This document shows positions 1-64,000 of a stretch of 64,000 nucleotides of DNA, piece by piece (position 1 is the first letter of the stretch; every line of letters starts with the position of its first letter). A program made the position numbers and the translations under genes. The notes under the pieces were generated by a model. It was not told the origin of the DNA, made no database searches, and worked only from the letters and a program-made list of their open reading frames with translations. Origin of the DNA: Diplonema papillatum (lineage: Eukaryota; Euglenozoa; Diplonemea; Diplonemida; Diplonemidae); NCBI GenBank assembly GCA_030068145.1, contig JAPJBO010000804.1, positions 40,832 through 104,831 of the forward strand, written 5' to 3'.

Positions 1-234
1 GATCCACCCATAGTTGGCCGCGTACTGGTATCACAAAGCCAGGCGTGCGTAGGAGTGCGTGGTCCACGCCGCGAAGTCGTTGGCGTGAGCCTCGATGGAG
101 CGTGGATGAGTGCAGATCTTGGTTGTAGTAGCGAATATTCAATGGAGAACATTGAAGGCCGAAGTGGAGAAGGTTTCCGTGTCAACAGCAATTGGACATG
201 GGTCAGTCGGTCCTAAGGCAAGGTGTAATTGCTC

Positions 235-422
235 GCCTCAAAGCTGCCACTGACGAGCTTGCTCGGACGTGCAGGATTGCCGAAAGGGAATGCGTGAACA
301 TTCCGCAACCCGGATGCAGAGATCTGAAGTGGTGACACATTGACGATCCTGTTGACCATGTCTACAGGTCCCGGATGATGCAGTCGTCTCTTTTTGAAGG
401 AACGGTTGACCCTTGAAACGCT
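235..422. repeat. Dispersed repeat, copy 1 (partner at 6565-6752)
   Basis: About 188 bases recur at 6565-6752 with only a few substitutions, and similarity stops abruptly on both sides. Neither strand gives a convincing protein. This is a recent short duplication or a fragment of a mobile element. The rest of 1-600 shows nothing else I can support. Confidence 0.8.
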
Positions 423-603
423 TCACCCAAGCAGGAATTGCAGCACGTCGGAGAAAGTCTATACTGATGGCAACGCCTTTGTTCGCAAATTAATAATGGG
501 CACAATTTCTAAGGTATTTTTGAGACGTACTACTCACATCGCTTTCTGTTCTCACGAAAACCAAGCGGCAACCCAGTACGTATTGGCTTTAAAAGAACCC
601 ATG

Positions 604-905
604 AAGGTCACCCGGAGACTCTAAAATCCCGGATTCTCAAGCAAACTATAACTCTGAAAGAAAACGAAAACAGACACCAAGCTGATTGTCCCCCGACGGA
701 AACCGTAAGTAGGGTATGTGGATAATGGCCGAAACCACCAATGACCAAAAACGAAGGTACCCACCGATTCTCTTACCCCGCGTATCCGGGGGGTTCGGAA
801 AACCTGGGGTTCTCTGTTATTAAAAGGGGACCGCATAAAAAACAGTGGTCACCCGGAGACTACAAAACCCGAAATCTCTATAAGTGAACTTGCACTCTAA
901 AAACA
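604..905. repeat. Two copies of a dispersed terminal motif
   Basis: The motif GGTCACCCGGAGACT followed by an A-rich run and 'CCCG' occurs near 606 and near 848. Each copy is followed about 30 bases later by a CTCTGAAA or CTCTAAAA block. Related copies lie near 1650, 5688, 6824, 9092, 22338 and 60310. This looks like the conserved end of a transposon family. A block at 720-780 recurs near 60637-60700. Confidence 0.6.
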
Positions 906-1253
906 GTTAGTTGACACGCGTCCGGCTGTCAATGAAAACTAACCGGTCCGGCGTACTCTAGTACTTGGGGTCCAGTATTTGACCCTGTGATTGTTACACA
1001 TCATGCGTACCCGGAATTCGACAGAGTGGAAGGAGCGTCTGAGAGTGACCCTGCGCCAGGCAGACGTCGTCTCCATTCTTTCGAGCCTCCTCCTTGTTGC
1101 AAGCTTTCTAGCCTCACGCCGCTGTTCTGTCTGCAGACACTCAGGCTCCCAGGTGTCCGTGGCTACAAGAACTCAAACACCATGCGGATAGGACCAGTGC
1201 GGTGTTGTGCACGTACTCAATCCCAAGCACGTTCTTGCACTCCCCCCGCCGCA

Positions 1254-1460
1254 TAGTGGTCAAACGATTCGCATCATCGCATATTATCGCATTTGGGATT
1301 TTGGCGCCAATTATCGCATTTTCATTCGCATTATCGCACGCTTAAAACCTGGGCAAGTACAGTGCTATGGACTGTGTGTCGCATAATATCGCCGATTATA
1401 TGCGATACTTTTGGGCGAGAATGCGATAATCCTAATCGCATGCGAATCGTTTGACCACTA
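1254..1460. mobile_element. MITE with perfect 21-bp terminal inverted repeats (copy 1)
   Basis: The element begins TAGTGGTCAAACG and ends with the exact reverse complement, giving a 21-bp perfect inverted repeat. The 207-bp body is AT-rich and full of 'ATCGCAT' words, with no coding capacity. A second copy with one mismatch in its inverted repeat lies at 32163-32362. The outermost TA may be a TA target duplication, as in Tc1/mariner-type elements; no longer flanking duplication is visible. Confidence 0.85.
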
Positions 1461-1479
1461 GGCACCCCCTCAGCCCGCA

Positions 1480-1870
1480 TTCTAGTGGGGGCGCTTCGCG
1501 TAAGCGACATGCTGCCCTCAGCTCGCAGGATTACTTCCTCGCACTCTTTCCCCTTTTGGTACTTCAACCGTAGGTGCTGCACACGGCAACCCCACGCCTA
1601 TCCTGTGCTCTGCGGAGTTTGCTTCGCAGAGTGCCACCGTAAAAACGAAGGTCAGCCGGAGACTCTAAAATCCCGGGTTCTCAAGCGAACTTCAACTCTG
1701 AAAAGATACAAGTCAGCAGTCACAATCAGGACGGCGGCCACCCTGAGCTTTTTAACCGATTGCTCAGACACGGTTATATGGGGCCTGTGGCGGATTTGCT
1801 TGTGCCTAGTGGCGCGGGGGTCCGTCCTGTGACAAGCTACGAACAGCCGTCTGACAAGCCAGACTTACAC
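1480..1870. repeat. Copy of a ~0.5 kb dispersed repeat family
   Basis: The block around 'CTCTGCGGAGTTTGCTTCG' and the block around 'GAGCTACGAACAGCC' both recur at 19740-20620. Parts recur at 3670-3880 and 5015-5215. Short translations such as 'TSYEQPPDKP' are conserved between copies, but no copy has a long ORF. Probably a degraded non-autonomous mobile element. Confidence 0.7.
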
Positions 1871-1975
1871 ATTTCCGGAATTGGGGCTTGCACTGAAAAA
1901 CGAAGTAACGGATGACCAGCATCAACTGACCAAAGGTGATGAAAATGATGGGGCGAAGCATATTCTTCGCTTAAG
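1871..1975 (+). repeat. Short duplicated block (partner 10418-10505)
   Basis: About 100 bases match 10418-10505. Both copies share the in-frame start MGLAL and the word DDQHQLT, so this may be a shared exon remnant, but neither ORF exceeds 82 codons. Beyond it, 1975-2290 shows nothing I recognise. Confidence 0.55.
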
Positions 1976-2299
1976 AAGACGTACGAAACCCAGACACGCG
2001 GACGATTGTGGACCAACTTACCAGAATTACGGACAAAACCTTGCGTGTACAGGGTATAAACCTCGTCTTTCGTGCGCTACCGTTGTTCCGGAAATGTTAC
2101 CAGTACAAATGATACTGTGTTACCAGTAAGAGAAAAGAAAGAACACGTGCACCTCCCGTGCACTTTGCCGTCTCCCGCACAGCGGCTCGAACGGCCTCTT
2201 TGGCGTTCGCTAGCGTCCCGGCGGTGAGGTTTCAACCTAATCAAAAGATGGCGAAAACGGTGGGAAAAAATTACCCCCCCCCAAAGCCTTCACGGTGCA

Positions 2300-2415
2300 G
2301 TTGTAAAGGCTTTCACTAGTAAATTTACTAGTGGTTTTACAAGTGAAAATGGTTTACAAGTGCCACTAGTAAATTTTACAAGTGCACTTGTAAAATTTAC
2401 AAGTGCTTTCAGGTG
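2300..2415. repeat. AT-rich palindromic cluster
   Basis: Overlapping inverted and direct copies of ACTAGTAAATTTACTAGT and ACAAGTG/CACTTGT words fill this stretch. It could fold into several hairpins. No coding potential is seen. Confidence 0.6.
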
Positions 2416-2905
2416 TTTTGGCACGTGTTTTGGGGTGAAACAAGAAGAAACTGTGGCAAGTGAAGCACACATTCAGAAGAACCGGCTTCTTTTTCACCTA
2501 ACTCGTCAAAATGGGGCTGGGAGAGCAGAGCAAAGTGTCAACCCAGTGCTTGAGAGCCCCGCGCGTAGGCAGACCGCGTCAATCCAGGTTTCCCCCACTC
2601 CAAGGCAAACGTGAACACTCCCCTGTGGCTCGATGCGGTGGGAACACGGGACAATAACATCGGAAGAGACGGAGCGCGAGGGAGGAGGCGTCCTTGTCCT
2701 CTCAGAGCAGAGTCGTGCACAGGTACGTCCTGGTACCAGAAATAGAGTTGCACGGCAAAAGACGCTCTGGTATCTTGCTTTTGGCCCAGGAGGTTACGAA
2801 TATCTCTGCCTGCGTGCGTCTTATGCCGGACAGGCTTGGCATCCATTTTTTGGACTGAGTCGTGGGCAACAGTGCGGTCAACTCTGAAGGGCAAATACCG
2901 TAAAG

Positions 2906-2992
2906 GGAGATATGTTGGACCGGACAAAATGGTCCAACTCACCTATTTTGGGCTCTGGTGGTCCAACTTTTGTCCGGCCAACTTTTTTCGGG
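2906..2992. mobile_element. Small inverted-repeat element, diverged
   Basis: GTTGGACCGGACAAAA near the left end is matched in inverted orientation by TTTTGTCCGGCCAAC at the right end. It is related in sequence to the better preserved element at 3498-3598. The surrounding 2500-3420 holds only short ORFs on both strands, and I support no gene there. Confidence 0.6.
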
Positions 2993-3497
2993 GGGTTCTG
3001 TGTACTTGGTGCAGTTTTGCGGCTGGCCAGCACTCGCTCCACTCCGTAGTCGCGCATGGGTCCGCCGTCAGGAGTTCCCGAACAGGCGCTGCGTAACCCG
3101 CCCAGTTCCATCCAGCAACTCGCAACGAAGCACCCTGACCATGGTCCAGCCCTTGGTCGCCATGGCCCTGTGGTGGAATCACAAGATCTTCCTTGCGTGG
3201 AAGGATGTTTGATCGCGACCGGTTGCGGTTGGTCAGTGCCGAGGGTGGACCAAGATGCGTCCACCGTCTGTCCCATTGCTTTGGTAGAGTGCAAACGCAA
3301 AAATGCAGAGTGCAAACGAGGTGGCTCGAGGTTGGCTGACAGTGAAGGAAAAAGTATGAGCCGCCAATAAACGACGATCTTGGTACGCTCAAGAAGAAAC
3401 CCAACGCAAACCCGCGCCTGACTACCCATTTGTCAAGGGATATGTTTTTACCTCATGCCCATCGACCCAACCCCGCCTAAGTGGATACGTGCCTGGG

Positions 3498-3598
3498 CGG
3501 AAATATGTTGGACTGGACAAAATGGTCCAATTGTTTTGGTCGTCCGCGGTCCAACCTTTGTGTCCGGTCCAACATATTTTCGGTCCAACATATTTCCG
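3498..3598. mobile_element. 101-bp MITE-like element with 16-bp perfect inverted ends
   Basis: CGGAAATATGTTGGAC at the left is the exact reverse complement of GTCCAACATATTTCCG at the right, with further GGTCCAA words inside. No target duplication is obvious. It belongs with 2906-2992. Confidence 0.75.
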
Positions 3599-3669
3599 GT
3601 CCAACTTTCTGCTGCAGATATACGCAACACGAGGGAGATGTGTTAAACCCCTCTCCCCGCACAAAACTC

Positions 3670-3880
3670 TGGTAGCACGGGTGGTCCTGGCTGTGACGAG
3701 CTACGAACAGCCGCCTGACAAACCAGGCTCGCACCACTGTCCTGTCTGCGGACACTCAGGTTCCGCGCTGATGACGGTCCGCCTTATGTGTCTGTGGCTT
3801 AAAGGACCGAAACACGACGCAGACGGGACCAGAGCACATACCCATTCCAAGCACGTTCTTGCAATCCCCCCGCACAAAAG
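3670..3880. repeat. Copy of the ~0.5 kb dispersed family (3' part)
   Basis: Starts at the shared 'GCACGGGTGGTCCTGGC' and runs through the GAGCTACGAACAGCC block to the CAAGCACGTTCTTGCA block. It matches 20400-20610 closely. Confidence 0.75.
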
Positions 3881-3884
3881 GAAA

Positions 3885-5010
3885 AAGTCTGGGTCCGAAG
3901 TGCGGGGATGGTGAAAGCGTTGCGCACAGAAAGTGTCCCATTCCCACCTCTGTAGTTACGTTGTTTCTCCTCCAGTATCTCCTACAATTCTGAATCTGAC
4001 TTCAGTCCGATGGTATTCCGGCTCTTGTCTGATGAAGTCGAAGTTTGGCCTGACTTCTGTCTGACCGTGTGACTTCATTGTGACTATCTCTCTCGCAGCC
4101 CTGGCTGTAGCCTCCACGCAACGTAGGACTGCGGCTTGTGAACGTAGGCCCTTAAGTGTCTATACAGCATGACAGTATCCACCGATCCTGCAATCCCCCC
4201 AAACAAGTCATTGCGTTCTTTGAAATATTGTGACGATAGTGGGAAGTCACCGGCATGCCGATGCGTTCCACACTACGCCTGCCTTTCGCTACGTGACACC
4301 GGATGGGTCACCCTCGGCGCGCTTCAGTCGTGGCGCAACCCGCGTCGGCTGCAACTGCTGCTGGTAGCTTGTGACAAGTGCGTAGTCAGATCCGGATTCG
4401 GAGTTCTCGTTCTCTCGCTTCCGGCGAGCTGCGAGTCATATTGCGTTCTAGCGAGTTGCAGCTCACTATCACTGAGTTTTTGAGCTGGCTGCTCAAACAC
4501 GGTCGTATCGTCAGGGTCTTCTCCCCGAGGCGGATGAGCCTGTGCTCTCGCACCCCTGCCCCCAAATCACGTCCGGAGCCGAAACCCAGCGACAACCGCT
4601 GGTGCATATTCTACTTCCCGCATTTCGTGCGAAAATAACAACGCCCTTCTAATCCAGAATTATAACGCTAGAATGGTACCCCCCGAAAACCGAAGGAACG
4701 AAGTACGCAATAACTCCGCAAGTGTGATGGACCTTTCTTCGGAGGGGCTCACGCACTCAAAGATCGACTTATACGCAAGAACTCCGTACAAACAACGCGG
4801 GCTAAGTAGCCTGGAACTAGTGTGATGGACCTTTCTTCGGACGGGCTCCCGCACTCAAAGTTCGACTTATACGCACGAACTATGCAGGAACTACGCAATA
4901 CAATAGGAGGTTTCGGGGGTACCATAGGAAATGTGGAAAGCAGGGGCTTATTCGAACGAACGTTAGCGGCACCGGGTGCGTGGCATGGCGACCCGCTGGC
5001 TGCAGCATGG
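3885..5010. other. No supported gene; one short tandem duplication
   Basis: No convincing coding region. A ~58-base block containing 'GTGATGGACCTTTCTTCGG' occurs at about 4724-4781 and again at about 4822-4883 with a few changes, so one ~98-bp unit is duplicated. 4380-4640 distantly resembles the ~0.5 kb family. Confidence 0.5.
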
Positions 5011-5014
5011 GGCG

Positions 5015-5215
5015 GGTTCCTGACGAGCTACGAACAGCCGCCTTGCAAACGAGACCCACACCGCTGTCCTGTCTGCACATTCCGGTTCCGTGCTGGTGAC
5101 GGCCCGCCCCATGCCCGCTTAAAACCCGAAACACGGTGCAAGATGGGACCAATGCGGGGTTCGCTCGTAACCCTTCCAAGCACGTTCTTGCAAGCTCCTT
5201 CCTGCCCTTCCCACG
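5015..5215. repeat. Copy of the ~0.5 kb dispersed family
   Basis: Carries the GAGCTACGAACAGCC block, the GTCCTGTCTGC block and the CAAGCACGTTCTTGCA block in the same order as at 3690-3870 and 20420-20610, with more divergence. Confidence 0.7.
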
Positions 5216-5219
5216 ACGC

Positions 5220-6185
5220 ACTAATAAACGAACTTTTTCCTCCAGTGTTGGCACATTGCATATCACTTGTAAAGCATCATTTCCAATTGAGTTCCAAGTG
5301 ATATTCCTGTACGACACTTTGCAAACCACTCGTAATTCCACTTATGCATATGAGACGATGCCAAAAAGGCGAGGGAAGTTTGGCAGAAAGATTCTATCAC
5401 GGTACGCAAAAGGGTGTGCGACCTGTGCACCCAACAGGGACCTCCAACCCAGAGAGAAACGGGAGGGTCTGTGCTCAGCACTCGACACTAGATCAACGAA
5501 TGCAAACTTGCACTCTGAAAATGGCAACCCCTGCTCAACATGCATGCGCGTGGGGGGCCCAAGACTAAACTCAAAGTGAATTTCTTCTTGGTGTCGGTCG
5601 CAACACTTACAAACATGGCGAGCCGTAGTTAAAAAAGTGATAAGCATACCTACTACCCTCATACTACCCGCCTCACAGCCTCAATGGTCAACCGGAGACC
5701 CTAAAACACCGAACCTCTAAATCACAATAAACGCTAGAAAAGCCTGACTTCTTCCATCGACCCGGAAACAGCCAGACAGCAGCCCGGAAAGGTCGCACCG
5801 CGTATAGCGAGCAGGAACAAAGCTTGGCCTGGAAGTGACCAGTTTGACCTCATCCTCATCATCGTTGGCTCTCCCAACGGACGACGTCATACAGTGACAC
5901 TAGCCCGTGAATAGCGCTCGCCTGCCTTCATGGCACGTGCACTTTACAGAACTCAATGCTCAGCAGAAGGCTTCCCGGGTTGATTTGGGCTTCCATTCAT
6001 ATTCGGCCTCCGAATACGGTCCCCTCGTACGCGAGAGTCTTTTTGCCAAAGCACCCGTCCCCTAGCCTCAGATGCTGGAGTTAAAGAGGGAATGCCCAAG
6101 TCACGCCCGACCAACCTAAAACGCGTGTAAAAGCACACGAATGGCGGGTGTGACACCAGCCTTTCTAACACCAGCGTCTGGCTGG
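5220..6185. other. No supported gene
   Basis: Only short overlapping ORFs on both strands. A copy of the terminal motif lies at about 5688-5740. A fragment near 5920-5975 (TGGCACGTGCACTTTAC) is related to the unit of the 83-bp satellite at 12960-13850, so the satellite unit also exists as a dispersed single copy. Confidence 0.45.
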
Positions 6186-6189
6186 ACTC

Positions 6190-6365
6190 CACCGTGTGGG
6201 TTCATAAAACGCCGGCAAAATGTGTCGCCAAACCGCCGGGACCCTGAAAGGACCCTGAAAGAACCCTGAAAGGACCTGAAAGACCCCTGTTTTCCAAAAA
6301 AAGGGGGGCCCCCAGCAGCCCAAACCCAGAAACTTACCACTTGGGTGGTCCCAAAATGCTCGGGA
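6190..6365. repeat. Dispersed repeat (partner 10685-10850)
   Basis: About 170 bases, including a short internal series of GGACCCTGAAA words, recur at 10685-10850. Both copies end at 'CTCGGGAA'. Confidence 0.8.
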
Positions 6366-6564
6366 AATTCAAAATAACTGCTCGTTTAGGCTGAAATAAT
6401 GGCTGCAGAATGCAAAAACAAGACAGAATCACCTCCCACAAGGCTATTCCTTAAGGAAAACATCAGAAAACCCAGGCGGGGCGGATGTGCCTGGCGCTCC
6501 GCTCTCGTGGCATGGGTGATGCGGGTGAAAAATACGCTGCGGCCGCGGCTGCGGCCAACGGCCC

Positions 6565-6752
6565 GCCTCAAAGCTGCCACTGACGAGCTTGCTCGGACGT
6601 GCAGGATTGCCGAAAGGGAATGCGTGAACATTCCGCAACCCGGATGCAGAGATCTGAAGTGGTGACACATTGACGATCCTGTTGACCATGTCCACAGGCC
6701 CCGGATGATGCAGTCGTCTCTTTGTGAAGGAAGGGTTGACCCTTGAAACGCT
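6565..6752. repeat. Dispersed repeat, copy 2 (partner 235-422)
   Basis: Near-identical to 235-422. Upstream sequence differs completely. A copy of the terminal motif follows at about 6824. Confidence 0.8.
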
Positions 6753-6754
6753 CC

Positions 6755-7940
6755 ACGCGGGGACAGGGTTAACTAGGATGCGCACACTAGTATTCGATGC
6801 CTTCAACGAACTTTTACGACAATGGTCACCCGGGGACTTGAAAGCCCCCGGAATCCTGAGGACGGGACTGTACGAAGATGCGTGCGGTGCTGACAAACAC
6901 GCGGCAAGGTTGTCGCAGGGGATTTTCATTTACTTGACCGCGGAAAAAGTTGAGCTGATCTTCACTAACAACCAAAAACGTCGAAAGACACCAATCTGTA
7001 CACCCATACGGACTTTCCGACAACTTCCCAGATGAACTGCAAGTGCAACCAAAATGATTGTCTAACGAAGTGCGTAGGTTCGATTCCTCGCTGACTAACA
7101 TTCTAGCGTTGGGGGATGTGCTCCCTTCTGCGACCAGTAGCTTCGAGCTTCTCTTCGGAACGTGGATGTCGTCTTTTTGTGTCCAATCTCGCCCCCTTGG
7201 CTGCGCGTGTTTTTGGGCGTTTTCGAGTGCGAAGGACAGCCCGTGCACGATCTGGCCAAGATGGAGCAAGTCAGCCTCAGCTGGGACTCACGGGTGGAGG
7301 GTTCATGAGCTGCAACAATTACCAAACGCAATGTTTCTCGGGATTCCGGCTTCCCAACCAAAGCAAAAAAAAAAAACTCGACACTTCCGCCGGTAGAGAA
7401 AACATGCCTAAAGAAATCAACTGCCTTCGGGTAGGCTAGTGTGACACTAATTGTCGTCGGGAAAAAAGAAACTCGACACGTGACGTGAAAAATGTGTAGT
7501 ACCGGTAGTATTTGTCGCATCAGACGAAAGAATCGTTTTCGACTTCTTTGCGCGGCCAACTCTTGTCCCTCTGGGTTCAAAAAGAATGTGCAGTAAAAGT
7601 ACGAAGGCTCTGGTAAAAAATCCCAAGAAACCCCCCAGAAAAAGCGAACTTGCACTCTAAAAAGCCCCGGATTAGGGGAAACCGCTAGTTCCGCCGCACA
7701 ACTTTCTGTCGACACGTGCTCCGACATGCTCTCCACCACCTTTACTAGTGTCAGCGTTGCGAACACAGCATCCTCCAATTGGCAAGATTCTGCCGAGAGT
7801 CTGTCGGTAAGCTGCCCCTAGCTGTCAGCGAACGTTCGCTCTAAGACCGAGAACGTTTGCCGAAGTTTGGGACGTACACCAATGAACGGGCCCTCATCAG
7901 CAACAATAGAGCAACAACGAGGGGAAAATAAATCAGGGGA
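6755..7940. other. No supported gene
   Basis: The longest ORF is on the minus strand (7095-7778). It has no domain I recognise and mixed, low-complexity composition, so I do not call it. Two short fragments resemble terminal motifs of the dispersed families. Confidence 0.4.
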
Positions 7941-7945
7941 TTAGC

Positions 7946-8205
7946 TTCTATATCCACATTTTGGACTGTCTGTCCAAATTTGGAAGAGCCGGCGGGGGAA
8001 AAGAAGAAGGAAAAAATGGACCTACACCATCACCCAGGCCCCCGGCAGAGGTGGCCAATGTGCAATCCGAGGCGCTCAGGGTCCAGCATTGTCGTGACGA
8101 TACGTCGCCGTGCTGTGTTGAGCCTATTCCCGAGTGAGGACGCAAAAAGCCGTCAGCGGTCCAAATTTTGGAAAATGGGCCGGAGACCAAGCTAATGCCC
8201 TGAAA
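7946..8205. repeat. Dispersed repeat (partner 10850-11310)
   Basis: Matches 10850-11310 in two blocks: a TTGGACTGTC..GTCCAAAT palindrome at the left, and a ~180-bp block ending 'GCTAATGCCCTG'. The partner carries an extra ~130 bp between the blocks. Confidence 0.8.
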
Positions 8206-8299
8206 AAATAGGAAAAGGGGAAAAAAAAAAGGTGGCGAGGCAAAAAAAAAAAAAAGGCAAAAAAGAAGAAAATGTGTTCTTCGTCCTCCTCTGTCCATG

Positions 8300-8460
8300 A
8301 GTTTCTTTCGTTCGCAATATCCCAGATTCGATTCTGGAAAACTCGTCTCTCCTGGCAGACAGGGTGCAGTTGCGGCAGTCGCAATCCAAACTGCTCTCGA
8401 GATTCGGGAAGATTCCCCCCCCCCCACAGATCCCAGATTCGATTCTGGAAGAACCCACGC
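8300..8460. repeat. Duplicated short palindrome in an A/G- and C-rich tract
   Basis: The near-palindrome CCCAGATTCGATTCTGG occurs at about 8320 and again at about 8434, separated by a C-rich run. Long A tracts precede it at 8217-8270. Confidence 0.55.
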
Positions 8461-8515
8461 ACATGCGCAGAAGACAGGGGTTGTGGAGGTTGCCGGTCTT
8501 TCCTCCGAAAGAACC

Positions 8516-8640
8516 GGAGGGATTCCCAAGTGCTGTAACTACCGAACCACGTGTTGAACGGACGTGAGGTCATGCGGGTCTACCCAACACGACAAATCAT
8601 ACAAAAACAACAGGTCAAAAGTCCTGAGTGAGACAGCAAC
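8516..8640. repeat. Dispersed repeat (partner 16048-16170)
   Basis: About 120 bases including GAACGGACGTGAGGTCATGC recur at 16048-16170, immediately upstream of formin gene fragments. No coding potential. Confidence 0.8.
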
Positions 8641-8644
8641 ACAC

Positions 8645-9380
8645 GGTGGTGTAAGCGAAGCAGCTTTCAAAACAGCAAAATAGGAGTTTCAAGCGCAGTT
8701 TCACTCCCAAGATACTCTGCTTGGGCGTGAGAAACAAGATTCTTCTCGCTTGAAACGGGTTGGCATTGCGGACGTGAAGAAACGTCTGCAAAGCTCGGAA
8801 GCGAAGCTGCAGAAGTGTGTGCGCATCTGAACTGATCGCAGTGGGGCAGTAAACCCAACATTATTTGCACGTGCGGGAACGAAACTGTAGTAGTATGCAC
8901 ACATGTATACTGTTCACACGTAGATTGTGACTTTCGGGCAGAAAGAAACCCCGGAAATGACTGGACACACAACAGGAAATGAGCGCGCGCTCTAGATTGA
9001 GTTGAATATTCGGCAGCCGGCAACGAAGACACGCACACACGCACCACCACAAGATGCGGTACGCATGCCAGAAAACGATACCTTTCGACGATGGTCACCC
9101 GGGGACCTAAACCCCGGGATCCTAGCTACTCTTTCACTCTGAAAACCGAACCTCTAAACCACAATAAACGCTGAAAAACAGCAAGTCGTGCCCGCTCACT
9201 AATCTATCAACCCCTTTCCCCCCTCGGGTGTCGTAACCAGAAGCTATTAACCCGCCCGAGGGAGGGTTCGTCGGGCAAAAGAAAAAGGGACAGACTCGCG
9301 TAGTGGGGGGGCGGGGCGAACAGTCGTCCCACCACTGCGTCCGTTCTAACGACTGCGATCACTTTCGCTGGGAAAAGAAG
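8645..9380. other. No supported gene; one terminal-motif copy
   Basis: A terminal-motif copy (GGTCACCCGGGGACC) starts at 9092 and is followed by 'CTCTAAACCACAATAAACGCT', which is shared with about 5720. Otherwise only short ORFs. Confidence 0.4.
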
Positions 9381-9382
9381 AA

Positions 9383-10060
9383 GGGGGGGGGGGGCAGCGC
9401 TCTTGTTAAGGATCAGCCACTTTGGCCGGATGGCCGGATAAACCAGACTTGGAGGCTGGGTGGTCAAATTCTCTAAGGTGAAATGGTCAAAATTCCCTGC
9501 CAAAAGTGGGCCCACAAAATTTTTCCAAAGTGTGGTATTTGGGGCAAAAAAAAAATTTTTTTTTTCTGACCGCCCACCGTGGTGACCACCTTAGAGTGTG
9601 ACAGGTAGCGTCTCCCCCCTCCACAGTGAAAATAGCCTGAGGGGGGGGGGGGGGGGGCAGCGCTCTTGTTAAGGATCAGCCACTTTGGCCGGATGGCCGG
9701 ATAAACCAGACCCCCCCCTCTACAGTGCAGTTGCCTTGGAGGCTGGGTGGTCAAATTCTCTAAGGTGAAATGGTCAAAATTCCCTGCCAAAAGTGGGCCC
9801 ACAAAAATTTTCCAAAGTGTGGTATTTGGGGTATTTGGGGCAAAAAAAAATTTTTTTTTTCTGACCGCCCACCGTGGTGACCACCTTAGAGTGTGACAGG
9901 TAGCGTCTCCCCCCTCCACAGTGAAAATAGCCTGAGGGGGGGGGTCAGCCGGCTGATGGATGGATGGATGGTTCTTAACAAGATGCCTGGGGGGGGGGGG
10001 AGGGGGGGGGGGTCAGCCGGCTGATGGATGGATGGATGGTTCTTAACAAGATGCCTGGGG
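9383..10060. repeat. G-tract-anchored tandem duplications
   Basis: A ~260-bp unit that begins with a run of G and contains GGCCGGATGGCCGG occurs at about 9383-9640 and about 9644-9940. A second, shorter unit with three GGAT words (TGATGGATGGATGGATGG) occurs at 9944 and 10011. An end motif, GGTGGTCAAATTCTCTAAGG, appears in both large units and in inverted orientation at 35214-35253. The G runs may be unreliable in length. Confidence 0.75.
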
Positions 10061-10417
10061 GGGGAAGGAGGTCTGCATTTTGACACACTACCTGTTACAG
10101 CAAGTGAAAAGAAAATGAAGATTCTTTTATTATCGATTAGTCAACCTCTACAACCGCCCAGGAACTCCTTCGAAAAGAAGACTTGTACTCACGTACAAAG
10201 AGGATCCACCCCATCGCAGTTGAATGGTCCAGACCAGCGCACTCGCCAACGTGTGGTGTTGACCCCGATAATAAAAGAGCAAAATATCGAAATACACCAA
10301 TCGCCCGTAGCGCCCATGCGGGTTCGCAGGAAACCAGGGTTTTTTTTTTGATTCTAGGGGGGTCCGGCAAAAAAAAGGTTTTCCGGGTTTTGCAGCTCTC
10401 AAGAACATTTCCGGAGA

Positions 10418-10505
10418 TGGGGCTTGCACTGATAAACGAAGCAACGGACGATCAGCATCAACTGACCGACGGTGATGAAAATGATAAGGCAAAAGTATTC
10501 TTCTA
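10418..10505 (+). repeat. Short duplicated block (partner 1871-1975)
   Basis: Shares MGLAL and DDQHQLT in frame with the earlier copy. 10060-10418 shows no gene I can support. Confidence 0.55.
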
Positions 10506-10684
10506 AAGGGCTGTCGCTTCAGAAACTTTGGCCCACATCAAGGCTTCTAACATTTAGTCGCTTCAGAAAAGTTAGCCCACATCAGTTTTGACGTGGGTCA
10601 ACTTTATATTTAAAAAAAGAATAGCAGGCACCCCCACGGAACCGTCGTCCCTCCCAGGCAATTCCAGAGTTTGACTAACACCGG

Positions 10685-10850
10685 TGTGGGTTCATAAAAC
10701 ACCTGCAGAATGTGTCGCCAAACTGCCGGGACCCTGAAAGGACCGTGAAAGGACCCTGAAAGACCCCTGTTTTTCGGAAAAAAGAGGGGCCCCCAGCAGC
10801 CCAAAACTAGAAACCTACCACTTGGGTGGTCCTAAAATGCTCGGGAAGGG
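10685..10850. repeat. Dispersed repeat (partner 6190-6365)
   Basis: Same block as 6190-6365, here directly abutting the next repeat at 10850. Confidence 0.8.
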
Positions 10851-11310
10851 GATTATCTTCTACATCCACATTTGGACTGTCAGTCCAAATGTGGAAAGGC
10901 CGGCGGGGAAAAAGGAGAATAGTTGAGTTGCAGCTCTTGACAAAGATAGATGGAAAAAAGGTGTTTCTATTCTTCGCTTTTTCTCACGAACGGGGGGGTC
11001 GATCCTGCTTTTGGCTTTGTAGGTTCTCCCGACTCCCCAATTCGTGGTCAGCACAAACTCAAGAGGTCTAGTCAACTATTCCCTGCAGTATTGGCATACT
11101 TTCAAGAAGAAAATGGCGGTTAACCACTACCCAGGCCCCGGCAGAGGTGGCCAGTGTGCAATCCGAGGGCCTCTCAGGATCCAGCATTGTCGTGAAGATA
11201 CGTCGCGTCGTGCTGTGTTGAGCCCGTTCCTGCGTGAGGACGCAAAAAGCCGTTGTCGGTCCAAATTTGGAAAATGGGCCGGAGACCAAGCTAATGCCCT
11301 GCTAGCACTG
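10850..11310. repeat. Dispersed repeat (partner 7946-8205)
   Basis: Longer copy of the 7946-8205 element, carrying an internal stretch (about 10920-11100) that is absent from the other copy. Confidence 0.8.
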
Positions 11311-11554
11311 AAAACAACAACCTTCGCCCAGTGAATAGAGCCGGACCCCTCAAAACCGAAAACCCAGAATCCCAACACAAACCCTGGGCTGAACGTTCAT
11401 CGTAGTCAAGCACAATATAACGACACAACTAAAAAAAGTGCACGAATGTTCCTTTTGCAAGGCAAACAAACAAAAAGAGGTCGCCCGACGACGCGAAGCT
11501 TGCTCGTCTTTCGGGGGGCGACGGCAGCACAAGACAAAAATGCATTTTAAGTAC

Positions 11555-11640
11555 GTGGTTGTAGTGAGGCGACCGGAAACTCCTCGGAGAGATGGTCCCT
11601 GCACTCCAACTCGTCTCTCTCTCTCTCTGCATTTTTCTCC
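11555..11640. repeat. Copy of the 'GAGAGATGGTCCCTGCACTC' family with a CT tail
   Basis: GGCGACCGGAAACTCCTCGG is followed by GAGAGATGGTCCCTGCACTC and a short CT run. The same order is seen at 16780-16845 and at 42365-42497, where the CT run is long. 22683-22710 keeps only the first part. Confidence 0.75.
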
Positions 11641-12785
11641 CATGCGGGATTGATTGAGCCGTTTATACCCCTAGATCTGCCTGCTGTGTCCGTGGCTTCG
11701 CTTGATGCCGCGCTTTCAGGACCAAACACGGCGCGCCGGTATATGGGTAAATGTCAAAACCCCCCACCTTTTTAGGGGGGGGGGGGGGCAAACCTTTTTC
11801 GACAAAAATGAAACTGAGTTAATCGGGCACCCATGCATGGGGGCCCTAAAGGGTCCTCTGGGAACAGGAAATTCAGTTTCCTGCCTAGTTTTCGACTGAG
11901 GTGGCCATAAAACTGGTGGGTTTGGCCTGTTTTTCCAGCTTTTGGCACCCGCCAGTCACCGGTGAGGGCACTGCTGTGGATTTTGGATCCAGATTGGGAT
12001 GCTTTCGGCAAGATCAGGACCACAGTTGTGACCCACCGAGCGACCGAGGCCTATAAGGGGCTGAAAATGCTCCCTCCCCACCCCCCCTCTGGGGGATCCT
12101 GGGCCCAGAAACACCCGGGTTTGACTAAGATTTTTTTTTTGGCAGATGAAGTGCAACGGGGGATTGGGTGGTTTTGGCATTTACCCATATGGTGTTCATA
12201 AGCAACGTGCCATTCTTGCGTCTACCCCCCGCCGTCGCTGCCTCGAAAAGCATCGTAGTTTCCCCCACTCGCTCGCGCCTTCCCTCTTGACGCCCTCGTA
12301 CGACGTTTTTCGTGGCAAACACACCAAACTTCATCGCCCGGCGCCCCGTTCAGTGCCTTTCTTCCATTGGTAAGCTGGAGTTTCCCATCAGCAGAGTTCG
12401 CCACGCCGTGCTGTCGCAAAGGCCGCACGAGCAGGCAAGTCGATGCGGTTCCAGGGGATAGGGTGAACCTGCTCAGTTACTAATTAGGTTAGATTCGAAG
12501 GGCAACTTCCAGATAAGCGATCCATTGGCATCCGTACGTGTAACAGTCCGAATGTGCACTTGACAGCAGCTTGATGCGGAACAGTGTGAAAAACAGTGGC
12601 CATAAAGAAGAGAGCCCGTGGACCGTGCGCCGCAAGCAGTGCTTGCCTGCCTTTGCACTTTACTGATCTCATGCCTTGGAAGTCCCTTATTGCCAAAAGA
12701 CATCTATAACCCCGGAGGAGTTTTAACCGAACAAAACAACCCATTTCAGTGTTCACAAGGGAAGTGGGCGCAAAAATAAAGCAAC
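11640..12785. other. No supported gene
   Basis: Short ORFs on both strands and a G-rich run near 11777. Around 12365-12400 a fragment resembles the block at about 16540-16570. A diverged relative of the satellite unit (GCAGTGCTTGCCTGCC) appears near 12637. Confidence 0.4.
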
Positions 12786-12789
12786 TGCG

Positions 12790-12955
12790 ATGCTGCTCGC
12801 CGGGAAGCTGGCTCGGCTCGCGGTTGCCCAGCCGCGCTGCTCTTCTGCTCCAGCCCCGCGTCGAAGGTGGATTTGTTCAAAAGAGCTAGTCAGCGATACT
12901 CAGCGAGCCCTGCCCGACGACTCTCCCGCAGTTCCTGTACGCGTCATTCAAAGTG
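12790..12955 (+). pseudogene. Broken copy of the mitochondrial-presequence-like exon
   Basis: The first codons read MLLAGKLARLAVAQPRC, almost the same as the copy at 13978, but a small deletion after the arginine-rich start puts the remainder out of frame relative to that copy. Similarity ends at about 12955, where the 83-bp satellite begins. The two copies therefore flank the satellite. Confidence 0.65.
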
Positions 12956-12959
12956 TTCG

Positions 12960-13850
12960 CAGTAGAAGCAGTGCTTGCCTGCCTTCATGGCACGTGCACT
13001 TTACTGCTCTCATGCCTTAGAAGTACGGGGTAGTTGTGCTCGCAGTAGAAGCAGTGCTTGCCTGCCTTCATGGCACGTGCACTTTACTGCTCTTATGCCT
13101 TAGAAGTACGGGGTAGTAGTGCTCGCAGTAGAAGCAGTGCTTGCCTGCCTTCATGGCACGTGCACTTTACTGCTCTCATGCCTTAGAAGTACGGGGTAGT
13201 AGTGCTCGCAGTAGAAGCAGTGCTTGCCTGCCTTCATGGCACGTGCACTTTACTGCTCTCATGCCTTAGAAGTACGGGGTAGTAGTGCTCGCAGTAGAAG
13301 CAGTGCTTGCCTGCCTTCATGGCACGTGCACTTTACTGCTCTCATGCCTTAGAAGTACGGGGTAGTAGTGCTCGCAGTAGAAGCAGTGCTTGCCTGCCTT
13401 CATGGCACGTGCACTTTACTGCTCTCATGCCTTAGAAGTACGGGGTAGTAGTGCTCGCAGTAGAAGCAGTGCTTGCCTGCCTTCATGGCACGTGCACTTT
13501 ACTGCTCTCATGCCTTAGAAGTACGGGGTAGTAGTGCTCGCAGTAGAAGCAGTGCTTGCCTGCCTTCATGGCACGTGCACTTTACTGCTCTCATGCCTTA
13601 GAAGTACGGGGTAGTAGTGCTCGCAGTAGAAGCAGTGCTTGCCTGCCTTCATGGCACGTGCACTTTACTGCTCTCATGCCTTAGAAGTACGGGGTAGTAG
13701 TGCTCGCAGTAGAAGCAGTGCTTGCCTGCCTTCATGGCACGTGCACTTTACTGCTCTCATGCCTTAGAAGTACGGGGTAGTAGTGCTCGCAGTAGAAGCA
13801 GTGCTTGCCTGCCTTCGTGGCACCTGCACTTTACCGATCTCATGCCTTAG
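12960..13850. repeat. 83-bp satellite array, 11 copies
   Basis: GCAGTGCTTGCCTGCC recurs at 12968, 13051, 13134, 13217, 13300, 13383, 13466, 13549, 13632, 13715 and 13798, exactly 83 bases apart. Inner copies are virtually identical; the first and last have a few changes. 83 is not a multiple of three and no ORF runs through the array. Single diverged relatives are seen near 5920, 12637 and 32565. Confidence 0.97.
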
Positions 13851-13977
13851 AAGTCCAAACGATATCCGGCGACTTCATAACCCGGGAGCTTCAAGCGAAC
13901 AAAACAAACCCGTTTCAGTGTTCAAGGGAGGGGGTGGGCGCAACAATAAAGCAGCAGGGCCGCCGTGTGCAACTACG

Positions 13978-14253
13978 ATGCAGCGCGCCGGGAAGCTGGC
14001 TCGGCTCGCGGTTGCCCAGCCGCGCTGCCGCTTGCGCTTCTGCTCCAGCCCCGCGTCGAAGGTGGATTTGTTCAAAGAAGAGCTAGTCAGCGACATTCGA
14101 CGGAGCCCCTGCCCGACGACTCTCCCGCAGTTTCTGTACGCGTCGTTCGCCGTCGTAGGGTTCGTCGGCAGTTGGAAGATAATGTATGCATCTCCCTGCC
14201 TCGTTGGAAATATACTCGAGGGACCGCCTTGTGCTCGTTTCGAAGGAGGCTAG
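13978..14253 (+). CDS. Short ORF with mitochondrial-presequence-like start and one membrane segment, probably a truncated first exon
   Basis: From ATG 13978 the protein starts MQRAGKLARLAVAQPRCRLR, rich in Arg/Ala/Leu with no acidic residues, as in mitochondrial targeting peptides. It continues with a short charged stretch and a hydrophobic segment (FLYASFAVVGFVGSWKIMYA, residues about 52-71). I do not recognise the family. The last ~20 residues fall inside a dispersed repeat that starts near 14185, so the natural 3' part is missing or lies in another exon. GTATGC at about 14183 could be a splice donor. A frame-broken copy at 12790 shows that this exon has been duplicated around the satellite. 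Function is unknown; a small nuclear-encoded inner-membrane protein is a guess from composition only. Confidence 0.45.
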   Translation: MQRAGKLARLAVAQPRCRLRFCSSPASKVDLFKEELVSDIRRSPCPTTLPQFLYASFAVVGFVGSWKIMYASPCLVGNILEGPPCARFEGG

Positions 14254-14345
14254 AGGAGGAGAAAACAAGACAACTACAAAAGTGGGTCTTCTTTTTTGTT
14301 GAACGCTTACGCCCGCCACTAAACCCAGACTTACCTGTGTTTCGT
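14185..14345. repeat. Dispersed ~150-bp repeat (family R1)
   Basis: The stretch TACTCGAGGGACCGCCTTGT to CCTGTGTTTCGTG is found again, in either orientation and in parts, at 31630-31710, 44186-44270, 52430-52510, 55988-56085 and 61608-61870. Copies share 'CTCCCCTCTAGCCTCCGTCG' or its complement. It behaves as a short non-autonomous element. Confidence 0.7.
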
Positions 14346-14349
14346 GACG

Positions 14350-15880
14350 GGGTTAGCGATGGCCTTGTGCTTGGCGTCCATTTCCACAGGAACTGTAGGC
14401 TCCGTGAACAAGCTCCTGGTGGTTCACCATTTTTTTTTGTGTAAGCACCTGCTTTATAGGAAATGCTTGAGGGCCAACAGATGAGGTACTAGGACCAACA
14501 ACCACATCCTGCAGCAGGATCATTGCCATAGTATTATATTTCAACACCGAATGAACGACGAGAGGAAACGGCCTTCATACAGGTTGGAAACCGAGGATTT
14601 ATACATGATCATGAAGGAAATCGAAAAATCCCGTGCATTTGGAAAGGCAAGGCAACTGTTGTCCCCGCCCCCCGATCCGATGCCGTCCCAGTGGCGACAT
14701 CGTCATTGACACAGCTTGCCAGCAAAGAATTTTCGCTAACGCCGGTTTACCCATTCGCGTGCAATACACACATACCGGACCACAAACATTGCAGTTTCGA
14801 AGCTGTGTACGATGCTTATTCGGACCCTTACTACGGCGAGGAGGACGAAGAAGAAGACGAAGACTGACACCGCGTGCTGGTAGGCTGATTCATTGCGAAA
14901 ACGAGGGCCGCGGCAACCTGTAGCATAGCCTGGCAGGCGTGAAGAATCTTGAAACAACGCAGTCCTGCGTCCACCCGGCGCGCGAACCGACGCAAACGCG
15001 AAGAAACGAGCGAGGATTCATCCGACAAAATGGCTCCGGTCTGGAGGCTACAACGACATCCACTCGTAGGCCGCCCCCTGCGGCGCAACGAACGCGTTCC
15101 ATCTGCGGTATCGTAGACACGGTGTGTGCGACAGTGCGATGCTCAGGGGTAGTCCAAGGCCTGGCAAACACATGAATGCACAAGAAATTTACATCTTGCA
15201 ACGTGCCAGCGCTAGTTGGGGGCTTCCCGTGGAGATCGCGGTGCTTCCCCGCGGGGCTCGTCCGCCAGCCAGAACGGCCCCCCGGCTGTGTCAACGTCGA
15301 CGTCACAGGTTACTGACTGAGCGATTATCTTACTGCACACTTCAGAAGAAAAGAGCCCTGGACGTGTCCAGACGGTGCTCCCCCGCGCCCGCCAGCCAGA
15401 ACGGCCCCCCGGCTGTGTCACCGTCGACGCCGCACCCAGCAACGCGCCCCCGACGAAACGACCTTCGAAGTACGGGGTCGTAATGACGGGCACTTATCCT
15501 TTCCCCAGCACGCACTTGCAACCTTCCTTTCCATACACAGCGCTAGCGACAGGCATCCGGGATTCACAAACCTTCAGCCCGTGCGGACCTGTCAAACCTT
15601 CCACCGAGAAATACAGTCGAGCACACGCGCGTCCTAGCAAACACAATGTAAAACCTAACGGAAAAATGCCAAAGTACAGCGACCCTTTGCGAGTTACAAA
15701 AACAAATTCCGTTTCCTTTTTTCGCTGAGTGTGCCTCAAGGGCTGCAGGACTTGAATCCTGGAGAGCATTTCTGAGACCTTATCTTGCACCTTTTGGTCC
15801 CGAAACAAAAAAGCAAGTTCTGGTAGATCTAGCGCCAAGGTCGGAAAGCCAAAGGGAAGAGAAGAACGAGAGGTCTCGGG
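14350..15880. other. No supported gene; small duplication
   Basis: Only overlapping short ORFs in several frames. A ~45-bp block (GCCAGCCAGAACGGCCCCCC) occurs at about 15262 and again at about 15390, each followed by a GTCGACG word. A fragment at 14440-14475 belongs to the repeat found in the formin intron. Confidence 0.4.
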
Positions 15881-15987
15881 CAGGTGCACTGGAAGAAGGT
15901 GTGCGGCGCCGAACCCGACGCCGCCGCCGCCGGCTCCCCTTCCTTCTGAAGGGCGCCCCCAGACCGGTACGACGCTGCGACCCTCTT
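15881..15987 (+). pseudogene. Formin FH2 fragment with a nonsense change
   Basis: Matches 17476-17584 of the formin gene (the VHWKKVCGAEPDA stretch). The codon for Trp in 'PSFWRAP' reads TGA here, and similarity stops at 15987. A dead partial copy. Confidence 0.85.
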
Positions 15988-16170
15988 GTTGTCTTACATA
16001 AGCGCCAGCTTGAAAGGAAATGCTCGACGATGCTGCCCGACAAATAACAGAAGGGATCCCAAAGAGCTGTAACTACCGAACCACGTGTTGAACGGACGTG
16101 AGGTCATGCGGGTCTACCCCTACACGACAAGACACACAAACACAACAGGTCAAAGTCCTGAGTGAGAAAA

Positions 16171-16240
16171 CAACCGCAAGAAGCCGCAAGCAAGGGGCCG
16201 GATCCTTGTCACCAAACCGGCACCGCCGTGTAATACTCAT
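16171..16240 (+). pseudogene. Formin fragment, very short
   Basis: Resembles 17602-17660 of the formin (the KKPR region) and continues into a CACCGCCGT..TAATACT block that is repeated at 16415-16440. Confidence 0.6.
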
Positions 16241-16289
16241 CACCCCGCGCTGGTTTTCGGGGTTCTACTAGTGGTAAGCCACTGTCACC

Positions 16290-16440
16290 GGTAAGATGAC
16301 GCCGGCGGCGCCCCTTCCGTCCCCGCACCGGTACGACGCTGCGACCCTCTTCAAAACACTCCGCAGCATCGACCGCAAGAAGCCGCGCAAGCAAGGGCCG
16401 GGTCCCTGCCATTAAACCGGCACCGCCGTATAATACTGCG
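16290..16440 (+). pseudogene. Formin FH2 fragment, internally deleted
   Basis: Matches 17526-17652 with a small internal deletion after 'GCGCCCCTTCC'. The TACGACGCTGCGACCCTCTT stretch is identical to the intact gene. Confidence 0.8.
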
Positions 16441-16649
16441 GACAGAGCTGATGTTAAACGGCATAGAAGCAGTATGCTCCAAAGACAGCTGGAACGACGC
16501 CAAACCCGTGTACCCTCAGGACGTAGCTTTCGCTAATTGGAAGCTGAAGTTTCCCATCAAGGTGTTTGCCGCCGCCGTAGGCCGCGCAGTCGCGAGGAAG
16601 AAGAGGGCCCGCAGCGCTACAAGGCGGCGATCCCCCGCGAGACGAGCTC

Positions 16650-16845
16650 ACCCGCCGGCCAGAGCGCCCGCTGCAGCACCAACTCCGGTGCTACCACTCA
16701 CTGTAGCAGAGCCGCGACCTGCGGCGCGCCTCCGGAGCGACTTACGCCCGCCGTAGCAGTGCGAAGAGAAGTGAGGAGACCGGAAACTCCCCGGAGAGAT
16801 GGTCCCTGCACTCTAACTCGTCTCTCTCGCTCTCTCTCTAATACT
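16650..16845. repeat. Copy of the 'CGACTTACGCCCGCCGT' plus GAGAGATGG family
   Basis: The block from 'CAACTCCGG' through 'GAGCGACTTACGCCCGCCGT' to the CT-rich tail is shared with 22560-22710 and, more diverged, 42295-42500. A short ORF (16451-16756) runs into it and ends in an Arg/Pro/Ala-rich stretch; I do not call it a gene. Confidence 0.7.
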
Positions 16846-16849
16846 TATC

Positions 16850-17230
16850 ACCCCGCGCTGGTTTTCGGGGTTCTAGATCAGAGAACCTCTTCCGAGGACT
16901 TTTTGCAACACATGCTGTGCACTAATAATGCCTGTTGGCACTAGTGGTAAGCCACTGTCACCAGTAAGATGACTAGTCAGAACGCTGTTTTTCGCGTGTT
17001 AACAAAGTATTGTTGGTACTAGAATGTCTAATGTATACTACATTAGTGAAGCTAATGCAGGCCATCGCCACAGATATTCTTCATTCTAAACTCGACTACA
17101 TTCGTAGTTTTCGGGTTCTAGGTCAGAAAACCTCTTCCGAGGACGTTTTGCAACACATGCGGTGCACTGGTCATGCCTGTCAGCACTAGTGGTAAGCCAC
17201 CGTCACCAGTATGATGGCCTCTAGACTTCT
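16850..17230. repeat. Tandemly duplicated block just upstream of the formin gene
   Basis: The stretch TTTTCGGGGTTCTA, then CCTCTTCCGAGGAC, then CACTAGTGGTAAGCCAC occurs at about 16857-16975 and again at about 17108-17215. A shortened copy lies at about 16254-16300, fused to formin sequence. The formin 5' flank has clearly been duplicated more than once. Confidence 0.75.
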
Positions 17231-17349
17231 AAACTCAACTACATTTGTAGTTTTCATAGCGTCTTCGCAAGTGAGTTCCACCAAGTCTTCCCATGATACA
17301 CAGGTATCCTCAACACATCCTCTTTTTGCCTTCCTCGGGGGAGCTAGAC

Positions 17350-19495
17350 ATGCCTGTTCCGCCGCCGCCGCCTCCGCCGGCCGCGCGAAAGGGCCCGCCG
17401 CCCCCGCCGCCGCCGCCTGCCTTGAAACCGCCTGCCAAGCGCCCCCGCGACTGCGACTCGGCGCCCGACGCGAAGCAGGTGCACTGGAAGAAGGTGTGCG
17501 GCGCCGAACCCGACGCCGACGCCGCCGCCGGCGCCCCTTCCTTCTGGAGGGCGCCCCCGCACCGGTACGACGCTGCGACCCTCTTCAAAACATTCCGCAG
17601 CATCGACCGCAAGAAGCCGCGCAAGGAAGGCTCGGATCCCTGCCACCAAACCAGCGGCACCCCCGACCATGCACTGCGGGCCTCCCCGGGCCAACCTGCG
17701 AACACAGACCCAGCAGCCGAACAGCCCCACCACGAGACCGCTTGGGAGGGCGGCGGTGGGGGTGCGGCCGAGAAGACGGTGCTTCCGCTGCAGCGGCTCA
17801 AAAACGTCGAAATCGCGCTTCTGGGGCTGGGCAAGGCATGCACTGTCGGGGCGCTGGAGGCGGCGATCGAGAACATCGGGTTCTCCGACGGCGAGACCGT
17901 CGACTCCGTGCCGGGGGGCGCGGCCGCGGGGCCGAAGGGCTTGGCGGCCCTGAAGGCGTACACCGACGACTTGGTCATGCTGCTGCCAGTGTTCCTGCCG
18001 ACCGACGAAGAGCGGGCTTTGCTCGACGGCGTGAGTGACCCGTCGACGCTGTCTGCGCCGGAGCAGATCCTGTTGCGCCTTGGGTCTGTCCGCTTGGCGA
18101 GGGAAAAGGTGTGTGCATGTGTGGTGCAGGCTGTTGTCGTTTGTGTATCGTGTGTCACGCGTTGTGTACGTGTCGTTTGTGCAGATCCTTGGTGTGTCTC
18201 AAGTCCGTACGGTTGGCGGGGGGTAAAAACAAGTGTGTGCACACGCATGCCACTTTTGTCAAGTCGCCAAGTTCACAAAACCCCTTCTCCGCTCTCCTCG
18301 TTTTTTTGTAGGTACTCTCCCTTTCTCCAGTCGTGTTTAGGTCGATCTTCGTGTGAAATACCCCAAACTGCTGGCTAGTGCGGTTCAACGAAAACTCTAG
18401 TTTCCCTTTCTACTTTCTCCTACTCTCGCGGTGTACGGTTTTCAGCACCTGCTTACTTGGAAATACTTGAGGAGACTGCCAGTTGCGAAGTCCAAAGAAG
18501 GTCAATGTGCTGTGCACAAAACACAGGTAAATCTGGGTAAGCTCGTGGAACCGGTGAAAGGGACACGAATTGCCTGTGTTTATTGTGTCACGATCAACCC
18601 AACGCAGGTTGCATGTCTCACCCTCGTCCGCGGCTTCTCGGAGCGCATCGACGCCTTCGAAAAGAACGTGATGACGCTGAAGGGTGCGGTCGAAGACGCC
18701 CTCGCGTCCGAGCAGCTGAAGGTTGCCCTCGCGACGCTGCTCGCCATCGGCAACGACCTGAACAGGGGCCGCCCCACCGGCAGGGCGTCCGCATTCGCGC
18801 CCGAGTCGTTCGAGAAGTTCGAGCAGCTGAGGGCCGGCGACGGGTCCGGCGCCACCGGGATTGACTTCTTCGTGTCGTGCTGCGCCGCGGACTACTTGCG
18901 GCTGCTCCAAGCGTCGCTGTCCGGGGTGACGGCGGAGGCTGCGAAGGTGTCCCTGCCGGAGCTTGGCCAGGAGGCGCGGGTGCTCGAACAAGAGCTTGCT
19001 TTGGTGCGCTCTTCGGTCCCTTGGCCGGAGGAGTATCGGGAAAAGCTGACGAGCAAGTTCCTCGCGTCGCGGCTGGTGGCGAGGTTCCAGTTCCTCGTAG
19101 GGCTGGCGAACCAGGTATCGCGGGACTCGGCCCGCCTTCTCACGAGCCTGCGCTGGAACGGCTGCGCTTTGGACCAGGCCCTGGCGGCCCTGGTCCGACT
19201 GAAGCACGCGGTGCTCACGTCCGCTCGCAAGCTGTCGACCCTCCCGTCTTGCGAACAAGTCGGCTCCGCCTTCCTCAAGCAGTGGGCCACCGGCGCCCTG
19301 GACGTTGCCGTCGCCACCGGTCGCTTCGTCGAATATTCAAGCTGCATGGCGCTGAAGCCAGCGGCCGACGCGCCGAAGGCGCGGCCGGCGGACGGCGGCG
19401 AAGACTGTGGCGCGCTGCCCTCGCCTCGCTGGAAAACGTTCCTGGGCGAAGACTGGGGCTGGAACGCCGACTGGGCGGGTGCCAGCTGCGAATGA
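17350..19495 (+). CDS. Formin (FH1-FH2 actin nucleator), two exons
   Basis: Formins nucleate and processively elongate unbranched actin filaments; FH1 recruits profilin-actin and FH2 caps the barbed end. Coding is 17350-18108 joined to 18608-19495 (phase 0), 548 residues. FH1 is minimal: proline runs at residues 4-10 and 16-23. FH2 then starts with KQVHWKKV (family form KPLHWxKV). It continues with LKNVEIALLGLGKA (family KxxNIAI), LSAPEQILLRLG before the intron, and after it LATLLAIGNDLNRGRPTG, the family's LxLGNxLNxGxxxG. The C-terminus follows FH2 by only a few dozen residues, with no obvious DAD. An in-frame ATG at 17293 would add 19 residues. A pyrimidine-rich tract with AG just before 17350 leaves open an upstream exon with N-terminal regulatory domains. 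A Gly/Pro-rich insert at about residues 90-150 lengthens the linker. Confidence 0.92.
18109..18607 (+). other. Spliceosomal intron of the formin gene
   Basis: Donor AAG|GTGTGTG and acceptor CAACGCAG|GTT. Removing 499 bases joins two ORFs in phase 0 exactly where the FH2 homology continues. The intron carries stop codons in the upstream frame, is GT-rich at its start and contains a dispersed repeat at 18425-18545. Confidence 0.88.
18425..18545. repeat. Dispersed repeat inside the formin intron
   Basis: The block 'GGAAATACTTGAGGAGACTG' to 'ACACAGGTAAATCTGGG' recurs at 27365-27475 just after family gene A. It recurs in part at 14440-14475 and in inverted orientation, duplicated, at 61755-61870. 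Confidence 0.75.
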
Positions 19496-19739
19496 ACGAA
19501 AGGGTTCCCCCCCCCACAACCCCTGCCCCTACCTGAGGCTTGCACTCCCTGTTTCCCTTTTCCCGCCTGTGTTTGTTCGGTCTTACATTTTCTTCGAAGA
19601 AGACTTAATGTCAGCCTGCGGCAATCCCATGGGGGTACGAGGGACGAAAGTTTCATGTGGTGGAATGTAAGGGAACCACACCCAGCATCAAACATGCATG
19701 AGCTACTGCCTGAGCATTAACCTAAGACTTTCCCCCCCT

Positions 19740-20620
19740 GAGAGCAGGTAGCTTTCTGTTTTTATCGCCCGTCCACAGTGCTACTTCGCAGATGGGCCAC
19801 TGCAAAAAGACTACAAGTCAGTGCTGTCTAACGAGTCGCAGTACGGCGGGGGCCCAGAGTCTTTTAACCGATTGCTCAGACACGGTCTAGGGGGCCTCCC
19901 CGTGACGGATTCGCCTGTGTTCTGGTAGCACGGGTGGTCCTGGCCTGACAAACCAGACTCACACCGCCGCCTTGTCTGCAGATCAGTTCTGCGCTGATGA
20001 TGGTCCGCCTTATGTGTCCGTGGCTTAAAGGACCGAAACACGGCGCAGACGGGACCAGTGCAGTGTTGAGCGCATATCCATTCCAGGCACGTTCTTGCAA
20101 TCCCCCCATTCCAGTAGGGTACACACTTCGCGTAATGCGACTCGCTGACCTCAGCACGCAGGATTACTTCCTCGCACTCTTTTTCCTTTTGGTACTTCAA
20201 CCACTGGTGCTGCACACGGCAACTCCATGTCCACTGTGCTCTGCGGAGTTTACTTCGCAGATTGCCACCGTAAAAAAGAAGACAAGTCAGTGCTGCCTAG
20301 CGAGTCGCAGTCACAATCAGGGCGAGTGCCCTGAGTTTTTTTAACTGATTGCACGACACGGTTGTTGGGGCCTTCTCCCCGTGACGGATTCGCCTGTGCT
20401 CTGGTAGCACGGGTGGTCCTGGCTGTGACGAGCTACGAACAGCCGCCTGACAAACCAGACTCACACCGCAGTCCTGTCTGCAGACACTCAGGTTCCGCGC
20501 TGATGATGGTCCGCCTTATGTGTCCGTGGCTTAAAGGACCGAAACACGGCGCAGACGGGACCAGTGCGGTGTTGAGCACATACCCATTCCAAGCACGTTC
20601 TTGCAAACACCCCCACCCCC
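19740..20620. repeat. Two consecutive copies of the ~0.5 kb dispersed family
   Basis: Both copies (about 19815-20110 and 20280-20610) contain GCACGGGTGGTCCTGG, ATGTGTCCGTGGCTTAAAGG and CAAGCACGTTCTTGCA-type blocks. The 20115-20280 linker matches 1490-1650. These are the best preserved copies in the window. Confidence 0.8.
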
Positions 20621-20624
20621 ATCT

Positions 20625-21035
20625 CTCATCACCGACACAACAGCTGGGTCTCCTCCCTGTCCTACGAGCTTCCTTCTGACCTTTTGGCTGCTTCTTCCCG
20701 TTTTCACACTTCTGCTTTACGAGGGAACGAACCTGTAAGAGTGCCAACGCTACTCTTTCGATAACGTAGTCTATTCATGATAGCCAACTACATATAAAAG
20801 GTGTCACGGGATAAGCCGGCAGCCGCTGCTTAACGGTGCATGCTGATCCGTGTGGTCCGTGTACATAAAGGTTCCCAATGCTTAACGGCTTTATCACGTG
20901 GGCGGCCCTGAGATTACCCCCTCAGGTGACACCACTTTATATTTAGCCGTACTTCAACTTTCTTGCGATCGCTGAGCCATTCCACTCCGATGCGCCGTGG
21001 AGCTCGATTTTATGTGTCCAGCAAATCGCAAGGTT
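20625..21035. other. No supported gene
   Basis: Short ORFs only. A stretch at 20830-20900 contains two copies of 'GCTTAACGG' that resemble words near 32120. Confidence 0.4.
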
Positions 21036-21039
21036 GTAA

Positions 21040-22120
21040 AGGGCGAACCCCGATCGATAGGGATTTGAGGTCAAGCACCTTTGTCTCCAATCCGTACTAC
21101 CAGAAGTCGATGCGCGGCAACCGAGGCAGACTGGAGGCCGCTAAGTCAACCCGGCTTCGGCGACCGCTTTTCTCAGCGGTAGTGTGGGCACAGTAAGTTC
21201 AACCCTTGGTGATGTCGCCCGTCGCGGAAAGCGACAGAGCCCGAAACTCGCCACGAAATTAGCTGGCATTAAATTCCCAGCGAACGCAAAGTTGTAAAGG
21301 ACGAACCCCGATAGGGATTTGAGGTCAAGCACCTTCGTCTCAAATCTGCGACTACTACCAGAAGTCGGCAGACTAGAGGCCGCTAAGTCAACCCGGCTCC
21401 GGCGACCACTTTTCTCAGCGGTTAGTGTGGGCACAGTACGTCCAACCCTTGGTAGTGTCGCCAGCCGCCGAAAGCGACAGAGCCGAAACTCACAGACAAG
21501 AAAATTCGTGTCCTGTTCGGTGGGTTTCGTTCTCTGCCGGTGCTTTACACGAAATTAGCTGGCATTACATTACCACCAACGCAAGGTTGTGGAAGAACCC
21601 CGATAGGGATTTGAGGTCAAGCACCGTTGTCTCAAATCCGCACTACCAGAAGTCGATGCGCGGCAACCGAGGCAGACTAGAGGCTGCTAAGTCAACCCGG
21701 CTCCGGCGACCGCTTTTCTCAGCGGTCAGTGTGGGCACAGTACGTTCGACCCTTGGTAGTGTCGCCGGCCGCGGAAAGCGACAGAGCCCGAAACCCACAG
21801 ACAAGAAGATTCGCGTCCTGTTCGGTGGGTTCCGTTCTCTGCCGGGGCTTTGCACGAAATTAGCTGGCATTAAATTCCCAGCGAACGCAAAGTTGTAAAG
21901 GACGAACCCCGATAGGGATTTGAGGTCAAGCACACCTTCGTCTCAAATCCGCGACTACTACCAGAAGTCGATGCGCAGCGCGGCAACCGAGGCAGACTAG
22001 AGGCCGCTAAGTCAACCCGGCTCCAGCGACCGCTTTTCTCAGCGGTCAGTGTGGGCAGTGTCGCCAGCCGCGGAAAGCGACAGAGCCCGAACCCACAGAC
22101 AAGAAGATTCGTTCTATAGA
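21040..22120. repeat. Tandem array of four ~260-305-bp units
   Basis: 'GATAGGGATTTGAGGTCAAG' recurs near 21057, 21310, 21602 and 21914, each followed by a CTAAGTCAACCCGGCT block and a TTCTCAGCGGT block. Units differ by indels and the last is shortened. No ORF is conserved through the units. Confidence 0.9.
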
Positions 22121-22129
22121 CACCAAAGT

Positions 22130-22985
22130 TTGTCTTCCGCAAACCACCCGGCAAAAAAAGAAAAACCAGCCGTTTTTTTGCCCTGAAAAAGGCTGGCTGG
22201 CCTTTTTGGGGCGGCTGCACGGTGGGGGGTGGGTATGAGGTGGTGGTGCAGCGGCTGTGATACAATGCAAAAGCTAGTTCGCATTTGCAGCAAGTTGGCA
22301 TTGTGCCTCCAATGTTTTGCCCGATGGCGTGTTTCCGCGGTCAGCCGGAGACTTCAAACCGCCGGCTCTCTCAACCACGAATAGAATGCAAGGATTCTGT
22401 GGCGATAAGCTGCACCCGTCGGTTTCGGCAGTGGTCGATACCTATGAGCCAATTCACCTGCGCCCCCCCTGAAAACGACCTGAGCTCCAATACGCTCGAT
22501 TTTTCGCTCGATACGCGTATATAATATTATGTAGCGAAGCGAGCGAACGTGGTGCGAGTGCTCCGCAGCAGAGGACGAGCAGGAACCCGCACGCCAACTC
22601 CGGCGCCGCCACCCACTGCAGAGCCGCAACCTGCAGCGCGCCTCCGAAGCGACTTACGCCCGCCGTGGCAGCACGAAGAGAAGTGAGGAGACCGGAAACA
22701 CCCCTTAGCGTTGACGTTGAAAAATGCAGAATACTGTAGCGATGGCCTGCGTTAGTCACCAGTGGCACCGTGCTGCGCTTCTGGAGTTGGCACCATTCAT
22801 TCAAATTGTTGTCTTCGCACTTTGCGGGATGATGCCTCCTTCCCCACTTTTACCACCTTCATTCCCAGGTGCGGAAACGCAATAAACACCATACCAGCGA
22901 AACCAAACTGAAACCCGGCCAGTTAGCTGACTTTCGCCGCAGGGCACTCTGCTTTTGCCGCATCCAACCTGTTCGTGCGCCTACA
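22130..22985. other. 5' flank of gene A: repeat fragments, no other gene
   Basis: A terminal-motif copy lies at about 22338. A fragment at 22446-22515 (GAGCCAATTCACCTGCG and following) matches the 5' end of the SINE-like elements at 53.0 and 54.9 kb. 22560-22710 is a copy of the CGACTTACGCCCGCCGT family. No TATA box or initiator can be assigned with confidence. Confidence 0.5.
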
Positions 22986-22989
22986 TATC

Positions 22990-25900
22990 ATGTGCAGCGC
23001 CGTGAGAAGGGCGCTCGTCGGAGCCCTGTTAGTCGGGCTCTCGTCCTCGAGGTGCTCGTTCAACTCGTTAAATCTGAACTCAGCCATACACCGAGAAACA
23101 TCAACGGTCCCGTGTAAGCCCGATGGGGAACTTGACGAGTACCAGTGGTGCGTGATGTTGAATGATGACGGGAGCCTTTGCGAAACGTCTCTTTGCTTAC
23201 CGAACGGCTGGGCGTCGGACGAAGTCATCTGCCCTGTTTGCCTTTCGGCTTCATCAGGCAGTTTCCCGCAGAATTACAGCCAGCTAATGAACGGTGCCGT
23301 CGTCAAAAGCATTGCCAACCCCAATTTAGCTCGGTGTGGGCAGGGTGAGGACGTCTGTGCAGAACCCGATGGTGCAGGCGCGTATTTCTGCCATCACAGT
23401 TGCACCGGCTACGGCGGCATCAAGCAGTGTGAACCTGTACAGTCTCAAAGTTCATCACCTCATATTGCATCACATGCTCCGCCGACCCTACTGCCTACTG
23501 CTGCACCTGCTGTACCACCTACAGTCGCACCACCTACTGCTGAACCACCGTCTGTTGCACCACCTACTACTGCACCACCTACTGCTGCATACCCTACTGC
23601 TGTACCACCTTCTGTTGCACCACCTACTGCTGCGCCACCTACTGTCGCACCACCTACTGCTGCACCAGCTACTGCTGCATACCCTACTGCTGTGCCACCT
23701 TCTGTTGGACCACCTACTGCTGTACCACCGTCTGTTGCACCACCTACTACTGCACCACCTACTGCTGCATACCCTACTGCTGTACCACCTTCTGTTGCAC
23801 CACCTACTGCTGCCCCAGCTAGCGCTGCGCCACCTAGTGCAGCACCTACTGTTCCACCTACTACTGCTGCGCCACCCACTTCCGCACCAAATACGGCCCC
23901 ACCACCCACCGCCGCACCAGCCACTCCTGCGCTAACTAACGTTGTGCCACCTACTGCAGCACCAACTGCTATACCAGCTACCGCTGCACCATCCACTCCT
24001 GCGCCAACTGGCGCTGTGCCACCTACTGCAGCACCAACTGCTATACCATCTACCGCTGCACCATCCACTCCTGCGCCAACTAGCGCTGTGCCACCTACTG
24101 CAGCACCAACTGCTATACCATCTACCGCTGCACCATCCACTCCTGCGCCAACTAGCGCTGTGCCACCTACTGCAGCACCAACTGCTATACCATCTACCGC
24201 TGCACCATCCACTCCTGCGCCAACTAGGGCTGTCCTACCTACTGCAGCACCAACTGCTATACCTTCTACCGCTGCACCATCCACTCCTGCGCCAACTAGC
24301 GCTGTGCCACCTACTTCTGCGCCAACTACCGCTGTACCACCTACTGCTGCGCCAGCTAGCGCTGCGCCACGTACTGCAGCACCTACTGTTCCACCTCCTA
24401 CTGCTGCACCACCCATTTCCGCACCAAATACGGCTTCCCCACCCACCGCTGCACCATCTACTCCTGTACCATCTACCGCTGCACCGCCCCCTACTGCTAT
24501 ACCACTTACTTCTGCGCCAGCTAGCGCTGTACCACCTACTGCTGCAACAACTACTGCTGCACCACCTACTTCTGCGCCAATTACCGCTGTACCACCTACT
24601 GCACCACCTACTGCTGCACCACCTACTTCTGCGCCAACTACCGCTGTACCACCTACTGCTGCAACAACTACTGCTGCACCACCTACTTCTGCGCCAATTA
24701 CCGCTGTACCACCTACTGCACCCCCTACTGCTGCACCACCTACTTCTGCGCCAACTACCGCTGTACCACCTACTGCACCCCCTACTGCTGTACCACCTAC
24801 TTCTGCGCCAACTACCGCTGTACCACCTACTGCACCCCCTACTGCTGTACCACCTACTTCTGCGCCAACTACCGCTCCTACTGCTGCAACAACTACTGCT
24901 GCACCACCTACTTCTGCGCCAACTACCGCTGTACCACCTACTGCTGCAACAACTACTGCTGCACCACCTACTTCTGCGCCAACTACCGCTGTACCACCTA
25001 CTGCACCCCCTACTGCTGTACCACCTACTTCTGCGCCAACTACCGCTGTACCACCTACTGCACCCCCTACTGCTGTACCACCTACTTCTGCGCCAACTAC
25101 CGCTCCTACTGCTGCAACAACTACTGCTGCACCACCTACTTCTGCGCCAATTACCGCTCTTCCACCTACTGCACCCCCTACTGCTGCGCCAACTACCGCT
25201 GTACCACCTACTGCACCCCCTACTGCTGTACCACCTACTCCTGCGCCAACTACCGCTGTACTACCTACTGCTGCACCATCTAGTTCTGTGCCAACTACCG
25301 CTGTACCACCTACCGCTGCGCCACCTACCACTGTACATCCTACTGCTGCACCATCTAGTTCTGCGTCACCTAGCGCTGTACCACCTACTGCTGCACCATT
25401 TAGTTCTGCGCCAACTACTGCTTTACCAACTACCGCTTCACCACCTACTGCTCCTCTCGCATCTAGTTTTGTGCCAACTACCGCTGCACCACCCACTGCC
25501 GTACCAACTACGGCACCGCTGCTCGCGCGATCAACGAAAGCACCGCCCTTCACATTTGGGCCGGAAACGAACCCGCCAGTCGCGAACCCTCAGGTTACGT
25601 TTGGGCCTGCAGGCAAGCCGAGGGCAAACACACGGGTCCCAGGGACCGAGCCTCCCACTTCCGAGCCTGACGATACGACGAAGAATAGCGAAGCGTCGGT
25701 AACGTTGGTTTCTTCCGGCCTGGAGCCTTTGGTGCAGGCGTTGGATACGTACACCGTGCGGCAGGTCACGACGGCGGCTTCAATAGCCGCGAATCCTGGA
25801 GCCGCGCGGATGGCAATTTTGGCGGATTTGGAATGCAGCTTGGAAGCCGTCGACAGCACCGACTCGGAGCCTCTTGACTGGGACGTGCACCCAGTGGGCC

Positions 25901-27327
25901 TCCCCGTGGGCGGCACCGTGCACCGGTACTACGTGGGAGCCATCCTCTGCAATTCGGCGATCGTCGTGTTGTTTTTGCTCGTCCACTACGCTCTTTCCCG
26001 AGCCCTTGATGCCGGTGGTTCCGACCTCTCCGGGCGTGCGTGCCTTCGTTTTCCGTCCGTCTCGTCGGTCCCGTTGCTGTTCCTCTACCCCGGGACCGTT
26101 CTCGCGGCCGCCAGCATCGTGTTCCGTCCTTCCACTGGGAACTTCGTGTCCTTGGCTGTCGGGTACTCTTCGTTGTTGGCGTGCGTCGCGCTCCCACTTT
26201 CAGTAAGAGAGCACCTCCTATCAGAACCCTATTTCTGGTCTGTCCCGGCGCCCGAAAGTGCGAAGGTGGAATCGGCGCGATCCGAAGCAGAAGAAAGCCG
26301 GGCAGCCTTCGTTGATCCTCGATCTTCCTGGAAACGAATGTCGAGGTTTTTCGAAGGCAGTACCGCGTGGATAGACGCGAACGGGCACGAACAGAGCCGG
26401 TTTACAGAGAGATACGGAGTGCTTTATGATGCATACAGAGCAGGGTTGCAATGGTTCGTCCAAGGGGAATTCGCGATCTCGTTTTTTGTCAGCGTCTTGT
26501 CCGCGTTCCAGCCTAGTACGATGGTTATGTGCCACGTGCGCAATTGGTGTCTCGTCCTTTGCCTGCTTGTGTATCAAGCTGCGGTAACCCGGTACCTCCC
26601 GTATTCCATACCGTTCGACAACTTCGTTGCTGTCGTTCTCTCCTGGTGCACGACTGGAGCGGTGGTGATGATGGCTGTTGCCCTTCTGCTGGCCGCTTCA
26701 GCGCCTGATACTTCTTCGGGGCTTCTCGAAGCGGCGACAGCTCTGTTCGTGTCAGCTGGAATCGCGTTGCTTGTGAAAGCCGTGTACGACTTGGTGGGGC
26801 TGGCAAGGGAGCTTGTTGGGAAGTGCAAGGAGATCAACCGTCTACGGAAGGCACCCCCTGCTTCTTGTCCGATGGCTGCTGACCCCGACGTGTTACTGGA
26901 CGATCCGGATGAGATGCAGGCGATATTGGAACCTACCAGCAGAATCACAACGGCGACGCTCGTATCCCGTTCTTGCGAGCCTTCGCATATCGATGTGTCT
27001 TACTCCGCCGATTCGCCTTGGGCGAGTTCTGAAAATCGCGCTTCCAAAGCCGGCAATCGTTCGCCTTTTGTGCTCCCTTCGCGGCATATGTCGTTCTCAT
27101 CGACGCCGAGTCTGCTCTCCGACACTATCGGGGGAGACCTTATCTTGCCACTGTCCCCGAACACTAGATCGCCTGGCCCTAGCACCAGGTCGCCTGGCGT
27201 GGCCCCGTTGAGGCGTCATCGCGTCCGCGGGTTGACGACCATGTCGAGCCAACCGCTGCAGCAAAGCAGGCGGGCCCGTCTGTGTGCGCTGCCGGCTTCC
27301 CTTCGGCGGTTGGAAGAGCTTGACTGA
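22990..27327 (+). CDS. Family gene A: mucin-stalk multi-pass surface protein, 1445 aa
   Basis: The start is ATG 22990, which begins a hydrophobic signal peptide (MCSAVRRALVGALLVGLSSS). The reading frame is open from 22975, but only with a GTG. One cysteine-rich module follows (residues about 40-150, with WCVMLNDDGSLCETSLC and ICPVCL). Then comes a stalk of about 690 residues made of short Pro-Pro-Thr-Ala/Ser-Ala words, probably an O-glycosylated rod. A membrane domain with about seven hydrophobic segments begins near residue 982 (VGAILCNSAIVVLFLLVHYA) and ends near 1275. The tail is Ser/Arg/Pro-rich and likely cytoplasmic. The membrane domain is clearly homologous to those of genes B, C and D. 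A lacks the first cysteine module those three carry. I recognise no characterised family; a cell-surface receptor, adhesin or coat protein is inferred from architecture only. Confidence 0.9.
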   Translation: MCSAVRRALVGALLVGLSSSRCSFNSLNLNSAIHRETSTVPCKPDGELDEYQWCVMLNDDGSLCETSLCLPNGWASDEVICPVCLSASSGSFPQNYSQLMNGAVVKSIANPNLARCGQGEDVCAEPDGAGAYFCHHSCTGYGGIKQCEPVQSQSSSPHIASHAPPTLLPTAAPAVPPTVAPPTAEPPSVAPPTTAPPTAAYPTAVPPSVAPPTAAPPTVAPPTAAPATAAYPTAVPPSVGPPTAVPPSVAPPTTAPPTAAYPTAVPPSVAPPTAAPASAAPPSAAPTVPPTTAAPPTSAPNTAPPPTAAPATPALTNVVPPTAAPTAIPATAAPSTPAPTGAVPPTAAPTAIPSTAAPSTPAPTSAVPPTAAPTAIPSTAAPSTPAPTSAVPPTAAPTAIPSTAAPSTPAPTRAVLPTAAPTAIPSTAAPSTPAPTSAVPPTSAPTTAVPPTAAPASAAPRTAAPTVPPPTAAPPISAPNTASPPTAAPSTPVPSTAAPPPTAIPLTSAPASAVPPTAATTTAAPPTSAPITAVPPTAPPTAAPPTSAPTTAVPPTAATTTAAPPTSAPITAVPPTAPPTAAPPTSAPTTAVPPTAPPTAVPPTSAPTTAVPPTAPPTAVPPTSAPTTAPTAATTTAAPPTSAPTTAVPPTAATTTAAPPTSAPTTAVPPTAPPTAVPPTSAPTTAVPPTAPPTAVPPTSAPTTAPTAATTTAAPPTSAPITALPPTAPPTAAPTTAVPPTAPPTAVPPTPAPTTAVLPTAAPSSSVPTTAVPPTAAPPTTVHPTAAPSSSASPSAVPPTAAPFSSAPTTALPTTASPPTAPLASSFVPTTAAPPTAVPTTAPLLARSTKAPPFTFGPETNPPVANPQVTFGPAGKPRANTRVPGTEPPTSEPDDTTKNSEASVTLVSSGLEPLVQALDTYTVRQVTTAASIAANPGAARMAILADLECSLEAVDSTDSEPLDWDVHPVGLPVGGTVHRYYVGAILCNSAIVVLFLLVHYALSRALDAGGSDLSGRACLRFPSVSSVPLLFLYPGTVLAAASIVFRPSTGNFVSLAVGYSSLLACVALPLSVREHLLSEPYFWSVPAPESAKVESARSEAEESRAAFVDPRSSWKRMSRFFEGSTAWIDANGHEQSRFTERYGVLYDAYRAGLQWFVQGEFAISFFVSVLSAFQPSTMVMCHVRNWCLVLCLLVYQAAVTRYLPYSIPFDNFVAVVLSWCTTGAVVMMAVALLLAASAPDTSSGLLEAATALFVSAGIALLVKAVYDLVGLARELVGKCKEINRLRKAPPASCPMAADPDVLLDDPDEMQAILEPTSRITTATLVSRSCEPSHIDVSYSADSPWASSENRASKAGNRSPFVLPSRHMSFSSTPSLLSDTIGGDLILPLSPNTRSPGPSTRSPGVAPLRRHRVRGLTTMSSQPLQQSRRARLCALPASLRRLEELD

Positions 27328-27359
27328 CGAAACAGCGTTGGGTCCGACCTTACTTTGTT

Positions 27360-27475
27360 TTTGTCTGAGCAACTGCTTTGTAGGAAATCCTTGAGGAGGC
27401 TGCCAGCTGCAAAAGATCAAAGGAGGTACATGTGCTGTAGCCCACACGAAGCACAGGTGAATCTGGGTTGAGTGG
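27360..27475. repeat. Dispersed repeat just after gene A
   Basis: Same family as the repeat in the formin intron (18425-18545), about 85% alike by eye. It lies about 35 bases after the stop codon of gene A. Confidence 0.7.
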
Positions 27476-27724
27476 AACTCTTCTTCTTTCCGTCGGACTT
27501 CGTTGTGCGCGCGCGACATTTCCGGTCGAAATCCAGTTTTATCCCTTCCGAACGGTCACCCTTACCCGCTCAGCCCCGGCTGCCTGAAATCAGAGGCGAC
27601 GTTTTTGTTCGGTCGGAGCGCCTACCTCCCACCGCTTCTTTCTCTCGGGGGGTAGTGTACGGCACCACGCGTTTGGTTCCGGCGTTGCGCGAACGGGTAG
27701 ACCAACGCCGTAATCTGTAAGTAT

Positions 27725-28130
27725 CGGCTCAGGTAGTTCATCCGTTGCCTAAGTAGTTCATCGGTCGCCTAAGCGGCTCGGTTAGTTCATCCGTTGCCTA
27801 AGTAGTTCATCGGTTGCCTAAGCGGCTCGGGTAGTTCATCCGTTGCCTAAGTAGTTCATCGGTTGCCTAAGCGGCTCGGGTAGTTCATCCGTTGCCTAAG
27901 TAGTTCATCGGTTGCCTAAGCGGCTCGGGTAGTTCATCCGTTGCCTAAGTAGTTCATCGGTTGCCTAAGCGGCTCGGGTAGTTCATCCGTTGCCTAAGTA
28001 GTTCATCGGTTGCCTAAGCGGCTCGGGTAGTTCATCCGTTGCCTAAGTAGTTCATCGGTTGCCTAAGCGGCTCGGGTAGTTCATCCGTTGCCTTAGTTCA
28101 TCCGTTGCCTTAGTTCATCCGTTGCCTCCC
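27725..28130. repeat. 49-bp tandem array
   Basis: 'GTTCATCCGTTGCCTAAGTA' recurs every 49 bases (for example 27791, 27840, 27889, 27938), about seven full units plus diverged ends. Each unit is two related half-repeats, TTCATCCGTTGCCTAAG and TTCATCGGTTGCCTAAG. At the right end only short CATCCGTTGCC units remain. Confidence 0.92.
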
Positions 28131-28239
28131 GCCGCTTCTGACTCCCTTCCGCGCTTCGCTTCTCGTGACGCTGGGTTCAGAGTGGTGTCAGCGTCAGGCC
28201 TCGAAATCGACCGCGAGCCCGAAGCACGCCGCAGTAGCC

Positions 28240-29015
28240 AAGCATGATGCGTTCAGACACGTACCGGTGCTGGAAGATGGCGTGTCTTTTGCTCCATTTC
28301 GCTTTTTCTCGGCTCCTGCTTGCTTTTGGTGGGCAGGCCCTGCGATGCGTCGTACTACTACACCGGGATCCGTCTTTGTGCTGATCAACGAAGCGAGGCA
28401 TGAAAGGGCAGTCATTTTCCGCGCGTGCAGCTGCATCAACTGGTTGTTTGAACCGCAGCATTTTGTTTCATCACAGCGGTGGGCGAGTTGGTGTGTGACT
28501 TCTGCTCAGCCCTGAATGTCAACGAAAGATGAGGTCAGCCGTGCTGCCGGTGTCGTGTCGGGCGAAGCCCTGCGGGAACCCTTCGGTGCTGGACGCCGGC
28601 GGCGGCGGAGCTGGGTGCGAAGCCGCAAAGCCGCCGCTTTCTACGAAAAGCGCAAGAACTGTGCTGCTTTCCGGTAGCCGCGTACTACGTTGGCCGGGCG
28701 ACGATCGCGGATGGCTCGGTCTGAAAATTGTCGAGTGAACGCAGAAGTCTCGTCGCGTCGTTGACCGCTGCTGCCAGGTCGGCTTCCAACGCTTTCTGGG
28801 CGCGGGGAGCTGTAGAACAGGGCAGAAAGCCTTGGTGCCTCCCACCTCGCCCTTTTCCCATCGGGTCTACCAACAGCTTCGTACCGGTGGAAGATTGCAT
28901 GTCTTTTGCTCCACTTCGCTATTGGGCTTCTGCTTACTTTTGGTGGCAGGCCCTGCGATGCGTCGGACTACTGCACCAGGATCCGTCTTCGTGCTGATCA
29001 ACGAATCGTCTTCTA
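28240..29015. repeat. Two copies of a ~160-bp block
   Basis: 28250-28410 and 28880-29010 share 'ATGTCTTTTGCTCCA'-type and 'GGATCCGTCTTCGTGCTGATCAACGA'-type blocks. Both encode GSVFVLINE in frame, but with no long ORF. 29020-29735 shows nothing further I can support. Confidence 0.65.
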
Positions 29016-29737
29016 AAATAACCGCGTGCATGAACCAACCAGTGAGATTCCTTCTGTCTCTACTTTAATACTAACTGGCGGAACTGTCAGCGGGAAAAGA
29101 AGATCTCCGACACTCAGACGGTGACTTTACCCGCAGCATATCTCTCGCCAGGAGCCTTCCAACCCCCTTTCCAGGGCGCACGGGAAGCTTCCAACATAAG
29201 GGGAAGCGTGTTCAGTACTATTTAGTAGAGAAGCGCTCAGGGAGAGTCACCCACGATACAGTAGGCGGGTGCCTCTTCTGCGTGTCGGCGAGTGTCTTTC
29301 CGAGTACAGCTTGACTGCCAGAACTCCTCTGGTCCTTTGGTCCAACTCCACATTTCGACTCCCAAAAACAGCTCTTTCGCCGGCTTTCGATCTTGCCTCT
29401 GGCCCACGCTAGTTGTTCTCAAATCTCCGCGGATTACACCGCAGCTGATGCAAACGTGACCCTTCCGGTGCCACGCGCGTGCGAGCGACTAGCTTGAGAT
29501 TGCTATCCTACTGTTTCAGCTATTCTGTGAGTGACTCTTTGCGAGCAGTCATCGCGCTCTACACACACAGTGTAGATGTGTACCAGCATCTGGTGGTGGG
29601 AAGGGACACCACCATCCACCGCAGGATGACCCTGGTCCGACAATGGGGTTTCAGCAGGTCAAATTTCGCTAAGTACGCCACGTTTTTAGTACGAACCGTG
29701 TTAATTAAGAAACAAAATCGTTAAAAGAAGTAGTGTA

Positions 29738-29917
29738 TGAGCCGGTCCATCCCCTCTTGATAGACCATGATAGACCGAAGAATACAGCACCGGGAAATTC
29801 GATGCAGCTCTAGGGACTAGGGATGGACCTGATAGACCGTGGAGGACCGTGATTCACTGTGATAAACAGCGGCAGGCACTTCGATGCAGTTTCAAGAGAT
29901 AGGGACGGACCGGCTCA
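29738..29917. mobile_element. MITE-like element with ~16-bp inverted ends
   Basis: TGAGCCGGTCCATCCC at the left pairs with GGGACGGACCGGCTCA at the right (15 of 16). The interior has repeated GATAGACC and TCGATGCAG words. No clear target duplication. Confidence 0.65.
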
Positions 29918-29919
29918 CA

Positions 29920-30505
29920 AATGACGCTACGCGTCAGTTACACGCTTCGTATTAAGCCCGCATACGGTCAACCTGACGGATCTGTGGCGTGGCGTGGCAT
30001 TGCACGTCTCCAATGTCACCAGCGTCACAGCGCTAGGTGGAGGGGTAATGCTAGGCCTCTCGTGCCGAGCCGAACTCACCTGAAAACCGAAACAGTGCTG
30101 CAGGCAATGAGCCAGCCACGCCCTGGCATAGCTGCGAGGCATGAGGCACCCAGAGCTCTTTTACAGTACAACATGGGAGAAGGAAGCGGAGTGGAAGGGA
30201 AGAGAGCAGGAGGGCGCAAGCAGCCAGCGATCCCGACCAACTGCAGGGCGAGCGAAGAAGGCGACGGCAAGATGCACGAAGCATGTTGCACCCCGCTGCA
30301 CCGTGTAAAAAGAGGCGATTGCCCCCAGATGCATGTTGCAACCAGCAGCACAAGGGACATGAAGCAGGGAGCCTTGACCAAACAAGGCTGCAGTTTAGAT
30401 CAGCGCGTGGCCACCACGAGCAGCCGGCAGGACCATCAGCTGTGACGTGATGATGCTGACAACTTGGGCTATACTCCGCTTCAGGGGTTACCCGTGATCG
30501 AATTG
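29920..30505. other. No supported gene
   Basis: ORFs on both strands overlap and lack recognisable domains. 30280-30345 repeats GCATGTTGCA-type words. Nothing bacterial is visible here, so the bacterial-type segment seems to begin after the CA repeat. Confidence 0.4.
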
Positions 30506-30506
30506 C

Positions 30507-30508
<2 letters not shown>

Positions 30509-30595
<87 letters not shown>
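30509..30595. repeat. (CA)n microsatellite, ~87 bp
   Basis: About 43 uninterrupted CA units, roughly 90 bases before the start codon of the bacterial-type gene. The length may vary between alleles or reads. Confidence 0.98.
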
Positions 30596-30596
<1 letters not shown>

Positions 30597-30688
30597 GAGA
30601 TGACATGTACAAATCGCAACTGGTGGTTGTTGCACTGTATCATAAACGGTGACTAATCCCAAACCCAACGCACGAAAGGTAATTAACA

Positions 30689-31585
30689 ATGCACAATCCT
30701 TTCAAATGGTCGGCTCTGGCTCTTCTTGGGCTGCTCGCGCACTCATCGGATGCGGCGAATGTTTCGATGCTGGGCCATGACGACGTAGGCATCTCGAGTT
30801 TCATTTCCGCAGGTAACTGGGACAATGGTGCCGCTCCAAGCGCGGGCAACGACTATTTTACGGGCCCGTTCCGGCTCCGAAGTCCGGCAACCACCCTCAA
30901 TTACACTTTTGCCGGAGACTCTCTGACCGTCCACACGAGCGAGGGGAGGCTCTTTGGCAAGAGCATCGCGGCCCCAGTGTCTCCGGGGCAGGTACTGACG
31001 ATCAACAATCTGATCCTGAACGGCGGTTACGTGGATCAGAGCGGCTGGAGTTGGTTGACGCTGATGGGGAACATTGAGGTGATTGCGGAGTCGTCGTTCG
31101 GCGCATCGAGCTCCGACACGCTCGAAGTCATGTCTGTAATCAGCGGTTCAGCACCCCTGAACATCTCCGGTCCAACGATCAACAGTGGCCAGGACACAGG
31201 CGCCGTGATTCTAAGCGCAGAGAACCCCTACAGCGGGACGATGACATTGTGTGCGAACACGCCCGCCAACTCGGAAAAGGGGCTGCTGCGGCTGAACCAT
31301 CGGGATGCGCTCGCTAGTGCGACGCTGAACACGATCAGTTCGACTCTTGTCGCGCTGTCGTTCAGCGCAGGCGTCAATACCGGCGCGTTCAACATCGGCG
31401 CGTTGACGGGGACCGGGAACATCATGCTTTCGGATACGGTGGGCATGCCAGTGTTCCTGTCCGTGGGCGGCAAGGGCAGCAGCACCACCTATTCCGGCTC
31501 TCTGGCGGGATCAGGAGGTCTGGTGAAGGTTGGCTCGGGCACATTGAGGCTGTTGGGTGCGAACTCGAATTATCGAAAGAGTTAA
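30689..31585 (+). CDS. Autotransporter-associated beta-strand repeat (PATR) protein, truncated, bacterial type
   Basis: From ATG 30689 the 298-aa protein starts with a signal peptide (WSALALLGLLAHSSDA). It then shows the layout of secreted beta-helix proteins that are abundant in Verrucomicrobia and Planctomycetes: FISAGNWDNGAAPSAGNDYF (family form NW..G..P..GNDY), YTFAGDSLTV, then 'LTINNLILNGG', GAVILSAENPYSGTMTL and GALTGTGNI. It ends in a PATR repeat, GSGGLVKVGSGTLRLLGANS, and breaks off right there; bacterial relatives usually continue for many hundreds of residues to an autotransporter barrel or sorting tail. GAAAGG eight bases before the ATG resembles a bacterial ribosome-binding site. 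No intron is seen. Surroundings on both sides are host repeats, which argues for horizontal transfer; a chimeric assembly is the main alternative. Whether it is expressed is unknown. Confidence 0.85.
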   Translation: MHNPFKWSALALLGLLAHSSDAANVSMLGHDDVGISSFISAGNWDNGAAPSAGNDYFTGPFRLRSPATTLNYTFAGDSLTVHTSEGRLFGKSIAAPVSPGQVLTINNLILNGGYVDQSGWSWLTLMGNIEVIAESSFGASSSDTLEVMSVISGSAPLNISGPTINSGQDTGAVILSAENPYSGTMTLCANTPANSEKGLLRLNHRDALASATLNTISSTLVALSFSAGVNTGAFNIGALTGTGNIMLSDTVGMPVFLSVGGKGSSTTYSGSLAGSGGLVKVGSGTLRLLGANSNYRKS

Positions 31586-31629
31586 TCTGGGATTAGTGGC
31601 AGGCGTAAGCGATCAACAAAATCGACCCA

Positions 31630-31712
31630 CTCGGTAGTTGTATTGTTTGTCTAGCCTCCTTCGAAAATATGCACAAGGCAGCCCCTCAAGTATTCATAAT
31701 ATTATTATGATC
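31630..31712. repeat. R1 dispersed repeat copy
   Basis: GTAGTTGTATTGTTT..CTAGCCTCC..GAAAATATGCACAAGGCAG matches 44200-44270 and others. It starts only ~50 bases after the bacterial-type ORF, so host repeat DNA closely bounds that gene. 31712-32160 shows no gene. Confidence 0.75.
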
Positions 31713-32162
31713 ATGTTCAATAACAGGCTAGTTTCCCCCGGAACGGAAAAGCAAGCATCGCTCCGATTCGTTTTCCTGCCCTGTTAGCCCTTCCTTCGAA
31801 CACTGGCATTCCATGGACACGACCATTCACCATGGACCATGGATGTGCAGAGGTGCCGTGTATATGACAACAAATGCGAATTACATACAATGCGTTCCGC
31901 AACAAGGGTAAAGCAACCACAAGCAAGGATGCTCACGCGCACTTTCACACTAAGAAGCTTCGAAGCCACCGGAAGCTGCACTCCAACCTGCACGTAACAC
32001 GCGAAAGCACATCCGCGAACTTTGCATCTTACAGGTGTCACGGCAAGTTTTGGCAGCCGCTGCTCAGCATCAGTGCTCGACTGTCTATATAGCACCTGCA
32101 CTTTCGTGCAGCCAAGCATCCAATGCTTAACACCGCCAGCCTGTGAGCTCAGAAATGCGACA

Positions 32163-32362
32163 TAGTGGCCAAACGATTCGCAATATCGCATATTATTGCA
32201 TTTCGGATTTTGGCGCAAATTATCGCATTTTCATTCGCATTCTCGCACGCTTAAAACCTGGGCAAATACAGTACTCTGGACTAAACGCATATTTTTCGCA
32301 CGCCGATAATTTTTGTGCTAACATGCGATAATTATTATCGCATGCGAATCGTTTGACCACTA
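32163..32362. mobile_element. MITE (copy 2 of the 1254-1460 family)
   Basis: 200 bp, same TAGTGG ends (one mismatch in the inverted repeat) and same ATCGCAT-rich interior as 1254-1460, about 85% alike by eye. Confidence 0.85.
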
Positions 32363-32364
32363 TG

Positions 32365-33090
32365 CCTGGAGGCGGAAGCGACCCCGGCAGGGTCCTGGAA
32401 ACCCGCATCTGACAAGGAAGAAACCGAAACCGAAGCAATCGAGCCCGCGCATCCGAAAAGCAAGCGGGCACGACACGGGACAAAAGGGATGATCGGCTTA
32501 ACCTTGTCCTCGTCATCGTTGACTCTCCCGACGGACGATGCCATACAGTAACACTAGGCCGTGAACACGTGCACGACCGCCTTTATGGCACCTGCACTTT
32601 ACAGCACTCACTGCTTAGCAATCTGACCTGCGAGAAAGTGCATGCTCACCTTAACCCATGTGGTTCATGTACTCAAGAGAATTCAATCCTCAACAGAATC
32701 TGACGAGGCCGGCTTTAGATCTACATCTAAATGACACCACAACCACATTCTGTTGTCGACAGCAAATCAAGTAAAAAGAATACTATCAACGAAACAACGC
32801 ATTTTTCCCCCCTGCCGACTCTTTTAAGCTGGCTGTGCCTCCGGTTTGACGCCAGCACGCAGCTTCCGTTCTCCCCGCATTTCTCAGGCTCATCTCTTGC
32901 GCGGAAAAGTGGACGCAGCAGCAGGGTACCCTCGATGAGGCACACGATGTTGCGTCTTCCAACCAAGGGGGGCCAGGCAGTAGGTGCCTGGGACGGTTTC
33001 CCACCTTTTGTGGGGCGACGCGGGCGTCTCCCCTGCTGAACTCCAGCCCCTTTCTTTCCGATTCGCCAGACAACCAAGTAAGACCCCCGG
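32365..33090. other. No supported gene; satellite-unit fragment
   Basis: Near 32565-32600 a single diverged relative of the 83-bp satellite unit (TGGCACCTGCACTTTAC) follows. The long minus-strand ORF 32727-33257 is antisense to the OTU fragment and has no domain of its own. Confidence 0.4.
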
Positions 33091-33093
33091 GCC

Positions 33094-33306
33094 ATGAGAC
33101 AAAGAGGATTGCAACCACGAGCCGTAGGTGGCAACGAAAACTGCCTCTTCTTGAGCTTGAGGAGACCAGATGTTTTCCGCAACGAACTGGCGGATTGCTG
33201 GGATGCATACAGAGACGACTTGGCAGTCTTCTTACCCAAATTAGGCATTTCCCACATCGAAAAACTTCGTGAGAACTACAGTTGGGGTGACTACCTCTCG
33301 TCGTAG
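33094..33306 (+). pseudogene. OTU-type cysteine protease fragment
   Basis: OTU proteases cleave ubiquitin chains and also occur inside retroelement and transposon polyproteins. This 70-codon ORF reads GLQPRAVGGNENCLFLSL, corresponding to the catalytic-Cys motif (family GDGNCLFRSL, here with Asn-Glu for Asp-Gly). It ends YSWGDYLSS, corresponding to the family WG..LELQAL. The frame stops right there, before the catalytic His, so it cannot be a complete enzyme. The same block recurs at about 48870-49071, where a 2-base deletion breaks the frame, and its end recurs at about 40570. It is therefore part of a dispersed element rather than a host gene. Confidence 0.65.
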
Positions 33307-33560
33307 CTTACACGCAGAAGGTACGATTACGCCAATGAGAGGAACAAGTTCCACACACAGCCCAAGAGCAGCACTATTCATCGCGAAAATCAAGTCATCG
33401 GCGCAGTACTTCCGATGACCACTGTACGACACCGACTTGCTCTCGGGTGCCTTCGTCGACTAGATGTTGCACAAGCTTGAATAGGGGGTACATCTCACCG
33501 GGATGTATCTGACCAACTCAGGAGGAATGAAACCCCATCGTACCCGCCTTGATTTGAGGT
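33307..33560. repeat. Dispersed element body after the OTU fragment (copy 1 of 3)
   Basis: 'CACACAGCCCAAGAGCAGCACTATTCATCG' words, the TCATCGGCGCAGTAC block and 'GGGATGTATCTGACC' recur at 40600-40900 and 49090-49310. On the minus strand it reads KYCADDLI, which resembles a reverse-transcriptase YADDL motif with an insertion, but the frame context is too short to call. Confidence 0.75.
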
Positions 33561-33564
33561 TGAC

Positions 33565-34150
33565 AATGAAGCAGTCACGTGTATACCGGGCAGACCCAGT
33601 CGTCCCCCATCTGGTCCCGAACGACGAGCACCGCTCCTGCACCCGAGTTTAGCCTTCGATGATTGGAAGCCGCATCGGAAAGAGTGGGTCAACCCATCCC
33701 GGAATTCTGAATTCGTGCACCCGGTTGAAAGGAGTGCCCACTTCGGAGTCCACGTTCACTTATGTGGGGAGTGTAGAGTACGGGAGGAACCGGAAATCTC
33801 CGGAAAGATGGTACCCCGCATTTCAACTCGTCTCGATAAAGGTCAGTCGAGGACCGGGTGGAGGCCCGGGGACTGCGACCCCATAGGGAGGACTCTCTAT
33901 CTTGCGTTATCTCTCTGTCCCAGTCGCCACAGCAACCTTATCCTTGGCCAAGCATCATCCTGGAACCCTGCTTTCAGGATGGCCATCGTGCCTCTCATTT
34001 TGGGTATCAACCTTACTCCTCGCTCGAATTGCCGTCTTCGACCGAAACTGCACCTGGTCCTGGTGGTTAGGGTTAGCATGCAAAGAGCCTGTGGCGATAA
34101 TCTGCATCTACTCTCTTTCGTGACTACCTTACCTCTCTTCGTCACTGGTA
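33565..34150. other. No supported gene
   Basis: ORFs on both strands overlap without domains. 33780-33835 contains a diverged 'ACCGGAAATCTCCGGAAAGATGG' relative of the GAGAGATGG repeat family. Confidence 0.4.
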
Positions 34151-34152
34151 CC

Positions 34153-34515
34153 TTATCTTGCACCTCTGCCCGCCGCGGAGTGCACGTCTCTCGATGATGG
34201 CGAGTCCTTACGCCGCCGCTTCGTTGCAGCGGCCGTCCTAGTGTCGTCGCCTTCTGCGGCGTTCTCGATGGCGGTGTTGGCGCCGGCATCCGCCTCTTCC
34301 CTTGTGGTGCTTTGGGCCGATGGTCGCAGCTTGCGTCTCGACTTCGGTGTCGCTTCGGGCGTCCCCGGGGGCGAAGGCCCGCGCTTCCGTCTCTTCGCCG
34401 CCGACTCCGCACATCGGCATATCGTGCTGCAGCCGCGGTGTGAGTTCCTGCAGCATTCCGCGATCGTCTTGCACGTCCCGCACTGCGTCATCCTGTGCTT
34501 CTCGCAATACTTCAC
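34153..34515 (-). CDS. Cysteine-rich basic ORF, unrecognised, possibly transposon-derived
   Basis: Read on the minus strand, the 120-aa ORF begins with a compact Cys/His motif: C-x2-H-x5-C-x2-C-x4-CC-x4-H-x2-C-x3-C-x-C within the first ~36 residues, which looks like a metal-binding knuckle. It continues with long Arg/Lys/Pro-rich low-complexity sequence. An in-frame stop lies shortly upstream. Such Cys/His-plus-basic arrangements occur in nucleic-acid-binding ends of transposon proteins, and this region lies among other transposon remnants, so that origin is likely but not shown. It may equally be an exon of a longer gene. Overlapping plus-strand ORFs have no domain. Confidence 0.35.
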   Translation of the reverse strand: MKYCEKHRMTQCGTCKTIAECCRNSHRGCSTICRCAESAAKRRKRGPSPPGTPEATPKSRRKLRPSAQSTTREEADAGANTAIENAAEGDDTRTAAATKRRRKDSPSSRDVHSAAGRGAR

Positions 34516-34519
34516 GGCG

Positions 34520-35213
34520 AGGCCGTCCCCTGTCGCGTGGTCACGGTGGTGTGCCTCGGCAGCAGCGCGCTACCGACGCTTGCCGATGATTGTACTCTTC
34601 GCATTTCACTTTGTGATGTCTCGTGCACACTCTCTCGTCCTTGGTTGGCCTGGGCACGCCTACCTCCATGCGCTGGGTCTCCGCCGCCGGCTAAATTTAC
34701 CCTCTTCTGCCCCTTCTTGCCGGAGGTGCCGTCCGCCCATACGTGGAAAATACGTCCATCCCCCAGACCTCATCATTGAAGGTGTGCCTGCTCGTTCCCA
34801 GCTGCGAACCGTCTCTGTACCCGCACGACTTCTGGTGGAACGGTTCCTGCTCTCCTTGCCGCAGCGGATCCTGTCGCTACCTGTGTCAAACCGTGTCAAC
34901 CTGTACCTCCCAGTCTGTCCTTCCTTCTCAGCCTCTATCTTCGTCTTCGGGGCATAGCCAAACACGGGACCGCTCTGCGCAGGGTAGGGCCATATTAGTA
35001 GTAGTAGTATGTGTCATCCTGGGGCGAGAAAAATTTACGAAGTGAGGTTTTTAGTTCATTCCGGCCCACCTGGTCCAGACGAAAATATCGGGGAATTTCG
35101 GGGAGTATTTCCTTTGTGGCGACCACTTTCCCTGCAGCCGGCCTTGGCGAAGGCGGGGAGGGGGCTACGCTTACTACTACTACTACGCCCCAATAATGGG
35201 CCAATTTCTCAGG
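34520..35213. other. No supported gene; inverted TAGTAG/CTACTA tracts
   Basis: A TAGTAGTAGTAG tract at about 34997-35009 is matched by CTACTACTACTAC at about 35172-35186, with a GGGCCA-type word outside each. This may be a small inverted-repeat element of ~200 bp. No gene. Confidence 0.4.
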
Positions 35214-35253
35214 GGGTTTTGACCATTTCACCTTAGAGAATCTGGTGACCACC
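35214..35253. repeat. Inverted copy of the 9457/9743 end motif
   Basis: TTTTGACCATTTCACCTTAG and the next 15 bases are the reverse complement of the motif in the G-tract units at 9457-9492 and 9743-9778. This is probably a transposon end. Confidence 0.7.
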
Positions 35254-35275
35254 CAAAAAAAACCTTAAACCCCTG

Positions 35276-35560
35276 CTTGGCCCTTGGCCCAGAGGCCCAG
35301 ATCTTGTGTTCCACCCTTCAGTCGGCCGAGAAGCGTTTGGAACGACCTATCGACAGCCAGCTCGTCAGAGATTTTGTCAGGTCTCTGAAACGGGTGGGCG
35401 CGATGAAACCATCGAAGCAGGCCGTGCCGGTGACGAAAGACGAACTGCATCATGCTATTCGTTTGGAGTCGGATACCAGTTTGCTTTGGCCTTGGCATGG
35501 CAGGGTACGAAGTCCTTACGAGGTTCTTCCGCCAGCTCAGGACCAGGAGCTTGATGGCTG
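35276..35560 (+). pseudogene. Tyrosine-recombinase-like fragment
   Basis: The ORF contains LVRDFVRSLKRVGAM followed by KQAVPVTKDELHHAI. This resembles the junction between the SAM-like N-terminal domain and the catalytic domain of tyrosine recombinases (family 'K.A.PLT.EEL'), as found in Crypton, DIRS and Ngaro elements. The frame is lost soon after; hydrophobic and basic stretches continue in the other two frames, suggesting frameshifts. No catalytic Arg/His/Tyr set can be assembled. It follows directly on a transposon-end motif at 35214. 35565-36020 shows nothing else. Confidence 0.35.
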
Positions 35561-36022
35561 AGCTCACACCTAAGCAGGGCTGCGTCCTCGTGTTGTAGGT
35601 ACTGTGTATAAGGCGTCGTGGGGGCCTGATCAACAACCTCATCACTATAGGGCACAAACCTTTTGCGACCGTGATTGGACAGTCGGGATTGGCGGGTCTC
35701 CATGAAAAAGAGAATAGTAAAGCAAGACCTGCCCCCTGCGCCTGCTGTCTCCGGCTGCTTCGGCAGACGACACATACTACTACTTTGGAGCTGGTTACTG
35801 AGTGGTCAGGGTTTGGCAGATGTTTCTGCAAACTGAGTGACGACGGTGGCCAGCTGAAACGCGCGTTTCTTGTCCGAAGGCAGCAGTTCGCCATCTCACA
35901 CGCGAGAATGATACGAGTACGTGCGAGCATGTATAAAGCGTGTCGGCTTAACTTTTGAACTTTTAAACCAGAAAAAGCTGGTACCCTGATTTCATCCTTC
36001 ACCCATCTTGACGCAGGTTTTC

Positions 36023-36239
36023 ATTCCTCCTCATTTGTTTTTTGGGTTGGCGGAGAGGAGAAACACACAAAACGAAATCAGCCTGAACGCCGCCGACTAA
36101 GCGGGACATTCTCTTCTTCTTGAACGAACGCTGCGTTTCCAGAAACTACGTGTGGATCTACCTTCACTGCCGTCGAGATTCAAGCTTCCCAGTTGGCCGA
36201 AGCCCGGTCTCTTCTCTTCTGGGCGCGCACACCTCGTGG
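36023..36239 (+). promoter_or_regulatory. Conserved 5' flank of gene B
   Basis: About 200 bases before ATG 36240 align with the flank of gene C (44275-44472), including AAACACACAAAA, GAAATCAGCCTGAAC and GGGCGCGCACACC. Divergence is visibly higher than in the coding body. It holds the presumptive 5' UTR and promoter; no TATA box is evident. Confidence 0.5.
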
Positions 36240-39200
36240 ATGCCTGTGTCTAGTGCCCTGAGGAAGGTGGTTGTGGGGGTTCGGCTCCTAGCGCTCGTTA
36301 ACGCTCTTGAAAGATTCACCACCTGGGGTAGAAATCACGCCCTATCTTGTAACGGCCCGTGTACCGTAGAGGTCACTGACTCGACAAGAAAACCATACGT
36401 CGTGTATTGCGCTGTTGATGCTCCTTGTTGGCTCTTCTGCCCAAACAGAAACTGTGATGGCTTGACCCTGCATTGTCCGAAATCCAGCTTGTGCTACGTT
36501 TTGTGCGGTGATCATTGTCCAGAGGTGGTGAACAACTCAAACCTTCGCTGCGATTCTTCTGCGTCTTGTCCACAAGGCTACGGGCAGCCGCACGCGTCGC
36601 CAGAATGCAGCATCGACGAGTTACTGAGCAACAGCAACGCCGCAAATGCCAGCCCTGGTTCAGACAGCTGCAAGTCGGGAGGGTTCCTTGCACCCGGGGA
36701 TTGGTGCGCGATGACCACCGATGGCGGGAATCGTGCTTGCGAAGTGTCGTTTTGCAACTCGGCAGGGAACTGGGCGTCGAGCACTGTCCAGTGCCCTTCC
36801 TGTCTTTGGGAGGACTCAGGGTCCTTTCCGGATGGGTTCGTGCAGGTGGAGAACGGCTCCCTCATCGAAGTCTCGGCCATCACGAGCGTAGACCTTGTAA
36901 CCCGGTGCTCGGAGTCTACCGACCTCTGCGCAGAATGCTTGCCCGCAGACTGCTGCAAGAACGACTGCAGTGGGCTTGGTGACAGGAAAACATGCCCCAC
37001 CGAGGCACCACCAACCTACGCGCCTTCAACAATAGCACCACCAACGAACGCGCCATCGGGAGCACCACCAACACTAGCACCGCCAACAAAAGCACCACCA
37101 ACGAATGCACCACCAACACAAGCACCGCCAACAACAGCACCGCAAACAATATCACCACCAACTAACGCACCCTCAACACAAGCACCGCCAACAAGACCAC
37201 CAACAACGAAAGCACCGCCAACAACAGCACCACTAACACAAGCACCGCCAACGAACTCGCCACCAACGAACGCACCGCCAACAACAGCACCACTAACAAT
37301 ATCACCACCAACTAACGCACCCTCAACACAAGCACCGCCAACAATACCACCAACGAACGCACCGCCAACAACAGCACCACTAACACAAGCACTGCCAACG
37401 ACCCCGCCGCCAACGAACGCACCGCCAACAACAGCACCACTAACAATATCACCACCAACTAGCGCACCCTCAACACAAGCACCGCCAACAACGGCACCAC
37501 TATCACAAGCACCGCCAACTAACGCACCGCCAACGAACTCGCCACCAACTACCGCACCGTCAACAACAGCACCACTAACACTATCACCGCCAACGAACTC
37601 GCCACCAACTACCGCACCGTCAACAGCAGCACCACTAACACTATCACCGCCAACGAACTCGCCACCAACGAACGCACCATCAACCCAAGCACCACCAACC
37701 AACGCACCGTCAACAAACGCACCAGCAACACAAGCACCGCTAACAACAGCACCGCCAACAAGATCACCACGAACTAATGCACCGTCAACAAATTCGCCAC
37801 CAACCATCGCACCCTCAACCCAAGCACCGCTAACAACAGCACCACGAACGAACGCACCGCCAACGAACGCACCATTGACACAAGCACCGCTAACAATAGC
37901 TCCACGCACAGGATCACCGCCAACGAACTCACCATCAACACAAGCACCAACTATCGCACCGCCAACCAACGCACCAGCAACACAAGCACCGCCAACAACA
38001 GCACCACGAACAATAGCACCGCGAACTAGCGCACCGCCAACAAACTCGCCGTCAACTAATGCACCATCAACACAACCTCCACCAACGAATGCACCAGGAA
38101 CCAATGCACCGCCAACGAACGCACCATCAACAAACGGACCATCGACCACAGCACCACCAAGAAATGCGCCAGCAACGAACGCACCCGTCCAGGTCACGTT
38201 CGAGCCGAGCACGGGCGCACCGCTCGTGGGGGCGAGCAACGATACAACAAAGAATATCGAAGCGTCGGTAACGTTGGGGTTTACCGACCAGGAGCCGTTG
38301 GTGCAATCGGTTGATACCTACACCGTGCGGCTGGTCACTGCTGCGGCTTCGGTATCTGTGGATCCCAGAGCTGCGAGGCTGGCAATTTTGAAGGATCTGG
38401 AGTGCAACTTGGATGCCGTCGACAGCGCTGACTCGGAGCCTCTCGACTGGGATGTGCACCCAGTGGGCCTCCCCGTGGGCAGCACCGTGCATCGATACTA
38501 CGTGGGAGCCATCCTCTGCGATGTGGGGATCGTCGTGTTGTTCTTGCTCGTCCACTACGCTTTTTCCCGAGCCCTTGATGCCGATAGTTCCGACCTCTCT
38601 GGGCGTGCGTGTCTTCGCTTCCCTTCCGTCTCGTTCGTTCCGTTGCTGTTCCTCTACCCCGGGATCGTTCTCGCGTCCGCCAGCATCGTGTTCCGTCCTT
38701 CCACTGGGAACTTCGTGTCCTTGGCTGTCGGGGCAGTCTCGTTGTTGGCGTGCTTCGCGCTCCCGTTCTCGATGAAAGAGCACCTCCTCTCCGAACCCTG
38801 GTTCTGGTCGGTCCCGGAGGCCACAAGCCGGAAGGCGGGCGAATCGGCAGACCAGCACGCGCGGACGGCGCAGTGCATCCCACTGCAGGACTTAGTGTCT
38901 TCAGAACGGCGGCAGTCGCCGGGCGCGGCTGCCATGGAACCCGCCGTCAAAGCGGCTGCCGGCGGAGGTTGGGGGACGCGAGCTAAAAAGCTTTTCGAAG
39001 GCCGCACGTCATGGGTGGACGCGCTCGGGCATGGAGACGACCGGTTTACAGAGAGATACGGAGTGCTCTTCGATGCATACAGGGCAGGAATGGAGCGGTT
39101 TGTACTGGTGGAAGTCACCAGCTCGTTGTTAATCAGTGTAGTGTCCGCGTTGCAACCTGGCACATTATTTCTGTGTCACGTGCGCAATTGGTGCCTCGTA

Positions 39201-39959
39201 AGTTTCCTGCTTGCGTACCAAACCGCGGTAACCCGGAACCTCCCATATTCCATACCGTTCGACAACTTCGTTGCTGTCATTCTCTCCTGGTGCACGACCA
39301 TCGCAGTGGTGATGATGGCGGTTTCCTTTTCGCTGGCCGATTCGTCGCCTGGTACTGCCGCAGTGCTTCTCGAAGCGGCGACAGCTTTGTTCGTGTCAGC
39401 GGGAATCGCGTTGCTAGTGAAAGCCGTGTACGACTTGGTGGGGCTGGCAAGGGAGCTTGTCGGAAAGTGCAAGGCGATCAACCGTGTTCGGAAGGCAGCA
39501 TCTGCTCGTCGGAAGAGCGCGGTTCCGGCGGTGGCTTTGGACGACAGAGACGCCACGCAGGAGGAGGTGGAAAGGTCAAACGCCACCGCAAACGCGGCAA
39601 CTGTATCCAAAACTGACTTTTGGAACTCTGACGCATCTTGCTCTGAGTTCTCTGAAACGCGTGCGTCGAGAGACGATCATCTTGCGTCTTCTCTGCTTCC
39701 GTCGCGGTACGTCACGAAGCTGTCTTTTTCGTCGTTACCGTTGTCCGATAGCTGTTCCTCCCCTGTCCTTGTGGCGCCGCTTTCCCCTGACAGCGGCACG
39801 GCCACGCCGAGTGCGCGGGGCGGCCCGTCGGTGCAAAGTGCGCTGCGTGTCCAGCGACTTTGTCCGATCGCGACGAGCAATCCACTGCGACGCAGCTGGC
39901 GGGCTCGCGAGCGGCCGCCGATTTCTCCTCTTCTGAGCCTCGACGAGGATGGCGTATGA
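36240..39959 (+). CDS. Family gene B: mucin-stalk multi-pass surface protein, 1239 aa
   Basis: I chose ATG 36240 because it aligns with the ATG of gene C and begins a signal peptide (SSALRKVVVGVRLLALVNAL); the frame is open further upstream without a better start. Cysteine module 1 (residues about 30-115, with DAPCWLFC) is unlike that of C in most positions. Module 2 (about 122-255, from CSIDELLSN, with WCAMTTDGGNRACEVSFC) is identical to C. The stalk (about 256-650) is built from PPTNAPPTTAP and PSTQAPPT-type words. The membrane domain starts near residue 755 (VGAILCDVGIVVLFLLVHYA) and has about seven hydrophobic segments. The tail is Ser-rich and ends with Asp-Glu-Asp-Gly-Val. AATAAA at 40127 may be a polyadenylation signal. 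Function unknown; a surface location is inferred. Confidence 0.92.
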   Translation: MPVSSALRKVVVGVRLLALVNALERFTTWGRNHALSCNGPCTVEVTDSTRKPYVVYCAVDAPCWLFCPNRNCDGLTLHCPKSSLCYVLCGDHCPEVVNNSNLRCDSSASCPQGYGQPHASPECSIDELLSNSNAANASPGSDSCKSGGFLAPGDWCAMTTDGGNRACEVSFCNSAGNWASSTVQCPSCLWEDSGSFPDGFVQVENGSLIEVSAITSVDLVTRCSESTDLCAECLPADCCKNDCSGLGDRKTCPTEAPPTYAPSTIAPPTNAPSGAPPTLAPPTKAPPTNAPPTQAPPTTAPQTISPPTNAPSTQAPPTRPPTTKAPPTTAPLTQAPPTNSPPTNAPPTTAPLTISPPTNAPSTQAPPTIPPTNAPPTTAPLTQALPTTPPPTNAPPTTAPLTISPPTSAPSTQAPPTTAPLSQAPPTNAPPTNSPPTTAPSTTAPLTLSPPTNSPPTTAPSTAAPLTLSPPTNSPPTNAPSTQAPPTNAPSTNAPATQAPLTTAPPTRSPRTNAPSTNSPPTIAPSTQAPLTTAPRTNAPPTNAPLTQAPLTIAPRTGSPPTNSPSTQAPTIAPPTNAPATQAPPTTAPRTIAPRTSAPPTNSPSTNAPSTQPPPTNAPGTNAPPTNAPSTNGPSTTAPPRNAPATNAPVQVTFEPSTGAPLVGASNDTTKNIEASVTLGFTDQEPLVQSVDTYTVRLVTAAASVSVDPRAARLAILKDLECNLDAVDSADSEPLDWDVHPVGLPVGSTVHRYYVGAILCDVGIVVLFLLVHYAFSRALDADSSDLSGRACLRFPSVSFVPLLFLYPGIVLASASIVFRPSTGNFVSLAVGAVSLLACFALPFSMKEHLLSEPWFWSVPEATSRKAGESADQHARTAQCIPLQDLVSSERRQSPGAAAMEPAVKAAAGGGWGTRAKKLFEGRTSWVDALGHGDDRFTERYGVLFDAYRAGMERFVLVEVTSSLLISVVSALQPGTLFLCHVRNWCLVSFLLAYQTAVTRNLPYSIPFDNFVAVILSWCTTIAVVMMAVSFSLADSSPGTAAVLLEAATALFVSAGIALLVKAVYDLVGLARELVGKCKAINRVRKAASARRKSAVPAVALDDRDATQEEVERSNATANAATVSKTDFWNSDASCSEFSETRASRDDHLASSLLPSRYVTKLSFSSLPLSDSCSSPVLVAPLSPDSGTATPSARGGPSVQSALRVQRLCPIATSNPLRRSWRARERPPISPLLSLDEDGV

Positions 39960-40520
39960 GGTGTCTTTTCGACATAGCATATTCTGTCCATGGGCCCAGT
40001 CGGAACTGGGGCAAGAGGAAGAGACTGTGCTGCTTGAAGTGGCATCGCGAAGTAGCGTCGCAAAGGATTGACCCTGGTCGACACCGACTTGCAGATATTT
40101 GTTTTCCACAACAAGAACACACAACGAATAAAAGAAGCAACAACAACAACAGCAACAAGGGATAGCAGTTGTCCTTGACGTACGCACGTACGACGTATGC
40201 ACGAGCCCGACCAGCTGTCCTGAGTTACAAATCCTCTCACCCGCTCGCGTTTGGCTTGAAGCGGCTTTCCAGCTTGCTTTTGCCGGTCGCTCATTTTGTG
40301 TGGCCTTGGATACAAGCCTCTTGCATACCATTTGCCCTTCGCCTTCTTCTTGAGTATCAAGGTTTCCCGCGAAGTGGTGGCAATGTGTCTCTTCCCGATG
40401 TTTGCGTGCGCCGACAATGCCAGAATCCTCACCGCCCACGTTCCGGAGCTGGGCGGAGGACGGAATGAAAGTTGAGAAGTAGAAGCCAGTTGCGCAGGAA
40501 CCCGCTGGATCGATGTTAGC
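39960..40520. repeat. 3' flank of gene B, duplicated after gene C
   Basis: Aligns with 48115-48640 at roughly 90% by eye, with indels, including a ~40-bp segment right after the stop codon present only here. No gene of its own; the long minus-strand ORFs are antisense shadows. Confidence 0.8.
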
Positions 40521-40559
40521 CACATGCAATCTGATGATGATCATCTACCAATTTGCCAC

Positions 40560-41005
40560 CTGGAACCACGCATGCAGTTGGGGTGACTCCTCTCTGTCGT
40601 AGCTTACACGCAGCTCAGGAAGGTGCGAATACGCCCATGAGAGAAACAAGTTCCACACACAGCCCAAGTGCAGCACTATTCATCACGAGAATCAAGTCAT
40701 CGGCGCAGTACTTCCGTCGCCAAGCGCCGATGACCACTGTCCACTGTACGACGCCGACTCGCTCTCGGGTGTCTTGGTCGACTGCACTGATGTTGCACAA
40801 GTCTGAATAGGCGTAGTATCCCCCGGCGTACATCTCACGGGGATGTATCTGACCTACTCAGGAGGAATGAAACCCCATCGCATCCGCCTTGATTTGAGGT
40901 TGACGAGGAAGCACCACTGTCTTTCAGTCAGACTAGCATTCGTGGACGCATCGATACAACGACTTGGAGGTGGGTCCACGGGTCTCCCGGAAGCATGGGG
41001 CTGAT
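40560..41005. repeat. Dispersed element body (copy 2 of 3)
   Basis: Starts within the OTU-end sequence (CAGTTGGGGTGACT) and continues as in 33290-33560 and 49040-49420. The OTU coding part itself is missing. 41005-41660 shows no supported gene. Confidence 0.75.
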
Positions 41006-41660
41006 CCTATGTATGGTATGTGTATGGGAGCAAGCTCCGACCCGTCTGGCATCGAGGTCGTACGGGATCCTCATGGCCTGCTGCTGGCTGACAGTCGCAG
41101 CCTATTTTTTAGGCAGTGGGCCAGGCCGATGGCTCCACCAGCGAGCACATAGATTGCGCGGTTAGGAACGTGCGTGGTGTCACACGCCGGAAAGAACACG
41201 CACCTCGAATGTTCAGCAACCGGCCTGGCGTTTGGCGGAATCTCGGCCGCCGGGGATCGCAATCGTCGTCGGTGAGGTCAAATGTTCTCACGTGATGGTA
41301 CAGCCGACATTTGTTTGTGCGTATGTGTTATCACCTGGTTTGGTAGTTACCACAGTACTACTTAAAATTAGGGGAAATCGACAAAGTGAACTGGATTACG
41401 ACAGTGGATTATAATCCACTTTATCGCCCCGAATGGGGCACTTGTGGGGGGTCGCAAGGGAGTCCTTTGGGTACTTCAGGGGACTTCCGAGGGGGCCATT
41501 GGGAGCCAGGGAGACCATGGGGGCGCTATATATGCGCGTACCGCATCCTTATCTTATGTCGCCAACATGTTAGCCAGCACTGGCCATCTCGTTCACTTGC
41601 GAGTTTCTTCCATCGGAACATTAACTTGGCATCACTCTGCATCGCCTCTGATCAGCGGAA

Positions 41661-41948
41661 TTGGAATGCTGGAAAGGAAGTGCGGACAAGTGCTGGAACT
41701 CGTCGCTATCTCAATCGGTGCAGCCCTCGTCAGGACCGGAGAGACTCGCGTTGGCCGTCGGGGAGATCCTGACAGTCGTATCGCGTGAGCCTGGAGAGTG
41801 GGTACTGGCATTGAACGCAGACGGCTACGTGGTTCGTTCGGGCTCCCGGGCGTTTCTCGCGCCTGTCCCTCAGATGCACCTACGGCCGCCGCCATTAGTC
41901 CCTTGCCAAGCAAGGGGGGATCCGCGGGTGAGTCGCTGGCAGGACTAG
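41661..41948 (+). CDS. Possible SH3-like fragment
   Basis: The frame reads ERLALAVGEILTVVSREPGE followed by WVLALNADGYV, which follows the SH3 pattern ELxxxxGDxxxVxxxxxxxWWxAxNxxGxxGxVP up to the last strand. The closing 'G-x-(V/F)-P-x-x-Y' is not found in this frame. An overlapping frame (41798-42217, first codon GTG) continues with an Ala/Leu-rich helical-looking stretch (SIERSFSTLVEVTPLLHLIV-like). The two could be parts of one gene joined by an intron or a frameshift, but I cannot place a splice site. Low confidence. Confidence 0.25.
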   Translation: MECWKGSADKCWNSSLSQSVQPSSGPERLALAVGEILTVVSREPGEWVLALNADGYVVRSGSRAFLAPVPQMHLRPPPLVPCQARGDPRVSRWQD

Positions 41949-42294
41949 CACGCGTGCTAGCATCGCAGCAGCTGTCAGCCATTGAGAGGTCGTTCTCGAC
42001 GTTGGTAGAGGTAACGCCGCTGTTGCACCTGATTGTGAAAATAGAAACACGCACCCTTCAGCAGCTTCTAGCTTTGCCGCAAAGCCGCTCAGCGTTGGCT
42101 GGAACGGAAACCGACCCCCTCGCATGCATTCTTCTGGGCTTGTACGAGGGGTACTGGAATCCTGAGGCTCTGGTGGCGGAGGAAGCGGTGGTTCTGGTGT
42201 GCAGTTGTGCGAGATGAAAGTCCCAAAGAAGCGTGGAATGGCCATGCCCTTGGAGACATTAATCGAGCCACCATCGGTGCAACAATCATCTTTG

Positions 42295-42412
42295 ACAGGG
42301 CCACGGCTTGCTCCGCGCCCACGGCGCAACGACTTGCGCCCGCCGTAGTAGTACGGGATAGTAGTGGGGCGACCGGATACTCCTCGGAGAGATGGTCCCT
42401 GCACTCTAACTC

Positions 42413-42497
<85 letters not shown>
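42295..42497. repeat. GAGAGATGG-family repeat ending in an 84-bp CT microsatellite
   Basis: GCGCAACGACTTGCGCCCGC, then GCGACCGGATACTCCTCGG, then GAGAGATGGTCCCTGCACTC runs straight into (CT)n at 42414-42497. Sister copies at 11630 and 16820 have only 5-9 CT units, so the microsatellite expanded from the tail of the element. 42500-43115 shows no supported gene; 43025-43110 is built of GATACGTATCC words. Confidence 0.85.
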
Positions 42498-42500
<3 letters not shown>

Positions 42501-43118
42501 CTTTTCCTTCCCGACAAGTTCTGCGACAAGGAGTAGAAAGAGTACTCAAGGCGGCTTGGACCACACGCGACACCGCAAAAACCTTCTTTTTGATCGCGCT
42601 ACCCCAACGTCGCCACGAGGTCAAGGCACTGGATCTCCTCTCTGTGTCCCCGGCCTGCAAGGCCTTGCTGCATTCCAAGTTCAAACTATGACTGCCACCA
42701 CTTCACTGCTCAACCTTTTGACTCGTGACCAGCACCCCCGTTCAAACAGCTCTGTTTCACGGCATGCACAAGAAAATGAGAAATATAAGCAGCATTTATC
42801 AGCCCCGGGAAACACTACCGCAAGGACTAGAAATTCCAAAAAGAGGCCTCCCACATCGGATTCCTGCCTTGCGCTTAACTGCTGGCTTCGGGGCTGGCTT
42901 TGCGGCTGGCTTCGCCGCCTGCTTGGCGGCGGACATTTGCGCTGCTTTTTCGTTTGCACCTGGGCCAAGTGTATTTGATGACCTCCTGCTGCACGTATTA
43001 CTCACTACCCATACAGTCTGTACACCACGTATCCAACACGTATCCTTGCATTTTCGGAAGAAATAGATACGGATACGTATCCGTATCCTGGATACAGATA
43101 CGTATCCTAGCATCACTG

Positions 43119-44121
43119 CCCTAGGCATACATCCGATCCGACTCGTATGCGAGAATGATTCTCGCATTCTCGCATGAAATTCTCGCATATTCTCGCATGC
43201 GAGAATGATACGAGTGAAATGCGAGAATGTGTAAACCACTGAAGAACCATGTATTTGACCCGTATTCGAGGCTCCGACAGGAATACCAAGTGGAGATAGC
43301 AAAACAACGAAATAAGGCTACGCCAACTGCAGTTTTGCAGCTGGCATGGTGTTGCTTTCAAGACAAGGACACCTCAACACAAGATGTTGTCAACAACAAC
43401 TCTGGTTGCTCCATGGTATTGCTTCAATGCGTGAGTATTGGTCGAAAACACGCTTCACAACAAGTGCTCCGTCCGCCACTGTGCCTGCAACTTCTCCAGC
43501 TGCGGCTTCTTGTGTTTTCTTCTACGATTTCCTCTGCCACAGCTTGTTTCGTGAAGCTGGCGGCTTCCATTCAGTTGCCGCTGACTCAGGAGGCACGGGC
43601 ATTTTGAACATTGGCCTCGGGGCCGCCTTTGCAGGTGCATTATTAGGTTGCAGGCTCCGCGAGCCCTTGGGATCTAGGGAGCCCAGCGACAGCGAGTCAA
43701 GGAGACCTAATCCTCAACACGCTGAAAGCACAAGCAAATTTGGTTCCCGAGTTCATAAACAGCTTTGAAAGCCTGCATCCACGAACCGACGAAACGAACT
43801 GTGGCAGTGAAGACAGAGGAAGAAAAGAATGTTCACTGCACAGAGGAAGCATCAGCTGAAGAAGTTCGGAGGCCCAGTGGCGGCAAAATGCGCCGCGGAA
43901 GCCTTGGCGACGACCTAAAACGTTGATTCCTGCCGGTTTCTCATGTTCAAGCATCCCGTACTGTGAGTAACCTCATTCTCGCATATTCTCGCACGTGTGA
44001 GAATATGCGAGAATCATGCGAGAATTGCGAGAATATGCGAGAATTTTGCGAGAATCGGGGCCGCGACCCCCCAATACGAGAATATGCGAGAATGCGAGTC
44101 GTATCGGATGTATGCCTAGGG
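43119..44121. mobile_element. ~1.0-kb element bounded by 19-bp inverted repeats
   Basis: CCCTAGGCATACATCCGAT at 43119-43137 is the exact reverse complement of 44103-44121. Inside each end lies a field of 'GCGAGAAT' / 'ATTCTCGC' words in both orientations (43140-43235 and 43970-44100). The middle (43250-43960) has short ORFs on both strands and no recognisable transposase. It is best explained as a non-autonomous inverted-repeat transposon. Confidence 0.7.
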
Positions 44122-44185
44122 AGGGGGGGTACCCACCCACCCCCGCCACGGCCCCAGGGTGGGACATTGTCCCTCGGTATTCCAA

Positions 44186-44270
44186 GAACGTTGTCCCTTT
44201 GTAGTTGTATTGTTTTCTCCCCCTCTAGCCTCCGTCGAAATGAGCACAAGGCAGTCCCTCGAGTACTTCT
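44186..44270. repeat. R1 dispersed repeat copy
   Basis: TTGTAGTTGTATTGTTTTCT to GTCCCTCGAGTACTT matches 14185-14285 in inverted orientation and 31630-31712 directly. It lies immediately before the conserved 5' flank of gene C. Confidence 0.75.
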
Positions 44271-44274
44271 CCTC

Positions 44275-44472
44275 ATTGGTCATTTGGGTTGGCGTGGAGG
44301 AGGGAAACACACAAAATGAAATCAGCCTGAACACCGTTGGTCTACACGCTCCCTCTTCTTGAAGGAGCGCCGCATTTTCAGGAACTACGGTGGATCTACC
44401 CTCACTGCCCGTCAAGATCCAGTTGGCGCTCGAAGCCCGTTCTCGTCTCCTCTGGGCGCGCACACCGCGTAG
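44275..44472 (+). promoter_or_regulatory. Conserved 5' flank of gene C
   Basis: Aligns with 36023-36239 (see there). The base pair AG directly precedes the ATG here but not in gene B, so a trans-splice acceptor cannot be argued from it. Confidence 0.5.
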
Positions 44473-47400
44473 ATGGCTGTGTCTAGTGCCCTGAGGAAGG
44501 TAGTTGTGGGAGTTCGGTTCCTAGCGCTTGTTAACGCTCTTGAAGTCTTTACCATCACCAGCGGTGGCAGTACCAAATGTACCGGCCCGTGTACCGTAAC
44601 GGTTCCTTTGTGGGTAGCGTACCACACCGTCGAGTGCGCTGATGATGCTCCTTGTTGGATTTTCTGCGAAGGCACCAAGTGTGAAAGACTGGAACTGTTT
44701 TGTCCGCAAAACAGCATGTGCTACATTGCGTGTCAGGATCATTGTCCAAGATTAAAGCGCCGAGGAGAGATAAAAAGCATTTGCTGCGATGACGTTCCAG
44801 ATTGCCCAGATTTCTGCTACCTGCAGCAATTTCCGTCGCCTACCTGCAGCATCGACGAGTTACTGAGCAACAGCAACGCCGCAAATGCCAGCCCTGGTTC
44901 AGACAGCTGCAAGTCGGGAGGGTTCCTTGCACCCGGGGATTGGTGCGCGATGACCACCGATGGCGGGAATCGTGCTTGCGAAGTGTCGTTTTGCAACTCG
45001 GCAGGGAACTGGGCGTCGAGCACTGTCCAGTGCCCTTCCTGTCTTTGGGAGGACTCAGGGTCCTTTCCGGATGGGTTCGTGCAGGTGGAGAACGGCTCCC
45101 TCATCGAAGTCTCGGCCATCACGAGCGTAGACCTTGTAACCCGGTGCTCGGAGTCTACCGACCTCTGCGCAGAATGCTTGCCCGCAGACTGCTGCAAGAA
45201 CGACTGCAGTGGGCTTGGTGACAGGAAAACATGCCCCACCGAGGCACCACCAACCTACGCGCCTTCAACAATAGCACCACCAACGAACGCGCCATCGGGA
45301 GCACCACCAACACTAGCACCGCCAACAAAAGCACCACCAACGAATGCACCACCAACACAAGCACCGCCAACAACAGCACCGCAAACAATATCACCACCAA
45401 CTAACGCACCCTCAACACAAGCACCGCCAACAAGACCACCGCCAACAACGGCACCACTAACACAAGCACCGCCAACGAACTCGCCGCCAACGAACGCACC
45501 GCCAACAACAGCACCACTAACACTATCACCGCCAACTAACGCACCGCCAACGAATTCTCCACCAACGAACGCACCGCCAACAACAGCACCACTAACACTA
45601 TCACCGCCAACGAACTCGCCACCAACGAACGCACCGTCAACACAAGCACCACCAACCAACGCACCGCCAACAAACGCACCAGCAACACAAGCACCGCCAA
45701 CAACAGCACCACTAACACTATCACCGCCAACGAACTCGCCACCAACTACCGCACCGTCAACACAAGCACCACCAACCAACGCACCGCCAACAAACGCACC
45801 AGCAACACAAGCACCGCCAACAACAGCGCCACTAACACTATCACCGCCCACAAACTCGCCGCCAACTTACGCACCATCAACACAAGCGCCGCCAACGAAT
45901 GCACCAGCAACACAAGCACCGCTAACAACAGCACCGCCAACATTATCACCAACAACTAATGCACCGTCAACAAGTTCGCCACCAACAATCGCACCCTCAA
46001 CACAAGCACCGCCAACAACAGCTCCGCGCACAGTATCACCGCCAACGAACTCACCATCAACACAAGCATCACCAACTATCGCACCGCCAACCAACGCACC
46101 AGCAACACAAGCACCGTTAACAACAGCACCGCGAACAATATCACCACCAACAAACGCACCATCAACACAAGCACCGCCAACAACAGCACCACGAACAACA
46201 TCACCGCCAACTAATGCACCATCAACACAACCTCCACCAACGAATGCACCTGGTACCAATGCACCGCCAACGAACGCACCATCAACAAACGCACCATCGA
46301 CCACAGCACCACCAAGAAATGCGCCAGCAACGAACGCACCCGTCCAGGTCACGTTCGAGCCGAGCACGGGCGCACCGCTCGTGGGGGCGAGCAACGATAC
46401 AACAAAGAATATCGAAGCGTCGGTAACGTTGGGGTTTACCGACCAGGAGCCGTTGGTGCAATCGGTTGATACCTACACCGTGCGGCTGGCCACTGCTGCG
46501 GCTTCGGTATCTGTGGATCCCAGAGCTGCGAGGCTGGCAATTTTGAAGGATCTGGAGTGCAACTTGGATGCCGTCGACAGCGCTGACTCGGAGCCTCTCG
46601 ACTGGGATGTGCACCCAGTGGGCCTCCCCGTGGGCAGCACCGTGCATCGATACTACGTGGGAGCCATCCTCTGCGATGTGGGGATCGTCGTGTTGTTCTT
46701 GCTCGTCCACTACGCTTTTTCCCGAGCCCTTGATGCCGATAGTTCCGACCTCTCTGGGCGTGCGTGTCTTCGCTTCCCTTCCGTCTCGTTCGTTCCGTTG
46801 CTGTTCCTCTACCCCGGGATCGTTCTCGCGTCCGCCAGCATCGTGTTCCGTCCTTCCACTGGGAACTTCGTGTCCTTGGCTGTCGGGGCAGTCTCGTTGT
46901 TGGCGTGCTTCGCGCTCCCGTTCTCGATGAAAGAGCACCTCCTCTCCGAACCCTGGTTCTGGTCGGTCCCGGAGGCCACAAGCCGGAAGGCGGGCGAATC
47001 GGCAGACCAGCACGCGCGGACGGCGCAGTGCATCCCACTGCAGGACTTAGTGTCTTCAGAACGGCGGCAGTCGCCGGGCGCGGCTGCCATGGAACCCGCC
47101 GTCAAAGCGGCTGCCGGCGGAGGTTGGGGGACGCGAGCTAAAAAGCTTTTCGAAGGCCGCACGTCATGGGTGGACGCGCTCGGGCATGGAGACGACCGGT
47201 TTACAGAGAGATACGGAGTGCTCTTCGATGCATACAGGGCAGGAATGGAGCGGTTTGTACTGGTGGAAGTCACCAGCTCGTTGTTAATCAGTGTAGTGTC
47301 CGCGTTGCAACCTGGCACATTATTTCTGTGTCACGTGCGCAATTGGTGCCTCGTAAGTTTCCTGCTTGCGTACCAAACCGCGGTAACCCGGAACCTCCCA

Positions 47401-48114
47401 TATTCCATACCGTTCGACAACTTCGTTGCTGTCATTCTCTCCTGGTGCACGACCATCGCAGTGGTGATGATGGCGGTTTCCTTTTCGCTGGCCGATTCGT
47501 CGCCTGGTACTGCCGCAGTGCTTCTCGAAGCGGCGACAGCTTTGTTCGTGTCAGCGGGAATCGCGTTGCTAGTGAAAGCCGTGTACGACTTGGTGGGGCT
47601 GGCAAGGGAGCTTGTCGGAAAGTGCAAGGCGATCAACCGTGTTCGGAAGGCAGCATCTGCTCGTCGGAAGAGCGCGGTTCCGGCGGTGGCTTTGGACGAC
47701 AGAGACGCCACGCAGGAGGAGGTGGAAAGGTCAAACGCCACCGCAAACGCGGCAACTGTATCCAAAACTGACTTTTGGAACTCTGACGCATCTTGCTCTG
47801 AGTTCTCTGAAACGCGTGCGTCGAGAGACGATCATCTTGCGTCTTCTCTGCTTCCGTCGCGGTACGTCACGAAGCTGTCTTTTTCGTCGTTACCGTTGTC
47901 CGATAGCTGTTCCTCCCCTGTCCTTGTGGCGCCGCTTTCCCCTGACAGCGGCACGGCCACGCCGAGTGCGCGGGGCGGCCCGTCGGTGCAAAGTGCGCTG
48001 CGTGTCCAGCGACTTTGTCCGATCGCGACGAGCAATCCACTGCGACGCAGCTGGCGGGCTCGCGAGCGGCCACCGATTTCTCCTCTTCTGCGCCTCGACG
48101 AGGATGGCGTATGA
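44473..48114 (+). CDS. Family gene C: mucin-stalk multi-pass surface protein, 1213 aa
   Basis: Same architecture as gene B: signal peptide, cysteine module 1 (residues about 30-118, with DAPCWIFC and CYIACQDHC), module 2 (about 125-256), stalk (about 257-624), membrane domain from residue 729, and tail. Module 1 keeps the cysteine spacing of B but few other residues. From base 44845 (36606 in B) no difference is visible for about 590 bases into the stalk. The stalk then differs in the number and order of repeat words. From 46315 to the stop only three base differences are seen in 1.8 kb (Val/Ala in the TYTVRL region, one silent change, and Ser/Arg near the end). The protein is therefore a paralogue whose outer module has diverged while the remainder is kept identical. 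Function unknown. Confidence 0.92.
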   Translation: MAVSSALRKVVVGVRFLALVNALEVFTITSGGSTKCTGPCTVTVPLWVAYHTVECADDAPCWIFCEGTKCERLELFCPQNSMCYIACQDHCPRLKRRGEIKSICCDDVPDCPDFCYLQQFPSPTCSIDELLSNSNAANASPGSDSCKSGGFLAPGDWCAMTTDGGNRACEVSFCNSAGNWASSTVQCPSCLWEDSGSFPDGFVQVENGSLIEVSAITSVDLVTRCSESTDLCAECLPADCCKNDCSGLGDRKTCPTEAPPTYAPSTIAPPTNAPSGAPPTLAPPTKAPPTNAPPTQAPPTTAPQTISPPTNAPSTQAPPTRPPPTTAPLTQAPPTNSPPTNAPPTTAPLTLSPPTNAPPTNSPPTNAPPTTAPLTLSPPTNSPPTNAPSTQAPPTNAPPTNAPATQAPPTTAPLTLSPPTNSPPTTAPSTQAPPTNAPPTNAPATQAPPTTAPLTLSPPTNSPPTYAPSTQAPPTNAPATQAPLTTAPPTLSPTTNAPSTSSPPTIAPSTQAPPTTAPRTVSPPTNSPSTQASPTIAPPTNAPATQAPLTTAPRTISPPTNAPSTQAPPTTAPRTTSPPTNAPSTQPPPTNAPGTNAPPTNAPSTNAPSTTAPPRNAPATNAPVQVTFEPSTGAPLVGASNDTTKNIEASVTLGFTDQEPLVQSVDTYTVRLATAAASVSVDPRAARLAILKDLECNLDAVDSADSEPLDWDVHPVGLPVGSTVHRYYVGAILCDVGIVVLFLLVHYAFSRALDADSSDLSGRACLRFPSVSFVPLLFLYPGIVLASASIVFRPSTGNFVSLAVGAVSLLACFALPFSMKEHLLSEPWFWSVPEATSRKAGESADQHARTAQCIPLQDLVSSERRQSPGAAAMEPAVKAAAGGGWGTRAKKLFEGRTSWVDALGHGDDRFTERYGVLFDAYRAGMERFVLVEVTSSLLISVVSALQPGTLFLCHVRNWCLVSFLLAYQTAVTRNLPYSIPFDNFVAVILSWCTTIAVVMMAVSFSLADSSPGTAAVLLEAATALFVSAGIALLVKAVYDLVGLARELVGKCKAINRVRKAASARRKSAVPAVALDDRDATQEEVERSNATANAATVSKTDFWNSDASCSEFSETRASRDDHLASSLLPSRYVTKLSFSSLPLSDSCSSPVLVAPLSPDSGTATPSARGGPSVQSALRVQRLCPIATSNPLRRSWRARERPPISPLLRLDEDGV

Positions 48115-48640
48115 GGTCGGAACTGGGGCAAGAGGAAGAGACTGTGTGCTGCTTGAAGTGGCATCGTGAAGCGTCGCAAAGGATTGACGCTGGTCGACAC
48201 CGACTTGCAGATATTGGTTGTCCACAACAAGAACACACAACGAGTAAAAGAAGCAATAACAAAACAGCAACAAGGACAGCAGTTGTCCTTGACTTACGCA
48301 CGTACGATGTATGCACGGCCCCGACCCGCTGTCCGCCTTATTGCAGTGCAAGATATTTTTGAAAGTAGCAACAAACCCTCTCACCCGCTCGCGTTTGGCT
48401 TGAAGCGGCTTTCCAGCTTGCTTTTGCCGGTCGCTCATTTTTGTGTGTGTGTGGCCTTGGATACGAGCCTCTTGCATACCATTTGCCCGCCTTCTTCTTG
48501 AGTATCGAGATTTCCCGCGAAGTGGTGACAACGTATCTCTTCCCTACGCTGTCTGCGTGTGCTGATGATGCCAGAATCCTCACCGCCCACGTTCTGGAGC
48601 TGGAATGAAAGTTGAGAAGCAGAAGCCAGTTGCGCAAGGT
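48115..48640. repeat. 3' flank of gene C, homologous to 39960-40520
   Basis: Roughly 90% alike to the flank of gene B with several small indels; the AATAAA of B reads AGTAAA here. Confidence 0.8.
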
Positions 48641-48744
48641 ACCCGCTGGAACGATGTTAGCCACATGCATGAGGAAACTGAACCCGAGTAGAACCTCTGA
48701 TCATGATCATCTACCATGCCATCTGGAACCACGTCCAGGATTGG

Positions 48745-49430
48745 GTTCAGGGTGGTCAACAAAAAACTCCAGCCCCTTTCTTTCCATTTCGCCAGACAAC
48801 CAAGTATCCGAGAAGAAGACCATGCGACAGACTTCTGGCGAATTAAAGCTTACAACTAGACTGTGACAAAGAGGATTGCAACCACGAACCGTAGGTGGCA
48901 ACGAAAACTGCCTCTTCTTGAGCTTAAGGAGACCAGATGTTCCGCAACGAACTGGCGGAGTACTGGGATGCATACAGAGACGACTTGGCGGTCTTCTTAC
49001 CCAAATTAGGAATTACCCACATCGAAAAACGTCGTGAGAACTACAGTTGGGGTGACTACCTCTCGTCGTAGCTTACACGCAGAAGGTGCGATTACGCCAA
49101 TGAGAGAAACATGTTCCATACACAGCCCAAGAGCAGCACTATTCATCGCGAGAACCAAGTCATCGGCGCAGTACCTCCGATGACCAGTACGAGACCGACT
49201 TGCTCTCGGGTGCCTTCGTCGACTAGATGTTGCACTAGCCTGAATCGGGGGTACATCTCACGGGGATGTATCTGACCAACTCAGGAGGAAAGAACCACAT
49301 CGCACCCGCCTTGATTTGAGGTTGACAATGAAGCACCACCCTTCAGTCAGACTAGCAGTGGACGCATCGATACAACGACTTGGAGGTGGGTCCACGGGTC
49401 TCCCGGAAGCACGCCAGGACGGTGTGCGAG
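48745..49430. repeat. Dispersed element with OTU fragment (copy 3 of 3), frame-broken
   Basis: Covers both the OTU block (GGNENCLFLSL at about 48890) and the following body. A 2-base deletion relative to 33170 shifts the frame after the cysteine motif; the downstream part (YSWGDYLSS) is open only in another frame. The end shares 'GACGCATCGATACAACGACT' with 40945-40975. Confidence 0.75.
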
Positions 49431-50010
49431 ACGGATCTCGTGTTACCAAACGAGGGCTTGATCGACGGTCGAACTTGTCCCGGACATCCATTTGAGGACG
49501 GGAGCCAGCCGAAGGAGAGGAAGGTTCAGAGGAGGTCTTCTGCCAAGTCGACTTGAGCCAGTGCCACACTTGGGGTCCCTTGGTGGTGAATATCGACCTC
49601 CAGACCCAGAATTGTTCCGCACTGGTTTGGTCCATATTCCTCTCGAATGATGCGTTGGAACGAGCACACAGCCCGAAATTTGGCGATCGACTCGCGGAGG
49701 GATGCCAAGTCCCTACAACTAGAATGATGGTCCAGACCAATAGATCTCCCCGCGAATCGTGGCGTCGGCATGCGCAAGTGACACCGCCTGACCGTGTGGA
49801 GCTCCCTGAAAGCTCATAGCGAGCCTCAACGCCTCTGCCCGACGTGAAAGGCGAAGAAAGAACGAACGGATCGGGCAACTTGAGCTGGAAGAACCAGCTC
49901 CTGTAGTCGCTCTCGTAAAAGGACGAGGCGGCAATCAGGGTATCGACTATGTGTCGATAGGGTAGACCTACTATCCAGGGGGACCCTAGTATCCTAGGAT
50001 AATAGGTCAC
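49430..50010 (-). pseudogene. Reverse-transcriptase remnant, frameshifted
   Basis: Read on the minus strand, the start (about 49985-49860) contains GLPYRHIVDTLIAASSFYES followed by DYRSWFFQLKLP. This resembles the RT core 'ASYFSKxDLxSGFxQIxL' just before the first catalytic Asp region. About 200 bases later another frame reads VCSFQRIIREEYGPNQCGTI then LGLEVDI, like the RT connection 'FLGLEID'. The pieces lie in at least three frames, so the gene is dead. An LTR, DIRS or Ngaro-type retroelement is likely; no integrase, RNase H or terminal repeat could be identified. Confidence 0.5.
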
Positions 50011-50111
50011 TGGTTTTGGAGATAAATTTAACTTTTTAGTTTTTCAGCGGCGAGGGTACCAGGGAAAGCCTGCTACACGGGAGCCAAGCTTCACGTGTTC
50101 GGCGGTACTGC

Positions 50112-50408
50112 AGAGCCACAGCAAAGTTCGGGCGAAGCTAAGTTCTGGTGAAGCAAAGTTCGGGCGAAGCTAAGTTCGGGTGAAGCAAAGTTCTGGTGAG
50201 GCTAAGTTCGGGCGAAGCAAAAACCGGATGAAGCTAAGTTCGGGCGAAACAAAGTCCGGGCGAAGCTAATTTCTGGGTGAAGCAAAGTTCGGGCGAAGCT
50301 AAGTTCGGGTGAAGCAAAGTTCTGGCGAAGCAAAGTTCGGGCGAAACAAAGTCCGGGCGAAGATAAGTTCTGGGTGAAGCAAAGTTCGGGCGAAGCTAAG
50401 TTCGGGTT
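50112..50408. repeat. ~17-bp minisatellite
   Basis: Alternating AAGTTCGGGCGAAGC and AAGTTCGGGTGAAGC / AAGTTCTGGTGAAGC units, about 17 in all, ending at about 50408. It gives open frames on the minus strand (Phe-Ala-Arg-Thr-Leu words) that are an effect of the repeat. Confidence 0.9.
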
Positions 50409-50584
50409 CTGGTGGCAAGTTCGGCGCCAGTACCCAGGGGGGAGACCCCCCTGGCCCCCCCGACTCCGTTTCCCGTGGTGACCCAAATACCGCGAGAGTA
50501 CTGAGAAACTCCGCAAAAACGCAAACTTCGGGCACATTGGACCCGCAAATGCAACAAAACCTCGAAACAATCTTCGACCGGAAA

Positions 50585-50670
50585 AGTGTCATGGGCGGGG
50601 TCCGAACGCGGGCCCACCGGCCTGAAGGCCGACGCCCGGTCACTGTGCCACCCGCATACCTTTTGGACGG
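50585..50670 (-). repeat. tRNA-like block, possible SINE head
   Basis: On the minus strand TGGCACAGTGA (50640-50650) fits the RNA polymerase III A box except for its last base, and GCGTTCGGACC at about 50600-50610 approximates a B box. Between them lies a strong CGGCC..GGCCG hairpin. A standard anticodon arm cannot be drawn, so this is not called a tRNA gene. Confidence 0.4.
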
Positions 50671-50674
50671 GAAA

Positions 50675-51570
50675 AAAAAGCTAGCTCGGCGTTTTCCAAA
50701 AAACAATACACTTTTGCACAATAAAAGCCGGGTTGGCTCGAATAGAGGCTATTCACATTGCATGTTCATAGGACCTCCAGTCTCGAAAAATAAGAAAAAA
50801 GAGCTGTTAAAACGGAAAAGAGGCTGATCAATGGTTTCTCAAAGGCCGCGGTTTGGTGGTGTTTTGTGAACCAGCACACTCTCTCTGCCACCCTGTGGTG
50901 CGGTTTGCTTTGCTGGCGCTATGAAGAGGACGGCTGAAGCGCCGCTCCTCGTGGCTGGTGTGGACTATTTCAGTTGTCTCAGTGCACTCAGAATTGGTCG
51001 GACCCGGTGCAGGTGCTACTGGTGTAGATACGGCTGGTATCTCAACCTGTGGGTTGTTCTGTGGCACTGCTTCCTTGGCTTCTACCGCATCCAGTGCAGG
51101 GGATGACAACGTCGGCCAGGCGGCGAAAAAGAACGGGAATCGTGGGAGTGCCTTGTAATATCGAAAACCCTCAGTTATGTTCAAGGGATGAAGCCGGAGG
51201 TGACAGAAAAATTGCCACAGGGAAGGGGACTTGTGGCAGCCGAGCGTTCATAGCAATGTTGCTTTTCGATCCTTCGATGTTGACTCTTCCTAACCTAGAC
51301 AAGCAGAATTGTCTAAGGGTTGGCTTGTTCACCCACTAACAGGGAATGTGAGTTGGGTTTCGACCGGACAGGTTGGTTTTACCAAACAATAGTCAATATC
51401 GCGCCGAAGGCGCGAAGGAAAAAAACACCACCCTGCAACAAAACTCTGGATAGCCCTTGGATAACCATTGGATAAAGCCTGTATATAATAGCAATATTTT
51501 AACGCCCACTAGTTTTAATGTTCGCGGAATTTCCGGAAAGAAATCGGGTGGATAATAGGTCTACCCCCCT
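50675..51570. other. No supported gene
   Basis: A minus-strand ORF at 50828-51184 (118 aa, Pro/Ala/Thr-rich middle) has ordinary composition but no recognised domain and no supporting context. Other ORFs are short. Confidence 0.35.
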
Positions 51571-52440
51571 TTAGCTGCACGGTGGAAGTCTGATGTGCAC
51601 CAAGGCAGTGTTTGACTGCTTGCAGGCCACACTGAAACGCAGTTTATGCGGGTCCTCTTCTTCGGACCGCAGAAGGCGGATGAGCACAGTCGTGTCGTCT
51701 GCCTTCTGACGGTCACTTCCAGAAAATTGCAGCTGGTCAGTTGCTGAAGGCAGCGTTCGAGCCGCGAATTCCGCGGGCCCGGCGATGTTTGGCCGGTGAT
51801 GCGCGCGTTCAGTCTGATGAACTCGCCTTCGATCCATCCGAAATGCAGCAGGAGGTGGGAGATATGAGAACCCTAGATACGCGAGGACCTTTCCCATCTA
51901 GATTCCACCATCGGTCGAAGTAATTGCCCACGATACCCGCCGGAATGCTTTCATGCAGGCACCTCGAAGCCCTGGCCGTCACCTGAGCCAGACCCCGGGT
52001 TCCGCGGTCGGTGTAGTGCCGCGTCGAAGTAGCACTTCTACATACCGTCCAAGAGCATTAGCCTCTGCCTCGTTCAGTGAAGCAATCCGATTGTACTTCG
52101 TTGTCACACACCCAGCTTCTCCTTCAGGTACTGGTTGTACCTCTGCTTGTCCAGAGTCTGGAACACCAGGCCACTTCAGGAAACGCGCCGAAAGAGGGCC
52201 GCTCTTCGGCAGGATCCAAGCCAGCAAGGTCCGTCTTGCCCTTGACCCAGGTCACCATAAACTGGCTCGGCGTTGGAGCTGGACATGGAAATATTGCGAT
52301 CGTTCCATGTGCAACGGGCCCCCGACGCTAGCTGAAGCGCAAGGTCGACCAACTGGATCAACGAATCCTTCGGAATTTCCTCTCTGATGTCGGGGAACGG
52401 CCGCTGCTTGTTCAACAGATAAGACACACTTTGCGGTTGC
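51571..52440 (-). pseudogene. Unrecognised degraded coding stretch
   Basis: Three minus-strand ORF pieces (about 52440-52176, 52227-51979, 51897-51571) follow one another in different frames with protein-like composition, for example IPKDSLIQLVDLALQLASGA, ASLNEAEANALGRYVEVLL and FSVACKQSNTALVHIRLPPC. Their order and density suggest a frameshifted gene or transposon ORF, but I cannot name a family. Confidence 0.3.
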
Positions 52441-52510
52441 ATTGTTTCTCCCCTCTCGCCTCCCCTCCGTCGTATGTAATGTTGAGCACAAGCCACTCGA
52501 GTATTTAGCG
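52430..52510. repeat. R1 dispersed repeat copy
   Basis: TTGCATTGTTTCTCCCCTCT to GAGCACAAGCCACTCGAGTA; directly abuts the tail of the SINE-like element. Confidence 0.7.
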
Positions 52511-53056
52511 CAACAATATACCACTCATTCCACGAAAAAGTGTCACAGTTTTCGGCTTTTTTCGGACTTCTGCCGAAAACTTCCATCTGCAGGTCCGAAA
52601 ATGGTCGGTTTCGAAATTTTGAGGACACGTTTGAATCCGTTGAGGACAGGGCTTTCCGAATATCTGGTCGGATAAAAAATTTGACCGACCCCCCCCATAA
52701 ATGGAGGCCGGGTCTCAAAAAAATGGGGTCTGAAAATCGACTTTTTTTCTCGGCATGCAGGAACAAGTCAGATTTGACTCGCCACAGAGTTCTACGGGGG
52801 TGCTGATACGGTCCCGTGACAGAACTACGCGATTCCTCAGAAATCTGGCGGAAAATCCCAAAATTGTGCCTCCTCCTGGCGGAAACGACGAATAATTTTT
52901 CGAAAAAAAAAAAAAAAACACCCAAAGTGGGATTCGAACCGGCGACCAAAAGAGTCATGGTTGAGTGCACTGACGGCTACGCTACTTGTGCCAAAAATCC
53001 GAAAATATTTTTCTCTTCTTTCCTTGCGAACCTGAGCCAATTCACCTACCCCCCCT
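52511..53056 (-). mobile_element. tRNA-derived SINE-like element (copy 1)
   Basis: On the minus strand the element starts with GGTGAATTGGCTCA. It carries a perfect A box (TAGCGTAGCCG, 52974-52984) and perfect B box (GGTTCGAATCC, 52930-52940), then a T-rich run, a body, and the tail ACACTTTTTCGTGGAATGAG. Acceptor-stem pairing is partly kept but the T and anticodon stems are not, so it is tRNA-derived rather than a working tRNA. The second copy is at 54942-55475. Confidence 0.7.
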
Positions 53057-53059
53057 GAA

Positions 53060-54740
53060 AGCGACTTGAGCTCGATTACACTCGATTACGCATCGATTAC
53101 AATCGATCAGCTTTTGGTGAATTGGGGGTGTACTGTAACAATTGATTAAACACACAGCACTCAGCCAATCCTGATTAGCCGATGCAACGTGTCTATTATC
53201 GAGCCTTCTTCTGGGGCTAAAGATGCTGATAGCACGATCATCGAATATCGAACAAAAAGAAGCATATTCGTCTGAAAAAAGGATGTAGCCAGGCAGTGCA
53301 GCAGGGGACGAGGAAGTTCGGACTGACTTGTGGAAGCAGGTTGTCGAGTGCACAGGGGCTCGGGTACCCGTTTTCCCGTATTAGCAACCTTTGCAATTTA
53401 GCGCAGCTAATACTCGAGCCTTTTGGCATTCCCTGCGGGGCAGTTCCAGGCGATAGGGCAAGCGCTTGGCAGACACCCTGTCCTCGAAGATGTCAAGTTT
53501 CTGTTTGTGGGTTCGATCTCCCTGGCGACAACAAGGCGGTTGAAAACGGAGGCTAATCTCACCTTTAGGCACTGCAATGTCACGCATGCCATTGTCAGAC
53601 GCTACCGTCTGGCATTGCGCAATTCGTGCCATAGTCGTTGGGGGTATTGGCAAGGGGGTTCAGTGGACACTCATCTGTTGGCTCCTCGTTACTGCCCACG
53701 TAGGTTCCGGGAGGTCTGCTTGGCTGCACGCGGCTTGTGGTGTTGCTTCGTTCTTGAACTTTTTCTTCGGCTTCATGCGGTTCATCGTCCCGGCCTGCCC
53801 CTGGTACACGACTCGTCTCGTCTCCGTAGCTCGTCTATCCTGCTTCACTTCGTGCTTCCATCGAGCCTACTTGCGCTGTCACATTCCGATGGGTAGTGCG
53901 TCTGCGGGAGGAACCTGCCGTTATTGTGGCTGACACACCCTGTCCCTGCGGCCTTCATCGCTGTCTGCTCTCGTGCGCCCACTGTGGGGCATGATTCCGC
54001 CTCGGATCCTCGGTTGTGCTCCTTAGCTGGATCGCTAGCTCGATAAGAAGAGCTGGTGTGTGGGCACAAGCGAATGTGGTTGCGGTTGCGGGCCGGCCGG
54101 CGTGACTGCGAGCAGACAGGCTGCATGCGCGTGGGCCCAATCGCGCCATTCACGCGGTACTCCAAAGGCCTAATCGGGCCGGGCCGGCACATACAGATTG
54201 CGACCGGGGCCAGCGTCGCACCTCGGTCTCGTCCCTTACAGCCGGAGCACGTGGCTCTCCCCAAGCCTCTGGGAAGGTGGCGGAGCTGGGAAGACGCGAG
54301 AGAAAACCAAAGTAGCGGCGGCCGACCTCTGTCTGCAAGCACGTCTCTGGCAGGGCAGTCGGCACCAAACGGAGCACAGTACCTCTTCCAAAGCAGTCGG
54401 CTGAAGCGGAGCACAGTCAATGGGCATTCAGAGAGTGCAAAGCATGTCTCTTGTAGGGCAGTGGGCAGCGGGCTTTGAGGGAAAGGTCAGCGCGGTAGCG
54501 ATGACCAGGAGAACACATACAGATGGGTGGGGAGAGGCCCTGGGACTAAGGCGTGACTACCCCCGTCCCTGTCCCTCCCAGGGCGCCACCCCGAATCTAG
54601 CCTGGCTCCACCACGGTGAAGGCCCACACCTGCGGTTTCCGTCCCTCGTATGCTTGTGCTTGGCACTTCTTGGGCCAGACAGTGGTCAACATGGTCGCTC
54701 ATGGGCCAGCCAGGGGTCCACCAGTGGTCGAACCCAAAAT
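53060..54740. other. No supported gene
   Basis: 53060-53105 has GATTACACTCGATTACG words as at 54790-54950. ORFs at 53423-53933 (plus, two frames) include one hydrophobic stretch but no domain; ORFs in 53845-54480 overlap on both strands. Nothing is supported. Confidence 0.4.
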
Positions 54741-54741
54741 A

Positions 54742-54940
54742 CTAGTGTCAATTTCGATCACACTCTACAACGCTCGACTACACTCTACTACACTCTACTA
54801 CACTCGATTACACTCTACTACACTCGATTACACTATATTACACTTCACGTGCGAAGAGATAACCGCGCCGTCGGCGATGCAGATTATCGCCACAGATTCT
54901 TTGCATTCTAACCCAAAATATTACACTCGATTACGCTCGA
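54742..54940. repeat. TACACTC/GATTACACTC short tandem repeat
   Basis: Irregular units of CTACTACACT and CGATTACACT fill 54755-54845; single words continue to 54940, directly before the SINE-like element. The same words precede copy 1 on its own strand. Confidence 0.8.
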
Positions 54941-54941
54941 T

Positions 54942-55475
54942 CAGGGGGTGGGTGAATTGGCTCATTCGAACCACGAAAATGGTCGCTGGTTTGATTCCTC
55001 GCGGCGTCGAGCGTTTTGGAGCTGGTAGTGCGTGTTCTGCTTACAGTGGTGGTGTAGCGGGAGTCAAACCGCAGACTTCCTGACGGGTCACGCGAACCTC
55101 CGGAAGGATGGTTCAAATACAGAAAATGAAATCGCCCGCGTTTTTTTCGCCCGTGGTCTAACGGGTAGCACGCCCACTTGTGGTTCTGGGGGTACTTGGT
55201 TCGATTCCTCCGAAGAGTGTTTTTTTTGAGGACCGAAAATCGGCCCAATAACGTCTAAAGTGCCATCTGGGGGTCAGATTTTTGGCTATATCGAGTTCCA
55301 AAAAGGTGCCGATACTTGCCGTGGATAGCTCTTTCAATCCCAAAAAGAATTTCCGAATTTTGCTCAAAATTTGACCTTAACATGGCGGAAGTGAGGAAGC
55401 AAAATCTGTGACACGTTTTCGTGGAATGAGTGATACGTTGTAGTAGGAACCTCTCGGCGGCAGAAGCCATGTGCG
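54942..55475 (+). mobile_element. tRNA-derived SINE-like element (copy 2)
   Basis: Starts GGTGGGTGAATTGGCTCA. It holds a perfect A box TGGTCTAACGG (55154-55164) and perfect B box GGTTCGATTCC (55198-55208), then TTTTTTTT, a body, and the tail ACACGTTTTCGTGGAATGAG. The head resembles a tRNA with TCTAACGGGTAGCA in the D arm. Extra sequence (about 54960-55140) separates the 5' end motif from the tRNA part. Confidence 0.7.
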
Positions 55476-55700
55476 TCGGAATAGCATAAGGGGTTCGGAG
55501 CTCTTTCACAGGAGTTCCACAGCCGCTGTGGAGTTCCACCACTGCTGTTCTGATGCAAAAGGAAAAGCAAAAGTGCTGAGCAACCCCTCGGCCAAAATTT
55601 AGGCCTCAGGGGTGCCCCAGGGTAAATGACAACGAATTATACTGATACCTGGTATTAACAAAGTGCTCATGCTACTTCGTTACTTCCTCAGGACACGGGA

Positions 55701-55987
55701 GATGGGGGGTGTTGGGAAAATGCAGCTGATCCTCCTCGCGGTTTTTGCCGCAACGCTCGTGGCGCCGGCGGCAGCGGACGTGGGAGGTGCACCAGATGCA
55801 CGAGAACGAAACGACGGTGTGCGCCGGAGCCTGCATCGTCAAGTGCGTCGCCGGTGCCAGAACAGCAGCGCGCCCGACCAGCCGTGCTGGATCCCAGCGG
55901 CTGCGGCGACGTGTCGGTCTCCTGCCCTGGCGACGGCCGCTGCTTTTTCAACTGCCCCCTGCTCATGCCGCACCTTTTCGAGTGCAT
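55701..55987 (+). pseudogene. Broken 5' copy of family gene D
   Basis: Starts MGGVGKMQ with the same signal peptide end (AATLVAPAAADV) as gene D. A 2-base deletion then shifts the frame, and two further deletions remove parts of cysteine module 1. Similarity stops at about 55987, where an R1 repeat begins. Upstream sequence (55434-55490) also matches 56075-56130, so this is a degraded tandem duplicate. Confidence 0.88.
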
Positions 55988-56085
55988 GTAGTTGCAATGT
56001 TTCTCCCCTTTAGCCTCTCTTCCGTTGTATACTATGTGAAGCACAAGCTACTGAGTAATTACCACAACAATATACGTAGTCGTAG
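55988..56085. repeat. R1 dispersed repeat copy
   Basis: GTAGTTGCAATGTTTCTCCC to CACAACAATATACG; matches 52430-52520. It sits at the break point of the truncated D copy. Confidence 0.75.
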
Positions 56086-56311
56086 GTAACCTTCCGGCGG
56101 CAGAAACCATGTGCGTCAGAATAGCATAATGAATGCTCACGCTACTTCGTTACTTCGGAGGAACGGATTCATCCCTTCCTTCAGCACCAAAAGTCCAGGA
56201 ATACCGGTATTCCCAGCAATAGAGAGCAAAAGACGCATAAAAGGAGAGAATAGCCGTAAAAGGAACAAAAAGAAAGTTTACCACGATTACCACTTCTTCA
56301 GGACACGGGAG

Positions 56312-59089
56312 ATGGGGGGTGTTCGGAAAATGCAGCGGATCCTTTTCGCCGCAACGCTCGTGGCGCCGGCGGCAGCGGACGTGCTGGAGGTGCACCAGAT
56401 GCACGAGAACGAAACGACGGTTTGCACCGGAGCCTGCATCGTCAAGTGCGAGGGCGCCGCCGCGTGCCAGAACAGCACCGTCGTCTGCGCGCCCGACCAG
56501 CCGTGCTGGATCCTGTGCACCAGCGGCTGCGGCGACATGTCGGTCTCCTGCCCGGGCGACGGCCGCTGCTTTTTCAACTGCCCCCTCGTCTGCCCCCTAC
56601 TCATGCCCGACCTTTTCGAGTGCACCGGCAGCGGTTGCGACGATGCCGTCCGCCAGCCGACGATACCCTCGGCGAGATGCGAGTTCGACGACTTGGATCT
56701 CGCCGCGAACGCAGCGGCGGTCGACCCGTCGAAATCGGCCGACGCCTGTAAGCCTGGCGAGTATCTACGGCCGAAAGAGTTCTGCGCGATGGCGAACGGG
56801 CTTGGGTCCCCGTGCGAATCCGCGTTTTGCACGGAGGATGGCGCGTGGGCAGTCAAAACCATCGAGTGCCCGGCCTGCCTGTGGGAGTCCTCCGGCGCGT
56901 TTCCGGCGCCGTTCGTGCAGCTGGCGACGGGCGAGGTCTGCGATCCGACGGCGGGAGCGTGCCCGGATCCCGTCCGCTGCTCTTCGGACGCCACCCTCTG
57001 CGTCGGCACCGCCGGCGACGTGTGCGTTGAGTCTCCCCCCGCGTCCGCCGCTCCAAAGACGTGTGCACCCCCCCCTTTCACTTTCACGCCGGTCACGCCC
57101 GAGCCGGCGGCGCCGCCGCCGGAAGAAAGCGTGGCTCCCGCGCCCCAGGTCCCATCGGACGCGCCCCCTCGCGCGCCTCTTCCGCCCGGCAACGCAACGG
57201 GTGCACCCGCGGCAGGCGAGGAGTCGGATGCGCCGCTTACCTCAGACAACGCAACGGATGCACCCGCGGCAGGCGGGGAGTCGGATGCGCCGTTTCCCTC
57301 AGACAACGCAACGGTAGCCGCTGAAGAGCTGCCGACGATAGACGTTGGGGTGGTAGAGGGGGCGGTGGCGGTGGCTGGCGTGGCGCTGAGCCCCGGCGCA
57401 GCGAAGCTGATGATCGTCAGCCACCTCGACTGCAGCCTCGACGACGTCGACTTCGCGGCCGCCGAGCCGCTGCCGTGGACGATCCACCCGCTCGGCGTGC
57501 CCATCGGGACCACGCCGCACCGCTTCTACCTGGGCGCCGTCGTCTTCGACTGCCTGCTGCTGGCCGTCGTCCCGATCCTGCAGCTGCTCCTATCCGCGGG
57601 GCTCCACAAGCTCCACCCCGCCGGGTTCCCGACGAAGGCCGCGGCGCGCGCGGCGGTGCGGTACCCGTCGGTGGGGTTCGTCCCGTTTCTCTTCCTGTAC
57701 CCGGGCATCAGCATGTCGTCGGCGAACATCGTGTTCCGCCCCGGCGACGGGACGCCGGAGACCGCGATCTTCGGCTGCCTCTGCTTCGCGGCGTGCGCGG
57801 CGCTGCCATTGGTGGTCTACCGCTACGTCCTCCGCCCCCGGGTGTTCTATGCGGAGTGCATCGAGAGCGTCGACGATGACGCAGACGCTGACGCAGACAG
57901 GGGGCAGCCGCCGCCGCCGGCCCCGAAGGTTGTGAACAAGCCGCAGGGGAAGTTCCTCGAGGAGATCGTCGAGCGGGATCCGGGAAACCGGCAGAGCCTC
58001 GCGCCGAAGATGAGCGCTTCGGACTTCCTCCTGACGTTCAGAGGCGTCGACGAGCTTCCGCCGGACGAGACGTTCGTCCTCAGCGACAATCCGGCCGTGA
58101 AGAACGGATCGAACGACAGCGCCTCCCCCGCTGGGAAGTCCACGTGGAGAGCGGCAATCTGCAACGGAATCCTCCGGTTTTTGCAAGGTTCCACCGAGTG
58201 GGTGACCGTGCGTGACCAGGCGGACACTCGGTTCGTCGAGAAGTACGGCGTGGTTTTCGAAGGCTACCGGGACACGATGCAGAACTTCGTGTTCGCGGAG
58301 ATGGCGTCGTCGCTGTTCATCGGGACCCTGTCCGCCTTCCACCCCCGCACCCTCGCGCAGTGCCACATCCGGAACTCGTCGGTCGTGATCTCCCTCGCGG
58401 TGTTCCAAGTCGCCGTCACGTACTGGCGGCCGTACGCGACCGCGTTCGACAACACCGCCGCCATCTTCTTCTCGACGGCGGCCACCTTCGCGGTGGGGTT
58501 CATGGCCGTCGGCATCCGGCTGCCGTTCAGCCACTCCGATACCGCGCAGACGCTGCTCGATTTTTCGACCGGATTGATGGTGATTTCGGCCCTCCCGCTC
58601 TGCGTGAAAGCGCTCGTCGACCTGGTGTTCCTCGCTTTTGACCTGAGGAAGCGATTCTCCGCCTTCATCGCCGGAGAGAGCAGCGGAACCGTCGAGGACA
58701 TCACCCCGCCCCCCCTGTGCGCCGAGCTGGAGCCTTTCGTCGAGCCGGCGTCGCTGTACCACGAGGAACCCGCGTGGGAAGTGTCCGGCAACAGCGCCCG
58801 GAACAGCCGCCGGCCCTCGCGGTCGGACGCCCGCGCCTTCTCCCCCCTGACCCCGACCAGCGGTGGCTTCTCGAGCCCTTCCCCTGTGAGCATCTTCAGC
58901 TTCCCGCCTTCCCCTTCCGTGCGTGCGTTGCACGCCCCCTCTCGCAGGCCGTCGGTGTCCAACCCGCTGCGCAAAAACAGGTCAAAACCGGCCCGCCGGT
59001 GTTCGGTGCTTCTCGTGCCGGAGGCGGAGCCGCTCGCCCCAGCGGCTGTGGACAGGCTTTCCCCCACCGCGGTGAACCCTACCGTCTAA
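56312..59089 (+). CDS. Family gene D: short-stalk multi-pass surface protein, 925 aa
   Basis: I chose ATG 56312, which begins MGGVRKMQRILFAATLVAP, a good signal peptide; ATG 56330 is also possible. The frame is open upstream to 56111, but with no signal peptide start. Cysteine module 1 (about 25-115, with DQPCWILC and SCPGDGRCFFNCP) and module 2 (about 130-245, with FCAMANGLGSPCESAFC and CPACLWESSGAFP) are both present. The stalk is only ~80 residues (about 251-333), with a twofold SDNATDAPAAGGES repeat that includes N-glycosylation sequons. The membrane domain begins near residue 405 (YLGAVVFDCLLLAVVPILQL) and has about seven hydrophobic segments; CHIRN in it corresponds to CHVRN of A-C. The tail contains SNPLRKN, like SNPLRR in B and C. 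It is GC-richer than A-C and the most diverged member. Function unknown. Confidence 0.9.
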   Translation: MGGVRKMQRILFAATLVAPAAADVLEVHQMHENETTVCTGACIVKCEGAAACQNSTVVCAPDQPCWILCTSGCGDMSVSCPGDGRCFFNCPLVCPLLMPDLFECTGSGCDDAVRQPTIPSARCEFDDLDLAANAAAVDPSKSADACKPGEYLRPKEFCAMANGLGSPCESAFCTEDGAWAVKTIECPACLWESSGAFPAPFVQLATGEVCDPTAGACPDPVRCSSDATLCVGTAGDVCVESPPASAAPKTCAPPPFTFTPVTPEPAAPPPEESVAPAPQVPSDAPPRAPLPPGNATGAPAAGEESDAPLTSDNATDAPAAGGESDAPFPSDNATVAAEELPTIDVGVVEGAVAVAGVALSPGAAKLMIVSHLDCSLDDVDFAAAEPLPWTIHPLGVPIGTTPHRFYLGAVVFDCLLLAVVPILQLLLSAGLHKLHPAGFPTKAAARAAVRYPSVGFVPFLFLYPGISMSSANIVFRPGDGTPETAIFGCLCFAACAALPLVVYRYVLRPRVFYAECIESVDDDADADADRGQPPPPAPKVVNKPQGKFLEEIVERDPGNRQSLAPKMSASDFLLTFRGVDELPPDETFVLSDNPAVKNGSNDSASPAGKSTWRAAICNGILRFLQGSTEWVTVRDQADTRFVEKYGVVFEGYRDTMQNFVFAEMASSLFIGTLSAFHPRTLAQCHIRNSSVVISLAVFQVAVTYWRPYATAFDNTAAIFFSTAATFAVGFMAVGIRLPFSHSDTAQTLLDFSTGLMVISALPLCVKALVDLVFLAFDLRKRFSAFIAGESSGTVEDITPPPLCAELEPFVEPASLYHEEPAWEVSGNSARNSRRPSRSDARAFSPLTPTSGGFSSPSPVSIFSFPPSPSVRALHAPSRRPSVSNPLRKNRSKPARRCSVLLVPEAEPLAPAAVDRLSPTAVNPTV

Positions 59090-59282
59090 CGCTCTGGCAG
59101 TGTGGCCAACACGCCGGGCCTCGTTTCGCAAAAAGCCTCGTCGAACGGCAGCCCGACGAAGTAAAAACGGTGCATGTTTTGAAGAAATGTTTACGTTTAC
59201 TCATTTTGGAGTGGACGCGTGTACCAAGCGTTTACTACGATCCCTGCCCTTCGTGGGCCAGCACTAGTCGCGAGTGTCCGAC

Positions 59283-59405
59283 GGTGAAAGCTGATGGCAG
59301 CCCAGCAGCTGTAGACAGGCTTTCCCCCAGCGCGGTAAACTCGACCGTCTAGCGCCCTGGCAGTGTGGCCAGCACGTCTGGCCTCGTTTTGCACAGGCCG
59401 TCGGC
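59283..59405 (+). pseudogene. 3'-end fragment of family gene D (copy 1)
   Basis: Repeats the last codons of gene D (AAVDRLSPSAVN then STV and a stop) and the first ~60 bases after it (CTGGCAGTGTGGCCAGCACG). Confidence 0.85.
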
Positions 59406-59439
59406 TTTTACCGTCGGTGACCAGTGGTGGCCCACCTAG

Positions 59440-59530
59440 GGCAGTGATTGTAGTAAACGTTTGTCAAACGTTTACTCCAAAATGAGATGATTGTAGTAGA
59501 CGTTTGTCAAACGTTTACTCAAAAATGAGA
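59440..59530. repeat. Palindromic tandem pair AAACGTTTGTCAAACGTTT
   Basis: The palindrome followed by ACTC(C/A)AAAATGAGAT occurs twice, 46 bases apart (about 59456 and 59502). A related single word is at about 59187-59205. Confidence 0.75.
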
Positions 59531-59687
59531 TAACGAGCTCCCGTTTGTCGAGGCTTTTGCTGGTGTCTACTTTGCCTTATCCTGCCTTTCCAGTTTTCTC
59601 CAGCTTCTGAACAGAAGCCTTAAATACCAGCTTCCCAGTTTTTCTTACCCGGGGAAACCCCTTTTACCGCTTACCCCAAGATAGGCC

Positions 59688-59880
59688 ATCGGTGGCCAAC
59701 TCGTTACGCAAAAACAAGTCGAAACCGGCTTGCCGGTGTTCGGTCCTTCTCGTGCCAGAGGTGGAACCGCCCGGCCCAGCGGCTGCGGACAGGTTCGCGG
59801 TGAACTCCACCGTCTAACGCTCTGGCAGTGTGGCCAGCACGTGCGGCCTCGTTTTGACACTTTTGCACAGGCCGTCGGCT
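59688..59880 (+). pseudogene. 3'-end fragment of family gene D (copy 2)
   Basis: Covers the last ~40 codons of D, from the LRKNKSK-type word to a stop, plus the following CTGGCAGTGTGGCCAGCACG block; a small deletion removes part of the 'RLSPTAV' end. No upstream coding sequence is present. Confidence 0.85.
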
Positions 59881-59889
59881 TTCGAGGTC

Positions 59890-61605
59890 AGCGCTGGCCT
59901 CGTTTGTTGCACTCCAGCCGCCCACCCGTTGCGCGAAAAACTTACTCTCTAAAAGGTTAGCGAACCAGCACCGAAGAGAAACGGCCAAAGAGCTGATCTT
60001 TTTTAGTACTAACAATCTTGCGGGTTGCCCTTCAATGTATTGTGCAGGCTAAAAGACGTAGACAGCGTGTTTTGGTGGTGGTGGTTGGTCAGAATTCCTT
60101 ACCTGAATATACACAGGGTAAATACAAGTGGGAAAAACGATCAACCGGCACGCACAAACAAACAAGCAAACAGCACAGAAGCATTCCGAACGTACAGCAG
60201 TGTGCAAATGACAGAAACAGTCGCTCTAAAAGGCAGGGCTTACCCGGGCCGACAATGATCACTGCAACCAACCGTTTTCGCCCGCCCTTCGATGCTCCGC
60301 CCCGCCTCAACGGTCAACTGGAGACTCGAAAGAATCGGCATATTTGTATCAGACTAGAAAGCCCCCCCAAGCCTCAAACGGGTCAACAGCAGACAGCGCC
60401 GTTGATTGTGTTAATCGGACTGGGCTCGGCGCCGGCAGGCGTTTACACTTTCAAAGACGGAGGGATCCTCGAAAGAGATGCCTACGTTTTTTTTCAAATG
60501 TGTTACTCGAAAAGGTCGGGAGGAAAGACTGAACCAACCAAAGAGTACACAAGAGTTATCCAGTACCAAAAAGACAGACCGTCTCCTACTACGGCACTGT
60601 GCCGAGGGGGGCCTAGCATACGCAATATATAGATCATGGCCGAAACCACCAACGATCAACAAACGAAGGTACACACCGATACTCTACCCCGTATAATCAC
60701 CACACTACTGAACACGCGTTCTGAGGGTGTCCCTATTGCCAAAAGGTACCCGGAGACTCCATAGCCCCAAGGAACCACAAGTTGTGCTACCCACCGATGA
60801 GCTCCAGTTGGGATGCCTTCACAAGCGAAACCCGAGACGAAGAACGAGGTGCGCACAACACCGCGATTTCAAAAGCAGAATTTCGTCCTTCATGGTTCCA
60901 TTCCATGTATGCACAGTCTTGCACTCCCGTCTCTCTTTTATCCATTTTGTAGTTTTGTTTTGTTGACGCTTTGTGGCTCCTCTGCGTTGCTTAGTGAGCT
61001 CGTCAAACGCACTTCCCAAAAGGAGGTAGTAGATACAGGCTCACTGTTTCGCCACTTCCAGTTCTCCTACATTTGCCACTGACACAGACGAAGATTCGGA
61101 AGCTTTAGAACACTCCTCGTGAGAGTCAGTTCAAGCTACAGCCGTCCCAAGCGTCGAAAAGTTGTGTATGCCGCCTGACCCCTTCCCACACAACCCATCG
61201 TAGCATTTCTGCTTTTCATCACAAATGTGTATTGCCACATGCAAAAAATCTACCAAGTCAAGTCAAGCAACGTTATTTTTGAAGTGCGTGCAGCAACAAA
61301 AAACGCCCCGAAGAAGAAGATCAACGGTACTGAACAGCAAATTCCGGGTGGAATAGAGTTGCAGCAATGTCTTGTCTCATTTTTTTCTACCAAATTGATG
61401 GTCACAGCAAGCAAGACTTTCAAGTGTTCGTCCGGCACATTTCTTTTAAGAGATGCATGAACCAACAATAAATATCACCGCTGTACCACAGCAGCTGCAC
61501 AGAAATAGCTCGAGTGGAAAGGCTAGTGGCTGCACTATCCTGTCCACCTAGCATGAGAACAATTATCAACCAGCTGCCAAATCAGAAACAAAGAAAAACT
61601 GGAGG
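59890..61605. other. No supported gene
   Basis: A 204-codon open frame (60018-60632, starting TTG) has no domain and runs through a terminal-motif copy (about 60310) and a block shared with 720-780 (about 60637). I do not call it. Remaining ORFs are short. Confidence 0.4.
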
Positions 61606-61607
61606 GG

Positions 61608-61870
61608 CTGCCATGCGCTTGTTTCGACGGCGGTTAGAAGGGAAGAAAACAATACAGGCTGTACGTCAGCTGTGGATTCTCTCTTTTTGTTGTTGAAAGC
61701 TTACGCTCGCCACTAAACCCAGATTTGCCTGTGTTTCGTGTGGACTAAATCACATTTCTTCCTCCTTTGAGTTTGAGATTTCGCAACTGGCAGCCTCCGC
61801 AAGTATTTCCGACTTCTTCCTCCTTTGAGTTTGAGATTTCGCAACTGGCAGCCTCCGCAAGTATTTTCGA
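61608..61870. repeat. R1 repeat plus a duplicated intron-type repeat
   Basis: 61615-61745 matches 14225-14345. Then the inverse of the formin-intron repeat (TTTCGCAACTGGCAGCCTCC) occurs twice, at about 61780 and 61838, as a direct duplication of ~58 bp. Confidence 0.7.
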
Positions 61871-62080
61871 CAAGTCTCGCAAGCGAACTATACCTCTAAA
61901 TCAGGTGCTTATACAAAAATAAACGCTACAAAGAACAAACCAACCAGCTCTTGCGGACCTCGGCCATCAATGCTACACGGTGCGGCGCCGCGCTCTGTGT
62001 GCTCTGTGTGGAGTTTTGTTGGCAGATTGCCACTAAGACGATCGGTTGTAATGAGTGACGTAGGAAACCGAACATCAGAC

Positions 62081-62379
62081 CAGGGCTTACGCTCCACGTG
62101 CGGAACGTGTAGATTTCCACACGTTAATTCTTTTTTGATTTTGTTCCCCCACGTGTGGATCCACAGGTACCACATGTGGTTTTTGATTTATTGGTCCACA
62201 TGTAGGGGGGTCTAGGCCCACTAGCGGTCGAGGCCGCACATGTCGCCAAGTGCAGTAGCGACGCTATTTTCTTTTGCCGTCGCACATGAGGGGAAAGGTT
62301 TTTTTCCCCTCGAATCTTAAGCGCCCACACGTGGACCACACGTATTTTCTCTGAGACCGAAAACGGAGCGTAAGCCCTG
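62081..62379. mobile_element. hAT-type MITE with perfect 8-bp target duplication
   Basis: CAGGGCTTACGCTCC at the left is the exact reverse complement of GGAGCGTAAGCCCTG at the right. CATCAGAC stands immediately outside both ends. 15-bp inverted ends beginning CAGGG with an 8-bp duplication are typical of the hAT superfamily. The 299-bp interior is full of CCACACGTG / CACGTGTGG words and encodes nothing. Confidence 0.93.
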
Positions 62380-64000
62380 CATCAGACTGAAGGCGAGCTG
62401 AAAGAAAGGTGGAACGATCGTCCAATTGAGAGTCCCATCGGGGCGGCGACCTTCGGGCGCTGCAGCACCCGTCACATCAGGTTAACGGATTTCGATCCGA
62501 AGGTTTTTGCGCCTGCAAGATTTCTGGGCTCATAGAATCGAATCGCTTAGTCATTATTCGAAATATTGGCCTCTTCGCGGCGACGCCGCAAACGCTTGGC
62601 TCCTCTTTCAGAGTGAACCCCAGGATTACTACCTTTGTCGTATGGGCTCTTTTGTTGCACAGTGAAAATGGTCTGCATATTCGTTTTCTCAGTTTCGTGG
62701 ACGAAATCGAGAAAGAACAACGGGGTTGGTACGCGTCCAAGTTGATAGCGAGCCAAAACGGGCTTTTTTGCAAGAATCAACCGCTGATTTGGCTGACTTG
62801 CGTGCGTTCTGACGGTTTATCGTGGGAACCGCATCCAGGTTATTGGTTAGTACTAGAACGTGCTGAGATCTGCATCGAGCACCGGACGCATTGCGTGGAT
62901 CATTTTGTAGGTACTACTGCTTCAGGCGACACACCCATGACGTCGGATGACCTGCTACGAGAGCCGGTCTAGAACACAAACATATCGCATCAGAAGCAAG
63001 GCATGAGTACCAGAGCCTTCCGTTACAGAACTCAGGCCTGACTCTCAGTTTTACTTTCATTCCAACTGTCAGTCCAGCTTTCAGTCCAAACACCTCGGTT
63101 GGCCCGCTCTTAGAAGTACTTCATTGTACCGAGGAAAGCCGGTTGTTCCTCACAGAAAGCGCACCATCTGCATGTATTTTCCTCTCTTTTTGTCTGTGCG
63201 TACGCTCATTCTCCTTCTCTACATCAATCAACCGACCGTCAGACTTTTGCCAAAAGTCGGGAACAAATTGTGCCAAACGCGGGTTTTTCCACGTTAGTAG
63301 TATGCCCCCCAGTCCCCCAAGGCTTCATCCTATTTCCGGTGTTTTGCGCTTCGTTACCGTCCTTTTTCTTCACTATTTAATGTGGCATCGTCTTCGAAGA
63401 AGATTTGATGCCTGTTCCAAGCGTGAGGGCAGTGTTCTTTCTTGATCGCTAGGATCCGCGAGAATTCAAGCGTGCATGAGAGGCAGTCCTAATCATACTA
63501 AAGAAGTATGATACGTCTTCGCCCACCCTCCCCGTCAACCCCCATTTTTCGGGGTTTCCGGTTATCTGTTTAAACAACGAAAAGCAAAAGAATAAACCAA
63601 AACTACGCATTTTCCTACGACTTATTCCCCCCCGCCAAGACTACCCCTCTGTGTTGATTTGTCAAGAAGCTTTACTTTGTTTACGGAGGTCTTGTTCTCT
63701 CTCGCTTTCTTGAGAAGATATATGGACGCGTGCTGATCAAACAGGGGGGATATACCCCTGACGGATCAGCAACAAACGAAATAAGTAGAGATACGCGATG
63801 AAGACTCTCCTGCAACAACAAACGAAGCAAAAGAAACAAGAAGAAAAAGAAAAGAAAAAGGCCGCTCCTGGTCCAGGAACGTGACGGTCAACCACAGCTT
63901 GCCAAGCTTGAGTCGGAGGCAGCACAGTGCCACAACCCCGTCCGCTCTGCCCTGTGGCTGACCGTCTCGACGAGCTTGTGTTCAGCGCAAGCCCCAAGCC
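62380..64000. other. No supported gene
   Basis: An open frame at 62613-62972 (plus, first codon GTG) and overlapping minus ORFs lack recognised domains. The plus frame has protein-like words (GWYASKLIASQNGLF) and stays open upstream, so an exon of a gene is possible, but there is no start, splice site or homology to support it. 63000-64000 has only short ORFs. Confidence 0.35.

Follow-up and report, generated by a model that had tools for sequence, protein, structure and literature searches.

Genes B and C of Diplonema papillatum are probably tandem paralogues from an older duplication that have recently undergone ectopic conversion, with a fast-changing tip that escaped it, and with a role in adhesion or recognition. 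They lie in an array of stalked surface-protein genes within a window of 64,000 nucleotides (the whole stretch of DNA analysed, positions 40832-104831 of contig JAPJBO010000804.1, hereafter C804), and all feature coordinates are given as window positions. The segments of B and C and their flanks are as follows.

36240-39959, forward strand: gene B, 1239 aa, encoding in order a signal peptide, two cysteine modules (1 and 2), a P/T stalk, a membrane body of several helices and a tail.
44473-48114, forward strand: gene C, 1213 aa, with the architecture of gene B.
36315-36605, forward strand: module 1 of gene B, variable between cysteines, 45% amino acid identity to module 1 of C.
44548-44844, forward strand: module 1 of gene C, whose nearest genome match outside itself is module 1 of B (44%).
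36606-37201, forward strand: identical tract 1 of gene B, module 2 and start of the stalk, 0/596 differences from 44845-45440.
44845-45440, forward strand: identical tract 1 of gene C, partner of 36606-37201 in B.
37202-38137, forward strand: stalk centre of gene B, diverged from C (83/816 mismatches, 9 gap runs).
45441-46292, forward strand: stalk centre of gene C, partner of the stalk centre of B.
38138-39959, forward strand: near-identical tract 2 of gene B, end of the stalk, membrane body and tail, 3/1822 differences.
46293-48114, forward strand: near-identical tract 2 of gene C, partner of 38138-39959 in B.
36027-36239, forward strand: 5' flank of B, homologous to 44269-44472 of C, mismatch 13.3%.
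39960-40528, forward strand: 3' flank of B, homologous to 48115-48669 of C, mismatch 6.05% plus indels.

Alignment of B with C separated three levels of divergence, with near-identical tracts, moderately diverged flanks, signal peptide and stalk centre, and a far more diverged module 1. The unbroken identity opens at 36606, where the first cysteine codon of module 2 begins, and lasts to 37201, and the sequence-only reading, which had seen no difference between 36606-37200 and 44845-45440 and had placed the switch from diverged to identical sequence at the module 1/module 2 boundary, was accurate on both points. The three differences that it had counted between 38160-39959 and 46315-48114 were recovered at 38335, 39917 and 39936, with none in 38336-39916 (1581 nt); tract 2 was compared base by base over 38186-39959, and the segment count of 3 differences covers 38138-39959. 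Its description of a base-identical body holds for the two tracts and fails for the stalk centre, which is diverged like the flanks. The flanks, described there as differing at roughly one base in ten, still differ by 6-13% once aligned (5' flank, 26/196 mismatches and 8 gap runs; 3' flank, 31/512 mismatches and 12 gap runs), and the signal peptide has 8/75 mismatches without indels. For module 1, a gap-tolerant DNA alignment gave 67/251 mismatches and 12 gap runs, and a codon alignment gave 121 differing bases out of 291; cysteine is kept in 12 of 14 cysteine columns, and outside the cysteines B and C share the residue at 29 of 85 aligned positions, in agreement with the reading that this module is rewritten outside its cysteines.

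Shuffling the 4309 alignment columns 2000 times gave no identical run above 195, and the two longest in the real alignment, 1581 and 596, exceed this. Since the C-terminal part carries only 1 difference per 427 silent sites, and 0/87 silent sites differ in module 2, the identity of the body is left unexplained by selection on the protein. Homology between B and C ends at about 36027 and about 40528, and the older duplication therefore took the UTRs along. A DNA search of the assembly for a third near-identical copy of the body returned none; there are two copies, both on C804. The laboratory strain is reported as haploid, with fewer than 600 variant sites per 142 Mb, in the accessible text of PMC10161547, so that B and C are not alleles. 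B and C are thus gene-converted tandem paralogues, with near-identical tracts set within diverged homologous flanks, a pattern due neither to chance nor to allelism and explained best, and most simply, by one or two events of ectopic conversion. Gene conversion, already proposed from the sequence alone, is well supported by the single silent difference in 427 sites against 6-13% in the flanks, the location on one contig, the haploid genome and the lack of a third copy in the assembly.

Tract 1 adjoins the gap-rich module 1 at its 5' end, and its 3' end falls shortly upstream of the point where whole repeat units begin to separate the stalk of B from that of C. The end of tract 2 lies no more than 43 nt from 39959, where a 38-nt indel follows the stop codon; the final two differences of the tract lie 42 and 23 nt upstream of 39959, so that the switch back to diverged sequence, previously set exactly at the stop codon, is only near it. 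Indel-rich heterology marks the tract ends and the stalk gap alike; it would hinder strand exchange, and the boundaries therefore require no selection.

In the proposed sequence of events, an older duplication, UTRs included, made B and C within an array of genes for stalked multi-helix surface proteins. Recent ectopic conversion between them, as the two tracts suggest, would have carried over one stretch from module 2 into the beginning of the stalk and another from the last part of the stalk through the membrane body, halting where indels are frequent, in module 1, in the stalk centre and in the 3' UTR. The outermost cysteine domain, module 1, escaped homogenisation, and diversifying selection probably acted on a binding face of it. 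Elsewhere in the array, recombination put the ectodomain of one subfamily on the membrane body of another (gene E, below), and the net effect would be a common membrane body that is maintained beneath a variable tip.

The amino acids of module 1 change fast within a retained cysteine frame. Maximum-likelihood omega between B and C is 1.64 for module 1, a value not significantly above 1 (2dL 2.39), and 0.28-0.50 in four other domain pairs; that the outermost module is diversifying, as put forward from the sequence alone, is plausible and unproven. It is possible, though rather unlikely, that module 1 of B or C was not mutated under selection and is a cassette swapped in from a lost or unassembled paralogue. 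Modelling of modules 1 and 2 of C (mean pLDDT 79.3) placed 9 short strands in module 1, within residues 24-103, and comparison with the PDB produced no significant match, none of the 50 matches listed having E below 0.79. Thirty of these 50 are beta-solenoid proteins and several others contain complement-type modules, none of them significant; a beta-helix or adhesin-like ectodomain is a trait of the bodonin/DGF-1 superfamily. In cone snail and snake venom families, whose cysteine-framed secreted proteins evolve at an accelerated rate, signal peptide and UTRs are more conserved than the mature domain and cysteine codons are kept. B and C resemble them in their retained cysteine codons and in their more conserved signal peptide and UTRs; unlike the secreted venom proteins, they are membrane-anchored and receptor-like, and their omega is not significantly above 1.

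For an assembly artefact, long-read correction or a collapsed contig would have made two differing bodies alike, which is improbable. In its favour, the assembly is described as merged from Celera and Canu contigs (PMC10161547), and some of its contigs are redundant; however, the stalk centre and flanks were resolved as different, tract 2 retains 3 differences, the tract edges sit at indels, and the redundant contigs are 99.83-99.92% alike. A recent whole-gene tandem duplication would fit the near-identical cores, but it would have to be followed by separate replacements, with homologous diverged sequence, of both flanks, of module 1 and of the stalk centre, where conversion requires one or two events, and it is accordingly given little credence. 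A contingency locus for antigenic variation, in which one expressed gene takes tips from silent copies, is highly improbable: tandem genes with a conserved body and variable tip, a possible kinship with trypanosomatid surface families and the presence in the array of one broken fragment copied from a family gene (gene D, 5' end) would suit it, whereas long intact frames are present in 10 of 10 aligned members, the organism is described as a free-living predator (PMC10161547), and a homogenised body with a spared tip appears to be the opposite of classic antigen switching. Ectopic conversion between older paralogues remains the preferred reading.

The further array features in the window are listed below.

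22990-27327, forward strand: gene A, membrane body 64% identical in amino acids to B, with module 2 only (module 1 absent in frame) and a long stalk.
56312-59089, forward strand: gene D, a more distant array member, C-terminal part 37% identical in amino acids to B, with a very short stalk.
55682-55986, forward strand: incomplete copy of gene D's 5' end with broken frames, 83% to 56292-56624.
59683-59854, forward strand: incomplete copy of gene D's 3' end, 82% to 58946-59126.

The copies of the two ends of gene D resemble the 'repeat-bounded genes' described for D. papillatum in the available text of PMC10161547. The assembly searched comprises 271.4 Mb in 2910 contigs, and the published genome is given as 280.3 Mb in 6181 contigs of at least 200 bp (PMC10161547). 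Part of the window is present on other contigs, 53308-64000 corresponding to C728:1-10682 (99.88%) and 53071-63382 to C2000:12884-23194 (99.92%). The preceding part, C2000:1-12883, matches the window nowhere over 300 bp or longer, so that C2000 is either misjoined or derives from a second copy of the gene D region in the genome. A stretch at 53033-54836 also matches C728:31421-33225 at 95.8%, immediately 3' of gene E, and is thus duplicated within the array.

Outside the array genes, an ORF at 30689-31585 ends in a bacterial autotransporter beta-strand repeat (TIGR02601 above cut-off, PATR below) and is, from its sequence, a candidate for horizontal transfer from bacteria. A formin FH2 domain at 17293-19495 is spread over two ORFs in different frames, the second above the Pfam cut-off and the first below, which are probably exons. 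Fragments of eukaryotic LSU rRNA lie at 1-577 and 51228-51374, and minisatellites at 12952-13854 (83 bp x 10.9, 98% matches) and 27725-28110 (49 bp x 7.9, 97% matches). A 19-base part of the euglenozoan spliced leader, used as a query with its reversed sequence as control, occurs 628 times in the assembly (329 + 299; reversed control, 0), and one of these places has the sequence CCAACGATTTAAAAGCTACAGTTTCTGTACTTTATTG, the diplonemid spliced leader.

Searching the assembly with the body protein of gene B returned at least 78 matches in at least 56 gene-sized clusters on at least 36 contigs, a lower bound that reflects the scoring of 74 of 249 first-look candidates and counts redundant contigs in. 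With at least 56 gene-sized clusters, the family is large and multicopy, as is the bodonin/DGF-1 superfamily. Its layout consists of a signal peptide, cysteine modules, a P/T stalk, six or seven predicted membrane helices and a tail. Gene E is a chimera with its ectodomain from one subfamily and its membrane body from another, for which the trees conflict, and the end points of the DNA similarities place the joint in the stalk. Four distant members (L054, L055, L057 and L059) have a P/T stalk and membrane body topped by ectodomains that look different, and no Pfam family matched these four ectodomain stretches.

For the membrane body, hydropathy of the C-terminal part showed 6 peaks for B and 6 for C, and a structural model of the gene B core, with a mean pLDDT of only 62.8, has 7 helices of at least 24 residues. 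No significant fold match was found for this model in the PDB, and no match for the membrane body among PDB sequences. Five of nine membrane cores scanned against Pfam at E <=1 matched the TRP profile PF06011 in its C-terminal part (E <=0.12, best 3.8e-5), all below cut-off; membership of this channel family is not supported, the best score being 23.1 bits against a curated cut-off of 28.5.

For PF11040 (DGF-1_C), no window gene scored above cut-off, and 2 of 9 membrane cores matched weakly (E 0.01 and 0.025, below cut-off). A search of the genome with this profile gave 7 places with E <=0.1, 2 of them above cut-off, and the same profile had 0 matches in 14 control genomes. When the cores of the 7 places were scanned alone, 5 matched (E 1.1e-5 to 8e-4, all under cut-off), and those of L054, the strongest PF11040 place in the genome, and L056 gave nothing at E <=0.1. 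Alignment by hhalign of a profile of the 7 cores with the array-family profile gave a probability of 100 (E 4e-46, 322 columns). Through this bridge, the window genes are probably remote kin of the kinetoplastid bodonin/DGF-1 proteins; since they miss the curated cut-off, they are filed as probable relatives and not as DGF-1 members.

Bodonins of Bodo saltans are described, in the accessible text of PMC4728078, as multicopy proteins that combine a repetitive extracellular domain rich in glycosylation with a membrane domain of seven helices on average and an intracellular domain; attachment of the cell to prey and surfaces is the function proposed for them, and some resemble DGF-1. The array shares with them a free-living phagotrophic organism, a multicopy family, a repetitive ectodomain rich in glycosylation followed by a multi-helix part and an intracellular part, and a proposed adhesin-like role. 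Unlike bodonins, and compared by description only, it has an APPTN-type P/T stalk, cysteine-module tips, and conversion and ectodomain swapping resolved to the base. DGF-1 of Trypanosoma cruzi (PF11040), for which 8-9 C-terminal helices are given and recombination or conversion is inferred in the text available of PMC9967923, is similar in its multi-helix C-terminus, cysteine-rich ectodomain and inferred recombination or conversion; unlike the array genes, DGF-1 genes are far longer (10-12 kb) and come from a parasite. DGF-1 proteins are reported to increase in attached cells of a trypanosomatid, and diplonemid attachment can be triggered by nutrient availability, both according to PMC10734937 as far as available. 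In the portions covered of the literature on bodonins, DGF-1 and diplonemids, no account of the family in diplonemids was found, and the publications that name both diplonemids and DGF-1 made, to the extent available, no link between the two.

By analogy with the role proposed for bodonins, the likeliest function of the array proteins is to adhere to prey and surfaces or to recognise them. The sequence-only reading had likened the locus to surface-antigen or recognition loci, of which recognition or adhesion is the better half; antigenic variation is unsupported because the organism is described as a free-living predator (PMC10161547), and there is no sign of switching or of a silent archive in the array. 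The near-identical membrane parts and very different tips of B and C suggest a natural mix-and-match of surface proteins outside parasites. More tentatively, and a little less surely since rescanning did not reproduce the strongest DGF-1_C place, the locus may be a non-parasite mix-and-match recognition array of a diplonemid branch of the bodonin/DGF-1 proteins, in which the P/T stalk is the joint, the body is homogenised and the tips are exchanged (gene E) or diversified by positive selection (module 1 of B and C), and in which such shuffling would have arisen before trypanosome parasitism. The classes of mechanism are known; their occurrence in a free-living diplonemid, in what is probably a bodonin-like family, was not found described in the literature searched. 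Trypanosome surface families have been proposed as descendants of the adhesins of free-living flagellates (PMC4728078, as available), and a diplonemid family of similar layout, with fresh conversion, a chimera and a fast-changing tip, would allow it to be asked whether surface-protein shuffling preceded parasitism. Since D. papillatum is reported to be haploid and gene replacement to be workable in it (PMC10161547), this question is directly testable in the organism itself.
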